Shown here: one piece after another, positions 1 through 64,000 of the stretch
How the letters are laid out: the number at the start of each line of letters is the position of its first letter
How positions within the stretch are numbered: the stretch's first letter is position 1
Source of the DNA: Cephalotus follicularis
Taxonomy: Eukaryota > Streptophyta > Magnoliopsida > Oxalidales > Cephalotaceae
NCBI GenBank assembly: GCA_001972305.1
Contig: BDDD01001622.1
Location: 174,760 to 238,759, forward strand
DNA: 64,000 bases
Direction: 5' to 3'
Notes under the pieces: model-generated
The model's database searches: none
The model's input: the letters and a program-made list of their open reading frames with translations, nothing else
What the model was told of the DNA's origin: nothing
Made by a program: the position numbers and the translations under genes

Positions 1-740
1 ATACTGGAATGATATCTGTTATTATAAGAAGACTCTATCAAAGGAATGTGATCTTCCCATGTACCAGCAAAATCAATAACGCAAGCCTGGAGCATATCCT
101 CCAAGGTCTGGATGGTACGCTCGGACTGCTCATCTATCTGAGGGTGAAAGGTAGTACTCTAGTTCAGCTTTGTCCCGAAAGCTGTCTGAAATCTCTTCCA
201 AAAGTTGGAAGTAAAGATAGCATCCTTGTCACAAACAACACTCATGGGAACACCATGCAGTCTTATGATCTCCTTCACATACAAACGAGCCAACTTGCTC
301 GCTGAGTCCGTCACATGAGTGGGTAGAAAATGAGTTGACTTCGTGAGTCTATCCACGATAACCCACACTGCATTGTCACGGTGCCTAGTCAGTGGAAATC
401 CTGAAACAAAACCATAGTTATGTTTTCCCACTTCCACTCCGCCACTGGCAACGGCTGCAATAACCCTGCCTGCCTCTGGTGCTCGGCCTTAACTGTCTGG
501 CGGGTAAAACACCTTGCTACATACTCGGCGATTTCTTGTTTCATGCTAGGCCTCCAGAAATCCCTCTTCATGTACTGGTACATTTTTGTGCTACCAGGGT
601 GAATGCTGTACTGAGATTTATGAGCCCCATAAAGCAACTCTCTCTTCAACTTGTTATCATTCAGAAGGCACACCCGCCCCCGAAATCTCAAAACACCATC
701 GGCATGTATCCAAAAATCAGACTCCGAATCCAGATTCTCT
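1..740 (-). pseudogene. Tekay integrase remnant (element T1)
   Basis: Degenerate integrase of a Ty3/Gypsy chromovirus, the enzyme that would insert element cDNA into the nuclear genome. Read on the minus strand it shows the zinc-binding region with HPGSTKMYQ, but the second cysteine pair is damaged (CFTRQ where the related copy at 18762-21376 has CYTCQ). The first catalytic aspartate region reads ITMVLFQD and is shifted out of frame. The second aspartate region (VVCDKDAIFTSNFWK) and the glutamate region ([12 protein letters not shown], near 90-130) are still legible. At least two frame breaks separate the pieces. The chromodomain end lies beyond the left edge. It belongs to the same minus-strand element as the next four entries. 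Confidence 0.88.
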
Positions 741-2022
741 CAAATCTGCTGCAACTCATGATCACGTGACTGTGCATCCTTCATATGATCTAGTAGCACC
801 AGTCGTGCTTGTATGCTAGCCACAAAGACTCCCGGTGACTGATTAAATAGAGACCACTCTTGGAAGTCTTCCAACATATTCCATTGCGACAACATCGTAC
901 TGGCAATCATAGCCTTGCGACTAAAGGCATGAGCGAGCACATTCTCTTTCCCCGGGTGGTACTAAACACTGCAATCATAATTGTTAAATAATTCCACCCA
1001 CCTTCGTTGCCTTATGTTCAGTGTATCTTGGCAGAATAGGTACCTCAAACTCTTATGATCTGTATAGATTTCAAACTGCACCCCATAAAGATAGTGCCTT
1101 CACTTCTGAAGAGTGAAGATAATAGCTGCAAGTTCAGGGTCATACATCAGGTAGTTTTTTTATACGGCTTTAGCTTCCGAGAAGCATAAGCGATCACTCT
1201 GCCTCACTTCATCAGTACGCAGCCCAAGTCCTTACCCAGAGCATCACTGTAGACTGCAAAGCCCTCATTTCCATCAGGTAATGCCAAGATAGGAGCAGAA
1301 ACCAACCTATCCTTCAGCTCACAGAAACTAGCTTCATAATCTTCGTCCCAGACAAATAAGGTCTTCTTCTGGGTCAGTCTAGTCAAAGGCACGACTATCC
1401 TCGAAAAGTTCTGGATAAACCTCCTGTAATACCCCGCCAACCCAAGGAAACTTTGCACCTCCGTCACATTCTTCGGTTATGGCCAGTCCCGCACAACTTC
1501 AGTCCTTGACGGATCCACCATCAAGCCCTCTCCAGATACAATGTGACCGAGAAAGATCACATGATCAAGCCAGAATTCAGACTTGTCAAACTTGGCGTAC
1601 AACCGATGCTCTCTGAGAACCTGCAATACCAGCCTCAGATGATGAGTGTGTTCCTCCTCACTCCTCGAATATACCAGTATGTCATCAATAAACACTACGA
1701 TAAACTGATCCAGGTATGGCCAGAATACGTCATTCATCAATGATATGAAAGCTATCAGCGTATTGGTAACACCAAACGGCATCATCAAGAACTCGTGGTG
1801 ACCATACCGTGTTTGGAAGGCAGTCCTCTAAATGTCTCCTTCCCTTACTCTCAGTTGGTGATAACCCGATCTCAAATTGATCTTGGAAAACACCCTTGAT
1901 CCTTGCAACTGGTCGAACAATTCCTCGATGTGGGGTAAGGGATACTTGTTCTTGATAATTGTCTTATTTAGCATTCTGTAGTCGATGCAAAGCCTCATCG
2001 ACCCATCTTTCTTCTTGACAAA
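741..2022 (-). pseudogene. Tekay reverse transcriptase and RNase H remnant (T1)
   Basis: Reverse transcriptase followed by RNase H on the minus strand, broken into pieces. RT shows [12 protein letters not shown] and the catalytic [11 protein letters not shown] (F-I-D-D box, as in other plant Gypsy RTs) around 1680-1720. The tether [17 protein letters not shown] lies near 1400-1455. RNase H starts with YSDALGKDLGCVL ([11 protein letters not shown] in the copy at 19029-20714). There is a stop between the RT and tether segments near 1470-1476, and frame breaks within RNase H (about 940-1203). The family protein is continuous here, so this copy cannot make active enzyme. Confidence 0.9.
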
Positions 2023-2931
2023 TTACACAGGTGCACCCCACGGAGAAACAGTGGGTCTAACAAAACCTTTATCAATCAGGTCTTCCAACTGTAGCTTCAG
2101 CTCTCGCAACTCGGCAAGAGCCATCCGATAAGGTGATTTAGAGATAGGAGCCATTCCAGGAACAAGATAAATAATGAATTCCATACTCCTCCTCGAGGGT
2201 AAAGATCCCAAGTCATCAGGAAACACATCGTGAAATTCACACACAACCGGAATCTCTTCCATACTCAAACCTTTCTCCTTCCTTCGATCAATTACGTAAG
2301 CCAGGTATCCTTCGCATCCCTTCTCTAGATACCTTGATGCTCGAATAAAGAATATGATCGATGTCGAGAACCCTTTGTCTCCCTTGAACTGAAATGTCAT
2401 TCCATCGGATAGACAAAACTCCACAGTTTTATTATAACAATCCATGCGAGCACAGTGTGCTGAAAGCCAATCCATCCCCTGTATAACATCGAAGTCACGG
2501 ATAAGCAGTACTATCAAATCTGCATACAAAGAAATGTCCGCCATAGACATCTCACAACTCCTATATGCCGAGTCAGTGTACATAGAAGTCCCAGTCGGGG
2601 TACTCACATCAAGCATCTATGACATGCAGTCAGGGGTAACCTCTAAGGAAGATGCAAAACGTGTAGATATGAAAGAATGCGATGCTCCAGAATCCATCAA
2701 CACTCTAGCAGAAAAACAATATATATACAGAGTACATCCAACAATGGAAGTTGACTCTGGAACCTCTGTCTGAGAAAGTACAAAAACTCTACCTTTTGCG
2801 ATGCCCTTACCGGTGTCCCTCCTCTGTGACGTTCCCCCCGTCGCACCACTACTACTTCCTAGCCCAGTAGGCGCTGTAGCTGAACTCTTCGAACAATCTT
2901 TCACCGAATGACCAAGTGCCCCGCACATCAA
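2023..2931 (-). pseudogene. Tekay zinc knuckle, protease and RT N-terminus (T1)
   Basis: Two adjacent minus-strand reading frames. The upstream one (about 2617-2931) has the second gag zinc knuckle (CGALGHSVKDC) and the aspartic protease active site MDSGASHSFIS. The downstream one (2023-2616) continues the retropepsin fold (GMDWLSAHCARMDCY) and ends with the start of RT ([18 protein letters not shown]). A stop at about 2617 splits protease from the rest. Another frame ends right after WGAPV, where the family continues into the [15 protein letters not shown] block. The order zinc knuckle, protease, RT is that of Ty3/Gypsy pol. Confidence 0.88.
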
Positions 2932-3940
2932 GCACCAGCCATTGTACCTCCAGCAATCTTTCTGTTGGTGGCCTATCCGACCACAATAGAAACAACCCCA
3001 GTATCTAGCATTACTCCCTTGGCTGGGAGAACCTTATGAAGCTATCTGCTGAGACTTGCTTTTGGATGACTTCGTTGGAGAACCACCATCGTGTCATTTC
3101 GACGATGTTGGTCTAGATTGTGTAAGACTCTGTTTATTCTGTTGTGCACGAGCTCTCTCAGCCCGATCTTCACTGGATATGCTCTCCAGTACTCTTTCTT
3201 TCTGAGCCACCTCCACAAAAGTCCCCAGTTCCATAGCCCTAATTCTTTACCGAAGGTCTGGCCATAGACCCCTCAGAAATCTTTGTATCTTCTTCACTTC
3301 ATCAGCTACAAGATAGGGTGAATGTCTGGATAACTCTATGAACCTTCCTTGATACTCAGTCACCGTCATCTCCCCCTGTCGCAACTCCAAGAGCTCCGTC
3401 TCCCATCTCTCTTGCTAAATCCATGGAACATAGGTCTCCATGAACTCTGTCTGGAATCTAACCCAAGTGCTGTCAAGCCTCTGAGATTCCCACTTTGCTT
3501 TGACCATCTCCCACTAATGAGTGGCCTCACCCCATAGACGGTATACAGCAAACTTCAATTTTTTATTGTCCGTACAGTCCATCACTTCAAAGATTTTTTC
3601 CAAATCCTGCAGCCATCTCTCGACAACGGTGGCATCAAGTTCCCCTGAAAACTGGGTGGATTCTGCCTCATGAACCTTTCAATGTCCCTCCAAAACTGAT
3701 TACCATCCTCTCCTGGGCAATGGTCAGGAGCTCTATATTGGGCCGCGCTTACGCGTAGTACTGGTGCATCTCCTCTGTATTAGCCATATTAAAGACCATC
3801 TGCTGTTGAAAATAATCCGCAATTCGGGACATCGGATCTCTCTCATCCTAGGGGATATTCATCCCTTGCGGAACATTCGATTCCTTAGGGGCATTTGCTC
3901 TAATAGCTCTAGTCTTAGCACGTGTTCTCCTTCTGTCCAT
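2932..3940 (-). pseudogene. Tekay gag remnant (T1)
   Basis: Degenerate gag (capsid/nucleocapsid) region. A plausible start codon lies at 3938-3940 on the minus strand, giving MDRRRTRAKTRAI. After it the frame is interrupted repeatedly (stops near 3850, 3750, 3650 and others). The first of two CCHC zinc knuckles (CFYCGRIGHQQKDC) is legible around 2957-2998. The second follows directly at the next entry. The stretch to the primer-binding site (3941-4036) is the untranslated leader and shows nothing else. Confidence 0.75.
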
Positions 3941-4036
3941 TTGTTCCTATAAGAAGGATGACGATTAGTCACAACATTAGAAAAACAACTTATCAATTGC
4001 AAAGGAAAATATCCTAGCTAAGCATATATGGAATAT

Positions 4037-4048
4037 GCTCTGATACCA
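4037..4048 (-). other. Primer-binding site of T1
   Basis: On the minus strand this reads TGGTATCAGAGC, which complements the 3' end of initiator methionine tRNA, the usual primer of plant Copia elements and Gypsy chromoviruses. It touches the LTR end at 4049, which sets the LTR border and the element's minus orientation. Confidence 0.92.
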
Positions 4049-5350
4049 TGCCGTCACACCCCATTTTTAATAAACACACATAAAAGTGGCAAAGGCAATT
4101 AACATTTAAGATTCAGCTTATGGTAATAATATAAAATGTGAACTTTTTCAAACAAGATATCAGTTCCGGAAGCATTAAAACTCATAAGCTGAAAACACAT
4201 AACGTGCATCCCATACTGCACATTATCAAATACATGTATGTCATAGTTAAAAGCCCACAAAACGGAGCGTGATCCATATTACATTATTTAGTAACATCAA
4301 AAGTCTAGTAAACCGAAAAATACGGTACACAACACCCAAAGGGACATAACCCCGAGTAAAACATTATTCAAACTTGTACTTCATCCATGTTGATTCCCAA
4401 GCTGGTCCACTACATCAATCTGTAAAGTAGGGGGTTAGCCTTTGTCCTCACTTGACCAAGCATAAGTGCACTTGGGATCAACATTAAATGCATGTCATGT
4501 AATGTATGCATAGGTGATGCAATGCAGTAGAAATACCAGTTTATATATATGAAAAAATATATAAGTTTAACAGTGCGGTAAAATAACAGTAGGGACATAT
4601 ATGTGAAAACATATGTATGCAATAACAGTACAGTAGTAACCCGGTCAGGGCTACATCAACAAGCATAGTAGTGTCCGAGAAGGACCAGTAAACAGTACAG
4701 TATGTCCATAAAGGGACTAACAAACAGGCAGGCAGTATGTTCAACGCCACCAACTCCTGGCCCCACGTTGCACTCCCACTTCGGTCCCTTCTCCGGGCAA
4801 CCAAGCAAGACAACAATACAGTACAGTGAGTTACCCAGCCAACTCCTGGCCCCTAGTTCAACCCTACCACTAGTCAATGTTGGCAGTCCCTGACACGCAA
4901 CTAGTATGTCTCAACTACAAACACATAAAATTAACAAAGCAAACATAGTGAGTAGTCACAGTAAACAGTGCAGTAAATAGTACAGTAATGATCGTTAGAT
5001 CAACAACAGGCAGTTCATTTCAAAATATTTTCAAAAGTGATAACATTTAAAATATGTATTTCTAATAGATAGAAAATACTTTAAATAGTTCGGTAGTGGA
5101 AATCGCTTTCCCAATTTGTTCGAACATACGTTATTAACCAATATATATTTTCGTACTCAAAACAGTCTATTCCGAGTTCACATATGCATTTCTAAATATC
5201 ATAACTTAGAAATCATAATCGATTTATAGACAGCCAATAAACAGGCAGTAAATAGTACATATGCAATGCATACAAATGCTAAAATGAATCCTAAGTGAAA
5301 TCGGGATCGTCGGGTGTCAAAATCATAAAGATTGTCGAAACAGGACTCTA

Positions 5351-5535
5351 AAGCGTCGACGTTTTCCCCCTAGGCATCGATGCTTATGTCCTCTAAGCAT
5401 CGACGCCCGATCCTTGGCGTCAGTGCTTTTTGTACCTTAGGTGTCAATGTCTTCTCCCATAGGCGTCGATTTTTAAAAATGCATTCAGTAAAAACAAATG
5501 TAGTCCATAGTACAAAGCATCGACGTTTACCAAAG
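5351..5535. repeat. TCGAC-core motif array in T1 LTR
   Basis: Cores (exact or one base off) start at 5356, 5377, 5400, 5420, 5444 and 5466, with gaps of 21, 23, 20, 24 and 22 bp, and another lies near 5520. Typical flanks are AAGCGTCGACG and GGCGTCGAT. The same position within the LTR holds arrays in the other Tekay copies. Confidence 0.8.
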
Positions 5536-6294
5536 GCGTCTACGTTTTTTAGCGTTAGTCATCTTCTTCCTCACGACATGACGAACCAGTAACATTTCCA
5601 ACACAAATACATGCAATCAAATATGTATAAAGCCCAGAAAACAGTCATGCAACATCATATTACACATCCAGTACAACATGGCATCCATTCAGAGATCAAA
5701 AACAATTCAACAGGTCATGCAATCTATGCATAAACATCACTGAAAAAACACCAAATATTGCAAACAAAATACAATTATCGCATCCCCTACCTCTAGACTC
5801 AAGTTAGAAGCCAAAAGTCGACCTCTTTTAGTATCCAGTCAATCACTTTGAGTCCCCAGGTTCGGCCTGAAAGCTCCCTGGTTTACTCCACAGTCATTGG
5901 CCAAGCTCCAAGTTTCCTTTGCTCAACAATGGTGGTTGGGCTTCCTCTCTCTAATTTTCTGCTCTCCTTTGTCACTCACAGTGTCTCTAGGCTCTCTGGC
6001 TTTCGGTAACAGATGAGAGTGAGGTGAGAAAGCTGAATTTATGCCATTTCTCGTTTTGTTTCACTTTCATGCACCCACCATTTCCTTCCTCTCTCTTTCT
6101 TGTGCAATCTGGTGCAACATGTGTCAAATTCTTCTTCATCCCAGTCCATGCACACTCACATGTCCCTTCCTTTCAGTTCCTTTACAGTCCTGGTAAGTCG
6201 GATGTTATATGCATGCATAACATGTCCCCAAAACGCCTACCAAAATGCCTGATATGCGACACGTCTATATGCTATTTGTGCATATCAAAACCAC

Positions 6295-6455
6295 GACGCA
6301 AAGCGTCGACATTTACATGCAGGCGTCGACGCTTATAGCGTTTTGCCTACAGGGCATCTATGTCATCAATAAGCATCGACGTGCATGTGCATGGTTTACA
6401 TGCGCATCTTTGCTGTGTAGGCATCGACGATTTCCCAAAGGCGTTGACGCTTTTA
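6295..6455. repeat. Second TCGAC-core motif group in T1 LTR
   Basis: Motifs of the type AAGCGTCGAC, GGCGTCGACGC, AAGCATCGACG and GGCATCGACG occur at about 6301-6452. On the minus strand this is near the start of the LTR, matching the first motif group in other Tekay LTRs. Confidence 0.75.
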
Positions 6456-6799
6456 ACTAAAAACTGTGTCGTTTTGCTTCAATTTGCAATTTTAACATTT
6501 CTTTAACATTCTTACTCCAAAATCAATACCATTAGAGTTTGGAAAACATCATCAAAGTCGGGAATTTCATTATTCTCATTAATTCCATGATAAGGTTACA
6601 TTAGAATTTAAATTATTACAAGGTATGAAATTCCTGGGCGTTACATGTGTTGTTTTCAATGATCTATTTGTTATATTTTTATGCTTAAAATGGATTACTT
6701 AGGTTGTGTATGATTGATTTTCAGGTACAAAAGTAAAAAAGATTAAAGTGCATGAAGAATGGTTCAAATCGGTGAAGAATCTGCAGAAAACAGACCAAA

Positions 6800-7215
6800 G
6801 CGTCGATGCCTAGACTTTAAGCGTCAACGTCTAGGCTCAAAGCGCTGACGGTTTCAAAGAAAGTGTCGACGCTTTACACTTCAGCATGGAACAAGTTTGC
6901 AGTCTCATGATTTTTGTCAACACCAATCCATTTGGCATCAACGTGCTGGAAATTTAATATTTAGGCTTCAACGCCATGATCATGTCGTTAATGCAAAATT
7001 TGCACAAATCAGACAGTAGCTTAAACGTTAACGTGCAACTAGGAAGATGTCAACGCCATGTTAAGCATCGACGCCTTGCTTGTAAGCGTCGACGCTTAAC
7101 ACTCATGTCTAGCCAATAACGCTCAATACAAGTTGACCTTAGTGCCTTCAATACATCAAAGCATCAACACAAAACGCCAAACCGTTGACGCCAAAGACAT
7201 AATCGTCAACGCTTA
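6800..7215. repeat. TCGAC-core motif array in Athila-like LTR G
   Basis: Cores or one-base variants start at 6803, 6824, 6845 and 6866, an exact 21-bp phase over four units. Further copies continue to about 7206. A single extra motif lies at 8038-8052. The array ends about 115 bp before the TATA-like box at 7321. Confidence 0.82.
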
Positions 7216-7320
7216 TGATAGCAGACAGAAAAAATGGAAAGTTTTCAGCTTGTAATTATTTCCTTAAACAATTTTAAGTGGGTTAAACTTTTTCCTATCC
7301 TTGTTGCACAGGATTTTATG

Positions 7321-7328
7321 TATAAATA
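7321..7328 (+). promoter_or_regulatory. TATA-like box of LTR G
   Basis: TATAAATA preceded by the motif array and followed by a gene-poor transcribed-type sequence. The corresponding place in LTR 25228-26803 is the minus-strand TATAAG at 26063-26068. Inferred promoter; no start site can be proven. Confidence 0.5.
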
Positions 7329-7640
7329 GATGAGGTTAGATCACAAAAAGAAAGAGAGGAGCGTACAAGCTAGTGACCAGCTTTGTAGCCGCCTTTCTTC
7401 TTCTTCTTCAATTTTTAGTTTTTATTACAATGTTTAGTAGCTAATCTCTTAAGTTTTTTTGGATTAGAACAAAGCCTATATTGCATTGATTCAACTTCGA
7501 AAATAAAAATCCTTGAAGTTTTGATTTGTTCTTCAATTTTCTGCCTTCACGCACATTTTGTCTGTCTGATTAAAATCCACAAACATCTTGTCGGTGAATA
7601 AGAACATTGCTAAATAAATGGTTTTCAACGCACTCAATGG

Positions 7641-7793
7641 TCTACTCATATGGTTTATCACGCCGAACACACTCTGTATAGACCTAACATGTCTACTCAT
7701 ATGATTTGTCGATGCTGCCACACTCCGTATAGACCTAGCATGACTACTCATATGATTTGCCATCACAGTCGCACTCCGTATCGACCTAGCTGC
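7641..7793. repeat. 51-bp tandem repeat in LTR G
   Basis: Three imperfect units starting at 7641, 7692 and 7743. Each runs from CTACTCATATG to CGTATAGACCTAGCA. The related LTR at 25228-26803 has its own three-unit version at about 25608-25760, where the shared GTATGAGTAG start recurs at 25641, 25698 and 25749. Confidence 0.82.
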
Positions 7794-8171
7794 CATTCGT
7801 TATCAAGGTTTGAGCAATCAAGTAAGTGAGTGTTTCAATATAATCTATGGTGAGTTTCTGTACCCTAAAACCGCTTTTCTATTACATATTTCATTTAGTT
7901 TATTTGCCGCTTTAATTATTTCCTAAATTGCATGCTTTGTTTCTGTTAAATTCGCATAGTGCCCTTAACCGGCGATGCCTACCCTGTAAATGTTGATGAT
8001 TTTCTGCTTTAAATCGAGTCAAGTCAACGCTTTGACAAAGCGTCGACGCCTTCTGTTCCAGTTTTAATTTAGTGGTTTAATTTTCATGTTTAGGAGTATA
8101 AATTAATAATTCATCTCGATTTTGCATACTTCACCAAGGTTGGATGGATTAAGATTAATTTAGCTTGTTTT

Positions 8172-10111
8172 TGTTAGAGTGTGTGACCCGTCAAGCCACT
8201 AGCTGGTTTGATGTACTTGTACTCTGCTCATTATATATATAGTCTTGTTCTATTCATGTTACATTGTGCAAATTGAATTTAATTATTGGCATAACTTTAT
8301 ACGTTTTATCACATAATCGAAGCATGACACTGCTTACATATATGGTGCCCTGTCACATCAAAGGGTTGGTTGTCGAGCCTAGGGCTATGAGAGTGACTTC
8401 CTTATTCCCTATGACTAAACTGTTCCAAGTCATATGTTCACTTACTATGGGCATTTATGAACACGACAGACTTGTCGTATTGTGCTTTTTCTCACGAATG
8501 GGAGGGTGGAGTATCTCATTGCCACTTGGGTTGAACCCTAAAGCTAGTACGGGGTGCGTGCTGGGAGCATGTACACTGAACATGACCCACCATGGGAATT
8601 TTATTTGGATGGTCACATATCCTATGTTAGTAGAGTTTCCCATCTGAGACAGTAGTGTGTAGACTCTATGAGTCTAGCAAGTTCTTGATGGATTTGTCTA
8701 ATCCTTAAACCTGAGGGACTACTGTGCATTGCATAGAGACTGTCTGATTTTGATTTCTTCCCTATCTTGTTCTTTCGCGGGACTGCAAACTGGCAGATTT
8801 TGGGTCTTACAGAATTTATGTGAATGTAAGTGAGTGCGCAACAAGGAATCGTCACACCTGATGTGAGGGTGATTAGCTCTATAGTATCTGTATTCATTGT
8901 GGACTTTGAAATACCTGGTCAGGTTATGATGATTTGGAACCTAGGGTTTTCGGAAAGGCTTGTCGATAGTCATGATGGTAAAATACGGATTTATAGATAC
9001 TGGTATATCTAGGGTTGACACGTATCCTTACCGTAGGTCGTGGTCATAGCCGAGGATGACAAGGGATTAAAGTACGCGATAACTTTCTTCAGGATAAAGT
9101 ATCGGATGTATTGGAAACAGACTTAATCGTGGAAATTAATCAAGGGATTAATTTACACAACTGGAATGTGATAGTCATAGGTTCAGGGTCATAAAAGTAG
9201 TTAAGGACTATTTATGGTAAGTTTACTTAAGAACAATGCGTCTTAGCAACACACCATCGTTACCGATTAATTCCGGACTTTCGGGTCCCGCCTCATGAGT
9301 ATATGTATTAGATACATATATGGCATTGTTTTATAATGTGTGATAGCACATGTTATACTGTGGTGTATTAGTGATGTTATGTGACTGGTTAGTTGACATA
9401 ATATACTATACTAATATGTTTTTTGGTATGAATGCATAATTAGTTTATGTATTTCTCTTGTCTCTCATTTCTCTCGACACATTTATTGCAAGGTTATTGC
9501 ATAGCTATTGTATGGACCAAACAAGTTTTGTCATTATGCAAAGGACAAAACACGGTTTGCTTTTAATTATGCTTGTATAATGCAAAGGCAAAATGGTAAG
9601 CCTCGTATCATGCAAAGTCAAAATGGTATGGCACCAAAAAGAAAGAAAATGGAATCTCTATTCATGGCAGGGATCTTGATAACGTGTCTTTTTGTTTATT
9701 GGCCCCCTTAATCATCTCCACATTTGGTGGATCATTACCATGCATGAGAAAACGTGTTTTCTTTCTAATTTGGACACCTTTATCATGATCCACAATTGGT
9801 GGATCATGACCATGCAACATGAATGGATAAAAGCAAACAGTTGACACGTTTTTTAGTGGGCTTGTTTTTGCTCCTGCCGAGAACGTGTTTTCCAAGAAAG
9901 AGAGAAAGCAAGTGTGCAATAGTTTGTTCTTAGTGTAGAACAAAATAGAGAGAAAGAACACAATACCTGAACGCACCACAACTTGATTATTATAGGTGGT
10001 GTATTGCTTGCATTGAGTTCTACATTCCCTGTATTAATCCTATATTAGGATTAGTAATATAGGTTTTGTTTTACGTTGGCTATTCCGCTGCAATCCGTTC
10101 CTGAGTGAAAG
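8172..10111 (+). repeat. 5' LTR of Angela A, left part
   Basis: Starts TGTTAGAGTGTGTGACCCGT and runs collinear with the 3' LTR from 38491 to about 40430, with scattered substitutions. Shared blocks include ACATCAAAGGGTTGGTTGTC (8358) and GAGTGCGCAACAAGGAATC (8833). It stops at CCTGAGTGAAA, where a Tekay LTR begins at 10112. The LTR tail reappears at about 27851-28021. Open frames in this stretch, such as 8264-8647, also appear in the 3' LTR copy and I do not consider them genes. Confidence 0.88.
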
Positions 10112-10808
10112 TGTAACACTCGGGATTTTCATATATTGTAATTTCACGATGTAATTGCACTATTAGTGTGGAATTAATAAAATGATGGATTTCCTGACTT
10201 TAATGATGTTTTCCAAACTCTAATAATGTTGATTTTAGAGTAGGGATGTTAAGGAAATGATAAAGAGTAAGTTTAAGTCAAAACAGCACAGTTTTGAGAC
10301 TAAAACACCGACGCCTTGAGTGGAGCGTTAATGCCTAAGTGATTAAAACGCGCAGTTAATTCAAACATATGAGCGTCGACGCCTGCATGTAAATGTCGAT
10401 GCCTTGCGGCGTGTTCTGCATACACACAAACAGCAGGTAGACATGTCGCATGGTGGCATGTTTGTGCCACTTTTCAAGCATCTTGGGTAGGCTCTCTACA
10501 AACGTGGCATGCATGCTTTTAATGCCAGACTTACCTGCAACAAAAGGGCATTGAACAGAGAGAGAACCTCTGAGTGCATGGCCTGTGAAAGAGAAGAAAG
10601 GGACACCTGTTGCACCCGGTTTCCCAAGAGAGAGAGGTGAAGAAATTAACAGAGCATGCAGAGAAAACAAAATGAAATCTGCATAAAGTCGACTCCTCTC
10701 ACCCCTCTTATCTTTTAGTGAAAGCCAGAGGGTTTAGAGACACAGAGAGTGAAAGAAGGCAGAGGATTGAGAAGGAAAGCTCAAACCACCATTGTTGAAC
10801 AATTGGAA
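10112..10808 (+). repeat. Tekay LTR T2, left part
   Basis: Starts TGTAACACTCGGGATTTTC, the Tekay LTR start type, directly after Angela LTR sequence. It contains TCGAC-type motifs at about 10305-10390. It ends at the TGGAA (10804-10808) that is repeated at 26804-26808 on the far side of the Athila-like element. The text CCATTGTTGAACAATTGGAA corresponds to CCATTGTTGAAGCTTGGA in the other Tekay LTRs. Confidence 0.85.
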
Positions 10809-11180
10809 TGTTCACGTAAAAAGAATGTTTTAAAATTTATAGCCGCAAGTGCACGGATCATGCAGTAACGGGTCGAACGTAGGGAAACATAAACTAGTTG
10901 TAATTTATTCAACCTAGGCGAAGTATACCAATTTTGAGATAAAATATTAAAAACTACTCCTAATTATGCTAAGTAAAATAAAACAATTGAAAACGAGAAA
11001 TAAAATAAAATAACAGACTAAGATAATTAAAAAAATAAAGCGTGTAAATTAAAACTAATTAAAGAAATGAATAAAAACTAAGAGAAAATATAATTAAAAA
11101 GCGGTTTAGGGTATAGAAACTCACCGTAGATTGTATTGAACAATTCAATGAAGTTGAACGATCATACCTTGGTAAACAAC
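10809..11180 (-). repeat. 3' LTR stub of Athila-like element B
   Basis: About 372 bp matching 25228-25600 with few differences. It starts TGTTCACGTAAAAAGAATG on the plus strand. At about 11180 the match stops, and integrase coding sequence begins abruptly after GGTAAACAACGG. So a deletion joined the middle of integrase to the end region of the LTR. Confidence 0.9.
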
Positions 11181-11802
11181 GGCCCTTGAGAAATTTAACA
11201 ACAACGGAGTTGTAATTTGTTCGACAAGGTATCGCCTCAATCCACTTTGAAACATATTCAACAGCTAGAAGGATGTATAAGTTCCCAAACAAATTGGGAA
11301 ACGGACCCATAAAATCAATACCCCAAACATCAAAGATCTCGATCGTCAAAATCGGTGTCAAAGGCATCATATTTCGTTTCGTCACACGGCCTAAAGCTTG
11401 ACACAAAGCACAAACCTTACAGCACTGAAATGCATCTTTAAAAATCGTCGGCCAATAAAAACCACATTGTAAAACCTTAGCCGCTGTCTTGGTAGGACCG
11501 AAATGTCCACCACATGCTTGATCATGACAAAAGGATAAAACCGAGCGATGCTCATGATCAGGAACACATCGTCGCAAAACCAAATCCGGACATGCTTTAA
11601 AAAGATAAGGATCATCCCAATAATAATGTTTAACTTGCGACAGAAACCTATGCCTTACTTGAGCAGACCATTCTGAGGGTACACTTCCCATAACAAGACA
11701 ATTCACTATATCCGCATACCATGGTTCCCTCTCAACGCTCAGAATGTGCTCATCTGGAAAACTCTCATTAATCTGACCATGGACTTCGGGTGGATTGGGA
11801 AG
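11181..11802 (-). pseudogene. Athila-like integrase, N-terminal half (B)
   Basis: The integrase N-terminal half, continuing RNase H on the minus strand. It shows the zinc-binding block (HDQACGGHFGPTKTAAKVLQ, then CKVCALCQ) and the first catalytic aspartate in WGIDFMGPFP. Then come VEYVSKWIEAIPC and the break at about VVKFLK. After that the reading frame runs into LTR sequence and is meaningless. The second aspartate and the glutamate of the DDE triad are gone, so this copy cannot integrate DNA. Confidence 0.85.
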
Positions 11803-12870
11803 TCAGGATAAATGGTCGGCTACTAAATTCTCAGTTCCTTTCTTGTCTCGAATCTCAACGTCAAATTCTTGAAGGAGTAGAAGCCATCGGATAAGACGTG
11901 CTTTTGCATCCTTTTTACTCATGAGATGCCGAATCGCAGCATGATCAGTATACACGATGACATGTGATCCTAAAAGATATGAACGAAATTTCTCAAGAGC
12001 AAAGACCACAGCTAAAAATTCCTTCTCGATCGTCGTGTAATTCAATTGAGCATCGGAAAGGATCCTACTAGCATAATAAATGACGTGAGGTAGTTTATTC
12101 ATTCTTTGTCCGAGAACAGCTCCAATGGCACTATCGGAAGCATCGCACATGATCTCAAAAGGCTCGGTCCAAATGGGTGCCTGAATGATAGGAGCGGAAG
12201 TGAGCTCCTTCTTTAAGCGATCAAATGCTACAAGGCACTCATCAGAGAAAACAAAATCTTGATCCTTCGCAAGGAGCGAAGTCAAGGGACGTGCGACCTT
12301 GCTAAAATCTTTGCTGAACCTTCGATAAAAACCAGCATGTCCGAGGAATGCTCGAATATCTTTCACATTACGAGGTGGAGGTAAATTCTTGATGACTTCA
12401 ATTTTCGCTTTATCTACTTGAATTCCTTCTTTCGACACCACATGTCCAAGAACGATCCCCTTCTTCACCATGAAATTGCACTTTTCCCAATTAAGCACCA
12501 AATTCTTCTCTCGACTTCTTTCGAGTACTAATTTTAGGTGATGAAGGCATTGAGAAAAGGAGGAACCATGTACAGAAAAGTCATCCATAAACACTTCAAG
12601 AAAATCTTCCACCATGTCAGAGAAAATACTCATCATACACCTTTGGAAGGTAGCGGGGGCATTGCAAAGGCCAAACGGCATGCGTCGGTAAGCAAATGTT
12701 CCGAAAGGGCATGTGAATGTGGTTTTCTCTTGATCTTGCAGAGCGATGGGAATTTGATTATATACGGAGTACCCATCGAGAAAGCAATAGTACTCATGAC
12801 CAGCTAACCTATCTAACATTTGATCGATAAACGGAAGAGGAAAATGATCCTTCCAGGTTGCGGTATTCAA
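11803..12870 (-). pseudogene. Athila-like reverse transcriptase-RNase H (B)
   Basis: 355 uninterrupted codons carrying most of RT and all of RNase H. RT motifs are [20 protein letters not shown] (residues 52-71) and the catalytic FMDD (94-97). The connection domain has [17 protein letters not shown]. RNase H shows the four acidic positions in CDAS, IEKE, YTDH and ADHLS. The domain looks chemically intact, but it lies between a nonsense codon upstream (next entry) and a truncated integrase downstream. Its N-terminal third is repeated at 14512-14745 by the 1875-bp duplication. Function would be cDNA synthesis on element RNA in cytoplasmic particles. Confidence 0.92.
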
Positions 12871-12873
12871 CTT

Positions 12874-13449
12874 TCAGTAGTCAATGCACACCCTCCAACC
12901 GCTTTGGACTTTTGTAGGAAGTAAATCGTCGGTGGAGGATTGCACTACCGTTACTCCGGATTTCTTTGGAACAACGTGGACTGGACTCACCCATTGACTA
13001 TCTGAAATGGGATAAATGATCCCATTGTCCAGCCACTTCAATATTTCTTTTTGAATGGCTTCTTTCATCAAGGGATTCGCTCTTCGCTGAGGTTCTCTAG
13101 AAGGTTTGGATCCTTCTATGAGATTTATGCGATGCTTGCGAATGGAAGGGCTAATTCCTTTGATGTCAGCCATCGTCCAACCAACTGCCTCTTTGTTTTC
13201 TTTGAGTAGGTCAATAACCTCATCTTCCTGACTGGGAGTAAGATCGGATGAAATAATAACAGGAAGAGTTTGGTTTTCACCTAGAAATGAGTATTTCAAC
13301 GTAGAGGGCAATTCTTTAAGTTCGAGTTTCGGAGGTTCCTCAATTGATGGTTTAGGCAAGGATGTGGACAAGGGGCCCACTGGCTCTAATGGCTGCATAC
13401 TAAACACATCAACGAAATCACCTCCATCGCCATCCTCTAAATCCCGCAT
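12874..13449 (-). pseudogene. Athila-like protease-RT linker and RT start (B)
   Basis: 191 codons ending in the RT start: GIIYPISDSQWVSPVHVVPK and WRVCIDY. The next codon is TGA and is followed by [15 protein letters not shown], which is the family continuation, so a single nonsense change separates this from the RT domain. The expected codon is probably CGA, making this a typical C-to-T change at a methylated CG. The acidic upstream half (MRDLEDGDGGDF) has no domain I recognise. An identical copy lies at 14749-15324. Confidence 0.88.
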
Positions 13450-13485
13450 GAAATCATTGAAATTTCCATCAAAATCAATGTCGAA

Positions 13486-14110
13486 TTACGTCTCAATATA
13501 ATCGGGAAAGGTATGGATTGCATTCAATTCATCGAAATCGCCGGCATGCTTACCTAATCGGAACACATTGAAGTCCACGGATGTATTTCCGAAGCTTAAT
13601 CTCATCAAACCGTTTCGACAATTGATTAATGCATTGCTTGTAGCGAGGAAAGGTCTACCTAGGATAATAGGAATTTGATCATTTAAGTTTGCAACAGGCT
13701 GGGTGTCTAAGACGATGAAGTCTACAGGAAAGAAAAACTCTCCAACCTTTATCAACACATCCTCGATTTTTCCTCGCGGTACCTTCATAGACCTATCCGC
13801 TAATTGCAATGTCATCGTCGTGGGTCTTAACTCTCCTAGTCCAAGCCTCTCATAGACCGATGACGGTAATAAGTTCACACTCGCTCCTAAATCAAGCAAG
13901 GCATGCTCAATTTTTGGGTTTCCAATAACACAAGCGATTGTTGGGCAGCCAGGATCTTTGTACTTTCGCATCGTGGGTTGCGAAAACAAAGCACTAATGT
14001 TGGCTGCCAAGAAAGCCTTTTTCAGGGTCTGAAGGATCCTCTTTTTCGTGCATAAGTCTTTTAGGACTTTTGCGTAAGAAGGCACCTGTTCAATGGCTTC
14101 AAGCAATGGA
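13486..14110 (-). pseudogene. Athila-like aspartic protease region (B)
   Basis: Encodes the protease region with PTIACVIGNPKIEHALLDLG, then LGASVNLLPSSVY (D-L-G-A active site type of the Athila/Tat group) and IPIILGRPFLATSNALINCR. A TAA ends the frame at 13486, and it would otherwise continue toward the next reading frame (FDIDFDGN). Upstream, the sequence NIPLLEAIEQVPSYAKVLK-type text is cut at 14111, where Tekay LTR sequence begins. The codons for residues upstream of about MIPLLEAIEQ come from the inserted LTR and are not protease. An identical copy is at 15361-15985. Confidence 0.87.
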
Positions 14111-14511
14111 ATCATTAATCTTGATTTACTGAGAATGTTGAGTTTTAACCGCAAAAGATGCTTGCAAACCCTAATTATGGACTTGGAGGTGGAGTATGTA
14201 TGTTAAAGCTTGAAATGGCGCTGTTTTGGCCAAAAGACATCGTCGCCTTTTGGAAAGACATCGACTCCTTTGTGTGCTAGGGCACACATGAATGCATGGG
14301 CATGCACGTCGATTCGGGAAGGAGGCATCGACACCTTCTTACGAATGGACAAAGACATCGACGTCCATGGAAAGACGTCGACGCCTTTGTATGAATGGCC
14401 AGCACGTTCTTCGTCTGCAGAACAACATGCTAGAGGGATTTGTTTAAGGGGCTTACCTAACGCCTTTTTTGAGTGCTGTGTGGCGTGTTGTGCATATGGG
14501 TGTGTTGCCAG

Positions 14512-14745
14512 ACACCTTTGGAAGGTAGCGGGGGCATTGCAAAGGCCAAACGGCATGCGTCGGTAAGCAAATGTTCCGAAAGGGCATGTGAATGTGGTTT
14601 TCTCTTGATCTTGCAGAGCGATGGGAATTTGATTATATACGGAGTACCCATCGAGAAAGCAATAGTACTCATGACCAGCTAACCTATCTAACATTTGATC
14701 GATAAACGGAAGAGGAAAATGATCCTTCCAGGTTGCGGTATTCAA
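14512..14745 (-). pseudogene. Athila RT N-terminal fragment (duplicate)
   Basis: Identical to the start of the RT entry at 11803-12870 down to NAPATFQRC. It then runs into T3 LTR sequence across the duplication joint, giving a meaningless tail (LATHPYAQHATQ). It results from the tandem duplication. Confidence 0.9.
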
Positions 14746-14748
14746 CTT

Positions 14749-15324
14749 TCAGTAGTCAATGCACACCCTCCAACCGCTTTGGACTTTTGTAGGAAGTAAA
14801 TCGTCGGTGGAGGATTGCACTACCGTTACTCCGGATTTCTTTGGAACAACGTGGACTGGACTCACCCATTGACTATCTGAAATGGGATAAATGATCCCAT
14901 TGTCCAGCCACTTCAATATTTCTTTTTGAATGGCTTCTTTCATCAAGGGATTCGCTCTTCGCTGAGGTTCTCTAGAAGGTTTGGATCCTTCTATGAGATT
15001 TATGCGATGCTTGCGAATGGAAGGGCTAATTCCTTTGATGTCAGCCATCGTCCAACCAACTGCCTCTTTGTTTTCTTTGAGTAGGTCAATAACCTCATCT
15101 TCCTGACTGGGAGTAAGATCGGATGAAATAATAACAGGAAGAGTTTGGTTTTCACCTAGAAATGAGTATTTCAACGTAGAGGGCAATTCTTTAAGTTCGA
15201 GTTTCGGAGGTTCCTCAATTGATGGTTTAGGCAAGGATGTGGACAAGGGGCCCACTGGCTCTAATGGCTGCATACTAAACACATCAACGAAATCACCTCC
15301 ATCGCCATCCTCTAAATCCCGCAT
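14749..15324 (-). pseudogene. Duplicate of Athila linker/RT start
   Basis: Residue-for-residue identical to the frame at 12874-13449, including the TGA after CIDY. Part of duplication copy 2. Confidence 0.92.
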
Positions 15325-15360
15325 GAAATCATTGAAATTTCCATCAAAATCAATGTCGAA

Positions 15361-15985
15361 TTACGTCTCAATATAATCGGGAAAGGTATGGATTGCATTC
15401 AATTCATCGAAATCGCCGGCATGCTTACCTAATCGGAACACATTGAAGTCCACGGATGTATTTCCGAAGCTTAATCTCATCAAACCGTTTCGACAATTGA
15501 TTAATGCATTGCTTGTAGCGAGGAAAGGTCTACCTAGGATAATAGGAATTTGATCATTTAAGTTTGCAACAGGCTGGGTGTCTAAGACGATGAAGTCTAC
15601 AGGAAAGAAAAACTCTCCAACCTTTATCAACACATCCTCGATTTTTCCTCGCGGTACCTTCATAGACCTATCCGCTAATTGCAATGTCATCGTCGTGGGT
15701 CTTAACTCTCCTAGTCCAAGCCTCTCATAGACCGATGACGGTAATAAGTTCACACTCGCTCCTAAATCAAGCAAGGCATGCTCAATTTTTGGGTTTCCAA
15801 TAACACAAGCGATTGTTGGGCAGCCAGGATCTTTGTACTTTCGCATCGTGGGTTGCGAAAACAAAGCACTAATGTTGGCTGCCAAGAAAGCCTTTTTCAG
15901 GGTCTGAAGGATCCTCTTTTTCGTGCATAAGTCTTTTAGGACTTTTGCGTAAGAAGGCACCTGTTCAATGGCTTCAAGCAATGGA
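15361..15985 (-). pseudogene. Duplicate of Athila protease region
   Basis: Identical to the frame at 13486-14110, with the same TAA end and the same junction to Tekay LTR sequence at its upstream side (15986). Part of duplication copy 2. Confidence 0.92.
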
Positions 15986-16109
15986 ATCATTAATCTTGAT
16001 TTACTGAGAATGTTGAGTTTTAACCGCAAAAGATGCTTGCAAACCCTAATTATGGACTTGGAGGTGGAGTATGTATGTTAAAGCTTGAAATGGCGCTGTT
16101 TTGGCCAAA

Positions 16110-16265
16110 AGACATCGTCGCCTTTTGGAAAGACATCGACTCCTTTGTGTGCTAGGGCACACATGAATGCATGGGCATGCACGTCGATTCGGGAAGGAGG
16201 CATCGACACCTTCTTACGAATGGACAAAGACATCGACGTCCATGGAAAGACGTCGACGCCTTTGT
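16110..16265. repeat. First TCGAC motif group of T3 LTR
   Basis: Motifs of the form AAAGACATCGACTCC and AAAGACGTCGACGCC. In the duplicate at 14235-14385 the cores start at 14240 and 14261 (21 bp apart) and 14358 and 14378 (20 bp). The same group is in the 3' LTR at about 21595-21750. Confidence 0.82.
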
Positions 16266-17009
16266 ATGAATGGCCAGCACGTTCTTCGTCTGCAGAACAA
16301 CATGCTAGAGGGATTTGTTTAAGGGGCTTACCTAACGCCTTTTTTGAGTGCTGTGTGGCGTGTTGTGCATATGGGTGTGTTGCCAGAACATGCCTCACAT
16401 GGCTCATGCAAGGGGGAATCCTCACCTGCTACCTGCAATGCAAAGGATGGTTAAAGAATGTAAAGAAATGCAGAAAAGGGAGTAGGTGAGAAAGAGTTGG
16501 AGTGTGGCTATCAAATGCTGGAATGGAAATGTCGGGGGAGAGCCTTCTGCATAAAGGGCACCCTCCCCACTTGTCTCTCTCGTTTTACAACGCCAGAAGA
16601 GAGAGAGAGAGAGTGAAACAGTGACTGTGTGTATTCCACCATTGTTGAAGCTTGGAGCTTGGACCTTGAGGCTACTGGTGCAGCTACGGGACGGAACAAG
16701 AAGACCTGCTGTGACTTCGTGGAATACTAAAAGAGGTGGACTTCTGGTTTCTAACTTGAAACCAGAGGTAGGGGAAAGCCATACTGTAAATTCGAGCTTA
16801 ATATTCATGCATGGTTTATGAATTCTGAATGTATAAAAATGCATGATTCTTGGATTGTTACTGTTACTGGATTGATGCTATGATATGCTAGATGTGTTTA
16901 TAGTATCTACATGTTGGTTTCTTGCTGTGAAAACCCGTTGCTATGCATAATTGTGGGTGGTTAAAGCCACTATTTGATAAGTCGTGAGGTAGAAGACGAC
17001 CACTGTTGG

Positions 17010-17365
17010 AAATGACGTCGACTTCTTTTATTATACGTCGACGCTATTATGTAATACACGGTCGTTCTGAGGTTTCAGACCCTAAGACATCGACTTCTTT
17101 ATAATGACATCGAGGTCTTTTATGTTTTACCTCATTACTGACTGAGAGGGATCGACGTCTTTGGGAAGACATCGACACCCCGGACCGCTTACCTGGTTCC
17201 TGTTGAAAAGGCATCGACGCCTTTTAGTTAGACATCGACGCCATTTCATGATACGCTGTCGTTTTGAGGTTCCTTCTGTTGAAGAACAAGCTGACACCGA
17301 GGCTGGGTTTTGACGCACGACTCGAAGACATCGACGTCTTTGGGAAAGACGTCGACGTCTTTGTT
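17010..17365. repeat. Second TCGAC motif array of T3 LTR
   Basis: Five pairs of cores: 17018/17038, 17090/17110, 17152/17172, 17214/17234 and 17331/17352. Within-pair spacing is 20, 20, 20, 20 and 21 bp. The last motif, AAAGACGTCGACGTCTTT, is a perfect 18-bp palindrome containing two overlapping GACGTC sites. The 3' LTR has the same five pairs at about 22500-22845. Confidence 0.88.
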
Positions 17366-18462
17366 ACTGTTTGGAGATTTCTTCATCGGATGACACGGAA
17401 CGATCTCAATTCCTATTTGAGTGCATTTGAGCATATGTATGCATTGCATATGTACTGTTTACTGCCTAATTGTGTACTATTTGAATATTATTCATGATTT
17501 CAAAAGTGTTGATACCTTAGAAATGTACAAATAAGCTCGGAATGAGATATTTTGGGTATGAAATTATGTATTGACCAAATAATGTATTTTCAACCGAACG
17601 ATTTATACTACTGAAACTGTTACTAATATTTTCTACTAAAAATACTTATTTTCAAATGTTGTCAATTTTGGAAACTTTTCCGAAAATAACTGCCTGTTAT
17701 TGATCAAATCGATCATCACTGTTTACTGTACTGTTACTGTTTAAATACACTGTTTGCTCTGTGAATTGATTGTGACTGTGTTTGCGCTGCTAGTTGCGTG
17801 GCGGAGGTTGCCAATGATGACTAGTGGTAAGGGCAGGCCTAGGGGCCTGGAGCATGGCTAGGTGTCCCACTGTACTGTTGCCTCACCCGATTGCCCGATG
17901 TGGGGGTCGTCGTGGGAGTGTAGCGTGGGGCCAGGAGTTGGCGGCGCTATAACTGTTGTTGTGGTCCTATGCGGACATACTGTACTGTACTGTTTACTGG
18001 TCCTTTACGGACATTACTGTGATTGTTGACGTAGCCCTGGCCGGGTTACTACTGCACTGTTACTGCACACATACATTTTTATATATGTAACACTGATATT
18101 TTACTGTACTGATATACATATTTTCATATATGTATAAACCGGGTTTCACTGCACTGCATCATTTATGCATTCATATCATGACATGCATTATGTTAATCCC
18201 AATTTACTGTTATGACTTAGCCGAGTGAGGACAAAGGCTAACCCCCTACTTTACAGATTGATGCAGTGGACTGTTGGATCAGCATGGATGAAGACCATGT
18301 TATTATTCCCGTTTTGTTTATTATTTTGTTTTGTAATAAACCCATATGGATTGTTGATCCGGATGTACCATCTTTATGATTCTGTTTCTAAAGGATTTTA
18401 TATTGTACTATTTTGTTCACGCTCCGTTTTATGGGCGATTGACTTTTATGACCTATTTTTGG

Positions 18463-18487
18463 NNNNNNNNNNNNNNNNNNNNNNNNN
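18463..18487. other. Assembly gap (25 N)
   Basis: A run of exactly 25 N. By comparison with Tekay T1, about 165 bp of LTR, the primer-binding site, gag and protease (roughly 2 kb in all) should lie between the LTR and RT. The placeholder length is therefore not the true distance. Confidence 0.99.
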
Positions 18488-18761
18488 GCTATCCCACTAA
18501 ATCTCTATCCTCGGCAAGGTCCTTATTCTAGTTATTGCTTGAGGTATGAGGAGAACCCGCCATTCCTAGGGTTCAGTAGCCCTTTGTGTAGGCCTTTAAG
18601 CGTGTGTTGCCCTTAAAGGAGGTTCGAGTTCGGAAAGAGGAAGGAAGCTAGCTATTGTATCCGGTTTATAGGAAGCGTAGGGAAGAGGTTCATAGAGCTA
18701 CGAGCCTATTTTCTATACTAGCCACAACTTTTAGGGAACAGAGGGAACTTGACTTTTCAGG
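18488..18761. other. Unplaced 274-bp segment after gap
   Basis: Sequence between the gap and the start of Tekay RT that matches neither the LTR end nor the gag/protease of the Tekay copy at 1-4048. It is less AT-rich and more purine-rich than its surroundings, with stretches such as GAGTTCGGAAAGAGGAAGG. The style is reminiscent of plant organelle DNA, but that is a guess. It changes to clean Tekay RT at ATGGCTCCGGCTGAG (18762). It may be an organelle-derived insert or a chimeric gap fill. Confidence 0.45.
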
Positions 18762-20695
18762 ATGGCTCCGGCTGAGTTGCGAGAGCTGAAACTACAGTTG
18801 CAAGACCTGATTGACAAAGGTTTTGTAAGACCCAGTGTTTCTCCATGGGGTGCACCGGTACTGTTCGTCAAGAAGAAGGATGGGTCGATGAGACTCTGTA
18901 TCGATTACCGATGTTGAACAAAGCAACTATCAAGAATAAATATCCTTTCCCCACATTGACGATTTATTTGATCAGTTGCAAGGATCGAGGGTGTTTTCTA
19001 AGCTCGATTTGAGAACGGTTACCACCAGTTGCGAGTGAAGGAAGGGGACATTGAGAAAACTGCCTTCCGAACACGGTATGGTCACTACGAATTCTTGGTG
19101 ATGCCGTTTGGTGTTACCAATGCACCGGCAGCTTTTATGTCATTGATGAATGACGTATTTCGACCGTACCTGGACCAGTTTGTTGTGGTCTTCATTGATG
19201 ATATACTGGTATACTCGAAGAGTGAGGAGGAGCATACTCGCCACCTGAGGATGGTCTTACAGATTCTCCGAGAACACCGGCTATATGCCAAATTCAGTAA
19301 GTGTGAATTTTGGCTTGACCATGTGATCTTTCTTGGTCACATAGTATCTGGAGAAGGTTTGACGGTGGATCCGTCAAAGACTGAAGTGGTTCGAGATTGG
19401 CCACAACCGAAGAATGTGACGGAGGTACGCAGTTTCCTTGGTTTGGCGGGATATTACAGAAGGTTTATTCAGAATTTCTCGAGAATAGCTGAACCTTTGA
19501 CCAGACTGACCCAGAAGAAGACTCTGTTTGTCTGGGATGAAGATTGCGAAGCTAGTTTCCGTGAGCTGAAGGATCGGTTGGTTTCCGCTCCTATCTTGGC
19601 ATTACCTGAAGGTAATGAAGGCTTTGCAGTCTACAGTGATGCATCGGGTAAAGGCTTGGGCTGTGTGTTGATGCAGCGAGGCAAAGTGATTGCATATGCC
19701 TCACGGAAGCTTAAACCGTATGAAGAAAACTACCCAACTCATGACCTTGAGCTTGCAGCTATTATCTTCGCCCTTCAGAAGTGGAGGCATTACCTGTACG
19801 GGGCGCAGTTTGAGATCTTCACTGATCACAAAAGCTTGAGGTATCTGTTCTGCCAAGATACGCTGAACATGAGGCAGCGAAGATGGGTAGAGTTCTTCAA
19901 TGATTATGACTGCAGTGTACAGTATCACCCGGGGAAGGCAAATGTGGTTGCTGATGCCTTGAGCCGCAAGGCTATGCTTGCTAGTACCATGGTATCACAA
20001 TGGAAGATGTTGGAAGACTTCCAGGAATGGTCTCCATTCAATCAGTCACCGGGGATCTTTCTAGTCGACATGCGGGTAGAACCAGTGTTACTACATCGCA
20101 TCAAAGAGGCACAACCACCTGATCCTGAATTGCAGCGGATTCGAGAGAATTTAGATTCGGAGTCTGATTTTAAGGTACATGATGATGGTATTATGAGATA
20201 TCGAGGACGTGTATGTCTTCCGAACGAGCCTGGAGTGAAGGATCAGCTACTCCGATGTGCTCATAAATCTATGTACAGCATTCATCCTGGTAGCACGAAG
20301 ATGTATCAAGACATGAAGAAGTGTTACTGGTGGCCCGGCATGAAGCGAGAGATCGCTGAGTATGTTGCAAAGTGTTATACTTGCCAGACAGTTAAGGCCG
20401 AGCACATGAGACCGGCAGGCTTGCTACAGCCTTTGCCAATTCCAGAGTGGAAGTGGGAACATGTTACGATGGATTCTGTTTCGGGTTTTCCTCTGACTCG
20501 GAACCGCCATAATGTCGTGTGGGTTATCGTGGATAGACTCACCAAGTCAGCGCACTTTCTGCCAACGTATGTTACTGATTCGGCGAGCAAGCTGGCTCGA
20601 CTGTATGTGAAGGAGATAGTGAGGCTGCACGGGGTTCCAGTCAGCATCGTATGTGATAGAGATGCTATCTTCACTTCCAACTTGCTGGTTCCTGG
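18762..20695 (+). pseudogene. Tekay RT, RNase H and integrase core (T3)
   Basis: Starts within the RT linker ([13 protein letters not shown], then [13 protein letters not shown]). Frameshifts at about 18912, 18960 and 19014 damage the region around CIDYR. From 19029 a 561-codon frame runs through RT ([12 protein letters not shown], catalytic FIDD at residues 55-58), RNase H (first aspartate in YSDASGKG, residue 204; later [10 protein letters not shown] and VADALSRK) and integrase ([16 protein letters not shown], first catalytic Asp in TMDSVSGFP, residue 482, then [10 protein letters not shown]). After FTSNL the protein jumps to LVPGRIIYL and stops. A deletion took out the segment with the catalytic glutamate and shifted the frame. 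Confidence 0.92.
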
Positions 20696-21376
20696 GAGGA
20701 TCATATACCTCTGATAGAGTTTTCTTACAATAACAGCTATCATTCCAGTATCAGCATGGCACCGTTTGAGGCACTGTATGGGAGAAAATGCAGATCTCCT
20801 GTATGTTGGGATGAGGTCGGGGAGCGACCTTTACTCGGGACAGAGTTAGTGGAAGAAACTTCAGAAAAGATCAAGATGATCAAGAAGAAGCTGCTTGCTG
20901 CTCAGAGTAGGCAGAAGAGCTACACTGACAGTGTAAAGAGAAGACCTCTGGTCTTTAGCGTGGGTGATCACGTATTCCTTAAGGTATCACCGTGGAAAGG
21001 CGTGCAACGGTTTGGGAAGAAGGGCAAATTAGCTCCTCGCTACATTGGTCCTTTTGAGATTCTGGAGAGAGTCAGGGAGGTAGCTTATCAGCTTGCCTTG
21101 CCTCCTGCACTGTCAAACGTGCACGACATCTTCCACATATCCATGCTGAGGAGATATATTCTGGACCCGTCACATGTCCTGGATTATGATGATGTTCCTG
21201 TGCGAGATGATCTATCTTGTGAGGAGTTGCCTGTACGGATTTTAGGTCGGAAGACACAGACTTTGAGGAACCGAACCATTTCCATGGTCAAGGTTCAATG
21301 GCAGTTTCACAAACCCGATGAGGCAACTTGGGAGCGTGAGGAGGACATCCGAGAACGCTACCCGCACTTGTTTTAG
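20696..21376 (+). pseudogene. Tekay integrase C-terminus with chromodomain (T3)
   Basis: Read in the frame after the deletion, this continues integrase: EFSYNNSYHSSISMAPFEAL, YGRKCRSPVCWDEVG, the GPY/F-like segment GKLAPRYIGPFEILERV, then HISMLRRYILDPSHVL. It ends with a chromodomain-like tail (VKVQWQFHKPDEATWEREED) finishing RYPHLF and TAG. Chromodomains bind modified histone H3 and bias insertion toward heterochromatin in chromoviruses. The uninterrupted frame begins at 20756. The piece is separated from the catalytic core by a frameshift. Confidence 0.9.
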
Positions 21377-21407
21377 TATTGTGTTAATTTCGAGGACGAA
21401 ATTTCTT

Positions 21408-21421
21408 GAAGGAGGGGTGGA
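21408..21421 (+). other. Polypurine tract of T3
   Basis: The purine-rich GAAGGAGGGGTGGA lies immediately before the LTR start TGTAACGCCC at 21422. It is the plus-strand primer site. Confidence 0.82.
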
Positions 21422-24116
21422 TGTAACGCCCGGTATTTTCCTGAATGTAATATTTTGAATTATGATGTAATCATTAATCTTGATTTAATGAGAATGTTGA
21501 GTTTTAACCTCAAAAGATGCTTGCAAACCCTAATTATGGACTTGGAGGTGGAGTATGTATGTTAAAGCTTGAAACGGCGCTGTTTTGGCCAAAAGACATC
21601 GTCGCCTTTTGGAAAGACGTCGACTCCTTTGTGAGCTAGGGCACACATGAATGCATGGGCATGCACGTCGATTCGGGAAGGAGGCATCGACACCTTCTTA
21701 CGAATGGACAAAGACATCGACGTCCAGGGAAAGACGTCGACGCCTTTGTATGAATGGCCAGCACGTTCTTCGTCTGCAGAACAACATGCTAGAGGGATTT
21801 GTTTAAGGGGCTTACCTAAAGCCTTTTTTGAGTGCTGTGTGGCGTGTTGTGCATATGGGTGTGTTGCCAGAACATGCCTCACATGGCTCATGCAAGGGGG
21901 AATCCTCACCTGCTACCTGCAATGCAAAGGATAGTTAAAGAATGTAAAGAAATGCAGAAAAGGGAGTAGGTGAGAGAGAGTTGGAGTGTGGCTATCAAAT
22001 GCTGGAATGGAAATGTCGGGGGAGAGCCTTCTGCATAAAGGGCACCCTCCCCACTTGTCTCTCTCGTTTTACAACGCCAGAAGAGAGAGAGAGAGTGAAA
22101 CAGTGAATGTGTGTATTCAACCATTGTTGAAGCTTGGAGCTTGGACCTTGAGGCTACTGGTGCAGCTACGGGACGGATCAAGAAGAGCTGCTGTGACTTC
22201 GTGGAATACTAAAAGAGGTGGACTTTCGGTTTCTAACTTGAAACCAGAGGTAGGGGAAAGCCATACTGTAAATTCGAGCTTAATATTCATGCATGGTTTA
22301 TGAATTCTGAATGTATAAAAATGCATAATTCTTGGATTGTTACTGTTACTGGATTGATGCTATGATATGCTAGATGTGTTTATAGTATCTACATGTTGGT
22401 TTCTTGCTGTGAAAACCCGTTGCTACGCATAATTGTGGGTGGTTAAAGCCACTGTTTGATAAGTCGTGAGGTAGAAGACGACCACTGTTGGAAATGACGT
22501 CGACTTCTTTTATTATACGTCGACGCTATTATGTAATACACTGTCGTTCTGAGGTTTCAGACCCTAAGACATCGACTTCTTTATAATGACATCGACGTCT
22601 TTTATGTTTTACCTCGTTACTGACTGAGAGGGATCGACGTCTTTGGGAAGACATCGACACCCCGGACCGCTTACCTGGTTCCTGTTGAAAAAGGCATCGA
22701 CGCCTTTTAGTTAGACATCGATGCCATTTCATGATACGCTGTCGTTTTGAGGTTCCTTCTGTTGAAGAACAAGCTGACACTGAGGCTGGGTTTTGACGCA
22801 CGACTCGAAGACATCGACGTCTTTGGGAAAGACGTCGACGTCTTTTTTACTGTTTGGAGATTTCTTCATCGGATGACACAGAACGATCTCAATTCCTATT
22901 TGAGTGCATTTGAGCATATGTATGCATTGCATATGTACTGTTTACTGCCTAATTGTGTACTGTTTGAATATTATTTATGATTTCAAAAGTGTTGATACCT
23001 TAGAAATGTACAAATAAGCTCGGAATGAGATATTTTGGGTATGAAAATATGTATTGACCAAATAACATATTTTCAACCGAACGATTTATACTACTGAAAC
23101 TGTTACTGATATTTTCTACTGAAAATACTTATTTTCAAATGTTGTCAATTTTGGAAACATTTTGGAAAATAACTGCCTGTTATTGATCAAATCGATCATC
23201 ACTGTTTACTGTACTGTTACTGTTTAAATACACTGTTTTCTCTGTGAATTGATTGTGACTGTGTTTGCGCTACTAGTTGCGTGGCGGAGGTTGCCAATGA
23301 TGACTAGTGGTAAGGGCAGGCCTAGGGGCCTGGAGCATGGCTAGGTGTCCCACTGTACTGTTGCCTCACCCGATTGCCCGATGTGGGGATAGTCGTGGGA
23401 GTGTAGCGTGGGGCCAGGAGTTGGCGGCGCTATAACTGTTGTTGTGGTCCTATGCGGACATACTGTACTGTACTGTTTACTGGTCCTTTACGGACATTAC
23501 TGTGATTGTTGACGTAGCCCTGGCCGGGTTAAAACTGCACTGTTACTGTACACATACATTTTTAAATATGTAACACTGATATTTTACTTTACTGATATAC
23601 GTATTTTCATATATGTATAAACCGGGTTTCACTGCACTGCATCATTTATGCATTCATATCATGACATGCATTATGTTAATCCCAATTTACTGTTATGACT
23701 TAGCCGAGTGAGGACAAAGGCTAACCCCCTACTTTACAGATTGATGCAGTGGACTGTTGGATCAGCATTGATGAAGACCATGTTATTATTCCCGTTTTGT
23801 TTATTATTTTGTTTTGTAATAAACCCATATGGATTGTTGATCCGGATGTACCATCTTTATGATTATGTTTCTAAAGGATTTTATATTGTACTGTTTTGTT
23901 CACGCTCCGTTTTATGGGCGATTGACTTTTATGATCTGTTTTTGGGTACCGTACGGTATGGGACGTACGTTACATGTTGGCAGCTTATGTTCCTTTATGC
24001 TTCCGCAACTGTTATGCTTGGAAAAGTTTAAGATTTCACGGTTTTCACATGAGCTGTATTTGTGTTAATTGCCTTTACCGCTTTAATGCTGCGTTTATTG
24101 TAAACGGGGTGTGACA
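21422..24116 (+). repeat. 3' LTR of Tekay T3 (complete)
   Basis: A 2695-bp LTR from TGTAACGCCCGG to GGGGTGTGACA. It is the only complete Tekay LTR here with a matching partner. It carries two TCGAC motif groups (about 21595-21750 and 22495-22845) and two copies of the GGGGCC...GGAGTTGGC type block. Right of it, Athila gag sequence resumes. Confidence 0.92.
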
Positions 24117-24700
24117 AATTGCTTGGTCTGGTAATCGATCCCTTCGTAGATGATTTGGCATAAATGCCATGTGATCAAACCGTGATGGGGACACTCTAAG
24201 AGAAGATCCTTAAAACGTTTCATACACCTAGAAAATGATTCATTTGGTTTTTAACGAAACTGGAAAATGTCATTCCTAAGTTTATTTGTTTTATGAAGCG
24301 GAAAGAATTTCTTTAGGAACGAGACAGTGAACTGATCCCAAGTGGAGATGGAATTAGTTGGGAGACTGTAGAGCCATTTCTTTGCTCCGTCTTTAAGAGC
24401 AAAATTTATGAATCGAAACTTGATATCATCGTCAGACAGTTGCTGAAGTTTCATGAGGGCACATACCTCCTCGAACTCGCGAAGGAAGAGATATGCATCC
24501 TCATTGGGTACACCATGAATGTGCGGGAGCATGCTAATAAACTGCGATTTTAACTCAAAATTGTTCCCGTTAGGTGCAGGCAACAGGATACTGGATGGTT
24601 GCGCTGTCCTAGCGGGGTAGAATTTATCGCGAAGAGTTTGAAGTGGGCGTGTGTCCGCCTAGGTCTTGGTTGGTTAATTCTTTCTAAACGATTATTTGGA
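24117..24700 (-). pseudogene. Athila-like gag, N-terminal part (B)
   Basis: Capsid-type gag fragment on the minus strand. It contains PNGNNFELKSQFISMLPHIH, then REFEEVCALMKLQQLSDDDI and WLYSLPTNSISTWDQF, and FLKKFFPLHKTNKLRNDI. After one frame break near 24250 it continues PNESFSRCMKRFKDLLLECP, then IIYEGIDYQTKQ, where it stops at the Tekay T3 LTR. The zinc knuckle half of gag is missing from the window. From about 24700 to 25203 lies an AT-rich leader with no feature I can support. Confidence 0.85.
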
Positions 24701-25203
24701 CCACGAACCCAATCGGTCATAAACTAAAACTAAGAATCCTAAACTAATGGTAAAAATTAACTTAGCAAAATTAGGGTTTGTTTAAAGCTTATGCAAGGAT
24801 TATGAGAATTTGTTGTTAAAGCTTAAAGCTTATGCAATTCCCTAATTAAACTAAGCTAATGGAAACAGTAAGGTCAAGGCAAGAAACCTAATTTATCTAC
24901 GTTAGAGAATTGTTAAAGTTTATGCGAATGAAGTTAAATGTTTGTTAATAATTATGCTGAACCTAGTTATCTAAGTTAGAATTTGTTAGAGAAACATAAA
25001 AACAGAAAATAAAAACAGAAAATAATAATAAAAATAATAAAAAGAAAAATTAACGTAGAGCACACACTAATAAACTAATTATTCTAACTCACACAGATCA
25101 AAGTAGAAAAAATCACAGAATAAAACAAACCAGTTTTTTTTTTTTTGGATTCTAAACTAAATACTACGAATCAGTTAAATAAATTTAAACTAATTTAAAC
25201 GTT

Positions 25204-25221
25204 TCCCCGGCAACGGCGCCA
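25204..25221 (-). other. Primer-binding site of Athila-like B
   Basis: The minus strand reads TGGCGCCGTTGCCGGGGA, the tRNA-Asp type primer site common in Athila/Tat-group elements. It is separated by six bases from the LTR end at 25228. Confidence 0.92.
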
Positions 25222-25607
25222 AAAACTTGTTCACGTAAAAAGAATGTTTTAAAATTTATAGCCGCAAGTGCACGGATCATGCAGTAACGGGTCGAACGCA
25301 GGGAAACGTAAACTAGTTGTAATTTATTCAACCTATGCGAAGTATACCAATTTTGAGATAAAATATTAAAAACTACTCCTAATTATGCAAAGTAAAATAA
25401 AACAATTGAAAACAGGAAATAAAATAAAATATCAGACTAAGATAATTACAAAAATAAAGCGTGTAAATTAAAACTAATTAAAGCAATGAATAAAAACTAA
25501 GAGAAAATATAATTAAAAAGCGGTTTAGGGTATAGAAACTCATCGTAGATTGTATTGAACAATTCCATGAAGTTGAACGATCATACCTTGGTAAACAACG
25601 GCAGCTA

Positions 25608-25760
25608 GGTCGATACGGAGTGCGGCGGTGACGACAAGACGTATGAGTAGACATGCTAGGTCTATACGAATTACGACAGCGATAACGGCGGCAAGACGTA
25701 TGAGTAGACATGCTAGGTCTATACGAAGTGTGTTCGTTGCGACAAATCGTATGAGTAGTC
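25608..25760. repeat. Tandem repeat in Athila LTR
   Basis: GTATGAGTAG recurs at 25641, 25698 and 25749 with surrounding text such as ACATGCTAGGTCTATACG, giving units of about 51-57 bp. It is homologous to the 51-bp repeat in LTR G on the other strand. Confidence 0.8.
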
Positions 25761-26154
25761 TCCGTTGAATTAAGCACCATTTATTCGCCAACTTTAAGCT
25801 TCACCGACAAGATGTTTGTGGATTTTAATCAGACAGACAAAGTGTGTGTGAAGGCAGAAATATTGAAGAACAAATCAAATATTCAAGGATTTTTATTGAT
25901 GGAATTGAAATAATAAAAATCTAGGCTTTGTTCTTCCCCAAAACCTTAAAAGGTTTAGCTACTAAACATTGTGAAGAAAACTAAATTGATGAAAAGAAAT
26001 TAGGGTTGCCTCTACACTAATCTACACACTACTTTTTTGTTTCTGGCCGAATATAACATACTTATAGACTACTAAGTTGATCAAAAACGGAATAAAAGCA
26101 ATCCTAGTTACAAAATATGGCAAAAATCTGAACTTTCTATTTCTGCTGCAGAGG

Positions 26155-26605
26155 AAGACGTCGACTTCTTTTGGAAAGGCGTCGACTTCTTTGTGTAAAA
26201 ATCGCGACTTTGCTGAGATGTGAGAGAGAGGCGTCCACTTCTTCTTGAAAGGCGTCGACGTCTTTTGGTCAAAAGTTACAGGACAATTTGGCATAAAGAC
26301 ATCGATGTTTTGTGTGAAAGATATCGATCTGCATGAAAGGCATCGACTCCTTTTGGAAAGACACCGACTTCTTTTTCATAGCTCCTTGAAGATTGTTGTA
26401 TTGCCCAGAAAAGACGTCGACTTCTAAAAGAAAGACGTCGACTACATTTTCTAACCCAGAAAAGACATTGACTTGTATTGAAAGGAGTCGATGCTTTAGC
26501 TCCAACCCAGAAAAGACATCGACTTCTATTGAAAGGAGTCGACTTCTTTATCTCCAACCCAGAAAAGACATCGACTTCTATTGAAAGGAGTCGACTTCTT
26601 TGTCC
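26155..26605. repeat. TCGAC motif array in Athila LTR B
   Basis: Pairs of cores start at 26161/26182, 26234/26255, 26417/26438, 26468/26488, 26519/26539 and 26571/26591. The spacings are 21, 21, 21, 20, 20 and 20 bp. Flanks are AAAGACATCGACTTCT and GAAAGGAGTCGACTTCT. The last three pairs lie in a roughly 52-bp repeating unit that also includes CCAACCCAGAA. Confidence 0.88.
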
Positions 26606-26803
26606 TGTTTTCTGCAGAATTCTGCAATTCTTCAATCTTTATGCTTTAAGCTTCAATTATGCACACTTTGGGGTAATATTCTTGCACTTTGGTCTTTAAA
26701 CACTTGTACCTAAAAATCATTAAAACACAACCAAAGTAGTCTATTCCAAGCATAAAAATATCACAAATAATGCATTAAAAACAACACATTTTTATGCTAA
26801 ACA

Positions 26804-27850
26804 TGGAAGTTAGAGCTTGGACAGCAAGTGTTGGAACGAACCAAGGAGTTTCAAGCAGTACATGGGAGCTCAAACTAACCTGTTGGGTACTAAAAGAGGT
26901 GGACTTTCAGCTTCTAACTTGAGGCCAGAGGTAGGGGAAGCCATAACTGTATTTTGTGTTCAATAATTGGTGTTTGTTCAGTGATGTTTATGCATGGATT
27001 TCATGACCTATTGAACTGTTTTTAATCGCTGAAATGATGCTATGTTGTACTGGATGTGTAATGTGATGTTGCATGTCAGTTTTCTGGGACTTATACATGT
27101 TGGATTGCATGCTATTATTGAGAAAATACCACTGTTTGATCATGTCGTGAGGAAGAAGACGCTGCTGCTTGAAACCGTCGACGCCTTTGGTAAGCGTCGA
27201 CGCTTTCTTCTGTGAACTGGGTTTTATATACTAAATGCATTTGAACATCGACGCCTATGGGAGGAGACATCAACGCCCAGGTGCTGAAAGTGCTGACGCC
27301 TAAGGAATAAACGTCGAGGCTTTAGAGTCCTGTTTGGACAATTTTCACGATTTTAACACTTGACAACCCCGATTCCACTTAGGAAGCATTCAAGCATTTG
27401 TATGCATTACACATGTACTTTTTACTGCATGTCTATTGACTGTTCATAAATTGATTATGATTTCTAAGTATTGTTACATAAGAAATGCATATATGAGTTG
27501 TAAACTACCAGTGCCGGCTAGTGGTAGGCTTGACCTAGGAGCCAGGAGTTGGCTGGGTAACTCACTATACTGTACTGTTGTCTTGCTTGGCTGCCTGGAG
27601 TAGGGACCGAAGTGGGAGTGTAATGTGGGGCCAGGAGTTGGCGGCGTTACACATACTGCCTGCCTGTTGTGGTCCCTTTGCGGACTTACTGTACTGTTAC
27701 TGGTCCTGTTTGAACACTACTGTGCCTGTTTGATGTAGCCCTGGCCGGGCTACCACTGTACTGTTGTTGTATACGTATATTTTTCATATATGTTCCCACT
27801 AATATTTTACCGTACTGTTAAATTATATATGTATTTTCATATATATATAT
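26804..27850 (+). repeat. Tekay LTR T2, right part
   Basis: Continues the LTR broken at 10808. It begins with the repeated TGGAA and runs through GTACTAAAAGAGGTGGACTT, a TCGAC group (27175-27325, first pair 27178/27197) and the GGGGCCAGGAGTTGGCGGCG block near 27627. It stops in an AT run (about 27836-27856), where Angela LTR sequence follows. The last several hundred bases of a Tekay LTR (GACTTAGCCGAGTGAGG onward) are missing. Confidence 0.85.
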
Positions 27851-28021
27851 ATATGTAATCGTTTATCTGTTAGTTGTTCATTAGAGATCCTGACATTATT
27901 ATATTCGTTTATGGTATTAGATAACGGTTGTTCTTTTTTGAGCCACTTTAATGAAAATTAAAGTTGAACAATCTATCTACCTAACGCCTAAAATGACCAT
28001 AATCTTAGTTTTATTCTTACA
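27851..28021 (+). repeat. 5' LTR of Angela A, right part
   Basis: Matches the last about 180 bp of the 3' LTR (TAATCGTTTATCTGTTAGTT to TTATTCTTACA, 40509-40691), ending directly before the primer-binding site. About 78 bp of LTR between the two 5' LTR parts are missing. Confidence 0.88.
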
Positions 28022-28023
28022 AT

Positions 28024-28035
28024 TGGTATCAGAGC
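28024..28035 (+). other. Primer-binding site of Angela A
   Basis: TGGTATCAGAGC, initiator methionine tRNA type, two bases after the LTR end CTTACA. Confidence 0.92.
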
Positions 28036-29409
28036 GTACTAATCAACACCAGTTAAACATTGTTTTTGGTTTTCTGTGGTTGTTTTGGATTATGTTTACG
28101 GTTCTTTGGAATTATGGTCTGTAATCTCTCTTATACTGGATTTTGATTAATTCAGTGGGAGTTTTACCATATTATGCCACACTTTATTCGATTAGCCATC
28201 GAAAATTAAAATTGTTAAGTTTACGTTCAATTTTATATTATATGTGATTTTGGATGTGATTTGCACGATGGTATGGCTATGGGACATGACCTAGTTTTTA
28301 TTTTGTTTTCTTTCGTGGATGTTTAATTTGCTTTCTTACTTTATTGGGCTTGTATTTTGGTGGCCTGCGTTCACCTTAATTTCTTATTTTTTTTTATTCC
28401 TCTCTAGGGTAGATTCTTTTCTTTAAAATTTAATTGTAATTTTATTAAAAGCTTTGTAAGCAAAAGGAGGAGAATCGAAGGAGAGGAAAATCAAGAAAGT
28501 TGCAAGACCAAGATGAAGACCATGGATGCATGCATTGTGTAATAAAGTAGAACTAAATAGTTCACCTAGGAGACCCGGTGATCACATTGGCTCATGTGGA
28601 TCACTATATAATTGTCCGTATCGTAACCATGTTTTATGTTGTACTTTCGATGCATGTGTTGGACCATTGGTCCAATTACGTCATTTGCATGTAAGTCGTA
28701 ATTAATTGGATTTGGCTAAGATAACCAATGAATTAATTAATGGATCGGCTTAATTAAAATGTGAGACCTAAAATCCCTCCAAGGATGAAATAATAAGTCT
28801 TACCACTAGGGACACTAAGAGTGACCCGACGTGGCCTTCCATGGTTCTCGTTGAGTGGCATTGGCATATTGTGGGTTTGTTAGCTAAAGCTAAGGTCTGC
28901 GATCTGTTTGGTGTCATGTTAACGTCAGTATTATATACTGGAAGGAAATCACAATGTTTTGCACTTGGACACGTAAACGTGTGGGTGTCAAAACATGTGT
29001 ATTACTTTGAGGACTGTGGGTATTGACTTATAGTAGCTCTAATGGTTTGTCATGCTAAAGCTGAGATCATATTGAGCTAGTGGGCTAAACCTATGATTGG
29101 ACCTTACACGAGCGTGTGGGATTAGATCCTGAGCTATGTAAATTGGCAGGTGAGCCTACCTATCTTAGGTGTTGTGATTTGTCATGCTAAAGCTAAGGCC
29201 ATAATATACTGAGATAGATTCCAATCCCCACTAGGAGATTAGATCTCCCGAATTCCACATGGAGGTGTGGGATACGATTAGAATAGTGGGAAGAGCCATA
29301 ATCACTAAAGACCAAGTGTTATGGCAGTAACATGGATAATGCAAAATGGAATATTTGCTAATAATCTCTTTATTGTTTCCTACAGGTTGTGTTATATACT
29401 TTGCTAAAA
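28036..29409 (+). other. Leader of Angela A with dispersed repeats
   Basis: About 1.4 kb untranslated leader between primer-binding site and gag. A motif TTTGTCATGCTAAAGCTAAGG occurs three times in near-copy (about 28876, 29045 and 29178). It shares ATGGTATGGCTATG-type text (28268) and CCCCACTAGGAGATTAGATC-type text (29227) with the leader of Angela B. I see no coding potential; the frame at 28841-29026 is in this leader. Confidence 0.7.
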
Positions 29410-30138
29410 ATGTCTGTCAGTGCCACAATTGCAAGAGTCTTAGAGACTAATAGGTTGGATGGGCCAAACTTCCTTGATTGGCAGCGCAACTTGACCTTGG
29501 TTCTGACGTCAATGAAATTGTCTCATGTGATGATGGAGTCACCCCCCACACTTGGTGACGATCCTTATTTAGACACTCAAACCGTTGCAGCTAAGTGGTT
29601 TGATGATGATGAGCAGGCTCGGTGCCTCGCTATAGCTGCCATGGTGCCAGAGCTATAGCGACAGCATGAGCATATGGAGAGCCTTGGCGCTATACTTCTC
29701 TGTCTCAAGGAGTTGTATGGTGCACGGTTTAGGACTGCTAGGTTCAACCTCTCTCGTCAGCTTTTCGGTACAAAGATGGTGGAGGAAACTTCAGTCCATG
29801 AGCATGGACTAAAGATGATAGATCTGATTGAGCAGTTGGCTCAATTGGATTTGACTATGGATAACGATTTCTACATAGATCTCATTTGGTCATCCCTCCC
29901 TCGGTCGTTTTCACAGTTTATATCGAACTTCCACATGAAGAGGGTGGACTATTATTTGCCTGAGCTGGTGGGTATGCTCAGGACTGCGGAGGCGGATCTT
30001 GGCATTGGTAAGTCAAAATCTGCCGTTATGTTTCTTCCTTCTTCTTCAAAGACTACCCAGAATAAGGGTGGGTCTAAAAGGAAAGGCAAGGCCAAGAAGA
30101 ATAAGAATAAGAGCATAAAGAAGGAAAATCCACAATGA
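29410..30138 (+). pseudogene. Angela gag (element A)
   Basis: Gag of a Ty1/Copia element. The likely start is the ATG at 29410 (MSVSATIARVLETNRLDG), with LTGP-type text FLDWQRNLTLVL following. A TAG at about 29656 breaks the frame after AAMVPEL. Downstream come LKELYGARFRTARFNLSRQL, FGTKMVEETSVHEHGLKM and LPRSFSQFISNFHMKRVDYY, then a lysine-rich tail (KRKGKAKKNKNK). It stops at 30138; the zinc knuckle follows in another piece. Confidence 0.88.
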
Positions 30139-30177
30139 GTGGTTGGGGGTATAATCAAGGATAAGCTAAAATAGCTT

Positions 30178-30390
30178 ATGGATGAGAAATCTTGTTTCCA
30201 TTGTGGAAAACAAGGACATTGGAAAAAGGATTGCAAGGAGTTTCTTGCTTCCACTGCTGGCACCTCAGGTTCAGGTACCTACATGATTGAGCTTCATGTA
30301 GCTTCTAATATTAGTTGTACTTGGGTGTTAGACACTAGTTGTGGTGCTAATATTTACAATTCTTGGCAGGGTCTAAGAAGTGCAAGGTAG
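30178..30390 (+). pseudogene. Angela zinc knuckle and protease start (A)
   Basis: Encodes a CCHC zinc knuckle CFHCGKQGHWKKDC, which packages element RNA. The aspartic protease active-site region WVLDTSCGANI follows (related element: ILDSGCGTHM). The frame ends at TAG 30388-30390 (after GLRSAR), and the protease continues in the next frame (VDLRLGDGSRI). Confidence 0.86.
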
Positions 30391-31569
30391 CTTAGAGCTG
30401 AAGAAGCAGTGGACCTACGACTGGGTGATGGATCAAGGATCATTACTAAAGTTGTAGGAGTTTATGATTTACATTTGCCTTGTGGTTTTGTAATAAGTTT
30501 GAATCCTCGTTATTTAGTTGAAAACTTAATACATAACATTGTTAGTGTTTCGTACCTTTATAAATTGGGCTTGGAGCTTGATTTTAATACTTATGGTTGT
30601 TCTCTTTTGTCTTCTAACAAAAATATCATATGTGAGGGCCACATTGATAATGGGATTTATGTTTTGAATACTGATTGCAAAACGACAGTATCAATCGAAC
30701 AAGGAACTAAAAGACAAAGAGAGAATAATGAAATTAATCATTCCTATACTTGGCACTGCAGATTGGGTCATCCTGGTGAAGCAAGGATGTCAAAGTTCGT
30801 TAAGGATGGTCTTTTGGACATTCAGCACTTAGAGTCCTTTCCAACATGTGAATCCTGCTTGCTTGGAAAAATGACCAAATATCCCTTCTCCGGTCAAGGA
30901 GAGAGGATGGTGGATTTACTGGGTTTCATCCACACCGACGTCTGTGGACCTATGTCGGTCAGTGCACGAGGAGGATATCTTTACTTCATTACTTTTAGCG
31001 ATGATTTGTCATGGTACGGGTATGTGTTTCTGATGAAACACAAATCAGATTCCTTTGAGAGGTTCAAGGAATTTAGAAATGAAGTAGATAAGCAAACAGG
31101 TAAGCCCATTAAAACACTTCGATCAGATCGAGGGGGCGAGTACCTCTCTGCTGAGTTTCAGGATTATCTTAGAGATAATGGGATTCTCTCATAGTGGACC
31201 CCTCCAGGAACACCACAGCATAATGGTGTGTCCGAACGGAGGAAGCGGACCTCTTTGTATATTGTCCGGTCCATAATGTCTTTTGTAGACCTCCCTACCT
31301 CTTTTTGGGGTTATGCACTGGAAATAGTTGCATATGTCCGTAACCGTATTCCTTCGAAATCCATTCCTTCGAAATCCATTCCTTCTACTCCGTACCAAGT
31401 ATGGAGAGGGAGGAAACCCAGCCCGAACCATTTGAATGTTCGAAATCCATTAGAAGGTTGGAACCTAGTAACCTGGAGGCACGATTAGATCGGTGTCGGT
31501 TTGTGGGGTATCCCAAAGAAATGATAGGATATTATTTCTACCATCCTAGAGAACAAAAAGTGTTTGTTT
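30391..31569 (+). pseudogene. Angela protease end and integrase (A)
   Basis: Contains the end of protease, the GAG-pre-integrase zinc region (HCRLGHPGEARM and CESCLLGKM) and the integrase core with HTDVCGPMSV (first Asp), SDRGGEYLSAEF (second Asp) and, after an in-frame TAG at 31192, GVSERRKRT (glutamate). The TAG is CAG in related elements (SQWTPPGTPQHNG). The tail is frameshifted around 31440, and KVFV is cut by LTR H at 31570. The block IPSKSIPSKSIPS near 31345-31395 is a small in-frame tandem duplication. Confidence 0.88.
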
Positions 31570-34015
31570 TGTTGGAAACCTGGCAAGGGTTCCCAATCAA
31601 TTTGGTCCTAGGACGCTAGTGTGTATAATTTTAATTTTTCAAAAACACCAAGACAGGAAGTCAAGGTTCACACTAACATCTTAGTACCAAATAGAAAAGC
31701 GTAGGATCTCCGTATAATATTCAATCGAACAATTACGAAATCAAGCTTGCATGCAAAAATATAAAACGTAAGCACAACATAAATCATAAAACAAATGGGA
31801 AGTGACCATACCAACGTTGGAGGCTCCATCACTTTGCCGCTACATGCTCGCAGTAGCAATAGCCGGTCACCGGTACCATCGCCGGATTTTGGACAGTCCA
31901 CGTTAGGTCTGATCTTGCCACCACCAGACTCCAAAAAATCTGCTCTACCCATTTCTGGCGAAGACACGCCGGGAATCACGCCAGAACACGACGAACAGCG
32001 GTGGTGACTCACTGAGTTCGGACTCAGTGAGTCTCGGTCAACTCGCCATTGACCAGCCTTAACATATGTGGACGCCAGGACCCCGATCTTCATGCTGGTG
32101 GGTGAGACTAGGCCTGGAACGCTAAGAACGGTCAGTGGCGAGTCACGGAGTTGACTCGACGTTCACCATCAGCGGCCGTCAAACCACCAAACACCTCAAC
32201 TCCTTCACCTCATCACATCTACACCATAAATTCACTGTGACTCAGGCCAGAACGTAAAGCCACGGTGCAAAGTGCAATGAGTCAACAAGGTCAACTCAGA
32301 TGCGCAAAAACTGGCCAAAAATGCACCGGGAAAAGCTAAACTAAGATCAAAATGGATAGAGCCATTGATTGGCTCCACCCACTATGATCACCGGCGGTGG
32401 AAGAGGAGCCAGGAGCAAGTGGTGGTAGAAAACGCATCTGCCACCAGGGAGAGAAAGAGGGAGAAAACAAGGAGGAGAAGGGAGAAGGCATACCATGGAC
32501 CAACGGACGCTTCATCGCCGGTCACCTTCCCCGGCCGTGCGAGCTCCCTATTCATTAAACGCGTTGAACTCCCTCGCCAAAAACGCATCCATGTGTTTGG
32601 CTCCCAATTAGCATAAAAGAAAAAAAAATCTGATTATGCCATATTTCTTCTTTCTCCTTTTATTATTTAAATCTCTTTCAGTTTAATTTGTTTCTCTCCC
32701 AATTAATTAAAGACTCTCTCTTTAATTAATTGGATTTAATAAAATTAAATCATGCTCCAGCATTTAATCTCTATATATTAAAAAGGCAAATTGTGGAGAG
32801 GGGAACAAACCACAAATGTCTAATTAATATATACTAGTTAAAAACTAGATTTACCACCAAGCGAACATGTGTGCAGCATGCGTCAATTTTCCAATAATCG
32901 GGCAGGGCCCGAAAGCCTGTCGATCTCCATTATGATGATAAATTCCCAGAGCACCTCGTCATCTGGTACGACTACTTTAATAGTCACCGACTACTAGAAT
33001 AGACCCGGTGTGATTTCCAGTCACCCCCCGGATCCATGTATTACCACATCTATCAATCAGGGACCGAATAGCCAGTCGCTTTCTCCAGTCATCGGCATGT
33101 GTGCAGTGTTTCCCTCATCATACGTAGCTTCGATCAACGGTCTGGGGTTTGGATGAATGTCACCCCTAGATTTAGCCGTGATACTAAATATATATGATTG
33201 CATTGAGAGTATGATAGACCTCCCATTGAAACTACCCCGTCTTCGGTCCATCTATAACCTGATCAGGATTTTAAGTCTACAACGTACATAGATAAATAGA
33301 GTTGGTTGCCCTCTGCCCGGGTGTGATGATTCCTTGTTGCGCGCTCACTCATACATCTCAATGCAGCTTCCACAAGACCCAAAGACAACCCTTTTTCCAG
33401 CACGTGGCTAGTGTTGGGGAAGGCAGAAATAAAAGTCAAGCAGTCCCCACATAATGCATACTAGCCGCTCAGGTCAAAGGAACATCGTAGGCATGGACCT
33501 ACTAGTCACCATAGACTATACACTACTGAGACCATAGGAACCCCTATTGACATGGGTATAGACTATCCAAATAGGGATCCTATTGGTGGGTCTGTTCAGC
33601 ATCATGCAACCGCACACGCACCCCACATTAGCTTTAGGATAATACCAAATGGTCCATGAGATGATCCATCCTCCCTCATTGGGAGCAAGCGTAATGTGGC
33701 AAGTCCTTACTACGGTTTTACAATGGCCCAAAGATTGTGAACCTATGACTTGGAACAAGTTTAGTCACAGGGAATAAGGATCTCAATTTCATGGCCTTCC
33801 TGGCGAGAGATCCAACCCTTTGATGTGACAGGGCAATATATGGCATACACTTAATTAAAAATAATTATTCTGTTCCTTTTGGTTGGTTGGGATGAATAAT
33901 ATATTCTTTCCAATATAAATAAAATATGCACAACAGAACATAACTGGAACTAAGAACATTGAACCAGAGTCTACATCTAACCTCGCGTGGCTTGCAGGGA
34001 CACCCAATTCCAACA
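31570..34015 (-). repeat. Solo LTR H in Angela A integrase
   Basis: A 2446-bp insertion with ends TGTTGGAA and TTCCAACA and a perfect 5-bp target duplication TGTTT (31565-31569 and 34016-34020). Removing it restores the Angela frame KVFV to SRTAVFLEKE. On the minus strand it is related to the Angela A LTR: 33310-33345 and 33760-33840 match its GAGTGCGCAACAAGG and CACATCAAAGGGTTGG blocks in reverse. It is thus a solo LTR of another Copia family. The open frames inside (for example near 31795 and 32365) have no recognisable domain and I do not call them genes. Confidence 0.88.
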
Positions 34016-34020
34016 TGTTT

Positions 34021-34834
34021 CGCGTACTGCAGTTTTCCTAGAGAAGGAATACCTACTCGCAGGAAGCAGTGGGAGCAAAGTGGAACTCAAGGAGTTTCCA
34101 CTGGAAGAAACACCATAGAGTGGAAAGGAGCTAGAGGCTAGTACCTCTAGAGACACATATGGGATTAGATCCCAACATGAGATTAGATCTCATACAGGCA
34201 CTCCTATTGTGAGGAGATCAGGCAGGGTTTCAGCAGCACCTAAGAGATATGGTTTTCTCGTGGAAGGCACTGATGAACCTAACATCATCGAGGATGATGA
34301 TCCTGCAACCTATCAGGAAATAATGCAAGGCACTGATTCCACTGCATGGTTAGATGCCATGAAATCCGAGATGGATTCCATGAACGCCAACCAGGTTTGG
34401 AACTTGGTCGAAGCTCCCGAGGGCATAGTGCCTATTGGTTGCAAGTGGATCTTCAAGAAGAAGATTGGCGCAGATGGAAATATTGAGACATATAAAGCGC
34501 GATTGGTGGTGAAAGGGTATAGACAACGACATGGGGTCGATTATACCGAAACTTTCTCATCGGTTGTAGTGCTCAAATCTATTCAGATTTTGCTTGCTAT
34601 AGCTACTCATTATGATTATGAGATATGGCAAATGGATGTCATGACTGCGTTCTTAAATGGAAATCTTGAAGAGGACATTTATATGTCCCAACCCAAGGGG
34701 TTTACATCCACTGAATCTTCGCACATGGTATGTAAGCTTCAGAGGTTGATTTATGGCCTAAAGCAAGCATCTAGGAGCTAGAAGATACGTTTTGATGAGG
34801 CTATCAAGTCCTTTAGCTTCATTAAAAACATAGA
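34021..34834 (+). pseudogene. Angela reverse transcriptase, first half (A)
   Basis: Resumes after LTR H with SRTAVFLEKEYL, then a Copia RT: GCKWIFKKKIGADGNIETYK, ARLVVKGYRQRHGVDYTETF and the catalytic aspartate region WQMDVMTAFLNGNLEEDIYM. IYGLKQASRS is followed by TAG (TGG in the family). The frame then reads KIRFDEAIKSFSFIKNID and is cut by the Tekay LTR at 34835. Confidence 0.9.
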
Positions 34835-34979
34835 TGTAACGCCCTGGATTTCACACGTTGTAATATTTGATTTCCAAATGTAATTTTGTTATTAATTAAT
34901 GAGAAAGACGAGTTTCCTGGCTAATAATTTTGTTTCGCAAATCAAAACACTTAGAAGTATGATTGTTGAAAAAATTGAC

Positions 34980-35125
34980 AGGGACAGTTGACTGGTGCAA
35001 TAGACCAGCCGACTGGTGGACCGTTTATTGGAACAGCCGACTGGTGGGATGAACCAGCTGACTGGAAGGCTGTCGAGCCACCTGGAAACCACATCCAAGA
35101 GGACAACCGACTGTCGGAAAAGAAT
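34980..35125. repeat. Variant motif group in T4 (GACTGGT type)
   Basis: Units such as CAGTTGACTGGTG, CAGCCGACTGGTGG and CAGCTGACTGG start at about 34988, 35009, 35037 and 35058, with gaps of 21, 28 and 21 bp. They occupy the place of the first TCGAC group of other Tekay LTRs. Confidence 0.82.
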
Positions 35126-35964
35126 AGCCAGCTGGTTTATGCTCTGTTTTATTTGCATGTGACGAAATCACATGCAACGACTGACAAGTAGAAGTGGGGC
35201 GACACCTGGGCATCATGCGGCTCATGCAGGGGACAGAGACAACACCTGCATGCTATCCAGACTGAATCTGAGGCAGTTTTTGACAGATGGTGCTTAGGAG
35301 TTTCCAAAGAGTGAAGGAAATAGCACATGGGCTTGCTTTTCCGGATGGAGGAAAGAGGGAGAGATTTTCTGGTGTTTAAAGCTTCTCCTTTATCCTCATC
35401 TACCGAGCTACTGAAACCAGAGAGGGACTGTGATTTTGGAAGGAAAGAAACATTCTGTGAGAGGGAAACAAGAGAGATTTTGAGAGATAGAGGGAGAACT
35501 CTACCTCCCCTGTTGAACCCAGAGAAACTAAGACTTGGAGCTTGAACCTGGGCTTGCAAACCGGACCTGGAAAGCTTGGAGGAGCTGTGGTTCGTACTAA
35601 AAGAGGTGGACTTACAGATTCCTAACTTGGAATCAAAAGGTAGGGGAAGTTATGTTTGTATTTTGAGTTCAAAATTACTGAATGACCTGCAATTGGTTGC
35701 CTGTTTGAGCGGTGATGTTCAGTTCATATGCCATGGTTACTGCTGGTTTTTCGTATGCCATGCTTACGGTTCAGAATTATTGAGTTTATGTACATGCATG
35801 TTGAGTTTTATCTTGGTATTAAATTACTAGATAAAATTCATGTTACTGTTGCGTTCTATGAACTTTAAGGACTGTTTGATGATATTCTGTCTTGAGAATA
35901 TATATGGATGCATGCAATGATCCATTTAAGTGATATATATTGAATTGCACGTAACTGGTTTCCC

Positions 35965-36150
35965 AAAAAAGTTGACTGTGGAAGCATGATAGACGGCTTC
36001 TCAACCGAAACAGTTGACTTTTGAAGGATAACAGTCGACTACCTGATGAACAAGTCGACTGGTAGAAGGAACCAGTCGACTACTCATTTACTGATTACTT
36101 AGAAAAGCCAACTGGTGAAGAATCCAGCCAACTGCCAAGCTGCTGCTTTG
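35965..36150. repeat. Variant motif array in T4 (GTCGACTGG type)
   Basis: Cores start at 36015, 36035, 36055 and 36076 (gaps 20, 20, 21), then 36108 and 36128 (gap 20). Text is of the form ACAGTCGACTAC, CAAGTCGACTGGT and AGCCAACTGG. It is in the same place as the second array of other Tekay LTRs. Confidence 0.85.
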
Positions 36151-37425
36151 TTCTCACTTGCTTAAAACGATGCGCGATGATCCCAACTCCGTTTAGGATG
36201 CATTCGAACATTTGTATGCATTGCATATGCACTGTTTACTGCCTGTTTATTGACTGATTATAAACTGTTGATGATTTCTAGATTACTATGTTAATTTAGA
36301 AATGCATATGTGAAACTGAAAATGACTATTTTGAATACAAAATAGATATTTGATAATAACACATTTTTGAACAACTGGGAAAGTGATTTCCACCCACTGA
36401 ACTATTTAAAAGTATTTTCCACTACTTTAAATACGTATTTCAAATGTTTATGACTCTTGAAAACAATTTGAAATGAACTTCCTGTTGTTGATCTAACGAT
36501 CATTACCGTACTATTTACTGCACTGTTTACTATGACTATTCACTGTTGCTCTATGAATTTGATGTGTTTGTGCTTGAGCCACTAGTTGCATGGCAGAGAC
36601 TACCAGCGCTGGCTAGTGGCAAGGTTGACCTAGGAGCCAGGAGTTGGCTGAGTAACTCACTGTACTATACTGTTGTCTTGCTTGGTTGCCTAGAGAAGGG
36701 ACCGAAGTGGGAGTGTAATGTGGGGCCAGCAGTTGGCGATGTTACACATACTGTCTGCCTGTTGTGGTCCCTTTGTGGACTTACTGTACTTTTTACTGGT
36801 CCTTTTCGGACACTACTGTGCCTGTTGATGTAGCCCTGGCCTGGCTACCACTGTATTGTTGTTTCATACATATATTTTTCATATGTGTCCTTACAGATAT
36901 TATACTGTACTATTAAATTATATATATATATATACTGCTATTTTCTACTGCACTACATCATCTACGCATACATTTCATGACATGCATGCAATGTTGATCC
37001 CAAAGTACTCTTATGACTTAGCCGAGTGAGGACAAAGCCTAACCCCGTACTTTACATATTGATGCAGTGGATCATCTTGGGAATCAGCACGGAGGAAGTA
37101 CAAGTTTTTAATAATTTTTTTATCAGGGGTTATGTCCCTTTGGGTGTTGTGTACTGTATTTTCCAGTCACTAGACTTTTGATGTTATTGGATAATGTATT
37201 ATGGATCACGCTCTGTTTTGTGGGTTTTTAACAATGACAGACTTGTATTGAGTAGCGTGCAGTATGGGATGCACATTACGTGTTTTCAGCTTATGAGTTT
37301 TAATGCTTCCGCAACTTATTTTTTATTTGAAAAGTTTAAATTTTATGGTATTTTCATAAGCTAAATCTTTATGTTAATTACCTTTACCACCTTTATATGT
37401 GTCTACCTGAAACCGAGGCGTGACA

Positions 37426-38096
37426 GTAGATGAGCCTTGTGTCTACCAAAAATAGGAAAACTCAGGTATCACTTTCTTGGTGCTATACATGGATGACATT
37501 CTGATCATTGGGAATGATGCAGAGATGCTGCAATTCGTGAAAGTATGGCTAGCCAAGAATTTCTCCATGAAGGATTTGGGAGAAGCCTCCTACGTACTTG
37601 GTATAAAGATCTAGAGAGATAGATCTAGTAGGTTGCTTGGGCTTTCCTAAAGCCAGTACATTAGCAAAGTGATGAAACGGTTCAGTATGGAGAATTCCAA
37701 ACGGGGCTTATTGCCAATAGGCCATGGAATTCAACTTTCCAAGAAGATGTCCCCGCAGACATTTGAGGAAAGGGAAGTCATGAGTCGGATGCTCTATGCT
37801 TCGGTTGTGGGATCGATCATGTATGCCATGATGTGTACTAGGCCTGATGTCGCACATGCCTTGGGAATGGCAAGTCGATTTCAGTCCAATCCTGGTTTGA
37901 CACATTGGGAAGTAGTCAAGGGGATCCTTAAGTACCTTAGAAGGATTCAGGATGCCTTCTTGATCTACGGTGGAGATAGTGAGTTGAAATTGGAGGGATA
38001 CACTGACTCCAGTTTCAATAGTGATCTGGATGATCACAAATCAGTATCGGGATATGTCTATATCTTGAATGGTGGTGGTGTGAGTTAGAGAAGCTC
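37426..38096 (+). pseudogene. Angela reverse transcriptase, second half (A)
   Basis: Continues RT with EPCVYQK. The catalytic box LYMDDILIIG is legible at about 37483-37512 (YMDD 37486-37497) but out of frame with the preceding codons, so a frameshift lies near 37450. From 37669 a 139-codon frame carries LPIGHGIQLSKKM, GSIMYAMMCTRPDVAHALGM and GYTDSSFNSDLDDHKSVSGY, the connection to RNase H. It ends at a TAG (38086-38088) where WK is expected. Confidence 0.88.
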
Positions 38097-38109
38097 AAAA
38101 CAGGAAACA

Positions 38110-38496
38110 ATGGCAGACTCCACAACTGAAGCAGAGTATATTGCAGCCTCAGATGCTGTAAAGGAGGGTGTTTGGATGGGTAAGTTCATCGCTGAACTTG
38201 GAGTGGTTCCAACCATTAGTCGTCCCGTAGTTCTCTACTGTGAAAATAATGGGATTGTTGCACAAGCCCAGGAGCCCAGGTCTCACCAATGGTCCAAACA
38301 TATCCAATGGCGTTATCATTTGATCCGTGAGATCATTGACAGAGGAGACATTGTATTAGAGAGGGTTGCCTCAGAGGAAAATTTAGCAGACCCACTCACT
38401 AAAGCTCTTAGTAGTAATGTATTCAAGCGTTATCGTAGTAGTATGGGCCTGAACTATAGGGCTTTATGGCTTATGGGCCAAGTGGGAGATTGGTAG
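38110..38496 (+). pseudogene. Angela RNase H (A)
   Basis: C-terminal RNase H of the Copia polyprotein. It contains STTEAEYIAASDAVKEGVWM (catalytic glutamate), VVLYCENNGIVAQAQEPRSH (D-to-E change in the usual YCDN) and SEENLADPLTKAL (last aspartate). It closes shortly before the 3' LTR, overlapping the polypurine tract. The acidic swap in YCEN may affect activity. Confidence 0.88.
38481..38490 (+). other. Polypurine tract of Angela A
   Basis: AGTGGGAGAT just before the LTR start at 38491, the typical Copia plus-strand primer site. The second Angela element has AGTGGGAGA before its LTR. Confidence 0.85.
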
Positions 38497-40691
38497 ATAG
38501 AGTGTGACCCGTCAAGTAACTAGGTGGTTCGATGTACTTGTACTCTGCTCATTGTATATACTATCTTGTTCTATTCATGTTACATTGTGCAAACTGAATT
38601 TTATTATTGGCATAACTGTATATGTTTTATCACATAATCGAAGCATGACACTGCTTACATATATGGTGCCCTATCACATCAAAGGGTTGGTTGTCGAGCC
38701 TAGGGCTATGAGAGTGACTTCCTTATTCCCTATGACTAAACTGTTCCAAGTCATAGGTTCACTTACTATGTGCATTTGTGAACCGGAGAGACTTGCCGTG
38801 TTGTGCTTGCTCGGGCGAATGGGAGGGTGGAGTATCTCATTGCCACTTGGGTTGAACCTTAAAGCTAGTGCGGGGTGCGTGCTGGGAGCATGTACACTAA
38901 ACATGACCCACCATGGGAATTCTATTTTGATGGTCACATATCCTGTGTCAGTGGAGTTTCCCATCTGAGACAGTAGTGTATAGACTCGATGATTCTAGCA
39001 AGTTCTTAATGGACTTGTCTGATCCTTAGACTTGAGTGGCTACTGTGCATTGCATAGAGACTGTCTGATTTTGATTTCTGCCCTATCCGGTTCTTTCGCG
39101 AGACTGGAAAACAGACAGATTTTGGGCCTTACAGAATTTATGTGAATGTAAGTGAGTGCGCAACAAGGAATCATCACACCAGATGTGAGGGTGATTCGCT
39201 CTATAGTATCTGCATTCATTGTGGACTTTGAAATACCTGGCCAGGTTATGAAGACCTGGAACCTAGGGTTTCCAGAAAGGCTTGTCGATAGACGTGATAT
39301 ATAAAATATGGATTTATAGATACCGGCATATCTAGGGTTGACACGTATCCTTATCTTAGGCCGTGATCGGAGCCGAGGATGATGAGGGATTAAAGAACGC
39401 GGGAACTGTTCTCAGGATAAAGTATCGGATGTATGAGAAACGGACTTAATTGTGGAAATTAATCAAGGGATTAATTTACACACCTGGAATGTGATAGTCA
39501 CAGGTTCAAAGTCTTAAAAGTAATCAAGGACTATTTTTGATAAGTTTACTTAAGAGCAAAGCAGCTTAGTAACACACCATCGTTACCGATTAATTCCGAA
39601 CTTTCGGGTCCCGCCTCACGAGTATATGTATTAGATACATATATCGCATTATTTTATAACGTGTGATAGAACATGTTATATCATGGTGTATTAGTGATGT
39701 TATGTGACTGGTTAGTTGACATAATATACCAATATGTTTTTTGGTATTAATGCATAATTAGTTTATGTATTTCTCTTGTCTCTCATATCTCTCTACACAT
39801 TTATTGCAAGGTTATTGCATGGCTATTGCATGGACCAAACAAGTTTTGTCATTATGCAAAGGACAAAACATGCTTTGCTTTTTAATTATGCTTGTATCAT
39901 GCAAAGGCAAAATGGTAAGCCTTATATCATGCAAAGTCAATATGGTATGGCACCAAAAATAAAGAAAATGGAATCTCTATTCATGGCAGGGATCTTGATA
40001 ACATGTTTTTTTGTTTATTGGCCGCCTTAATCATGTCCACATTTGGTGGATCATTACCATGCATGAGAAAACGTGTTTTCTTGCGTATTTGGCCGCTTTT
40101 ATCATGATCCACAATTGGTGGATCATGACCATGCAGCTTGAATGCATAAAAGCAACCAATTGACTCACTTTTCAGTGGTCTTGTTTTTGCTCCTGTCGAG
40201 AACGTGTTTTTCCAAGAAAGAGAGAAAGCAAGTGTGCAATAGTTTGTTCTTAGTGTATAACAAAATAGGGAGAAAGAAAACAATACCTAAACGCACAACA
40301 ACTTGATTATTATAGGTGGTGTATTGGTTGCATTGAGCTCTACATTCCCTGCATTAATCCTAGATTAGGATTAGTGATATAGGTTTTATTTTACGTTGGC
40401 TATTCCGCTGCGATCCGTTCCTGAGTGAAATCTTGAAGTTTCAGAACGGAAACTTGAAGGAAAGTGTTTTGGTCGCTTGGTATAAACTTTGTCCTTCATT
40501 ATTTATATGTATATATATAAAAATCTAATCGTTTATCTGTTAGTTGTTGAGTAGAGATCCTAGCATGATTATATTCATTTATGGTATTGGATAACGGCTG
40601 TTCTTTTTTGAGCCACTTTAATGAAAATTAAAGTTGAACAATCTATCTACCTAACGCCTAAAATGACCATAATCTTCGTTTTATTCTTACA
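38491..40691 (+). repeat. 3' LTR of Angela A
   Basis: A 2201-bp LTR starting TGGTAGATAGAGTGTGACCC and ending TTTTATTCTTACA. It is collinear with 8172-10111 and with about 27851-28021. It defines the missing 78 bp of the 5' LTR. Open frames at 38504-38968 and similar are LTR sequence shared with the 5' copy. Confidence 0.9.
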
Positions 40692-40769
40692 GTTACCTAG
40701 CGTTCAACCCATTACTTCACAACCGTTCACTTGCGGTATAAATTTAATTCTTTTCAAAATTCATGAACA
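40692..40769 (+). repeat. Athila-like LTR G, right end
   Basis: The text GTTCAACCCATTACTTCACA and CACTTGCGGTATAAATTT to ATTCATGAACA matches the LTR end of element B (reverse complement of 25228-25305: GTTCGACCCGTTACTG, CACTTGCGGCTATAAAT, ACGTGAACA). It is therefore the last 78 bp of LTR G, cut off by Angela A. Confidence 0.85.
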
Positions 40770-41260
40770 GCATTCCATGACTCGGAAGATTTTCTCCAAT
40801 TGCATTAGCCATCTCTCTGCTGAAATGGCATCAGGATCCCCTGTAAAAGCTGGAGGATTCAACTTTAAGAATCTGATTAAGGGGTCATCTTGTCGTAAAG
40901 GCTGGTCAACTGATCTTCTTGCTGCTTTAGCCTGCCTAGCTAGCCTCATCGCTAACGTTTGTTCTAGGGCTTCTACTACACGCCTACCTGGTCGTGCAAC
41001 AAGTGGTTGTTCTATTTCAGCCGTATGATGTTGCATGAACTCACTCATCTGCTTTATCATAGCACGCATTCTCCTCATAAAACCTCTAGGTTCCTCTCGA
41101 GTAGGAGCAGCAGCTTCTCCTTCTTGAGCCACATTTACTTCTTCTTGTTCCTCTGCATCTCTATTCGCTCGGGTACTTCTAGTCGACGGCCCGGCTCTCG
41201 CACCTCGTAAAGTTCTACTTCAACGTCATTCCATACTTCTGATTGCATAAAAGGAATGGG
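40770..41260 (-). pseudogene. Gag fragment of Ty3/Gypsy element E
   Basis: N-terminal gag on the minus strand: FMRRMRAMIKQMSEFMQHHT, LIRFLKLNPPAFTGDPDAIS and AERWLMQLEKIFRVMEC. It is then cut at 40770 by Athila-like LTR G. The exact start is unclear: no ATG precedes it in frame near 41132, where the codon is GTG, and the frame continues upstream through STRSTRANRDAEEQEE. The PPAFTGDPDA/AERWL pattern is typical of plant Gypsy gag. The rest of the element would lie left of the window. Confidence 0.8.
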
Positions 41261-41341
41261 TCAATATCCACATATAATATCCATACTCAAATCTTAACTC
41301 CACTTGCTAAGGATCCTATCCTAGCATAACCAGTATAGTAC

Positions 41342-41354
41342 GGCTCTGATACCA
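41342..41354 (-). other. Primer-binding site of element E
   Basis: The minus strand reads TGGTATCAGAGCC, initiator methionine tRNA type, five bases from the LTR end at 41360. Confidence 0.9.
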
Positions 41355-41934
41355 AAAACTGTCACTCCCCGAACCATGGGATGGGCCCACGGCCCAACAC
41401 TTGGCATACCGTACAATCAATTATCAATCCATAAATTCAACCATCATAAAAATTTATAATCTTATATGCGGATATAATTTCCAAATAAAACATGTGGATA
41501 AGCCCAAAACATACAATAAAGTCTCAAGGAATCTCTGCCACAAGTTGGCAGGTCACATAATTTATTATACAATTCTCACTTAGAAGACTGGTCTTCAGAA
41601 CTACACTGCCGAGGAGAGGGACTTGCACTGCTCTTCTATCTTTTGGATTGTTGTGACGCTTCACCTAGCCCTGAACCTGGCCCATTACAACGAATGGGTC
41701 AGTAACCTGTAGGTTGTGTACGCTACTACATGTGGCCAACAGAGGAGATACAATACAACCAGGGAAGATGCGTGCATGCTATTTACAATGTCATCCAGGT
41801 TCATATATGCAACGTCTCAATATATTCAGGCGTATAATGTGTCCTCAGACTACTCTACTCAAGCAGACTTCAAAATCTTAATATATGCCTTAGGTAGAGG
41901 AGTTGGTCCGGCTACTATGTAAGGTTCACCCTTA

Positions 41935-42200
41935 GGTTCACCTAAATTGGTCTATCTTATATGTATTGGTATGATTTCTATAGCAGGTTCACCTTTAGAT
42001 TCACGTACCCTACAGAATTCACCCTTAGGTCCACCTGCTCTGGCGGAATTCATCCTTGGGTTCACCTATTAAGCGAGATTTGCCCATGTTCACCTGCCAT
42101 GCAGAATTCACCCTTAGGTTCACCTGCACTGGCAGAATTCACCCCTTTTTGGGCTTACCTGCTAAGGGACAGTCACTATGCAAAATTCACTACTTATGTT
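41935..42200. repeat. GAATTCACCCTTAGGTTCACCTG repeat zone
   Basis: Several imperfect copies of a unit of about 35-45 bp containing AGAATTCACCCTTAGGT and TCACCTGC, ending with AGAATTCACCCCTTTTTGGG. Unit length varies, so it looks like an old, decayed minisatellite within the LTR of element E. Confidence 0.75.
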
Positions 42201-42226
42201 CAGCTGCTATAGGATGTCGCTAACAA

Positions 42227-42262
<36 letters not shown>

Positions 42263-42483
42263 TGGAGAAGTTGGTATGCTCAATGCTCTTTAGGCGCTAT
42301 ACAATTAATCGTTTGCTTTCTCTCTGCCTTGAAGGAATGATCTACTCAGGATGCATAGGCTAGTATGCTCGACAACCATGTGGAGTGGTCTGCTCGGCAT
42401 GCGTGGACTAGCCATGCTCGGCATCGTCATGAATAGGTATGCTCGACACGCATGGAACTAATTTGATGCGCGACCATGTGGAC

Positions 42484-42665
42484 TGGTATGCTCGGCACGC
42501 ATGAGCTAGTATGCTCGGAAGGCACATGGTCCTGCATGCTTGGGAGACGCATGGTCTGGCATGCTCGGGAGACACGTGGTCTGGCATGCTCATGAGATAC
42601 ATGGTTTTGCGTGCTCGGGAGACACATGGTTTGGCATGCTCGGAGACCTTATGGACCGGTATGCT
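42484..42665. repeat. 25-bp minisatellite in LTR E
   Basis: About seven units of CATGCTCGGGAGACACATGG with TCTGG or TTTGG. The middle units keep an exact 25-bp length. The minus-strand frames across it (for example MCLPSTQNHVSHEHARP) are just translations of the repeat. Confidence 0.85.
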
Positions 42666-43456
42666 CGGCACACATGAGCAAGTCTGACCCCGAGAAGAGA
42701 AGCTCTAAGTCCTCTAGAAACTAGCCTGGCTCAGCATTGGGGTTCTCCTCTAAGTACTTATTAAGTACTGAGCTTAACATGTCCATTCCAAGAGAAAACA
42801 CAACCAAGGTCCTAGTCTAACAAGTAGAATAACAATCACAACATTACAAACATCACACACAGCAATACATACAAACAATCACAAATAACAAACAACACAC
42901 ACATGTGCTATTAGGAGCTCAACATATAGCAACCTACCAAACATTGGTTGAAAAAGGAGAATATACTACTTCATGCCTCGCACTAATCCTCCTTGGATTT
43001 TTAGCTGCTACGCGTCCATGGCCTTGTTTCTCCTCTTCACTCTTTCACTGCTTCCTTAGCGCAAAGAGATGGGAATTTATGCTGGAGCACAGGAGGAATG
43101 GAACTCTCCTGAGAAAGCTCCTGTATTTGTCTCCTTCTTCTTCTTTCCCGTGACACCTGGCCCCATCTCTACTCTCTCCCTTCCCTCAATTCTTTTAGAA
43201 CGGGAGTGTGTGAAAATGCCCAAAAAGCGTCTCGCAGGCGTCTTCCATTTTATAATGACTTGGAGAAGATTCTGGAGGTTTCCACACACACACAGCCGCC
43301 TCCACAATTCTTGGGCCAATTCCCTTCTCTCTTGGTCCATTATAGGCCCATCAATCCCTTCCTAAATCCATTCCATATCTGACCCAAAAGGGAGAGAACA
43401 ATTTCTAAGGCCCAATATATATAGAATAATTCTTTATAATATTCAGGGGCATTACA

Positions 43457-45174
43457 TCACATCAGTGATACGATAACACCGGTCCTCAATGATCCTGGTG
43501 AACGATATGATAACGCTACCCCTCAGTGGTCCTAGCTAACCATTTACCCATTGGTCCACCCATAATGTGGTGTTCCGCATAGGTCCACCCCTAAAGTGGT
43601 GTCCCAATACCCAATACCCAATTCCCCCCATATGATGTGATCTAACACCCATAACCTTCATGACGGAAGTGAAGATTATAAATGGATTATCTTGTTAGGT
43701 CTCAAACATTACCAACCATCAATCACAACCATGCAAAGCCCGTAACCCATGACCATGTAGCCATTTAAAGGATAGGAACCTAACCATAAAGGATCACATG
43801 AGATCCATCCATCAATACCATTTCAAAACAATTTACATAACCATTTTTTCATAACCATTTCTTGGTCCGTATCGAAGCTATAAAAAGAATGGAGAGGAAG
43901 TCCAACTAGGATATTCGGGTCCAAACATCCCAATTGAACTAATCTAACCATTTATTGAAAACCACTTTAAAAATCCTTTTGGAAATTGATTTTGAAGGTC
44001 ATTTTGTTTAAATAAGGGTTCACATAGGTTACAAGGCCTTATGGAGACTTCCTATGGGACCCATTTGAATATAAAAGTGTTTGGGGTTGAAAAATGGTTG
44101 AAAACATTGTGTTTTACAAAAAACAGGGCACTAAGTACGGACCCCTTTGCTCCAAAGCATCGACTGTTAGCGGCAAAGCATCGTCGGTTTCGCACAAGGT
44201 GTCAACGGTTAAGGCGTTATAACTTAAGCATCGACCCTTGTACGAAGCGTCGATCGCTTAGCAACACATAAAGCGTTGATCATTGCGCTAGGCATCGACC
44301 GTTATCCCTTAAGCAAAGCGTCGATGATTTCGTACAAGGCGTCGATGGTTAAGGATCGGATCCAAAAGCATCGACCAATTGCACGAAAGCGTCGACTGGT
44401 CACTCACCAAGCGTCGACGCTTTTGATCAAAGCATCAATGGTCATGCAGTAGCAGATAGTTCATCGACAGTTCAAAAGTGGATTCAAAACCAGTTTAAAT
44501 CCATTTAAATCGTTGAAAACTCAATCCAGAGGAAGCTAGAAGCCCCCTATGGTCGATTACAATTTTAAACACCTTTAAAACTCTATTATCCATGCTCGTA
44601 ATCCATAATTGAGAAAGAGAAGAGAATAGGCCTATACACCTATGATTCTCAATTCTCTTTTTGATTTCCATTTAAATCCACAATTAATCATAGCAATCAC
44701 CCTAACTCATCCATCTAACCTATATCCATCCATTAATGACCATACAAGCATACGATTCAATCAATATGCATGGATTCAAAGCATATATGTCGAACATACC
44801 TCAATATCATTGAGAATGAAGAATAAGCATATTGGCTGCTTGAATATTTGTTCTGCTTCTCCCTTCAAGTTCTACACTTTGCCACGAACCCAAGGACTCC
44901 TTTCTTTCTCGATTCCACCCACTCTCTCTCTAACTCACTCTCTCTAGAATAGGAGCTAGAATTGAAAATTGAGAATAAAAAGAGTTAACTCGTCTAAATA
45001 TAGACTACTTTGGGCAAAAATTTGGAAAACATACCCTAGGTTCCATAACCCATAAACAGACATAAAAGAGAAAAATACTATAATGTACATACAATCCATG
45101 TCATCCATGAATACAATATTGTACAATACCATATAAATACAAACAATCCGTACATCTATAACTCGGGGCTAACA
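43457..45174 (-). repeat. LTR D1 (partial)
   Basis: The minus strand starts TGTTAGCCCCGAGTTATAG at 45174. It has a TATA-like TATATTT at about 44993, then an R/U5-like region. It is cut on its 3' side at 43457 by Gypsy element E. Its first 690 bp or so are homologous to D2 (45175-45823). No coding sequence is seen. It includes a TCGAC array at 44150-44420. Confidence 0.7.
44150..44420. repeat. TCGAC motif array in LTR D1
   Basis: Cores start at 44160, 44181 and 44202 (21 and 21 bp), 44231 and 44250 (19), 44321 and 44342 (21), and 44371 and 44392 (21). Flanks are AAAGCATCGACTGTT and AAGCGTCGAT. The 21-bp phase persists even where cores have mutated to TCGTC or TCAAC. Confidence 0.85.
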
Positions 45175-45823
45175 GTAAATCAGTTTAGAACTCGATCCAA
45201 ATGAAGCTATAAGCCCCTAGGGTCGATTACCACTTGAAAACAGTTTTAAAACCCTTATATCCATACTCATAGACCATAAATCGATAGAGGAATGAGATTT
45301 GGGAAAAATGTCCCAAACTCACAATTTCTCTCAGATTTCTATTTCAATCCAGATTTAACCATATCATTTACCGTAACTCATCCATCTAGCCATGATCTAT
45401 CAAACCATACTCATATCATCATACGATTTAGTTTTATATGCAAATTCAAATCATATATGTAGAACCTACCTCAAAAACTGTTGAGATGTAGATCTGGAAG
45501 GATCTCTTGTTGAACTCTTGATCTGGTCCTTCCTTCAAGTTCTATACTCCACCACGAATCCAATGGCTCATTCCTTGCTTGATTCTGACCTCTATCTCTC
45601 TAACTCCTTCTCTCACTGTCTCTCTAGAACTTGGAGAAGAAGAGAAAAATGGGAATAGAAGAGTCAGCTCGCCTATATATAGGCTTCCTTGGGTGAAAAA
45701 CCCAAAAGCTCACCCAGGGTTCTATTCAACCCCCATAACCCATGAACATCAATGAAAGAGAAAAAATACCATAATATCATATACCATCCATAAATACAAT
45801 AGGGTACAATACCATATAAATAC
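45175..45823 (-). repeat. LTR D2 (partial), related to D1
   Basis: Homologous to about 44485-45160 in the same orientation. Shared text includes GGTCGATTAC, TAACTCATCCATCTA, CTTCAAGTTCTA and CATATAAATAC. It has a minus-strand TATATATAGG promoter-like box at about 45674. It is cut on the right by the CACTA element at 45824 and on the left by D1. Confidence 0.72.
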
Positions 45824-46245
45824 CACTACTAAAAAAGAGGTCAATGGTGAGGGCACTTCCCCTCGGCGAGGGCATGGCGATGGGAAAAAACACTCACCAA
45901 ACTCTTCCTCGTAGTCAACGTCATGAGGGCACGACGAGGGTACGGTGAGGGTTAGGTCTTCTTGCTGTATATTGCCCTCGCCACGGCGAGGGTATACATA
46001 GGGCTGGATCCCCTCACCACGGCAAGGGCAGGCTCCGCCTTCTCGCCACGCCTCGTCATGGAAAGGGTATAGCCAGGGTAGCGCCCCTCACCATCATCTG
46101 CTCGTACATGCATATACCCTCGCCAACCCTCGCCATGGCGAGGGTAATGGCCCTTGTCATTTGGATTTCCTGCAGAATTGCGAGGGCATTACCCTCGTAA
46201 TGCCCTCGCCATACGCTCGCAATTCTGCAGATTCTGTTGGTGGTT
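45824..46245. repeat. CACTA terminus and subterminal repeats
   Basis: Starts CACTACTAAAAAAGAGG. It is followed by many direct and inverted copies of a core like CCCTCGCC(A)/GGCGAGGG (about 45850-46210), which in CACTA elements are transposase-binding repeats. At 46170-46230 the arms CTGCAGAATTGCGAG and CTCGCAATTCTGCAG face each other around CCCTCG-type repeats, so the segment can fold into a hairpin. Confidence 0.78.
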
Positions 46246-46479
46246 ATATCAGCAAAATCCATTCCCTATATCCAAGAAAAACCTGCAATTCATTTTAGCA
46301 GCAGCCACATTAACAGTTTATATTTCACAATTGTGTAATTGACTTCATCCATAACTACTAAATGACACATTTCATTCACATTAAACTAAAAAAAAATGTA
46401 AATGAGCTTTATAGTATATTTACAAAAAGTGTAATACGTTTACAGAAAAAATCTTAAAATGTGTCAAACTCAACAAACT

Positions 46480-48453
46480 ACGACTCGTCATCACTATCGT
46501 CTAAGTCTGGAGATGGCTGGAATGGGGGGTGCTGAGTCCGCGACAAACTCTGGTCAGATGGTATGCGTCTAGACTGAGACCCCATCATCTATGTCATTTG
46601 AGCCATAAAATTCTCCAACGTCATCGGTAGCCGGTCCACCTGCTGGTGAAGATCTGGGGCCTTGCCAACACCTGTATCCGTCCCTGGGCTGGCCACTGAT
46701 GGCTGTGAAGTGAAATGGCAACTCTGACTCCCCACTCCTAGCTGAGTACATTGAAGTGCTTGTGGTAGCATCTTCGTGGAAGTCATGTAGTTCCCCAATC
46801 CATGGATCTTTCCCTTCCGCGGACCTCCAGTTGCCTATGTCAATTCCACGATGTCGAAGGGAGCTGGCCTGCTAGTACCATCGGGCCCATCCACAGTATC
46901 TGGCCCGGCAGCAGCCCAGTACTTCTCCTATCAAAAAATACAAGATTAATCAGTTAAGTGATTAACATATAAAGGGTAATTGAAATATTCATTTCAGTTT
47001 GTGACTCACCATCCTCTTTATTATAATAGGAGGTGGAAGAGTATCATTCACCGGCCTCCGATGGGTGTCGTAGTATACATCCCCAATCATTTTCCCCTTG
47101 GTCTCCTGCAAGTCAAATGGTATTTTGAATTAGTTTGAAACACTAATTAAGTTTATCAAGCACCATAATTATAAATTAAGTTTATTACTTACCCTAATAT
47201 GAAGTTGTCTTTCTATCTTGTAACTACCGCCTGTGTAGGTGGTGTGTGCTTCCTTCGTCCTATTTGCCGCATTTGTTCTTGCCCGCTTCTGAAAATCCTC
47301 GGACAACCACCTGTTCACCATTTCATCCTACACTGGATGTGGTATCTTTGCAGGGTCATGCTGCCTACACCCAGGGCTCATCTGCTGCACACTAGCGCCG
47401 TCATTGTCTTCTTCCTATTGTTACGCATCGACTTTGGGTAATTGTCTTGCACGTAACTATAGAATGGAAGCCTGCTATGTGCATTAGATGGCAGAAAGTG
47501 GAAGTAGTCCTACAAAACATCAATGTCAAACCAAGAGTTTAAAAAATATCCTGAATAATATTGATTGTTAACTCCAACAATTTTACCCACCAACAGCTTC
47601 TCCCATAGTAGTTCCTTCTCTGAATCGGGCCACTAGCTCCACGTGGTCCATGGTTGTAGTATTATGCCCTTGATGATGGACGCTATGGTGTTCTTCACGT
47701 CCATCTCCTAAAAACACATGCAATTAAACAAACATTTGCACCAACATCATAGGTTAGTTTTGAAAAAATATATACTTAAATTACTAGTTACTTACCCATT
47801 AGCACTGATATGCCGAATAGGCCTGAACCCTCAACCCCTGCGGGGGCAAGTCCGCCCCCCTACTAGCTCCCCTCATCCGTCACTGATGGGAACCTGATTC
47901 AAAAACATGGCTACGTTTCACAGTAAACATATATAAAAAAATATAACAAAAAAGCTTCGACAATACTAAAAAAAGCTTAATGTCAAATATCGTGACGTAA
48001 CAAATTTCCTTAATAGCACTGGGAACATTGGTTTCCTACTCACGTGTGTCTAACTCCATTGAGTCCATCTCGGGATGCGTAGATACTGAGGGTGTGGTGG
48101 AATCTCTAGGAATAGAGGAACGCGTGACTCAACGAGGCATATCTGCAAGAACTCACCGTATTTAAAAATGATACAAACTGCATACAGTTGTCCTATATAT
48201 TATCAAATTCCAATGTCATGCCTAATTAGAAGATTAATAATACTATTACAAACAGTATTTACTACATATTCTACACTATTAACTTACAGTTTAATCTATG
48301 CTATCAATATCCATGTCGTCTTACCTATCAAAATCATATCCATCACTCCGTCCTCCTCATCCGTGTCAAAAAGATCATCTTCCTCGTCATCCATTTCATC
48401 GTGGTCTGATGTAGGATCCCTTATTCAAACATTTGGAGGCAATACTACCTCCA
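46480..48453 (-). pseudogene. CACTA coding region, 3' part
   Basis: Minus-strand exon-like pieces. One at 47028-47108 reads DLQETKGKMIGDVYYDTHRR and PVNDTLPPPIII, then a GTGAGT donor-like site. The next, after an AG, begins EKYWAAAGPDTVDGPDGTSR and runs to GKIHGLGNYMTSTKM and MTLENFMAQ (about 46600-46930). Pieces at 47200-47600 include YVQDNYPKSM. The region nearest 48453 is acidic (DEMDDEEDDLFDTDEED). The layout resembles the transposase-associated genes of CACTA elements. I cannot reconstruct a full gene, and one internal TAG (at about 46838) suggests decay. Confidence 0.6.
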
Positions 48454-50490
48454 TGTAACACCCCCGATTCGGAACCGGGATCACTCCCGATTCGGGATCG
48501 GTGTGTCACACAAAACTGAACTAAAACATATCAAAGATCTTAATCTTAGTATTAATCATCATCAATACATGGTGGTTCTAAAAATCTGAAAACATGTATA
48601 ATCATGAAACATAAACTGAATCTGAAACATAAACTGAATCTAAAACATAATATGAAAACTTTATCATAGACCAAAATGTTATAATCCAAAAATCACAATA
48701 CTGTTTAGATAACTGGCGTATACACGACCATATCACTACTAAAAACATAACCAGATCAAACCCCTAGATGATCCTCTGACATAGGGTAACTCTCTCATCA
48801 CACTTGCCCATGCTATCCCTGAAAACCTGCCGCATGGAAACAAAAACGCGGCTGAGCAAACTTCAGTACGGATATAGAATCATAAAACAGAAAATGATAA
48901 TTTAAAAGATAGAAAATACCTGAAACTTTAAGTAACATATACCTTATGCATAAAATAATTTAGACATGATTTTCAAAAGCGAAGGTAAGTAGTCATTCAA
49001 TCAATTCAAAACGAATATCGAATTTTCAAAGCGTTATTCAATTTCAAAACATAATCCAAGTTCAAAACAGTATCCAAATCAAACGTTCAAATTACTTTAA
49101 CATCAACCATGTTAAAGATTTTAAAAATAAAAACTTATCTGATTCCATAATATCATCATAGAGATCCAAACATATAACCGAGACTTATCCGATTTCGAAA
49201 TCTCATTACCGAGATCCAAAGCGCATACACATATGCGAAGTTGCAAGGGGTTTAGAAGGCCCACATGCCAAACGGAAAGACGTGTACGGCACTGCACAAT
49301 CAATCCCCAAAATCCGAATCCTTAACATATCAGATACTAGAGTATACCCACATGCCTCTATCACAAAATCGGATCCATAAATCCACCTCATGGGATTTAT
49401 TCAAAACAAAGAGAGACGTCGTAGTCGAATCACACTACTACGGAAGTGTCACGTCCCCGTGCTAGGCCTACGACGTGCCTATGGTACACCCCAGATGTGG
49501 CAAATATCTCTGTATATCCTTATTTCAAAAACATTACTTTATTTCTAAAAACAATTTAAAAACGTAAACACATTTTCTAAACATTTTCTGGACTTTAGCA
49601 AAATCATTACATAACATCAACTCATTTATTTTCAACTATAAAGAGATGATCGTATCATATTTCTTAACATATCATAGCATAAGAATAAAGTAAAAAACAT
49701 TCAATCCTATAAATGTCAACTGACTTTTATTTTCAAAATCGTATCGAATCATAAAACATAGCCAAGTTCATAAAACAAGAGGAATCACATTTGAATTCAT
49801 TTCAGTAAAACCAAAGGAATAAACCAAGAACGAAGAATCCGTACGTTATCCATACAGTAAAACTATCTCTTTACTATAAAAACAGTAGGAGGGTATCAAG
49901 GAATGAAACATTCGTACATTTTCACAAAAACATATAACTGATTTATTTTTATAAAATCACCAGAGTATATCAAGGAACGAAGATCTGTACGTTATTCATA
50001 AAGAAAAGCTATATTTTTATTTACTACAGTAAAACCAATAGGAGCGCCAAAGAAAGAATGATCCGTACCTCATGCAATCACCAAAATAACCTTAAGAATA
50101 TAAATCGAGACTTCTCTAGAGCGCTCCTCAGTTGTTGTAAACATCTAACAGAAATAAAATCGTTCTCATAAGGACTTGAAATAAAATAAGACCTCAACTC
50201 ATGGGTCATTGTACACCAATCATGACCATATAAGATAACAATAGGTTTTATACGTCCAATTCACAGAAGTCTCATCTAAACGTAATTTCAAATTCACTAA
50301 GGTAAGTCCAATTTGTCCAATTCATCCAATTCCAAATCATAATACTAGTTCAGCTCATAATATCATAAAACGATTACAGAAATACATAATTCAACCGAAA
50401 ACAGAATTTGACGGAGTAGGGTTCAGAGTTTACCGAACGCTGTCGAAACAAAGCACAGAGTCATAATCACATCGCAGAACTGGAACGGAA
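48454..50490. repeat. LTR-like fragment C, unclassified
   Basis: Begins TGTAACACCCCCGATTCGG in CACTA sequence and ends where Tekay LTR sequence takes over near 50490. The first 60 bp hold paired CCCGATTCGG/CCGGGATC repeats. The order of weak landmarks (GCGGCTGAGCAAAC near 48852, GTGCTAGGCCTACGACG near 49460) suggests a Gypsy LTR in minus orientation. No coding region or primer-binding site was found. The frames at 49121-49465 carry no known domain. Confidence 0.5.
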
Positions 50491-50619
50491 AACAAACCGA
50501 CTATGTGATATGTATCTGCATGTTTGTTTTCTGGCTTGATTACATGTCGTCTTGCATGTATATGGACTGTGTTGGATATTGTTTGTCACTTCATGAGGAA
50601 GAAGACGACTGGTGCTCAA

Positions 50620-50890
50620 AACACATCGATGCATTTGGGAAACATCGATGCCTTTGGGCTGTCTGCTTGGATACTGACGTATTATACGTCGACACCTAAG
50701 GTTCCTACCTTAACGAGTCGACGCCTTAAGCAATACGCTGGTGTTTAAGGTTCCATACCTTGAGCGTTGATGAGTATAAGTTGGACATCGACGTCTTCAA
50801 AATAGTGGAAAACGCTTACGCTAAGGACTTGAGTGTCGACGTTTACGGGACAAAGACATCGACGCCTAATTATAGACATCGATGCCTTCT
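50620..50890. repeat. TCGAC motif group in T5
   Basis: Cores or TCGAT variants start at 50626 and 50645 (19 bp) and at 50836, 50859 and 50879 (23 and 20 bp), with others between, for example CATCGACGTC near 50786. Confidence 0.75.
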
Positions 50891-51685
50891 TGTACTATTT
50901 GGAAGTTTTCTTACTTAATGATACAAAAGGATCCCGGTTCTGATTAGGATGCATTAGAGCATTTGTATGCATTGCATACGTACTGTTTACTGCCTGTATG
51001 ATAATAGTTTAGGAATTTCTATGATTTCTAAATTGTTATATTGATTTACAAACACACATATGTGTTTGAAAACTACTAGGTTTGTGTACGAAATATGAAA
51101 TGAGTATTGTTATATTTTCGAACATACTGGGAAACTAATTTCCGCTGCTAAGACGGTTTAAAATATTTGCCATCTACTGGAAATACATATTTCACATGTT
51201 TACGACTTTGAAACATAGTTCAAATAAACTGCCTGTTGTTGATCTAACGATCAGTACTGTACTATTTACTGCACTGTTTACTATGACTATTCACTATTTA
51301 CTCTGTGAATTTTATGTGTTTGTGCTTGAGCCGTACTAGATGCGTGGCGGGGACTGCCAGCGTTGGCTAGTCGTAGGGTTGACCTTGGGGCCAGGAGTTG
51401 GCTGGGTAACTCACTGTACTATATTGTTTTCTTGCTTGGTTTCCTGGAGAAGGGACCGAAGTGGGAGTGTAACATGGGGCCAGGAGTTGGCTGCGTTGCA
51501 CATACTGCCTGCCTGTTTGTTAGTCCCTTTGTGGACTTACTGTACTGTTTGCTAGTCCTTCTCGGACATTACTGTGCATATTGATGTAGCCCTGGCCGGG
51601 TTACTACTGTACTGTTATTGCATAAATATATTTTCATATATATGCCCGTACTGTTACTTTACTGAACTGTAAACTTATATATATA

Positions 51686-51687
<2 letters not shown>

Positions 51688-51727
<40 letters not shown>
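51688..51727. repeat. (AT)n microsatellite
   Basis: Uninterrupted TA/AT run within Tekay LTR T5. The same LTR position is AT-rich in the other copies, and in T2 it is a deletion joint. Confidence 0.95.
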
Positions 51728-51730
<3 letters not shown>

Positions 51731-52218
51731 TGGTGTTTTTACTGTACTGCATCATCCACGCATACATCTCACGATATGCATTTAGTGTTGGTCCCAAATT
51801 ACTCTTATGACTTAGCCGAGTGAGGACAAAGGCTAACCCCCTACTTTACAGATTGATGCAGTGGATCGGCTTGGAATCAGCATGGATGAAGTACAAGTTT
51901 TTAATAATGTTTTTAACAGGGGTTATGTCCCATTTGGGTGTTGTGTACTGTATTTTCCAGTTACTAGACTTTTGATGTTATTGGATAATATATTATGGAT
52001 CACGCTCCGTTTTGTGGGCTTTTAACTATGACAGACATGTATTGGGTAGCGTGCAGTATGGGATGCACGTTACATGTTTTTCAGCTTATGAGTTTAATGC
52101 TTCCGCAATTGATATCTTGTTTGAAAAGTTTAAATTTTACTATTTTTGCATGAGCTGAATCTTAATGTTAATTGCCTTTACCACTTTTATGTGTGTTTAT
52201 CGAAAGTGGGGTATGACA

Positions 52219-52376
52219 TTCCTTTTCTGAGTTCAGACGAACAGACCGAAACTCATCCACTCTAGTACCTCTCTCCGAAGTGTCAACCCAATCACACTTG
52301 AATACAACAACTCTGTTGTCTTTTTCGTAGAAATCGAGCTCCACAACGTCGACCAAGGCTCCGTAGAAGTCACTAT
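52219..52376 (-). pseudogene. CACTA DUF4216 domain, C-terminal half
   Basis: On the minus strand it encodes SDFYGALVDVVELDFYEKDN and RVVVFKCDWVDTSERGTRVD. This is the DUF4216 pattern that follows the transposase core in plant CACTA elements. Its N-terminal half is at 62602-62751, and both are in one frame once Angela B is removed. It ends at LNSEKE against Tekay LTR T5. Confidence 0.85.
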
Positions 52377-54193
52377 TGTTAGAGATGAAGTGCTGTGAGC
52401 CAGTGTCGAGCTTGTATTTACTTTATCTTGTATAAACGATTTATGAATAAAATAAATATGTTTATGTTTTATTATTGGCTATGAGTTCGTTTTATTAATA
52501 CATGCTTTATTAATTGTAAATGAATGTCCTGGAATAAGGTTAGAGAACCAAGTTCATGATGAGATCATGATGTGAGAGTTAGAATCTCGGTGTACTTTAT
52601 TTCAAATCTTCCTGGTCATAGGATTGACACTCAGGGCATGTTCAATCCAGATAGACCAGCACGTACTGTCGGATCGGTAAGCAGAGGGTGACTGATCTCA
52701 CACTCACTCGCATGGATGATGCTATGACAACTACGTGGGTGCTCATTTAATGAGTTCGCTGAAGGTGATTATTGATAGAATATCTATATGGAGTTTTACT
52801 TACATTTCAGAAAGAATTCTAGTTTTACAGCAATGCATGTGGTCCTTGGACATGAGCCGCATTGGATGTCTTGTGCATATGGTGCGGTGTTTTGATGATG
52901 CTTAAATACATATTCTATGAAGTGTATACAGGCATTAGTTGGACATAGTACGCTTATGTATGGAGGCATGTGAACTGGCAACAATGAATTCATTACTTCT
53001 AGTGAAAGAAGATTATGCTCAGGATGATTTTTGTTAGCGATTAAACTCCTGGGCAGGCTAGCCACGATATCAATAGTGTGATATCATTGGTTGAATATTA
53101 GAGGCGCACCTCTAATATTATTGAGGCTAATGAAAGGTAGTCACGAGGCTAAAGATTAAATTACTGGGGTCTGACATAATTTGTACCCTAGATTTAATTA
53201 GAGCATTGTCAATGGAGGGACTATACGTGCGTGTACCTGTAAAAAGTGGTTCGCAAATTATTCATATTACCTGGGGCTCGTTATGCATTGCTAGATCTCG
53301 ATGTCGACCAGTAGGATGCCCGAGATTAAATTGATAAATTAATTTTGGAAGAAAAGAATTAAAAGAGTTTTAATTTGAAATGTCCGAGGGAATATTTTTA
53401 TGTGATAATAAATATTTAATTGGATAATTGTGAACATCACAATTTTAATCCTACGGCCAGTGTAATAGTAAACCCATTGGGTCGCACACAATACGGGCTA
53501 ATATTTTCAACACATGATGAGAGAAAAATAATTGGGATTTTATCTCCTAATTATATTTAATGATATTAAATATATAAATATATTTAATGATATTAAATAT
53601 ATAAATATATTTAATGATATTAAATACATAAATATAATTAATAAGATTAATTATATTAAAGAAAGAAAGAGATTTAAAAGGAAAAGGATTCCTTTTAAGT
53701 AAGAGGCTTGTTGAATTAGAAGGATGTGTTTAAGTGGGATTAGTCTAGCAGCTAATATATAAACACATCTCTCTATTCACAATTAAGTTGTTGCTCTATT
53801 TTGCAAAACCCTAGCCACCCTCTTTCTTTCTCTCTCTCATACAAGCAATCAAGTGTTGATAGCTTGCGAAGCAATTGTGTTGGAGATTGAAGCTTGCTGT
53901 GGATACCTTAGAGGCTTTCTATACTTGGAAGCTAGAACCGTTTCATACGTTCAACAAATAGTTGTGCTTTTGGAAGCAAGAAGACACGTAGGAAGAAGGA
54001 AGGAGCCGCTCCATTCATGTGAGTAATTCTGACTGCTCCTCCCTATTGATTTATATCTAACTATATATGTATGCTCAAAAGATCCTGGAAACGAACCCTA
54101 TGGCTTAAAATTCATGAGATGATCATACAATATATGTTTTAGGGTTTTATGCATATAGATATTTTATCCCCTAAATCTCCATAGGTTCCAACA
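52377..54193 (+). repeat. 5' LTR of Angela B
   Basis: 1817 bp, TGTTAGAGATGAAGTGCTGTG to GGTTCCAACA. Contains an AT-rich tandem repeat at about 53555-53640, a block TAATATATAAACACATCTCT that could serve as promoter (near 53753) and a CT-rich stretch after AACCCTAGCC. Confidence 0.92.
53555..53645. repeat. AT-rich tandem repeat in Angela B LTR
   Basis: Units of TTTAATGATATTAAATATATAAATA repeated about three times with a diverged fourth. The 3' LTR (about 61988-62060) has a shorter, diverged version with GAGATTAAATATATAAATAT. Unit number and sequence thus differ between the two LTRs. Confidence 0.82.
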
Positions 54194-54196
54194 TAA

Positions 54197-54210
54197 TGGT
54201 ATCAAAGAGG
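54197..54210 (+). other. Primer-binding site of Angela B (mutated)
   Basis: TGGTATCAAAGAGG, three bases after the LTR end CCAACA. It differs from the TGGTATCAGAGC type by one base (A for G). Confidence 0.8.
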
Positions 54211-54324
54211 AATTTGATGCATATATATAGTTAGAAATATGTTTATTGATGATATGCTTGAATTGTTTGGGTTTAATCTGTGAGACGGAAGCATTGGATG
54301 CAAGTTTGCGATTCCCTGTAGTCG

Positions 54325-54570
54325 CAAAAGCGTCGACGCCTTTGAGAAAAGCGTCGACGTCTACGCGTGATACCAATGCAGAAAATCGTACCAAGAAGCA
54401 TAAGCGTCGACGGTTTTGAGAAAACTGTTGACGCCTACGAAGTAAAAGATCGACGATTTTGAGAAAACGCATTGACGCTTACGCATATAACAAAGCGCCA
54501 TAGGTCGACGAAAGCGTCGACACAAGCGTCGATGGCGCATGAACGTCGACGCTTTGTATAAAAACGTAGA
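54325..54570. repeat. TCGAC motif array in Angela B leader
   Basis: Cores start at 54333 and 54354 (21 bp), 54407 and 54428 (21, second mutated to TTGAC) and 54450 and 54472 (22). Further motifs occur in 54500-54560. It lies downstream of the primer-binding site, outside the LTR. Confidence 0.82.
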
Positions 54571-55202
54571 CTCTCTGGCGTTAAATTATGGGAAATGAGT
54601 TTTTTCACATTACCCAATCAATTGTCTATATTTTTAGAAATACATCTATCAAATTTATTTGTTGATTCAATGAGATTGAATATGCATGATGGTATGGCTA
54701 TGGACTTGACCTAGTTTGTCTTATTTTATTCAAGTGTTGAATGTATGCTTTTTTATTTTTCATATTTTTCGGGTTGTAATATTTTGAGACTTGCGTGTCT
54801 CTCTTCTCTCTTATAATTTGTATCTATAATTCTTCTTTACCTCCTTGTAACTCCCCTTGATTTATTTCAAGTTTTCTGTAGTTTATAGTTGGTTTATGTA
54901 ATTGAAGAGCAAGTGTCGCAGCGGGAGCAAGTTGGAGGACAACCACGATATTACAAGACCCATGCATGTATGGGAGAGAATGTATGATTGTAATAACATA
55001 CCTAGGAATGAGACCAGCGGCTTCTTTGAGAGTCAAACATGTTGCAGTTGTAAAGTTCATAACCGGCCATTAGTTAATAGTATGTATGTGTGATGCATGT
55101 CTAAATTCTGTTCTTGAGGTTCCAACGGCCTCCCCCTTAGAGGTTCCAACGGCCTCTCCATATTATGCCATCTACCTGTAATTTGATTAATAAATGGTTG
55201 GC

Positions 55203-55203
<1 letters not shown>

Positions 55204-55245
<42 letters not shown>
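55204..55245. repeat. (AAT)n microsatellite
   Basis: About 14 trinucleotide units of TAA/AAT. Confidence 0.95.
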
Positions 55246-55248
<3 letters not shown>

Positions 55249-55365
55249 ACTTAGATTATTATTCCTCAATTATACCATGATATCAAGTTAAAGCGAAACG
55301 GGCGCAAGAGAGTGTTCGGTCATTCCCTTCTGCCATTACAACTGATATAGATGTTTTTGGAAATT

Positions 55366-55675
55366 GTGAGTGTTTTGGCCCCCGTCAAGGCTTACCTTTT
55401 CTAGGAACATCTATATGAGTTGAACATGAGATGTACATACATATGAATTGTGAAAGTGAATGTTTTGACCCCCGTCAAGATTCACATTCATTGATTCATT
55501 GTGTGTTGGATGGTAGGTTAAACTTGACTAGATTGCATATGGCTTTTTGGCCCCCGTCAAGGTCATATGTACACTAGAGGCAAAAGCGATGATCGGCAAT
55601 CATGCTATTGCATGGTTGGCAAGAGTTTGCCTAACTACAAGATTCAGTACAGCGTTTTGGCCCCCGTCAAGGTTA
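55366..55675 (+). repeat. Four TTTTGGCCCCCGTCAAGG repeats
   Basis: Near-identical copies at 55371-55390, 55461-55480, 55543-55562 and 55653-55672 (starts 90, 82 and 110 bp apart) in unlike surroundings. Three are flanked by short complementary arms that differ between copies: GTGAG/CTTAC (one G-T pair), GTGAA/TTCAC and CATATG/CATATG. Confidence 0.85.
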
Positions 55676-55904
55676 TATTTAATATGTTGTAGGACACTGA
55701 TCCCCACTAGGAAATAAGATCCATGAGATTTGGATTGTTATTTCTCATCTCCCATAATATTTGAGGGTTATGGGATTCGTGTAAAACAGTGGGAGCCTGA
55801 GAGGAAAAACACCTAAAAGATTAAAGACCAAATCTGTATGGTTATAAACATTTAAATTGAATTTATCTGAATATTGTCTTTATTTTATATCTGAGGAAAT
55901 CGCA

Positions 55905-56800
55905 ATGACAAACCCCCTCGCTATAATTCTTGAGAAGAATTAGTTGATAGGTCCAAATTATGTGGACTTGCTACAGAATGTCAGAATAGTTCTGAATTCT
56001 GAGGACATAGAGTATGTCCTAGAGGCCCCTATGCCAGCACTACCTGTTGAAGATGCCTCAAATAAAGATCGTGCCATTTATAAGAAATGAGTGGCTGATG
56101 AAAAGAAAATCAGAAGCTACCTAATGGCATCGATGAGCATTGCCCTACAAATCCAGCATGAATCGATGCGAGATTCTAGGTAAATTCTCCTACATCTCCG
56201 AGTTATACAGAGAGACTAGTAGGAATGCTCGATTCCAGCTCACTACTAAGTTGTATGACACAAAAATGGCTGAAGGATCTTCTGTTAATGATCATGTGCT
56301 GAAGATGATCAATGCGATTGAATGCCTTGCTGCTCTTGGCATCATTCAGGATGTTGAACTAAGCACTGATCTGATCCTTCATTCGCTTCCACCTTCCTTC
56401 TCTTGTTTCATCACCAATTTTAACATGAATAGGATATCAGGTACTCTGGATGATCTTCTAAACATGCTGAGGGAAGCCGAAATGAACATGAATAAGGGCA
56501 AGGCACCAGTCATGATGGTAGGATCGTCCCGTAGGCCCAAAAGGAAGGACAAGTTCAACCTTGAGAAGGGGAAGACTAAACATGGGGCAATACCTCCATG
56601 ACAGGAATCTTTCAAACCAGCGAAAGCCAGACCACATAATCAGACAAACTAGCAAGATGTTGTTGCACCGAACATTGTGGCAAGAGTTTTACCTGCTGAG
56701 GAGTTTGCCTCGGATGCTCCTGCTAAGGGACCGTGCTTTCACTATGGGAAGCCAGGACATTGGAAAAGGAACTATGTGACATTCCTTCGATCAATTGGAA
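55905..56800 (+). pseudogene. Angela gag and zinc knuckle (B)
   Basis: The start at 55905 gives MTNPLAIILEKN, then a stop. The frame continues LIGPNYVDLLQNVRIVLNS and then shifts. The clean piece is 56140-56601, with SELYRETSRNARFQLTTKLY, DTKMAEGSSVNDHVLKMINA and LPPSFSCFITNFNMNRISGT. After another break the zinc knuckle is CFHYGKPGHWKRNY, with two cysteines changed to tyrosine against the CCHC pattern of Angela A, so zinc binding is lost. Confidence 0.85.
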
Positions 56801-56829
56801 AATGTATGCCCTATTTGTCTTATATATAG

Positions 56830-57123
56830 GTGAATATGAATATTTCTGACTCATCTTCAAGGATTTTAGACAGCGGATGTGGTACTCACATGTGTTCTAA
56901 TTTAAAGGCCCTCACGGACAGAAGAAACCTTGAGAAGGGTGAGGGAAATCTACGACTTGTGGATGGATCCGTCATTGAAGCCATAGCTATAGGATTAGTT
57001 TATATTTTGTTGCCTTCGAGCCAGAGTTTAGAACTCAAACATTGTGTTTATTTGCCTCACATTTTGTGAAATATTATTTCTATTCCAGCATTAGATGCTG
57101 AAGGTTTTCATATTATTTTTTAA
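56830..57123 (+). pseudogene. Angela protease (B)
   Basis: Encodes MNMNISDSSSRILDSGCGTH, with the D-S-G active site of a Copia aspartic protease, and continues LRLVDGSVIEAIAIGLVYIL. The frame stops at 57067-57069 (after LPHIL), and the next residues read in-frame through further stops (TAA at 57121). Confidence 0.82.
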
Positions 57124-57153
57124 GACAAGTGTTGTTCTATTTTATTTAATAAT

Positions 57154-57878
57154 ATGATTTATGCAAAATATTTCCTTCATGATGAATTATATATATTGAG
57201 TAAACATGAGACTTTTCTCAATATGAAAAAAGACAATAAAACAAAGAGAGATGAAGTTAATCAATCCTACCTATGGCATTACAGACTTGGTCATATAAGT
57301 GAGAAAAGAGTCCGCAGGTTGATCTCGGATGGATACTTTGATTTTTCAACGTATCAACCGCTTCCAACTTGTGAACCCTGTCTTAAAGGTAAAATGACCA
57401 AATCTCCCTTAACAGGGAAAGGGGAAAGGACCCCAGAACTGCAAGGTCTAGTACATATTGTTGTATGTGGACCAATGACAGTTGATGCTCGAGGTGGATA
57501 TTCCTACTTCATAACCTTTACGGATGATCATTCTCGTTTTGGTTATTTGTACCTTATGCGGCACAAATTTAAAGCCTTTGAAAAGTTCAAAGAATTAAGA
57601 CATGAAGTACAGAAATAGACTGCTAAAAGTCTGAAAACTCTTTGATCAGATCGAGGTGGTGAGTATCTCTCCACCGAGTTTTTAACTTATCTCAAAGATA
57701 ATGGGATTATCTCTCAGTGGATGCCTCCGACAACACCACATCAAAATGGTGTGTCTGAAAGGAGAAATCGCACTTTGCTTGACATGGTGCGTAGCATGAT
57801 GAGTGATGCTGAACTTCCATTGTCTTTCTGGGGTTATGCTTTAGAGACTATTGTTCCCTTATTGAACATGACTCCAAC
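57154..57878 (+). pseudogene. Angela integrase (B)
   Basis: GAG-pre-integrase zinc region (HYRLGHISEKRVRR and CEPCLKGKM). The integrase core reads LVHIVVCGPMTVDARGGYSY, where the first catalytic Asp of HTDVCGPM is valine. A stop follows EVQK (57618), then SDRGGEYLSTEF (second Asp) and GVSERRNRTLLDMVRSMMS (Glu). It is interrupted at MTPT by the Cassandra element at 57879 and continues after it (KSSPKTPYEIWNGKKPNLSY). Confidence 0.88.
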
Positions 57879-58285
57879 TGTAACGACCCGATCCTTAACC
57901 AAATGAGAAATTGTCCCCTTTTGTCCCAAGCAGAACATATAGCACCCATACATCTGCGTTTTCACGTGGGCCATCACAGTTTTGTCCTACTTGATGGATT
58001 GGTCAGACTTCCCTGGAGGTCACACATCCTAGTTTTTCCCTGAGTGTAGCACGCTTAACCTTGGAGTTTCCACTAACTCCTCAGTCAATCAATCAAAAGG
58101 CGCCTCATATAATTAGGTTCAAGGATCATTTCTTATATAGCACAGCCATACTTTTCCCCTTTTCGATGGGTCTGGTCCATTCCTGTCACAAAGGGCGGCT
58201 CCTTCTCATGGATAGCCCATTCCTTTTGGCGGCTTATCTCATGGATAGCCCTTTCCTCTTTGCCCACTCTTAGTGGGGTGTCACA
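57879..58285 (-). repeat. Cassandra LTR (3' in element orientation)
   Basis: Ends TGTAACGACCCG and GGGGTGTCACA on the plus strand. The 5S-like region is at about 58006-58073 on the minus strand. A short duplication GGATAGCCC/TTTCCTCTT near 58210-58260 is also in the other LTR. Confidence 0.92.
58006..58073 (-). other. 5S rRNA-like promoter segment, copy 1
   Basis: The minus strand reads ACTCCAAGGTTAAGCGTGCT, then CTAGGATGTGTGACCTCC and AGGGAAGTC. This parallels 5S rRNA with its internal RNA polymerase III boxes (GTTAAGCGTGCT as box A, GGATGGGTGACCTCC as box C; one change in box C here). It is not a complete 5S gene. Confidence 0.9.
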
Positions 58286-58345
58286 GGCCCACCAGCTTCC
58301 ATCAAGTTTGTCCCCGAATCACATCTACTAGAGGGGGTCCGTCTC

Positions 58346-58357
58346 TGATACCAATTG
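58346..58357 (-). other. Primer-binding site of Cassandra
   Basis: Plus-strand TCTGATACCA at the edge of the right LTR; the minus strand reads TGGTATCAGAGA, methionine tRNA type. It sets the element's minus orientation. Confidence 0.82.
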
Positions 58358-58763
58358 CAACGACCCGATCCTGAATAACATGAGAAGTTGTCCGCTTTTG
58401 TCCCACGCAGAACATACAATGCCCATACATCTGCGTTTCCACGTGGGCCATCACGGTTTTGTCCTACTTTATGGATTGGTCAAACTTCCTAGGAGGTCAC
58501 CCATCTTGGTTTTGCCCTGAGCGTAGCACGCTTAACCTTGGAGTTTCCACTAACTCCTCAGTCAATCCATCAAAAGGTGCCTCATATGATTAGGTTCAAG
58601 GATCATTTCTTATATAGCACAGCCATACTTTTCCCCTTTTTGATGGGTCCGGTCCAATCCTGTCACAAAGGGCGACTCCATCTCATGGATAGCCCTTTCC
58701 TCTTGGTGGCTTCATCTCATGGATAGCCATTTCCTCTTTGCCCACTCTTAGTGGGGTGTCACA
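58356..58763 (-). repeat. Cassandra LTR (5' in element orientation)
   Basis: Starts TGCAACGACCCG (one change from TGTAACG) and ends GGGGTGTCACA. It is collinear with the other LTR with scattered substitutions. The 5S-like segment is at about 58484-58550 on the minus strand, with box C reading GATGGGTGACCTCC, intact in this copy. Confidence 0.92.
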
Positions 58764-58768
58764 CCAAC

Positions 58769-60403
58769 CAAATCTTCTCCCAAGACCCCATATGAGATAT
58801 GGAATGGGAAGAAACCCAATCTTAGTTACCTAAGAATATGGGGATGCCCTGCATATGTTAAGCATGCAGCAGCAGATAAATTGGAATTAAGGTCCATTAA
58901 ATGTATACTTATGGGATATCCTAAAGAAACACGAGGATATTACTTCTATTATCCACCTGACAACAAATTGTTTGTAGCCAGGCACGCTAATTTTCTTCAG
59001 AAGGACTTCCTATTGTAAGACATTAGTGGGAGTATGATAGAACTAGATGAATGATCTAAAGAACCACAAGTTGAGGACCTTTCCAATCCTGTTCAAATTG
59101 ATGTTCCTGAAATGTCAGCTACCACAGACATACACTACCCGATTACTCAGGGAACCTGAGAGATACTGTGGTAGTTTTCTCATTGAAGGTACCCAAGAGG
59201 TAAATTTCATGAATGATGATCCGGTAAGCAACAAAGAAGCCATATGTGATATGGACTCGGAGAAATGGCTCACAGCCATGAATTCCAAAATGGAATCCAT
59301 GTACTCCAATAAAGTTTGGGATCTAGTGGATGCACCCGAAGGGATTAAACCCTTAGGTTACAAATGGATTTTCAAAAGGAAACTTGGAGACGATGGGAAG
59401 GTGAAGACCTTCAAAGCTAGACTTGTAGCCAAAGGTTACAATCAATGGGAAGGGATTCATTATGAGGAAACTTTCTCTCTCGTAGCCATGCTTAAATCCA
59501 TTCGGATTTTACTTGTTATAGCTGCACATTTTGACTATGAGATATGGAAAATGGATGTGAAAACTGCTTTTCTCAATGGAAACATTGATGAAGATATTTA
59601 TATGACTCAAGCTGAGGGTTTCATATCCACTAGTGAGGACCAGAAAGTGTGTAAGCTTCAGAAGTCCGTTTGTGGACTAAAAGCAAGCTTTGAGAAGTTG
59701 GAACATCCGATACGATGAGACAATCAAAGAGTTTGATTTCATTAAGAATCGAGATGAACCATGTGTGTATAAAAAGGTTAGTGGGAGCTCCGTGACTTTC
59801 CTGGTCTTGTACATTGATGACATACTCCTTCTAGGAAATGATGTGATCATGTTGTCGAACGTAAAGGCTTTGTTATCTATAGTTTTCTCCTTGAAAGACT
59901 TGGGAGAAGCTTCCTATATCCTTGGAAACAAGGTCTATAGAGATACATCAAAAAGGATGATAGGGTTGCCCCAATTTTTGTACATTGACAGAGTGCTTAA
60001 GCGGTTTAGTATGGAAAATTCCAAGAAATGTTATTTGCCTCTATGTCATGGAATTTCACTTTCTAAGTAGATGTCTCCTAAGACAGCTGAAGAGAAATAG
60101 AGGATGATGCACATTCCATATGCTTCAGCAATTGGAAGCGTCATGTATGCTATGCTTTGCACTAGACCAGATATCGCCTATGTTGTAAGTGTTACAAGCA
60201 GATATCAGTCAGATCCATGTGAGAGTCACTGGAAGGCTGTCAAAGATATCCTCAAGTTCCTTAATAGGACTAAGCATTTATTCTTGATGTATGGAGGAAA
60301 AGGTTTGAAGATTGAGGGTTTTACTGACTCTAATTTTCAGACAGATGTGGATGATTCAAAATCAACATCGGGGTTTGTGTTCACCTTAAATGGTGAGCAA
60401 TGA
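58769..60403 (+). pseudogene. Angela integrase end and reverse transcriptase (B)
   Basis: After Cassandra: integrase C-terminus (YLRIWGCPAYVKH, MGYPKETRGYYFYYPPDNKL). Then RT at 59047-59718 with GYKWIFKRKLGDDGKVKTFK, YEETFSLVAMLKSIRILL and WKMDVKTAFLNGNIDEDIYM. A frameshift at about 59690 (VCGLKAS/SWNIRYDET) leads to the catalytic LVLYIDDILLLG (YIDD at 59810-59821). A stop after HGISLSK (60068) and others precede the block PYASAIGSVMYAMLCTRPDI, which ends in TSGFVFTLNGEQ. Confidence 0.88.
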
Positions 60404-60441
60404 GCTGGAAGAGTTCTAAGAAGCCTAGCACTGCGGATTAA

Positions 60442-60771
60442 GTGACTGAAGCTGAATACATTGCGGCATCGGAAGCTGCCAAGGAAGGTGTATGGATGAA
60501 GAAGTTCATTGAAGATTTGAGTGTTGTTCCTGACTTTGAAGATCCAATATCTTTGTACTGTGATAACAATGGAGCGATAGCTCAATCCAAGGAGCCTAGA
60601 TCGCACTCAAAGTCTAAACACATTCTTAGGCATTTTCACCTTATACTTGAGATCGTTGATCGTGGAGATATAAAAGTGGAACGAGTTCCATGTGAAGAAA
60701 ATATTGCAGACTCGCTTACTAAGGCACTTCCAAAGGCGGTCTTTGACAGACACCTTGATGCTATGGTGTGA
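60442..60771 (+). pseudogene. Angela RNase H (B)
   Basis: RNase H end of the polyprotein: TEAEYIAASEAAKEGVWMKK (catalytic Glu), ISLYCDNNGAIAQSKEPRSH (Asp in YCDN intact) and CEENIADSLTKALPKAVFDR. It ends LDAMV and TGA. It is out of frame with the preceding piece because of a stop/shift around SWKSSKK (60400-60440). Confidence 0.88.
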
Positions 60772-60799
60772 GACACTATGGCAACTGGCTTTAGCACTT

Positions 60800-60809
60800 A
60801 GTGGGAGAT
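60800..60809 (+). other. Polypurine tract of Angela B
   Basis: AGTGGGAGAT immediately before and overlapping the first T of the 3' LTR start TGTTAGAG at 60810. Confidence 0.8.
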
Positions 60810-62601
60810 TGTTAGAGATGAAGTGATGTGAGCCAGTGTCGAGCTTGTATTTACTTTATTTTGTATAAACGATTTATAAATTCAATAAAGTTGTTTATGT
60901 TTTATCAATGGCTATGAGTTCGTTTCATTAATACATGCTTTATTAATTGTAAATGAATGTCTTGGAATAAGGTTAGAGAACCAAGTTCATGATGAGATTA
61001 TGATGTGAGAGTTGGAATCTTAGTGCACTTTATTTTTAATCTTCCTGGTCATAGGATTGACACTCAAGGCATGCTCAATATGGATAGACCAGCACATACT
61101 GTCAAATCGGTAAGCAAAGGGTGACTGATCTCACACTCACTCGCATGGATGTTCCTATGACAACTATGTGCGTCCTCATTTAAAGAGTTCATTGAAGGTG
61201 ACTATTGATAGAATATCTGTATGGAGTTTTACTTACATGTCAGACAGAATTCTAGTTTTACAACAGTGCATGTGGTCCTTGGACATGAGCCGTCACTGGA
61301 TGTCTTGTGCATAGGGCGCTGTGTTTTGATGATGCTTAAATATATATTCTATGAAGTGTATACAGGCATTAGTTGCACATAGTACGCTTATGTATGGAGG
61401 CATATGAACTGGCAACACTTAATTCATTGCTTCTAGTAAAAGAAGATTATGCTCAGGAAGATTTTCGTTACCGATTGAACGTCTGGCCAGGCTAGCCACG
61501 ATATCAAGAGTGTGATATCATTGGTTGAATATTAGAGGGGCACCTCTAATATTATTTAGGCTGATGAAAGATAGTCACGAAGCTAAAGATTAATTTATTA
61601 GGGTCTGACATAATTCATACTCTAGATTTAATTAGAGCATTGTCAATTGAAGGACTATAAGTGCATGTACCCGTAAAAAGTGGTTCGCAGATTATTCATA
61701 TTACCTGGTGGTAGTTATGCATTGCTAGATGTCGATGTCGACCAGTAGGATGCCCGAGATTAAATTGATAAATTAATTTTGGAAGAAAAGAATTAAAAAA
61801 GTTTTAATTCGAAATGTCCAAGCGAATATTTTTATGTGATAATAAATATTTAATTGGATAATTGTGAGCGTCACAATTTTAATCCTACGGTCAGCGTAAT
61901 AGTGAACCCTTAGGGTCACACACAATACGGGCTAATATTTCCAACACATGATGAGAGAAAAATAATTCGAATGCTATCTCCTAATTATATTTAATGAGAT
62001 TAAATATATAAATATATTTAGTGAGATTAAATATATAAATATAGTTAATGAGATTAATTATATTAAAGAAAGAAAGAAATTTAAAAGGAAAGGGATTCGT
62101 TTTAAGTAAGAGGCTTGTTGAATTAGAAGGTTGTGTTTAAGTGGAATTAGTTTAGCAGCTAATATATAAACACATCTCTCTATTCACAATTAAGTTGTTG
62201 CTCTATTTTACAAAACCCTAGCCACCCTCTCTCTTTCTCTCTCTCATATAAATAATCAAGTGTTGATAGCTTGCGAAGCAATTGTGTTAAAGATTGAAGC
62301 TTGGTGTGGATACCTTGGAGGCTTTCTATTCTTGGAAGCTAAAACAGTTTCATACATTCAACAAGTAGTTGTGCTTTTGGAAGAAAGAAGACACATAGGA
62401 AGAAGGAAGGAGCCATTCCATTCATGTGAGTAATTATGCCTGCTCCTCCCTATTTATTTATATCTAACTATATATGTATGCTCAAAAGATCCTGGAAACG
62501 AACCATATGGCTCTATATTAATGAGATGATCACACAATATATGTTTTAGGGTTTTATGCATATAAATATTTTATTGCCTAAATCGCCATAAGATTCCAAC
62601 A
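60810..62601 (+). repeat. 3' LTR of Angela B
   Basis: 1792 bp, TGTTAGAGATGAAGTGATGTG to GATTCCAACA. It is collinear with 52377-54193, with many substitutions and small indels. Confidence 0.92.
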
Positions 62602-62751
62602 ACTACAACTACCATTCCAAGTGCTACCCTTGATCATTACGCCCCAATTTTGAGTTATTGAGGTCCTCAATGCATCTTTAGTGTGAAACTTGTATCCGTT
62701 TATGACATAGCCCTTCCACGACCTCACTTTTGTGGCAGGTGCACTTGCTAA
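62602..62751 (-). pseudogene. CACTA DUF4216 domain, N-terminal half
   Basis: The minus strand encodes APATKVRSWKGYVINGYKF, then HTKDALRTSITQNWGVMIKG and STWNGSC, the start of DUF4216. It continues in frame into SDFYGALVDV at 52376 if Angela B is removed. Upstream it is cut by LTR F at 62752. Confidence 0.85.
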
Positions 62752-62894
62752 TGTTGACGTTTAAGTCTCAATCCTTGTTTTGATGATAACATATTTGCAT
62801 CTAACTAAGTTGCTTGATGTGCAAGGAATTACAAGTTGAATATCAAAGTCTAAAAACCAATCTGCAGAAAAAGAAGTCAACTCCTTTCTAAATA

Positions 62895-63490
62895 GCGTCG
62901 ACGCCTTTGTACAAAATGAACTGCAAAGAAAACATCTACCTCCCAGTTATAGCATCGACGTCCGTACAAAAAGAAGTCGACTACTTCCAGAAGACGTCGA
63001 CTACATTCAAGAAGACATCGACTACTTCAGTGAACACATCGACGCGTTTAGTCATTTTTCAAGACAGAAGCTACTGTATGAATTTGCACTCAAAGACATC
63101 GATCCTCAACCAAAAGACATCGACGTCCAAGTAAAAGACATCGACATCTTTATATAGAGATCGACGACATTTTCAACATTCCCAGAAAAAGCATCGACTC
63201 CAAGGAAAGAGATCGAGGCGACATTCAACCTGGAGTTTCCCAGAAAAGACATCGACGCCTTTCAAAAAGAAGTCGACGCCTTTTCAAATGGACAACACCC
63301 GGGAAAGCTGGAACGGCTAGTTCAACCACTTCCAACGGCTACCAAGTAAAAGACATCGACTCCTTTGGAAAAGAAGTCGACGCCTTTTCAAGAGAACAAG
63401 AATCGAGAAAGCTGGAACGGCTAGTTTAACCACTTATAACGGCTATCAACCAAAAGACATCGACGCCTTTGGTAAAGAAGTCGACGTCTT
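62895..63490. repeat. Long TCGAC motif array in LTR F
   Basis: About 18 motifs. Core starts include 62955, 62977, 62997, 63018 and 63039 (22, 20, 21, 21); 63099, 63120, 63141 and 63161 (21, 21, 20); 63252 and 63273 (21); 63356 and 63377 (21); and 63460 and 63481 (21). Typical text is AAAGACATCGACGCCTTT followed by AAAGAAGTCGACGCC. Confidence 0.9.
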
Positions 63491-63500
63491 TGTTCCAGCA
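63302..63500. repeat. Tandem duplication with AACGGCTA in LTR F
   Basis: Two units of about 100 bp, each reading GAAAGCTGGAACGGCTAGTT, then an AACGGCTA copy, then one 21-bp motif pair. Confidence 0.85.
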
Positions 63501-63592
63501 GAGATAAATCCAACAAATGCAACTCACATTCTTTAATCAAAAGCTTCCACAATTTAAGCAACGGCTATAAACCTTTTCAGGATATAAAAGGA

Positions 63593-63599
63593 AGCAAGA
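63593..63599 (+). promoter_or_regulatory. TATA-like box of LTR F
   Basis: TATAAAA about 108 bp after the last TCGAC core start-to-end boundary (63485). Inferred promoter. Confidence 0.5.
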
Positions 63600-64000
63600 A
63601 ACCTCAGAAGAAATACAATCAAGAACTACTACAATTCAGAATCAACTACATCAATCACACTACATCAAGAAAAATCAAATTCAAGCTATCTAGTGTGCCA
63701 AAAGCTCAAAGTGCTCTACATTGTTCAACAAAGCTTCTAAGCTTCTTTCTTTGAGTGTAACTGAGTGTTTCTTTTTTGTGAGATATACTTATTCACATCA
63801 ACCTATTCAAGAGGTTATTGTAAACACTTTTCATATTACTTGTAAAAGAGGAGAATCCTCTAAGGCTTTGAGGTCAAAATCTTGTGATTGAGGTCAATCA
63901 CGAAATTGTGAGGTGTAACGATTTGCTGCCTTAATCAAATCGAGATAGTGGAAACTCAAGGAGCTCCCTTGGGAAAAGTGGACGTAGGCAAGAGTTAGCC

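Follow-up and report, generated by a model that had tools for sequence, protein, structure and literature searches.

Arrays of a near-palindromic TCGA motif with a spacing of about two helical turns in Ty3/gypsy-type and Ty1/copia-type retrotransposons of a Cephalotus follicularis contig

The window, by which we mean the whole 64-kb stretch of DNA that was analysed, is a nest of LTR retrotransposons, as indicated by self-comparison, primer-binding sites (PBS), termini and target-site duplications. We apply the lineage labels Athila, Tekay, SIRE and Angela to its elements as a working assumption. On the minus strand, an Athila-type element (10809-26803; PBS 25204-25221) is flanked by the target-site duplication TGGAA (10804-10808 and 26804-26808) and was inserted in a plus-strand Tekay-type LTR, termed T6, which is thereby split into two parts, one at 10112-10808 with a pair of cores at 10376/10396 and the other at 26809-27857 with a pair at 27178/27197 and a further core at 27248. 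The Athila-type LTR A1 (25228-26803, minus strand) contains a 51-bp tandem repeat and has 13 of its 14 cores at 26160-26595. A second Athila-type LTR, A2 (6644-8165, plus strand), shares 77-80% identity with A1 where the two match outside the array and carries cores at 6803-6871 and 7067-7094, some of which are decayed (6824, 6845). Nested in the Athila-type element is the Tekay-type element T1 on the plus strand, with a left LTR at 15979-18462 (clusters at 16135-16258 and 17017-17357) and a right LTR at about 21463-24117 that is 97.8% identical to the left one and has the same array. The best relative of the T1 protein shows 89% identity, those named among the 120 relatives listed come from flowering plants, and one carries the name Ty3-gypsy. 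The segments 12634-14512 and 14509-16387, which take in Athila-type coding sequence as well as the T1 LTR at its 5′ end, form a tandem duplication of 1,875 bp with 99.95% identity. Seen together with a run of N at 18463-18487, this may be either an artefact of the assembly or a duplication of very recent date.

Three further LTRs are of the Tekay type. T2 (4053-6643, minus strand; PBS 4037-4048) has clusters at 6306-6428 and 5335-5524, and T4 (about 49700-52219, plus strand), the 5′ end of which is undefined, has cores at 50626-50884. The solo LTR T3 (34836-37425, plus strand) lies within a copia pol and contains cores at 36035/36055/36076 in a variant, CAGTCGACTRC-like context. This array (36034-36080) is of another flank type; its cores are nevertheless 20-21 bp apart, and it is located 1.2 kb into the LTR like the other Tekay-type arrays. 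The array D1 (44160-44468), which an earlier note on this DNA had assigned to an LTR, is located outside the minus-strand LTR that ends at 41357 and probably starts near 43456, and the solo LTR around it (44005-46367) is a candidate only. The minus-strand LTR itself contains a 25-bp tandem repeat, ATGCTCGGGAGACACATGGTCTGGC, at 42363-42666.

The T1 and Athila-type elements encode RVT_1/RT_RNaseH domains of the Ty3/gypsy type, and the elements copia A and copia B encode RVT_2 domains of the Ty1/copia type. The 5′ LTR (27840-28024) of copia A (27840-40694) seems to be reduced to its last 185 bp and abuts T6 directly. The LTRs of copia B, near 52379-54193 and 60812-62602, are 90.7% identical, and both contain tandem repeats of 27 bp that are AT-rich and show internal inverted symmetry (53548-53678 and 61982-62067). 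The copia B array (54333-54550, plus strand) is found in the leader, about 125 bp downstream of the PBS (54197-54208), and is followed by a TATA-like box at 54557; this stretch (54333-54563), being downstream of the PBS, could be an internal promoter. The array is not part of the LTR. For the name Angela, the analysis covered the Ty1/copia domains. Finally, array F (62898-63486, plus strand) comprises 17 RTCGAY cores in a U3-like part, includes a 104-bp tandem repeat and precedes a TATA-like box at 63583-63589. We take F to be the LTR of a SIRE-like Ty1/copia type that starts near 62755 and has no second LTR or coding region inside the window. A chance open reading frame spanning the array had no relatives among 91 candidates. 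Five of the eight AACGGYYA sites of the window are located in F (63312-63567), a sequence that resembles the MSA box of G2/M-phase MYB3R factors. Besides, GAGAGA/TCTCTC is threefold over-represented in the window as a whole (91 versus 31 expected).

The sequence TCGAC occurs 213 times in the window as compared to 63.5 ± 8.1 times, with a maximum of 82, in 100 shuffles, and TCGACG/CGTCGA is the top over-represented 6-mer (101 versus 9 expected). Of the 266 TCGA sites, 93 have another such site at a distance of 18-23 bp, counting redundant copies, and stacking these yielded a symmetric near-palindrome of 18 bp, AAAGRCRTCGAYGYCTTT, beyond which the flanking letters carry little information. Position -1 is G (0.62) or A (0.34) and position -3 is A (0.47) or G (0.41). 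ACGT is therefore not conserved, and the bZIP factors put forward earlier are not supported as a general explanation; a reading as bZIP C-box (GACGTC) was likewise rejected as general. RTCGAY cores are concentrated in the designated LTR and leader sequences, with 126 in 31.2 kb versus 20 in the other 32.8 kb when redundant copies are taken in, and they number 17 in F, 15 in T1, 14 in A1, 11 in T2, eight in T4, seven in A2, six in T6 and three in T3. The copia A and copia B LTRs contain one core each, so that the arrays are not common to every LTR or family here. The observed/expected ratio of CpG is 1.42 in the arrays (1.38 in array F) and 0.63 in the remainder. The exact paired motif was present in no record of a viral contig collection. 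The right T1 LTR, the copy at 14106-14512, the right LTR of copia B and the copia LTR at 8178-10110 were left out of the non-redundant counts, and the copia A and B LTRs were not used when spacing, dialects and orientation were counted. D1 was treated as part of the minus-strand LTR in the core-count, phasing, matrix and dialect tests, as a wider stretch in BLAST and as the candidate 44005-46367 in the spacing test; the half-site counts are independent of this choice.

Distances between TCGA sites peak at 19-21 bp, with 9, 17 and 20 pairs at 19, 20 and 21 bp, respectively, redundant copies included. In ten units, with redundant copies removed, adjacent gaps of up to 130 bp considered and cluster ends held, 36 of 80 gaps measured 19-22 bp (5, 11, 17 and 3 at 19, 20, 21 and 22 bp), whereas random placement, repeated 5000 times, gave 6.8 such gaps on average and never more than 16. 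The enrichment and the spacing confirm the TCGAC pairs and arrays reported in the earlier note. The core positions it listed are right, except that 6824, 6845, 44181 and 44202 do not read TCGA, the sites being decayed; in A2, such decayed cores (TCAA, CTGA) occupy 21-bp positions. Taken singly, the preferred spacing is significant against random placement in four of the ten units, namely T1 (6 of 12 gaps), A1 (6 of 12), F (10 of 16) and D1 (4 of 11), but not in T2, T6, T3, T4, A2 and the copia B leader (P 0.05 to 1), where either the numbers are too small or the effect is absent. Some of the gaps were produced by the tandem duplications in A1 and F. For adjacent gaps of 25-130 bp, a test of helical phase gave P about 0.02 (n = 38, duplicated gaps included), and no phasing at 10.4 bp was observed for pairs 80-200 bp apart (P 0.64; best period 10.2), making helical phasing between clusters suggestive only, and we place no reliance on it. 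Strong phase statistics obtained with jittered sites for pairs 25-130 bp apart were set aside, because this null also destroys the 20-21 bp pairs and the tandem copies.

The TCGA cores resist change in four of the five Tekay-type LTRs, and where Tekay-type LTRs have diverged, their cores still occupy corresponding positions. Within the 5′ part of T1, T2, T6 and T4, 35 of 65 aligned cases of TCGA were kept, as compared to 21 of 156 for other NCGN and 761 of 5268 for CpG-free 4-mers; the corresponding Fisher value of 1.5e-9 is too small, since the LTR pairs are not independent and the aligner may favour such sites. For the single pair T1-T2, the numbers are 8 of 14 for TCGA versus 5 of 31 (P 0.011). 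T3, which was excluded from the count of 65, lacks the flanks of the motif, and none of its pairings with another Tekay-type LTR had a TCGA aligned in both (0 each). With T3 included, all ordered pairs over the whole alignment gave 72 of 184 versus 132 of 801 and 8926 of 33120.

Matrices of the motif were trained on 32 Tekay-type, 13 Athila-type, 7 D1, 2 copia B and 17 F sites. The Tekay-trained matrix found 24 Athila, 10 D1, 10 B and 18 F sites, with means of 0.5, 0.45, 0.1 and 0.25, respectively, in 20 shuffles. All 20 combinations of training and test family exceeded the shuffled mean (20 shuffles each), from the weakest transfers, F to D1 (3 versus 0.05) and Athila to D1 (5 versus 0.05), to the largest count, Athila to Tekay (44 versus 1.05). 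In line with the earlier note, carriers from different superfamilies have both the motif and its two-turn spacing in common.

The best reading of the arrays is that they are bound by a protein of the host. We consider it reasonably probable that they are enhancer-type cis-elements for one dimeric DNA-binding host factor, which the elements exploit convergently. They would act as cis-regulatory elements located in the U3 part of the LTR, with a single instance in a leader. Each near-palindrome would be the site of a two-headed, i.e. dimeric, protein, and sites 19-22 bp apart would put adjacent dimers on the same face of the helix and allow cooperative binding, whereupon the bound dimers may drive transcription or keep the CpG-rich stretch accessible. 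Were the factor owned by the host, the Tekay-type and Athila-type Ty3/gypsy elements, copia B and the SIRE-like F could all have gained the motif under selection for expression and have expanded it partly through local tandem duplication. A TATA-like box (TATAWAW) follows the last clustered core within 250 bp in four of nine units (F, A2, T2 and the copia B leader) and is missing from this interval in five (T3, T4, T6, A1 and, after its second cluster, T1). The mechanism fits best to F, where the cores are located 143-726 bp into an LTR that is incomplete in the window and the TATA-like box at 829. Precedent is provided by host factors that bind LTR boxes (PMC12786077, PMC3907296).

In favour of the host factor we count, besides these boxes, the matrix transfers, the short cross-family BLAST matches that with one exception are located in the arrays or at their edge, the 19-22 bp gaps, the concentration of cores in LTR and leader sequences, the CpG richness of the arrays, the cores kept in the four Tekay-type LTRs and the independent variation of half-sites described below. 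Against it count the units without TATA-like box, the significance of the spacing in only four units taken singly, the weak or absent long-range phase, the behaviour of T3, the single cores of the copia A and B LTRs, the strong folding of the arrays as RNA and the common orientation of the sites, as a simple symmetric homodimer predicts otherwise.

Alternatively, array modules might have been physically moved between families by template switching, gene conversion or capture of a seed of ~40 bp and then amplified, which would mean exchange instead of convergence. Cross-family BLAST matches were 19-67 bp in length and located in the arrays or at their edge, with the exception of one 43-bp match between A2 and copia A, and D1 gave no cross-family match at E 1e-3. 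The arrays are thus nearly the sole DNA common to these families at this sensitivity. The same matches and the mapping of the elements, with a bounded Athila-type insertion and T1 nested inside it, led us to reject nested copies of one element as the cause, an explanation raised in the earlier note. Exchange is favoured by a 41-bp stretch that is 92.7% identical between F and T1 and a 38-bp stretch that is 92.1% identical between A1 and F, the linker included, and by the nesting of T1, which shows that the two types met. However, matches rarely extend beyond two motifs and their linker, and the linkers between neighbouring cores mostly differ, both within and between families, so that exchange is not needed. 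TTTGG-AA-like linkers recur in T1, T4, T6 and F, which leaves room for some of it. In addition, the matching core positions in diverged Tekay-type LTRs suggest old, vertically inherited arrays. As the origin of the arrays, we hold exchange between elements to be unlikely.

A second alternative concerns the palindromes as such, which might be kept or tolerated as RNA or cruciform structure, with paired palindromes forming hairpins of ~18 bp that are sources or targets of small RNAs. Indeed, all five arrays that were folded as RNA were more stable than their shuffled counterparts (z -3.3 to -6.2), and the same proposal exists for the LTRs of maize Sireviruses (PMC10760457, PMC5311732). Such folding, however, is an automatic consequence of repeated palindromes, and hairpins require no upper spacing limit of 22 bp. 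Moreover, the half-sites vary independently at position -1 (42/33/17/10, Fisher 0.65), i.e. they do not covary there. The orientation of the sites likewise speaks against structure. Asymmetric sites combine a GG half with a GA or AG half, and in 22 of 24 distinct sites the former is downstream with respect to the element, a common orientation that spans both strands of the window (T1 4:1, T2 2:1, T6 1:0, T4 2:0, A1 4:0, A2 3:0, B 1:0 and F 5:0, with no asymmetric sites in T3 and D1). By our own reasoning, the preferred orientation gives A·C mismatches in a sense-strand hairpin, while the reverse one would give G·U. Despite the strong folding, the independent halves and the orientation render an RNA hairpin unlikely as the primary reason for the arrays. 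The common orientation also argues either against a homodimer of full symmetry or in favour of a partner reading only one side. A sense strand rich in A is not supported as its cause, the AT skew outside the motifs being -0.05 in A1, -0.04 in A2, -0.06 in T1 and -0.09 in T4; in the array zones of F, B, T6 and T2 it is positive (0.29, 0.15, 0.06 and 0.03, respectively).

It is very unlikely that the arrays are bound by a VANC-like protein encoded by a transposon and shared by several families, which would lift silencing in trans. The arrays do resemble VANC targets in being dense short-motif arrays in non-coding transposon DNA, expanded in tandem (PMC5735166), and they are CpG-dense; but the Tekay, Athila and copia types have no coding element in common, and outside its own family the VANC21 motif is not dense (PMC5735166). 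We give hardly any credence to neutral minisatellites, in which slippage would have produced the 20-21 bp repeats and coincidence or mutational bias the shared letters, as suggested by the clear tandem duplications in A1 (51 bp) and F (104 bp), given that the same motif is present in unrelated families, that in four Tekay-type LTRs the cores have been retained longer than other CpG sites and that linkers mostly differ from repeat to repeat.

Returning to the host factor, the half-sites come in two dialects that cut across the superfamilies and that are presented here as new, like the resistance of the Tekay-type cores to change and the common orientation. They differ at positions -4,-3, where GA defines the AAAGAC dialect and AG the AAGC dialect, the remaining half-sites having GG or other letters. 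GA prevails over AG in T1 (15:1 of 30 half-sites), A1 (15:1 of 28) and F (17:4 of 34), which are of the AAAGAC dialect, as well as in T4 (4:1 of 16), which we class as mixed. AG prevails in the AAGC units T2 (1:7 of 22), T6 (0:3 of 12), A2 (0:8 of 14), D1 (0:9 of 22) and the copia B leader (1:6 of 16), and T3 has neither (0:0 of 6). The split is observed inside the Tekay type (T1 versus T2 and T6, Fisher 1.4e-5), inside the Athila type (A1 versus A2, 1.2e-5) and between F and B (0.003), values that are too small because half-sites are not independent. Among the units of known age, those with the AAGC dialect are T6, which is older than the Athila insertion, and copia B with an LTR divergence of 9.3%; those with the AAAGAC dialect are T1, with an LTR divergence of 2.2%, and the Athila-type element with about 3% in a 375-bp LTR piece. 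AAGC is older than AAAGAC in all four, four being few.

Tentatively, the host factor could have shifted its preference over time, with unrelated retrotransposon superfamilies following in parallel, although we regard this as doubtful. Older arrays (T6 and copia B, and also T2, A2 and D1, for which the age is not known) would then represent AAGC-RTCGAY-GCTT and younger ones (T1 and A1, and also F, again of unknown age) AAAGAC-RTCGAY-GYCTTT, the shift having occurred partly through changes at matching Tekay-type positions. If true, the dialect of an array would be a fossil record of an arms race between host and transposons common to whole element classes, and, with the two dialects, counts of LTRs of known age would allow a test of whether unrelated transposons adapted in parallel to a host factor that changed. 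Regulatory boxes common to LTRs are as a rule attributed to a single family and a single stress factor. If Ty3/gypsy and Ty1/copia elements are both served by one motif at a fixed spacing, much of the retrotransposon load of a genome may be under the control of one host protein, which could be identified through one pull-down.

In the literature covered, mostly papers outside subscription journals and these in part, we found no report of this motif or of phased arrays common to these superfamilies. The earlier view that no system like this has been described is nevertheless too broad, as palindromic arrays of Sireviruses were reported in 2010 (Bousios et al., PMC2829016) and a palindrome shared by Sireviruses and Helitrons is known from maize (PMC10760457). 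The latter, CACCGGACNNNGTCCGGTG, also ranks first among the motifs in structured regions of Helitrons and resembles our case as a single palindrome across transposon classes in one genome. Its sequence is different, though, maize Ty3 elements are generally without an obvious structure peak, and phased spacing is not described for it in the sections drawn on (PMC10760457). The VANC target arrays of VANDAL, in which motif and binder change together, are alike in being dense, non-coding and grown in tandem, but they are found in a family of DNA transposons, have a motif of their own (YAGTATTAY in the case of VANC21) and are bound by a protein that the transposon encodes (PMC5735166). The heat-responsive LTR of ONSEN likewise has the binding site of a host factor upstream of its promoter (PMC3907296); a promoter free of CG and CHG, as in ONSEN, is at odds with the CpG ratio of the window arrays.

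The closest likeness is to the boxes of Sireviruses, which were described in 13 elements as CpG islands upstream of the TATA box, with 8-32 copies per element, 92% of the copies found in LTRs being in the upper half, and similar boxes in elements with little other homology (PMC2829016). The Vitis box CGGTCGACCG includes GTCGAC and the Tnd-1 box ACAATCGATTGT includes TCGA (PMC2829016). A dyad-symmetric LTR box in at least eight copies, by which Sirevirus boxes are recognised, is present in F, T1, A1, T2 and T4 and lacking in T6, A2 and T3. With the exception of Tnd-1, the Sirevirus boxes have a CGG-CCG core, whereas the window arrays have TCGA with R/Y at -1/+4 and AAAG/CTTT flanks, and a fixed spacing of 20-21 bp, present in the window, is not mentioned for Sirevirus boxes in the sections drawn on (PMC2829016). 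The boxes were called Sirevirus-specific among the elements compared, a set that, as far as described there, consisted of Ty1/copia elements (PMC2829016), while the window motif is carried by two Ty3/gypsy types and a copia leader. The arrays of the window look like Sirevirus boxes in kind and are unusual in that one motif extends across Ty3/gypsy and Ty1/copia elements.
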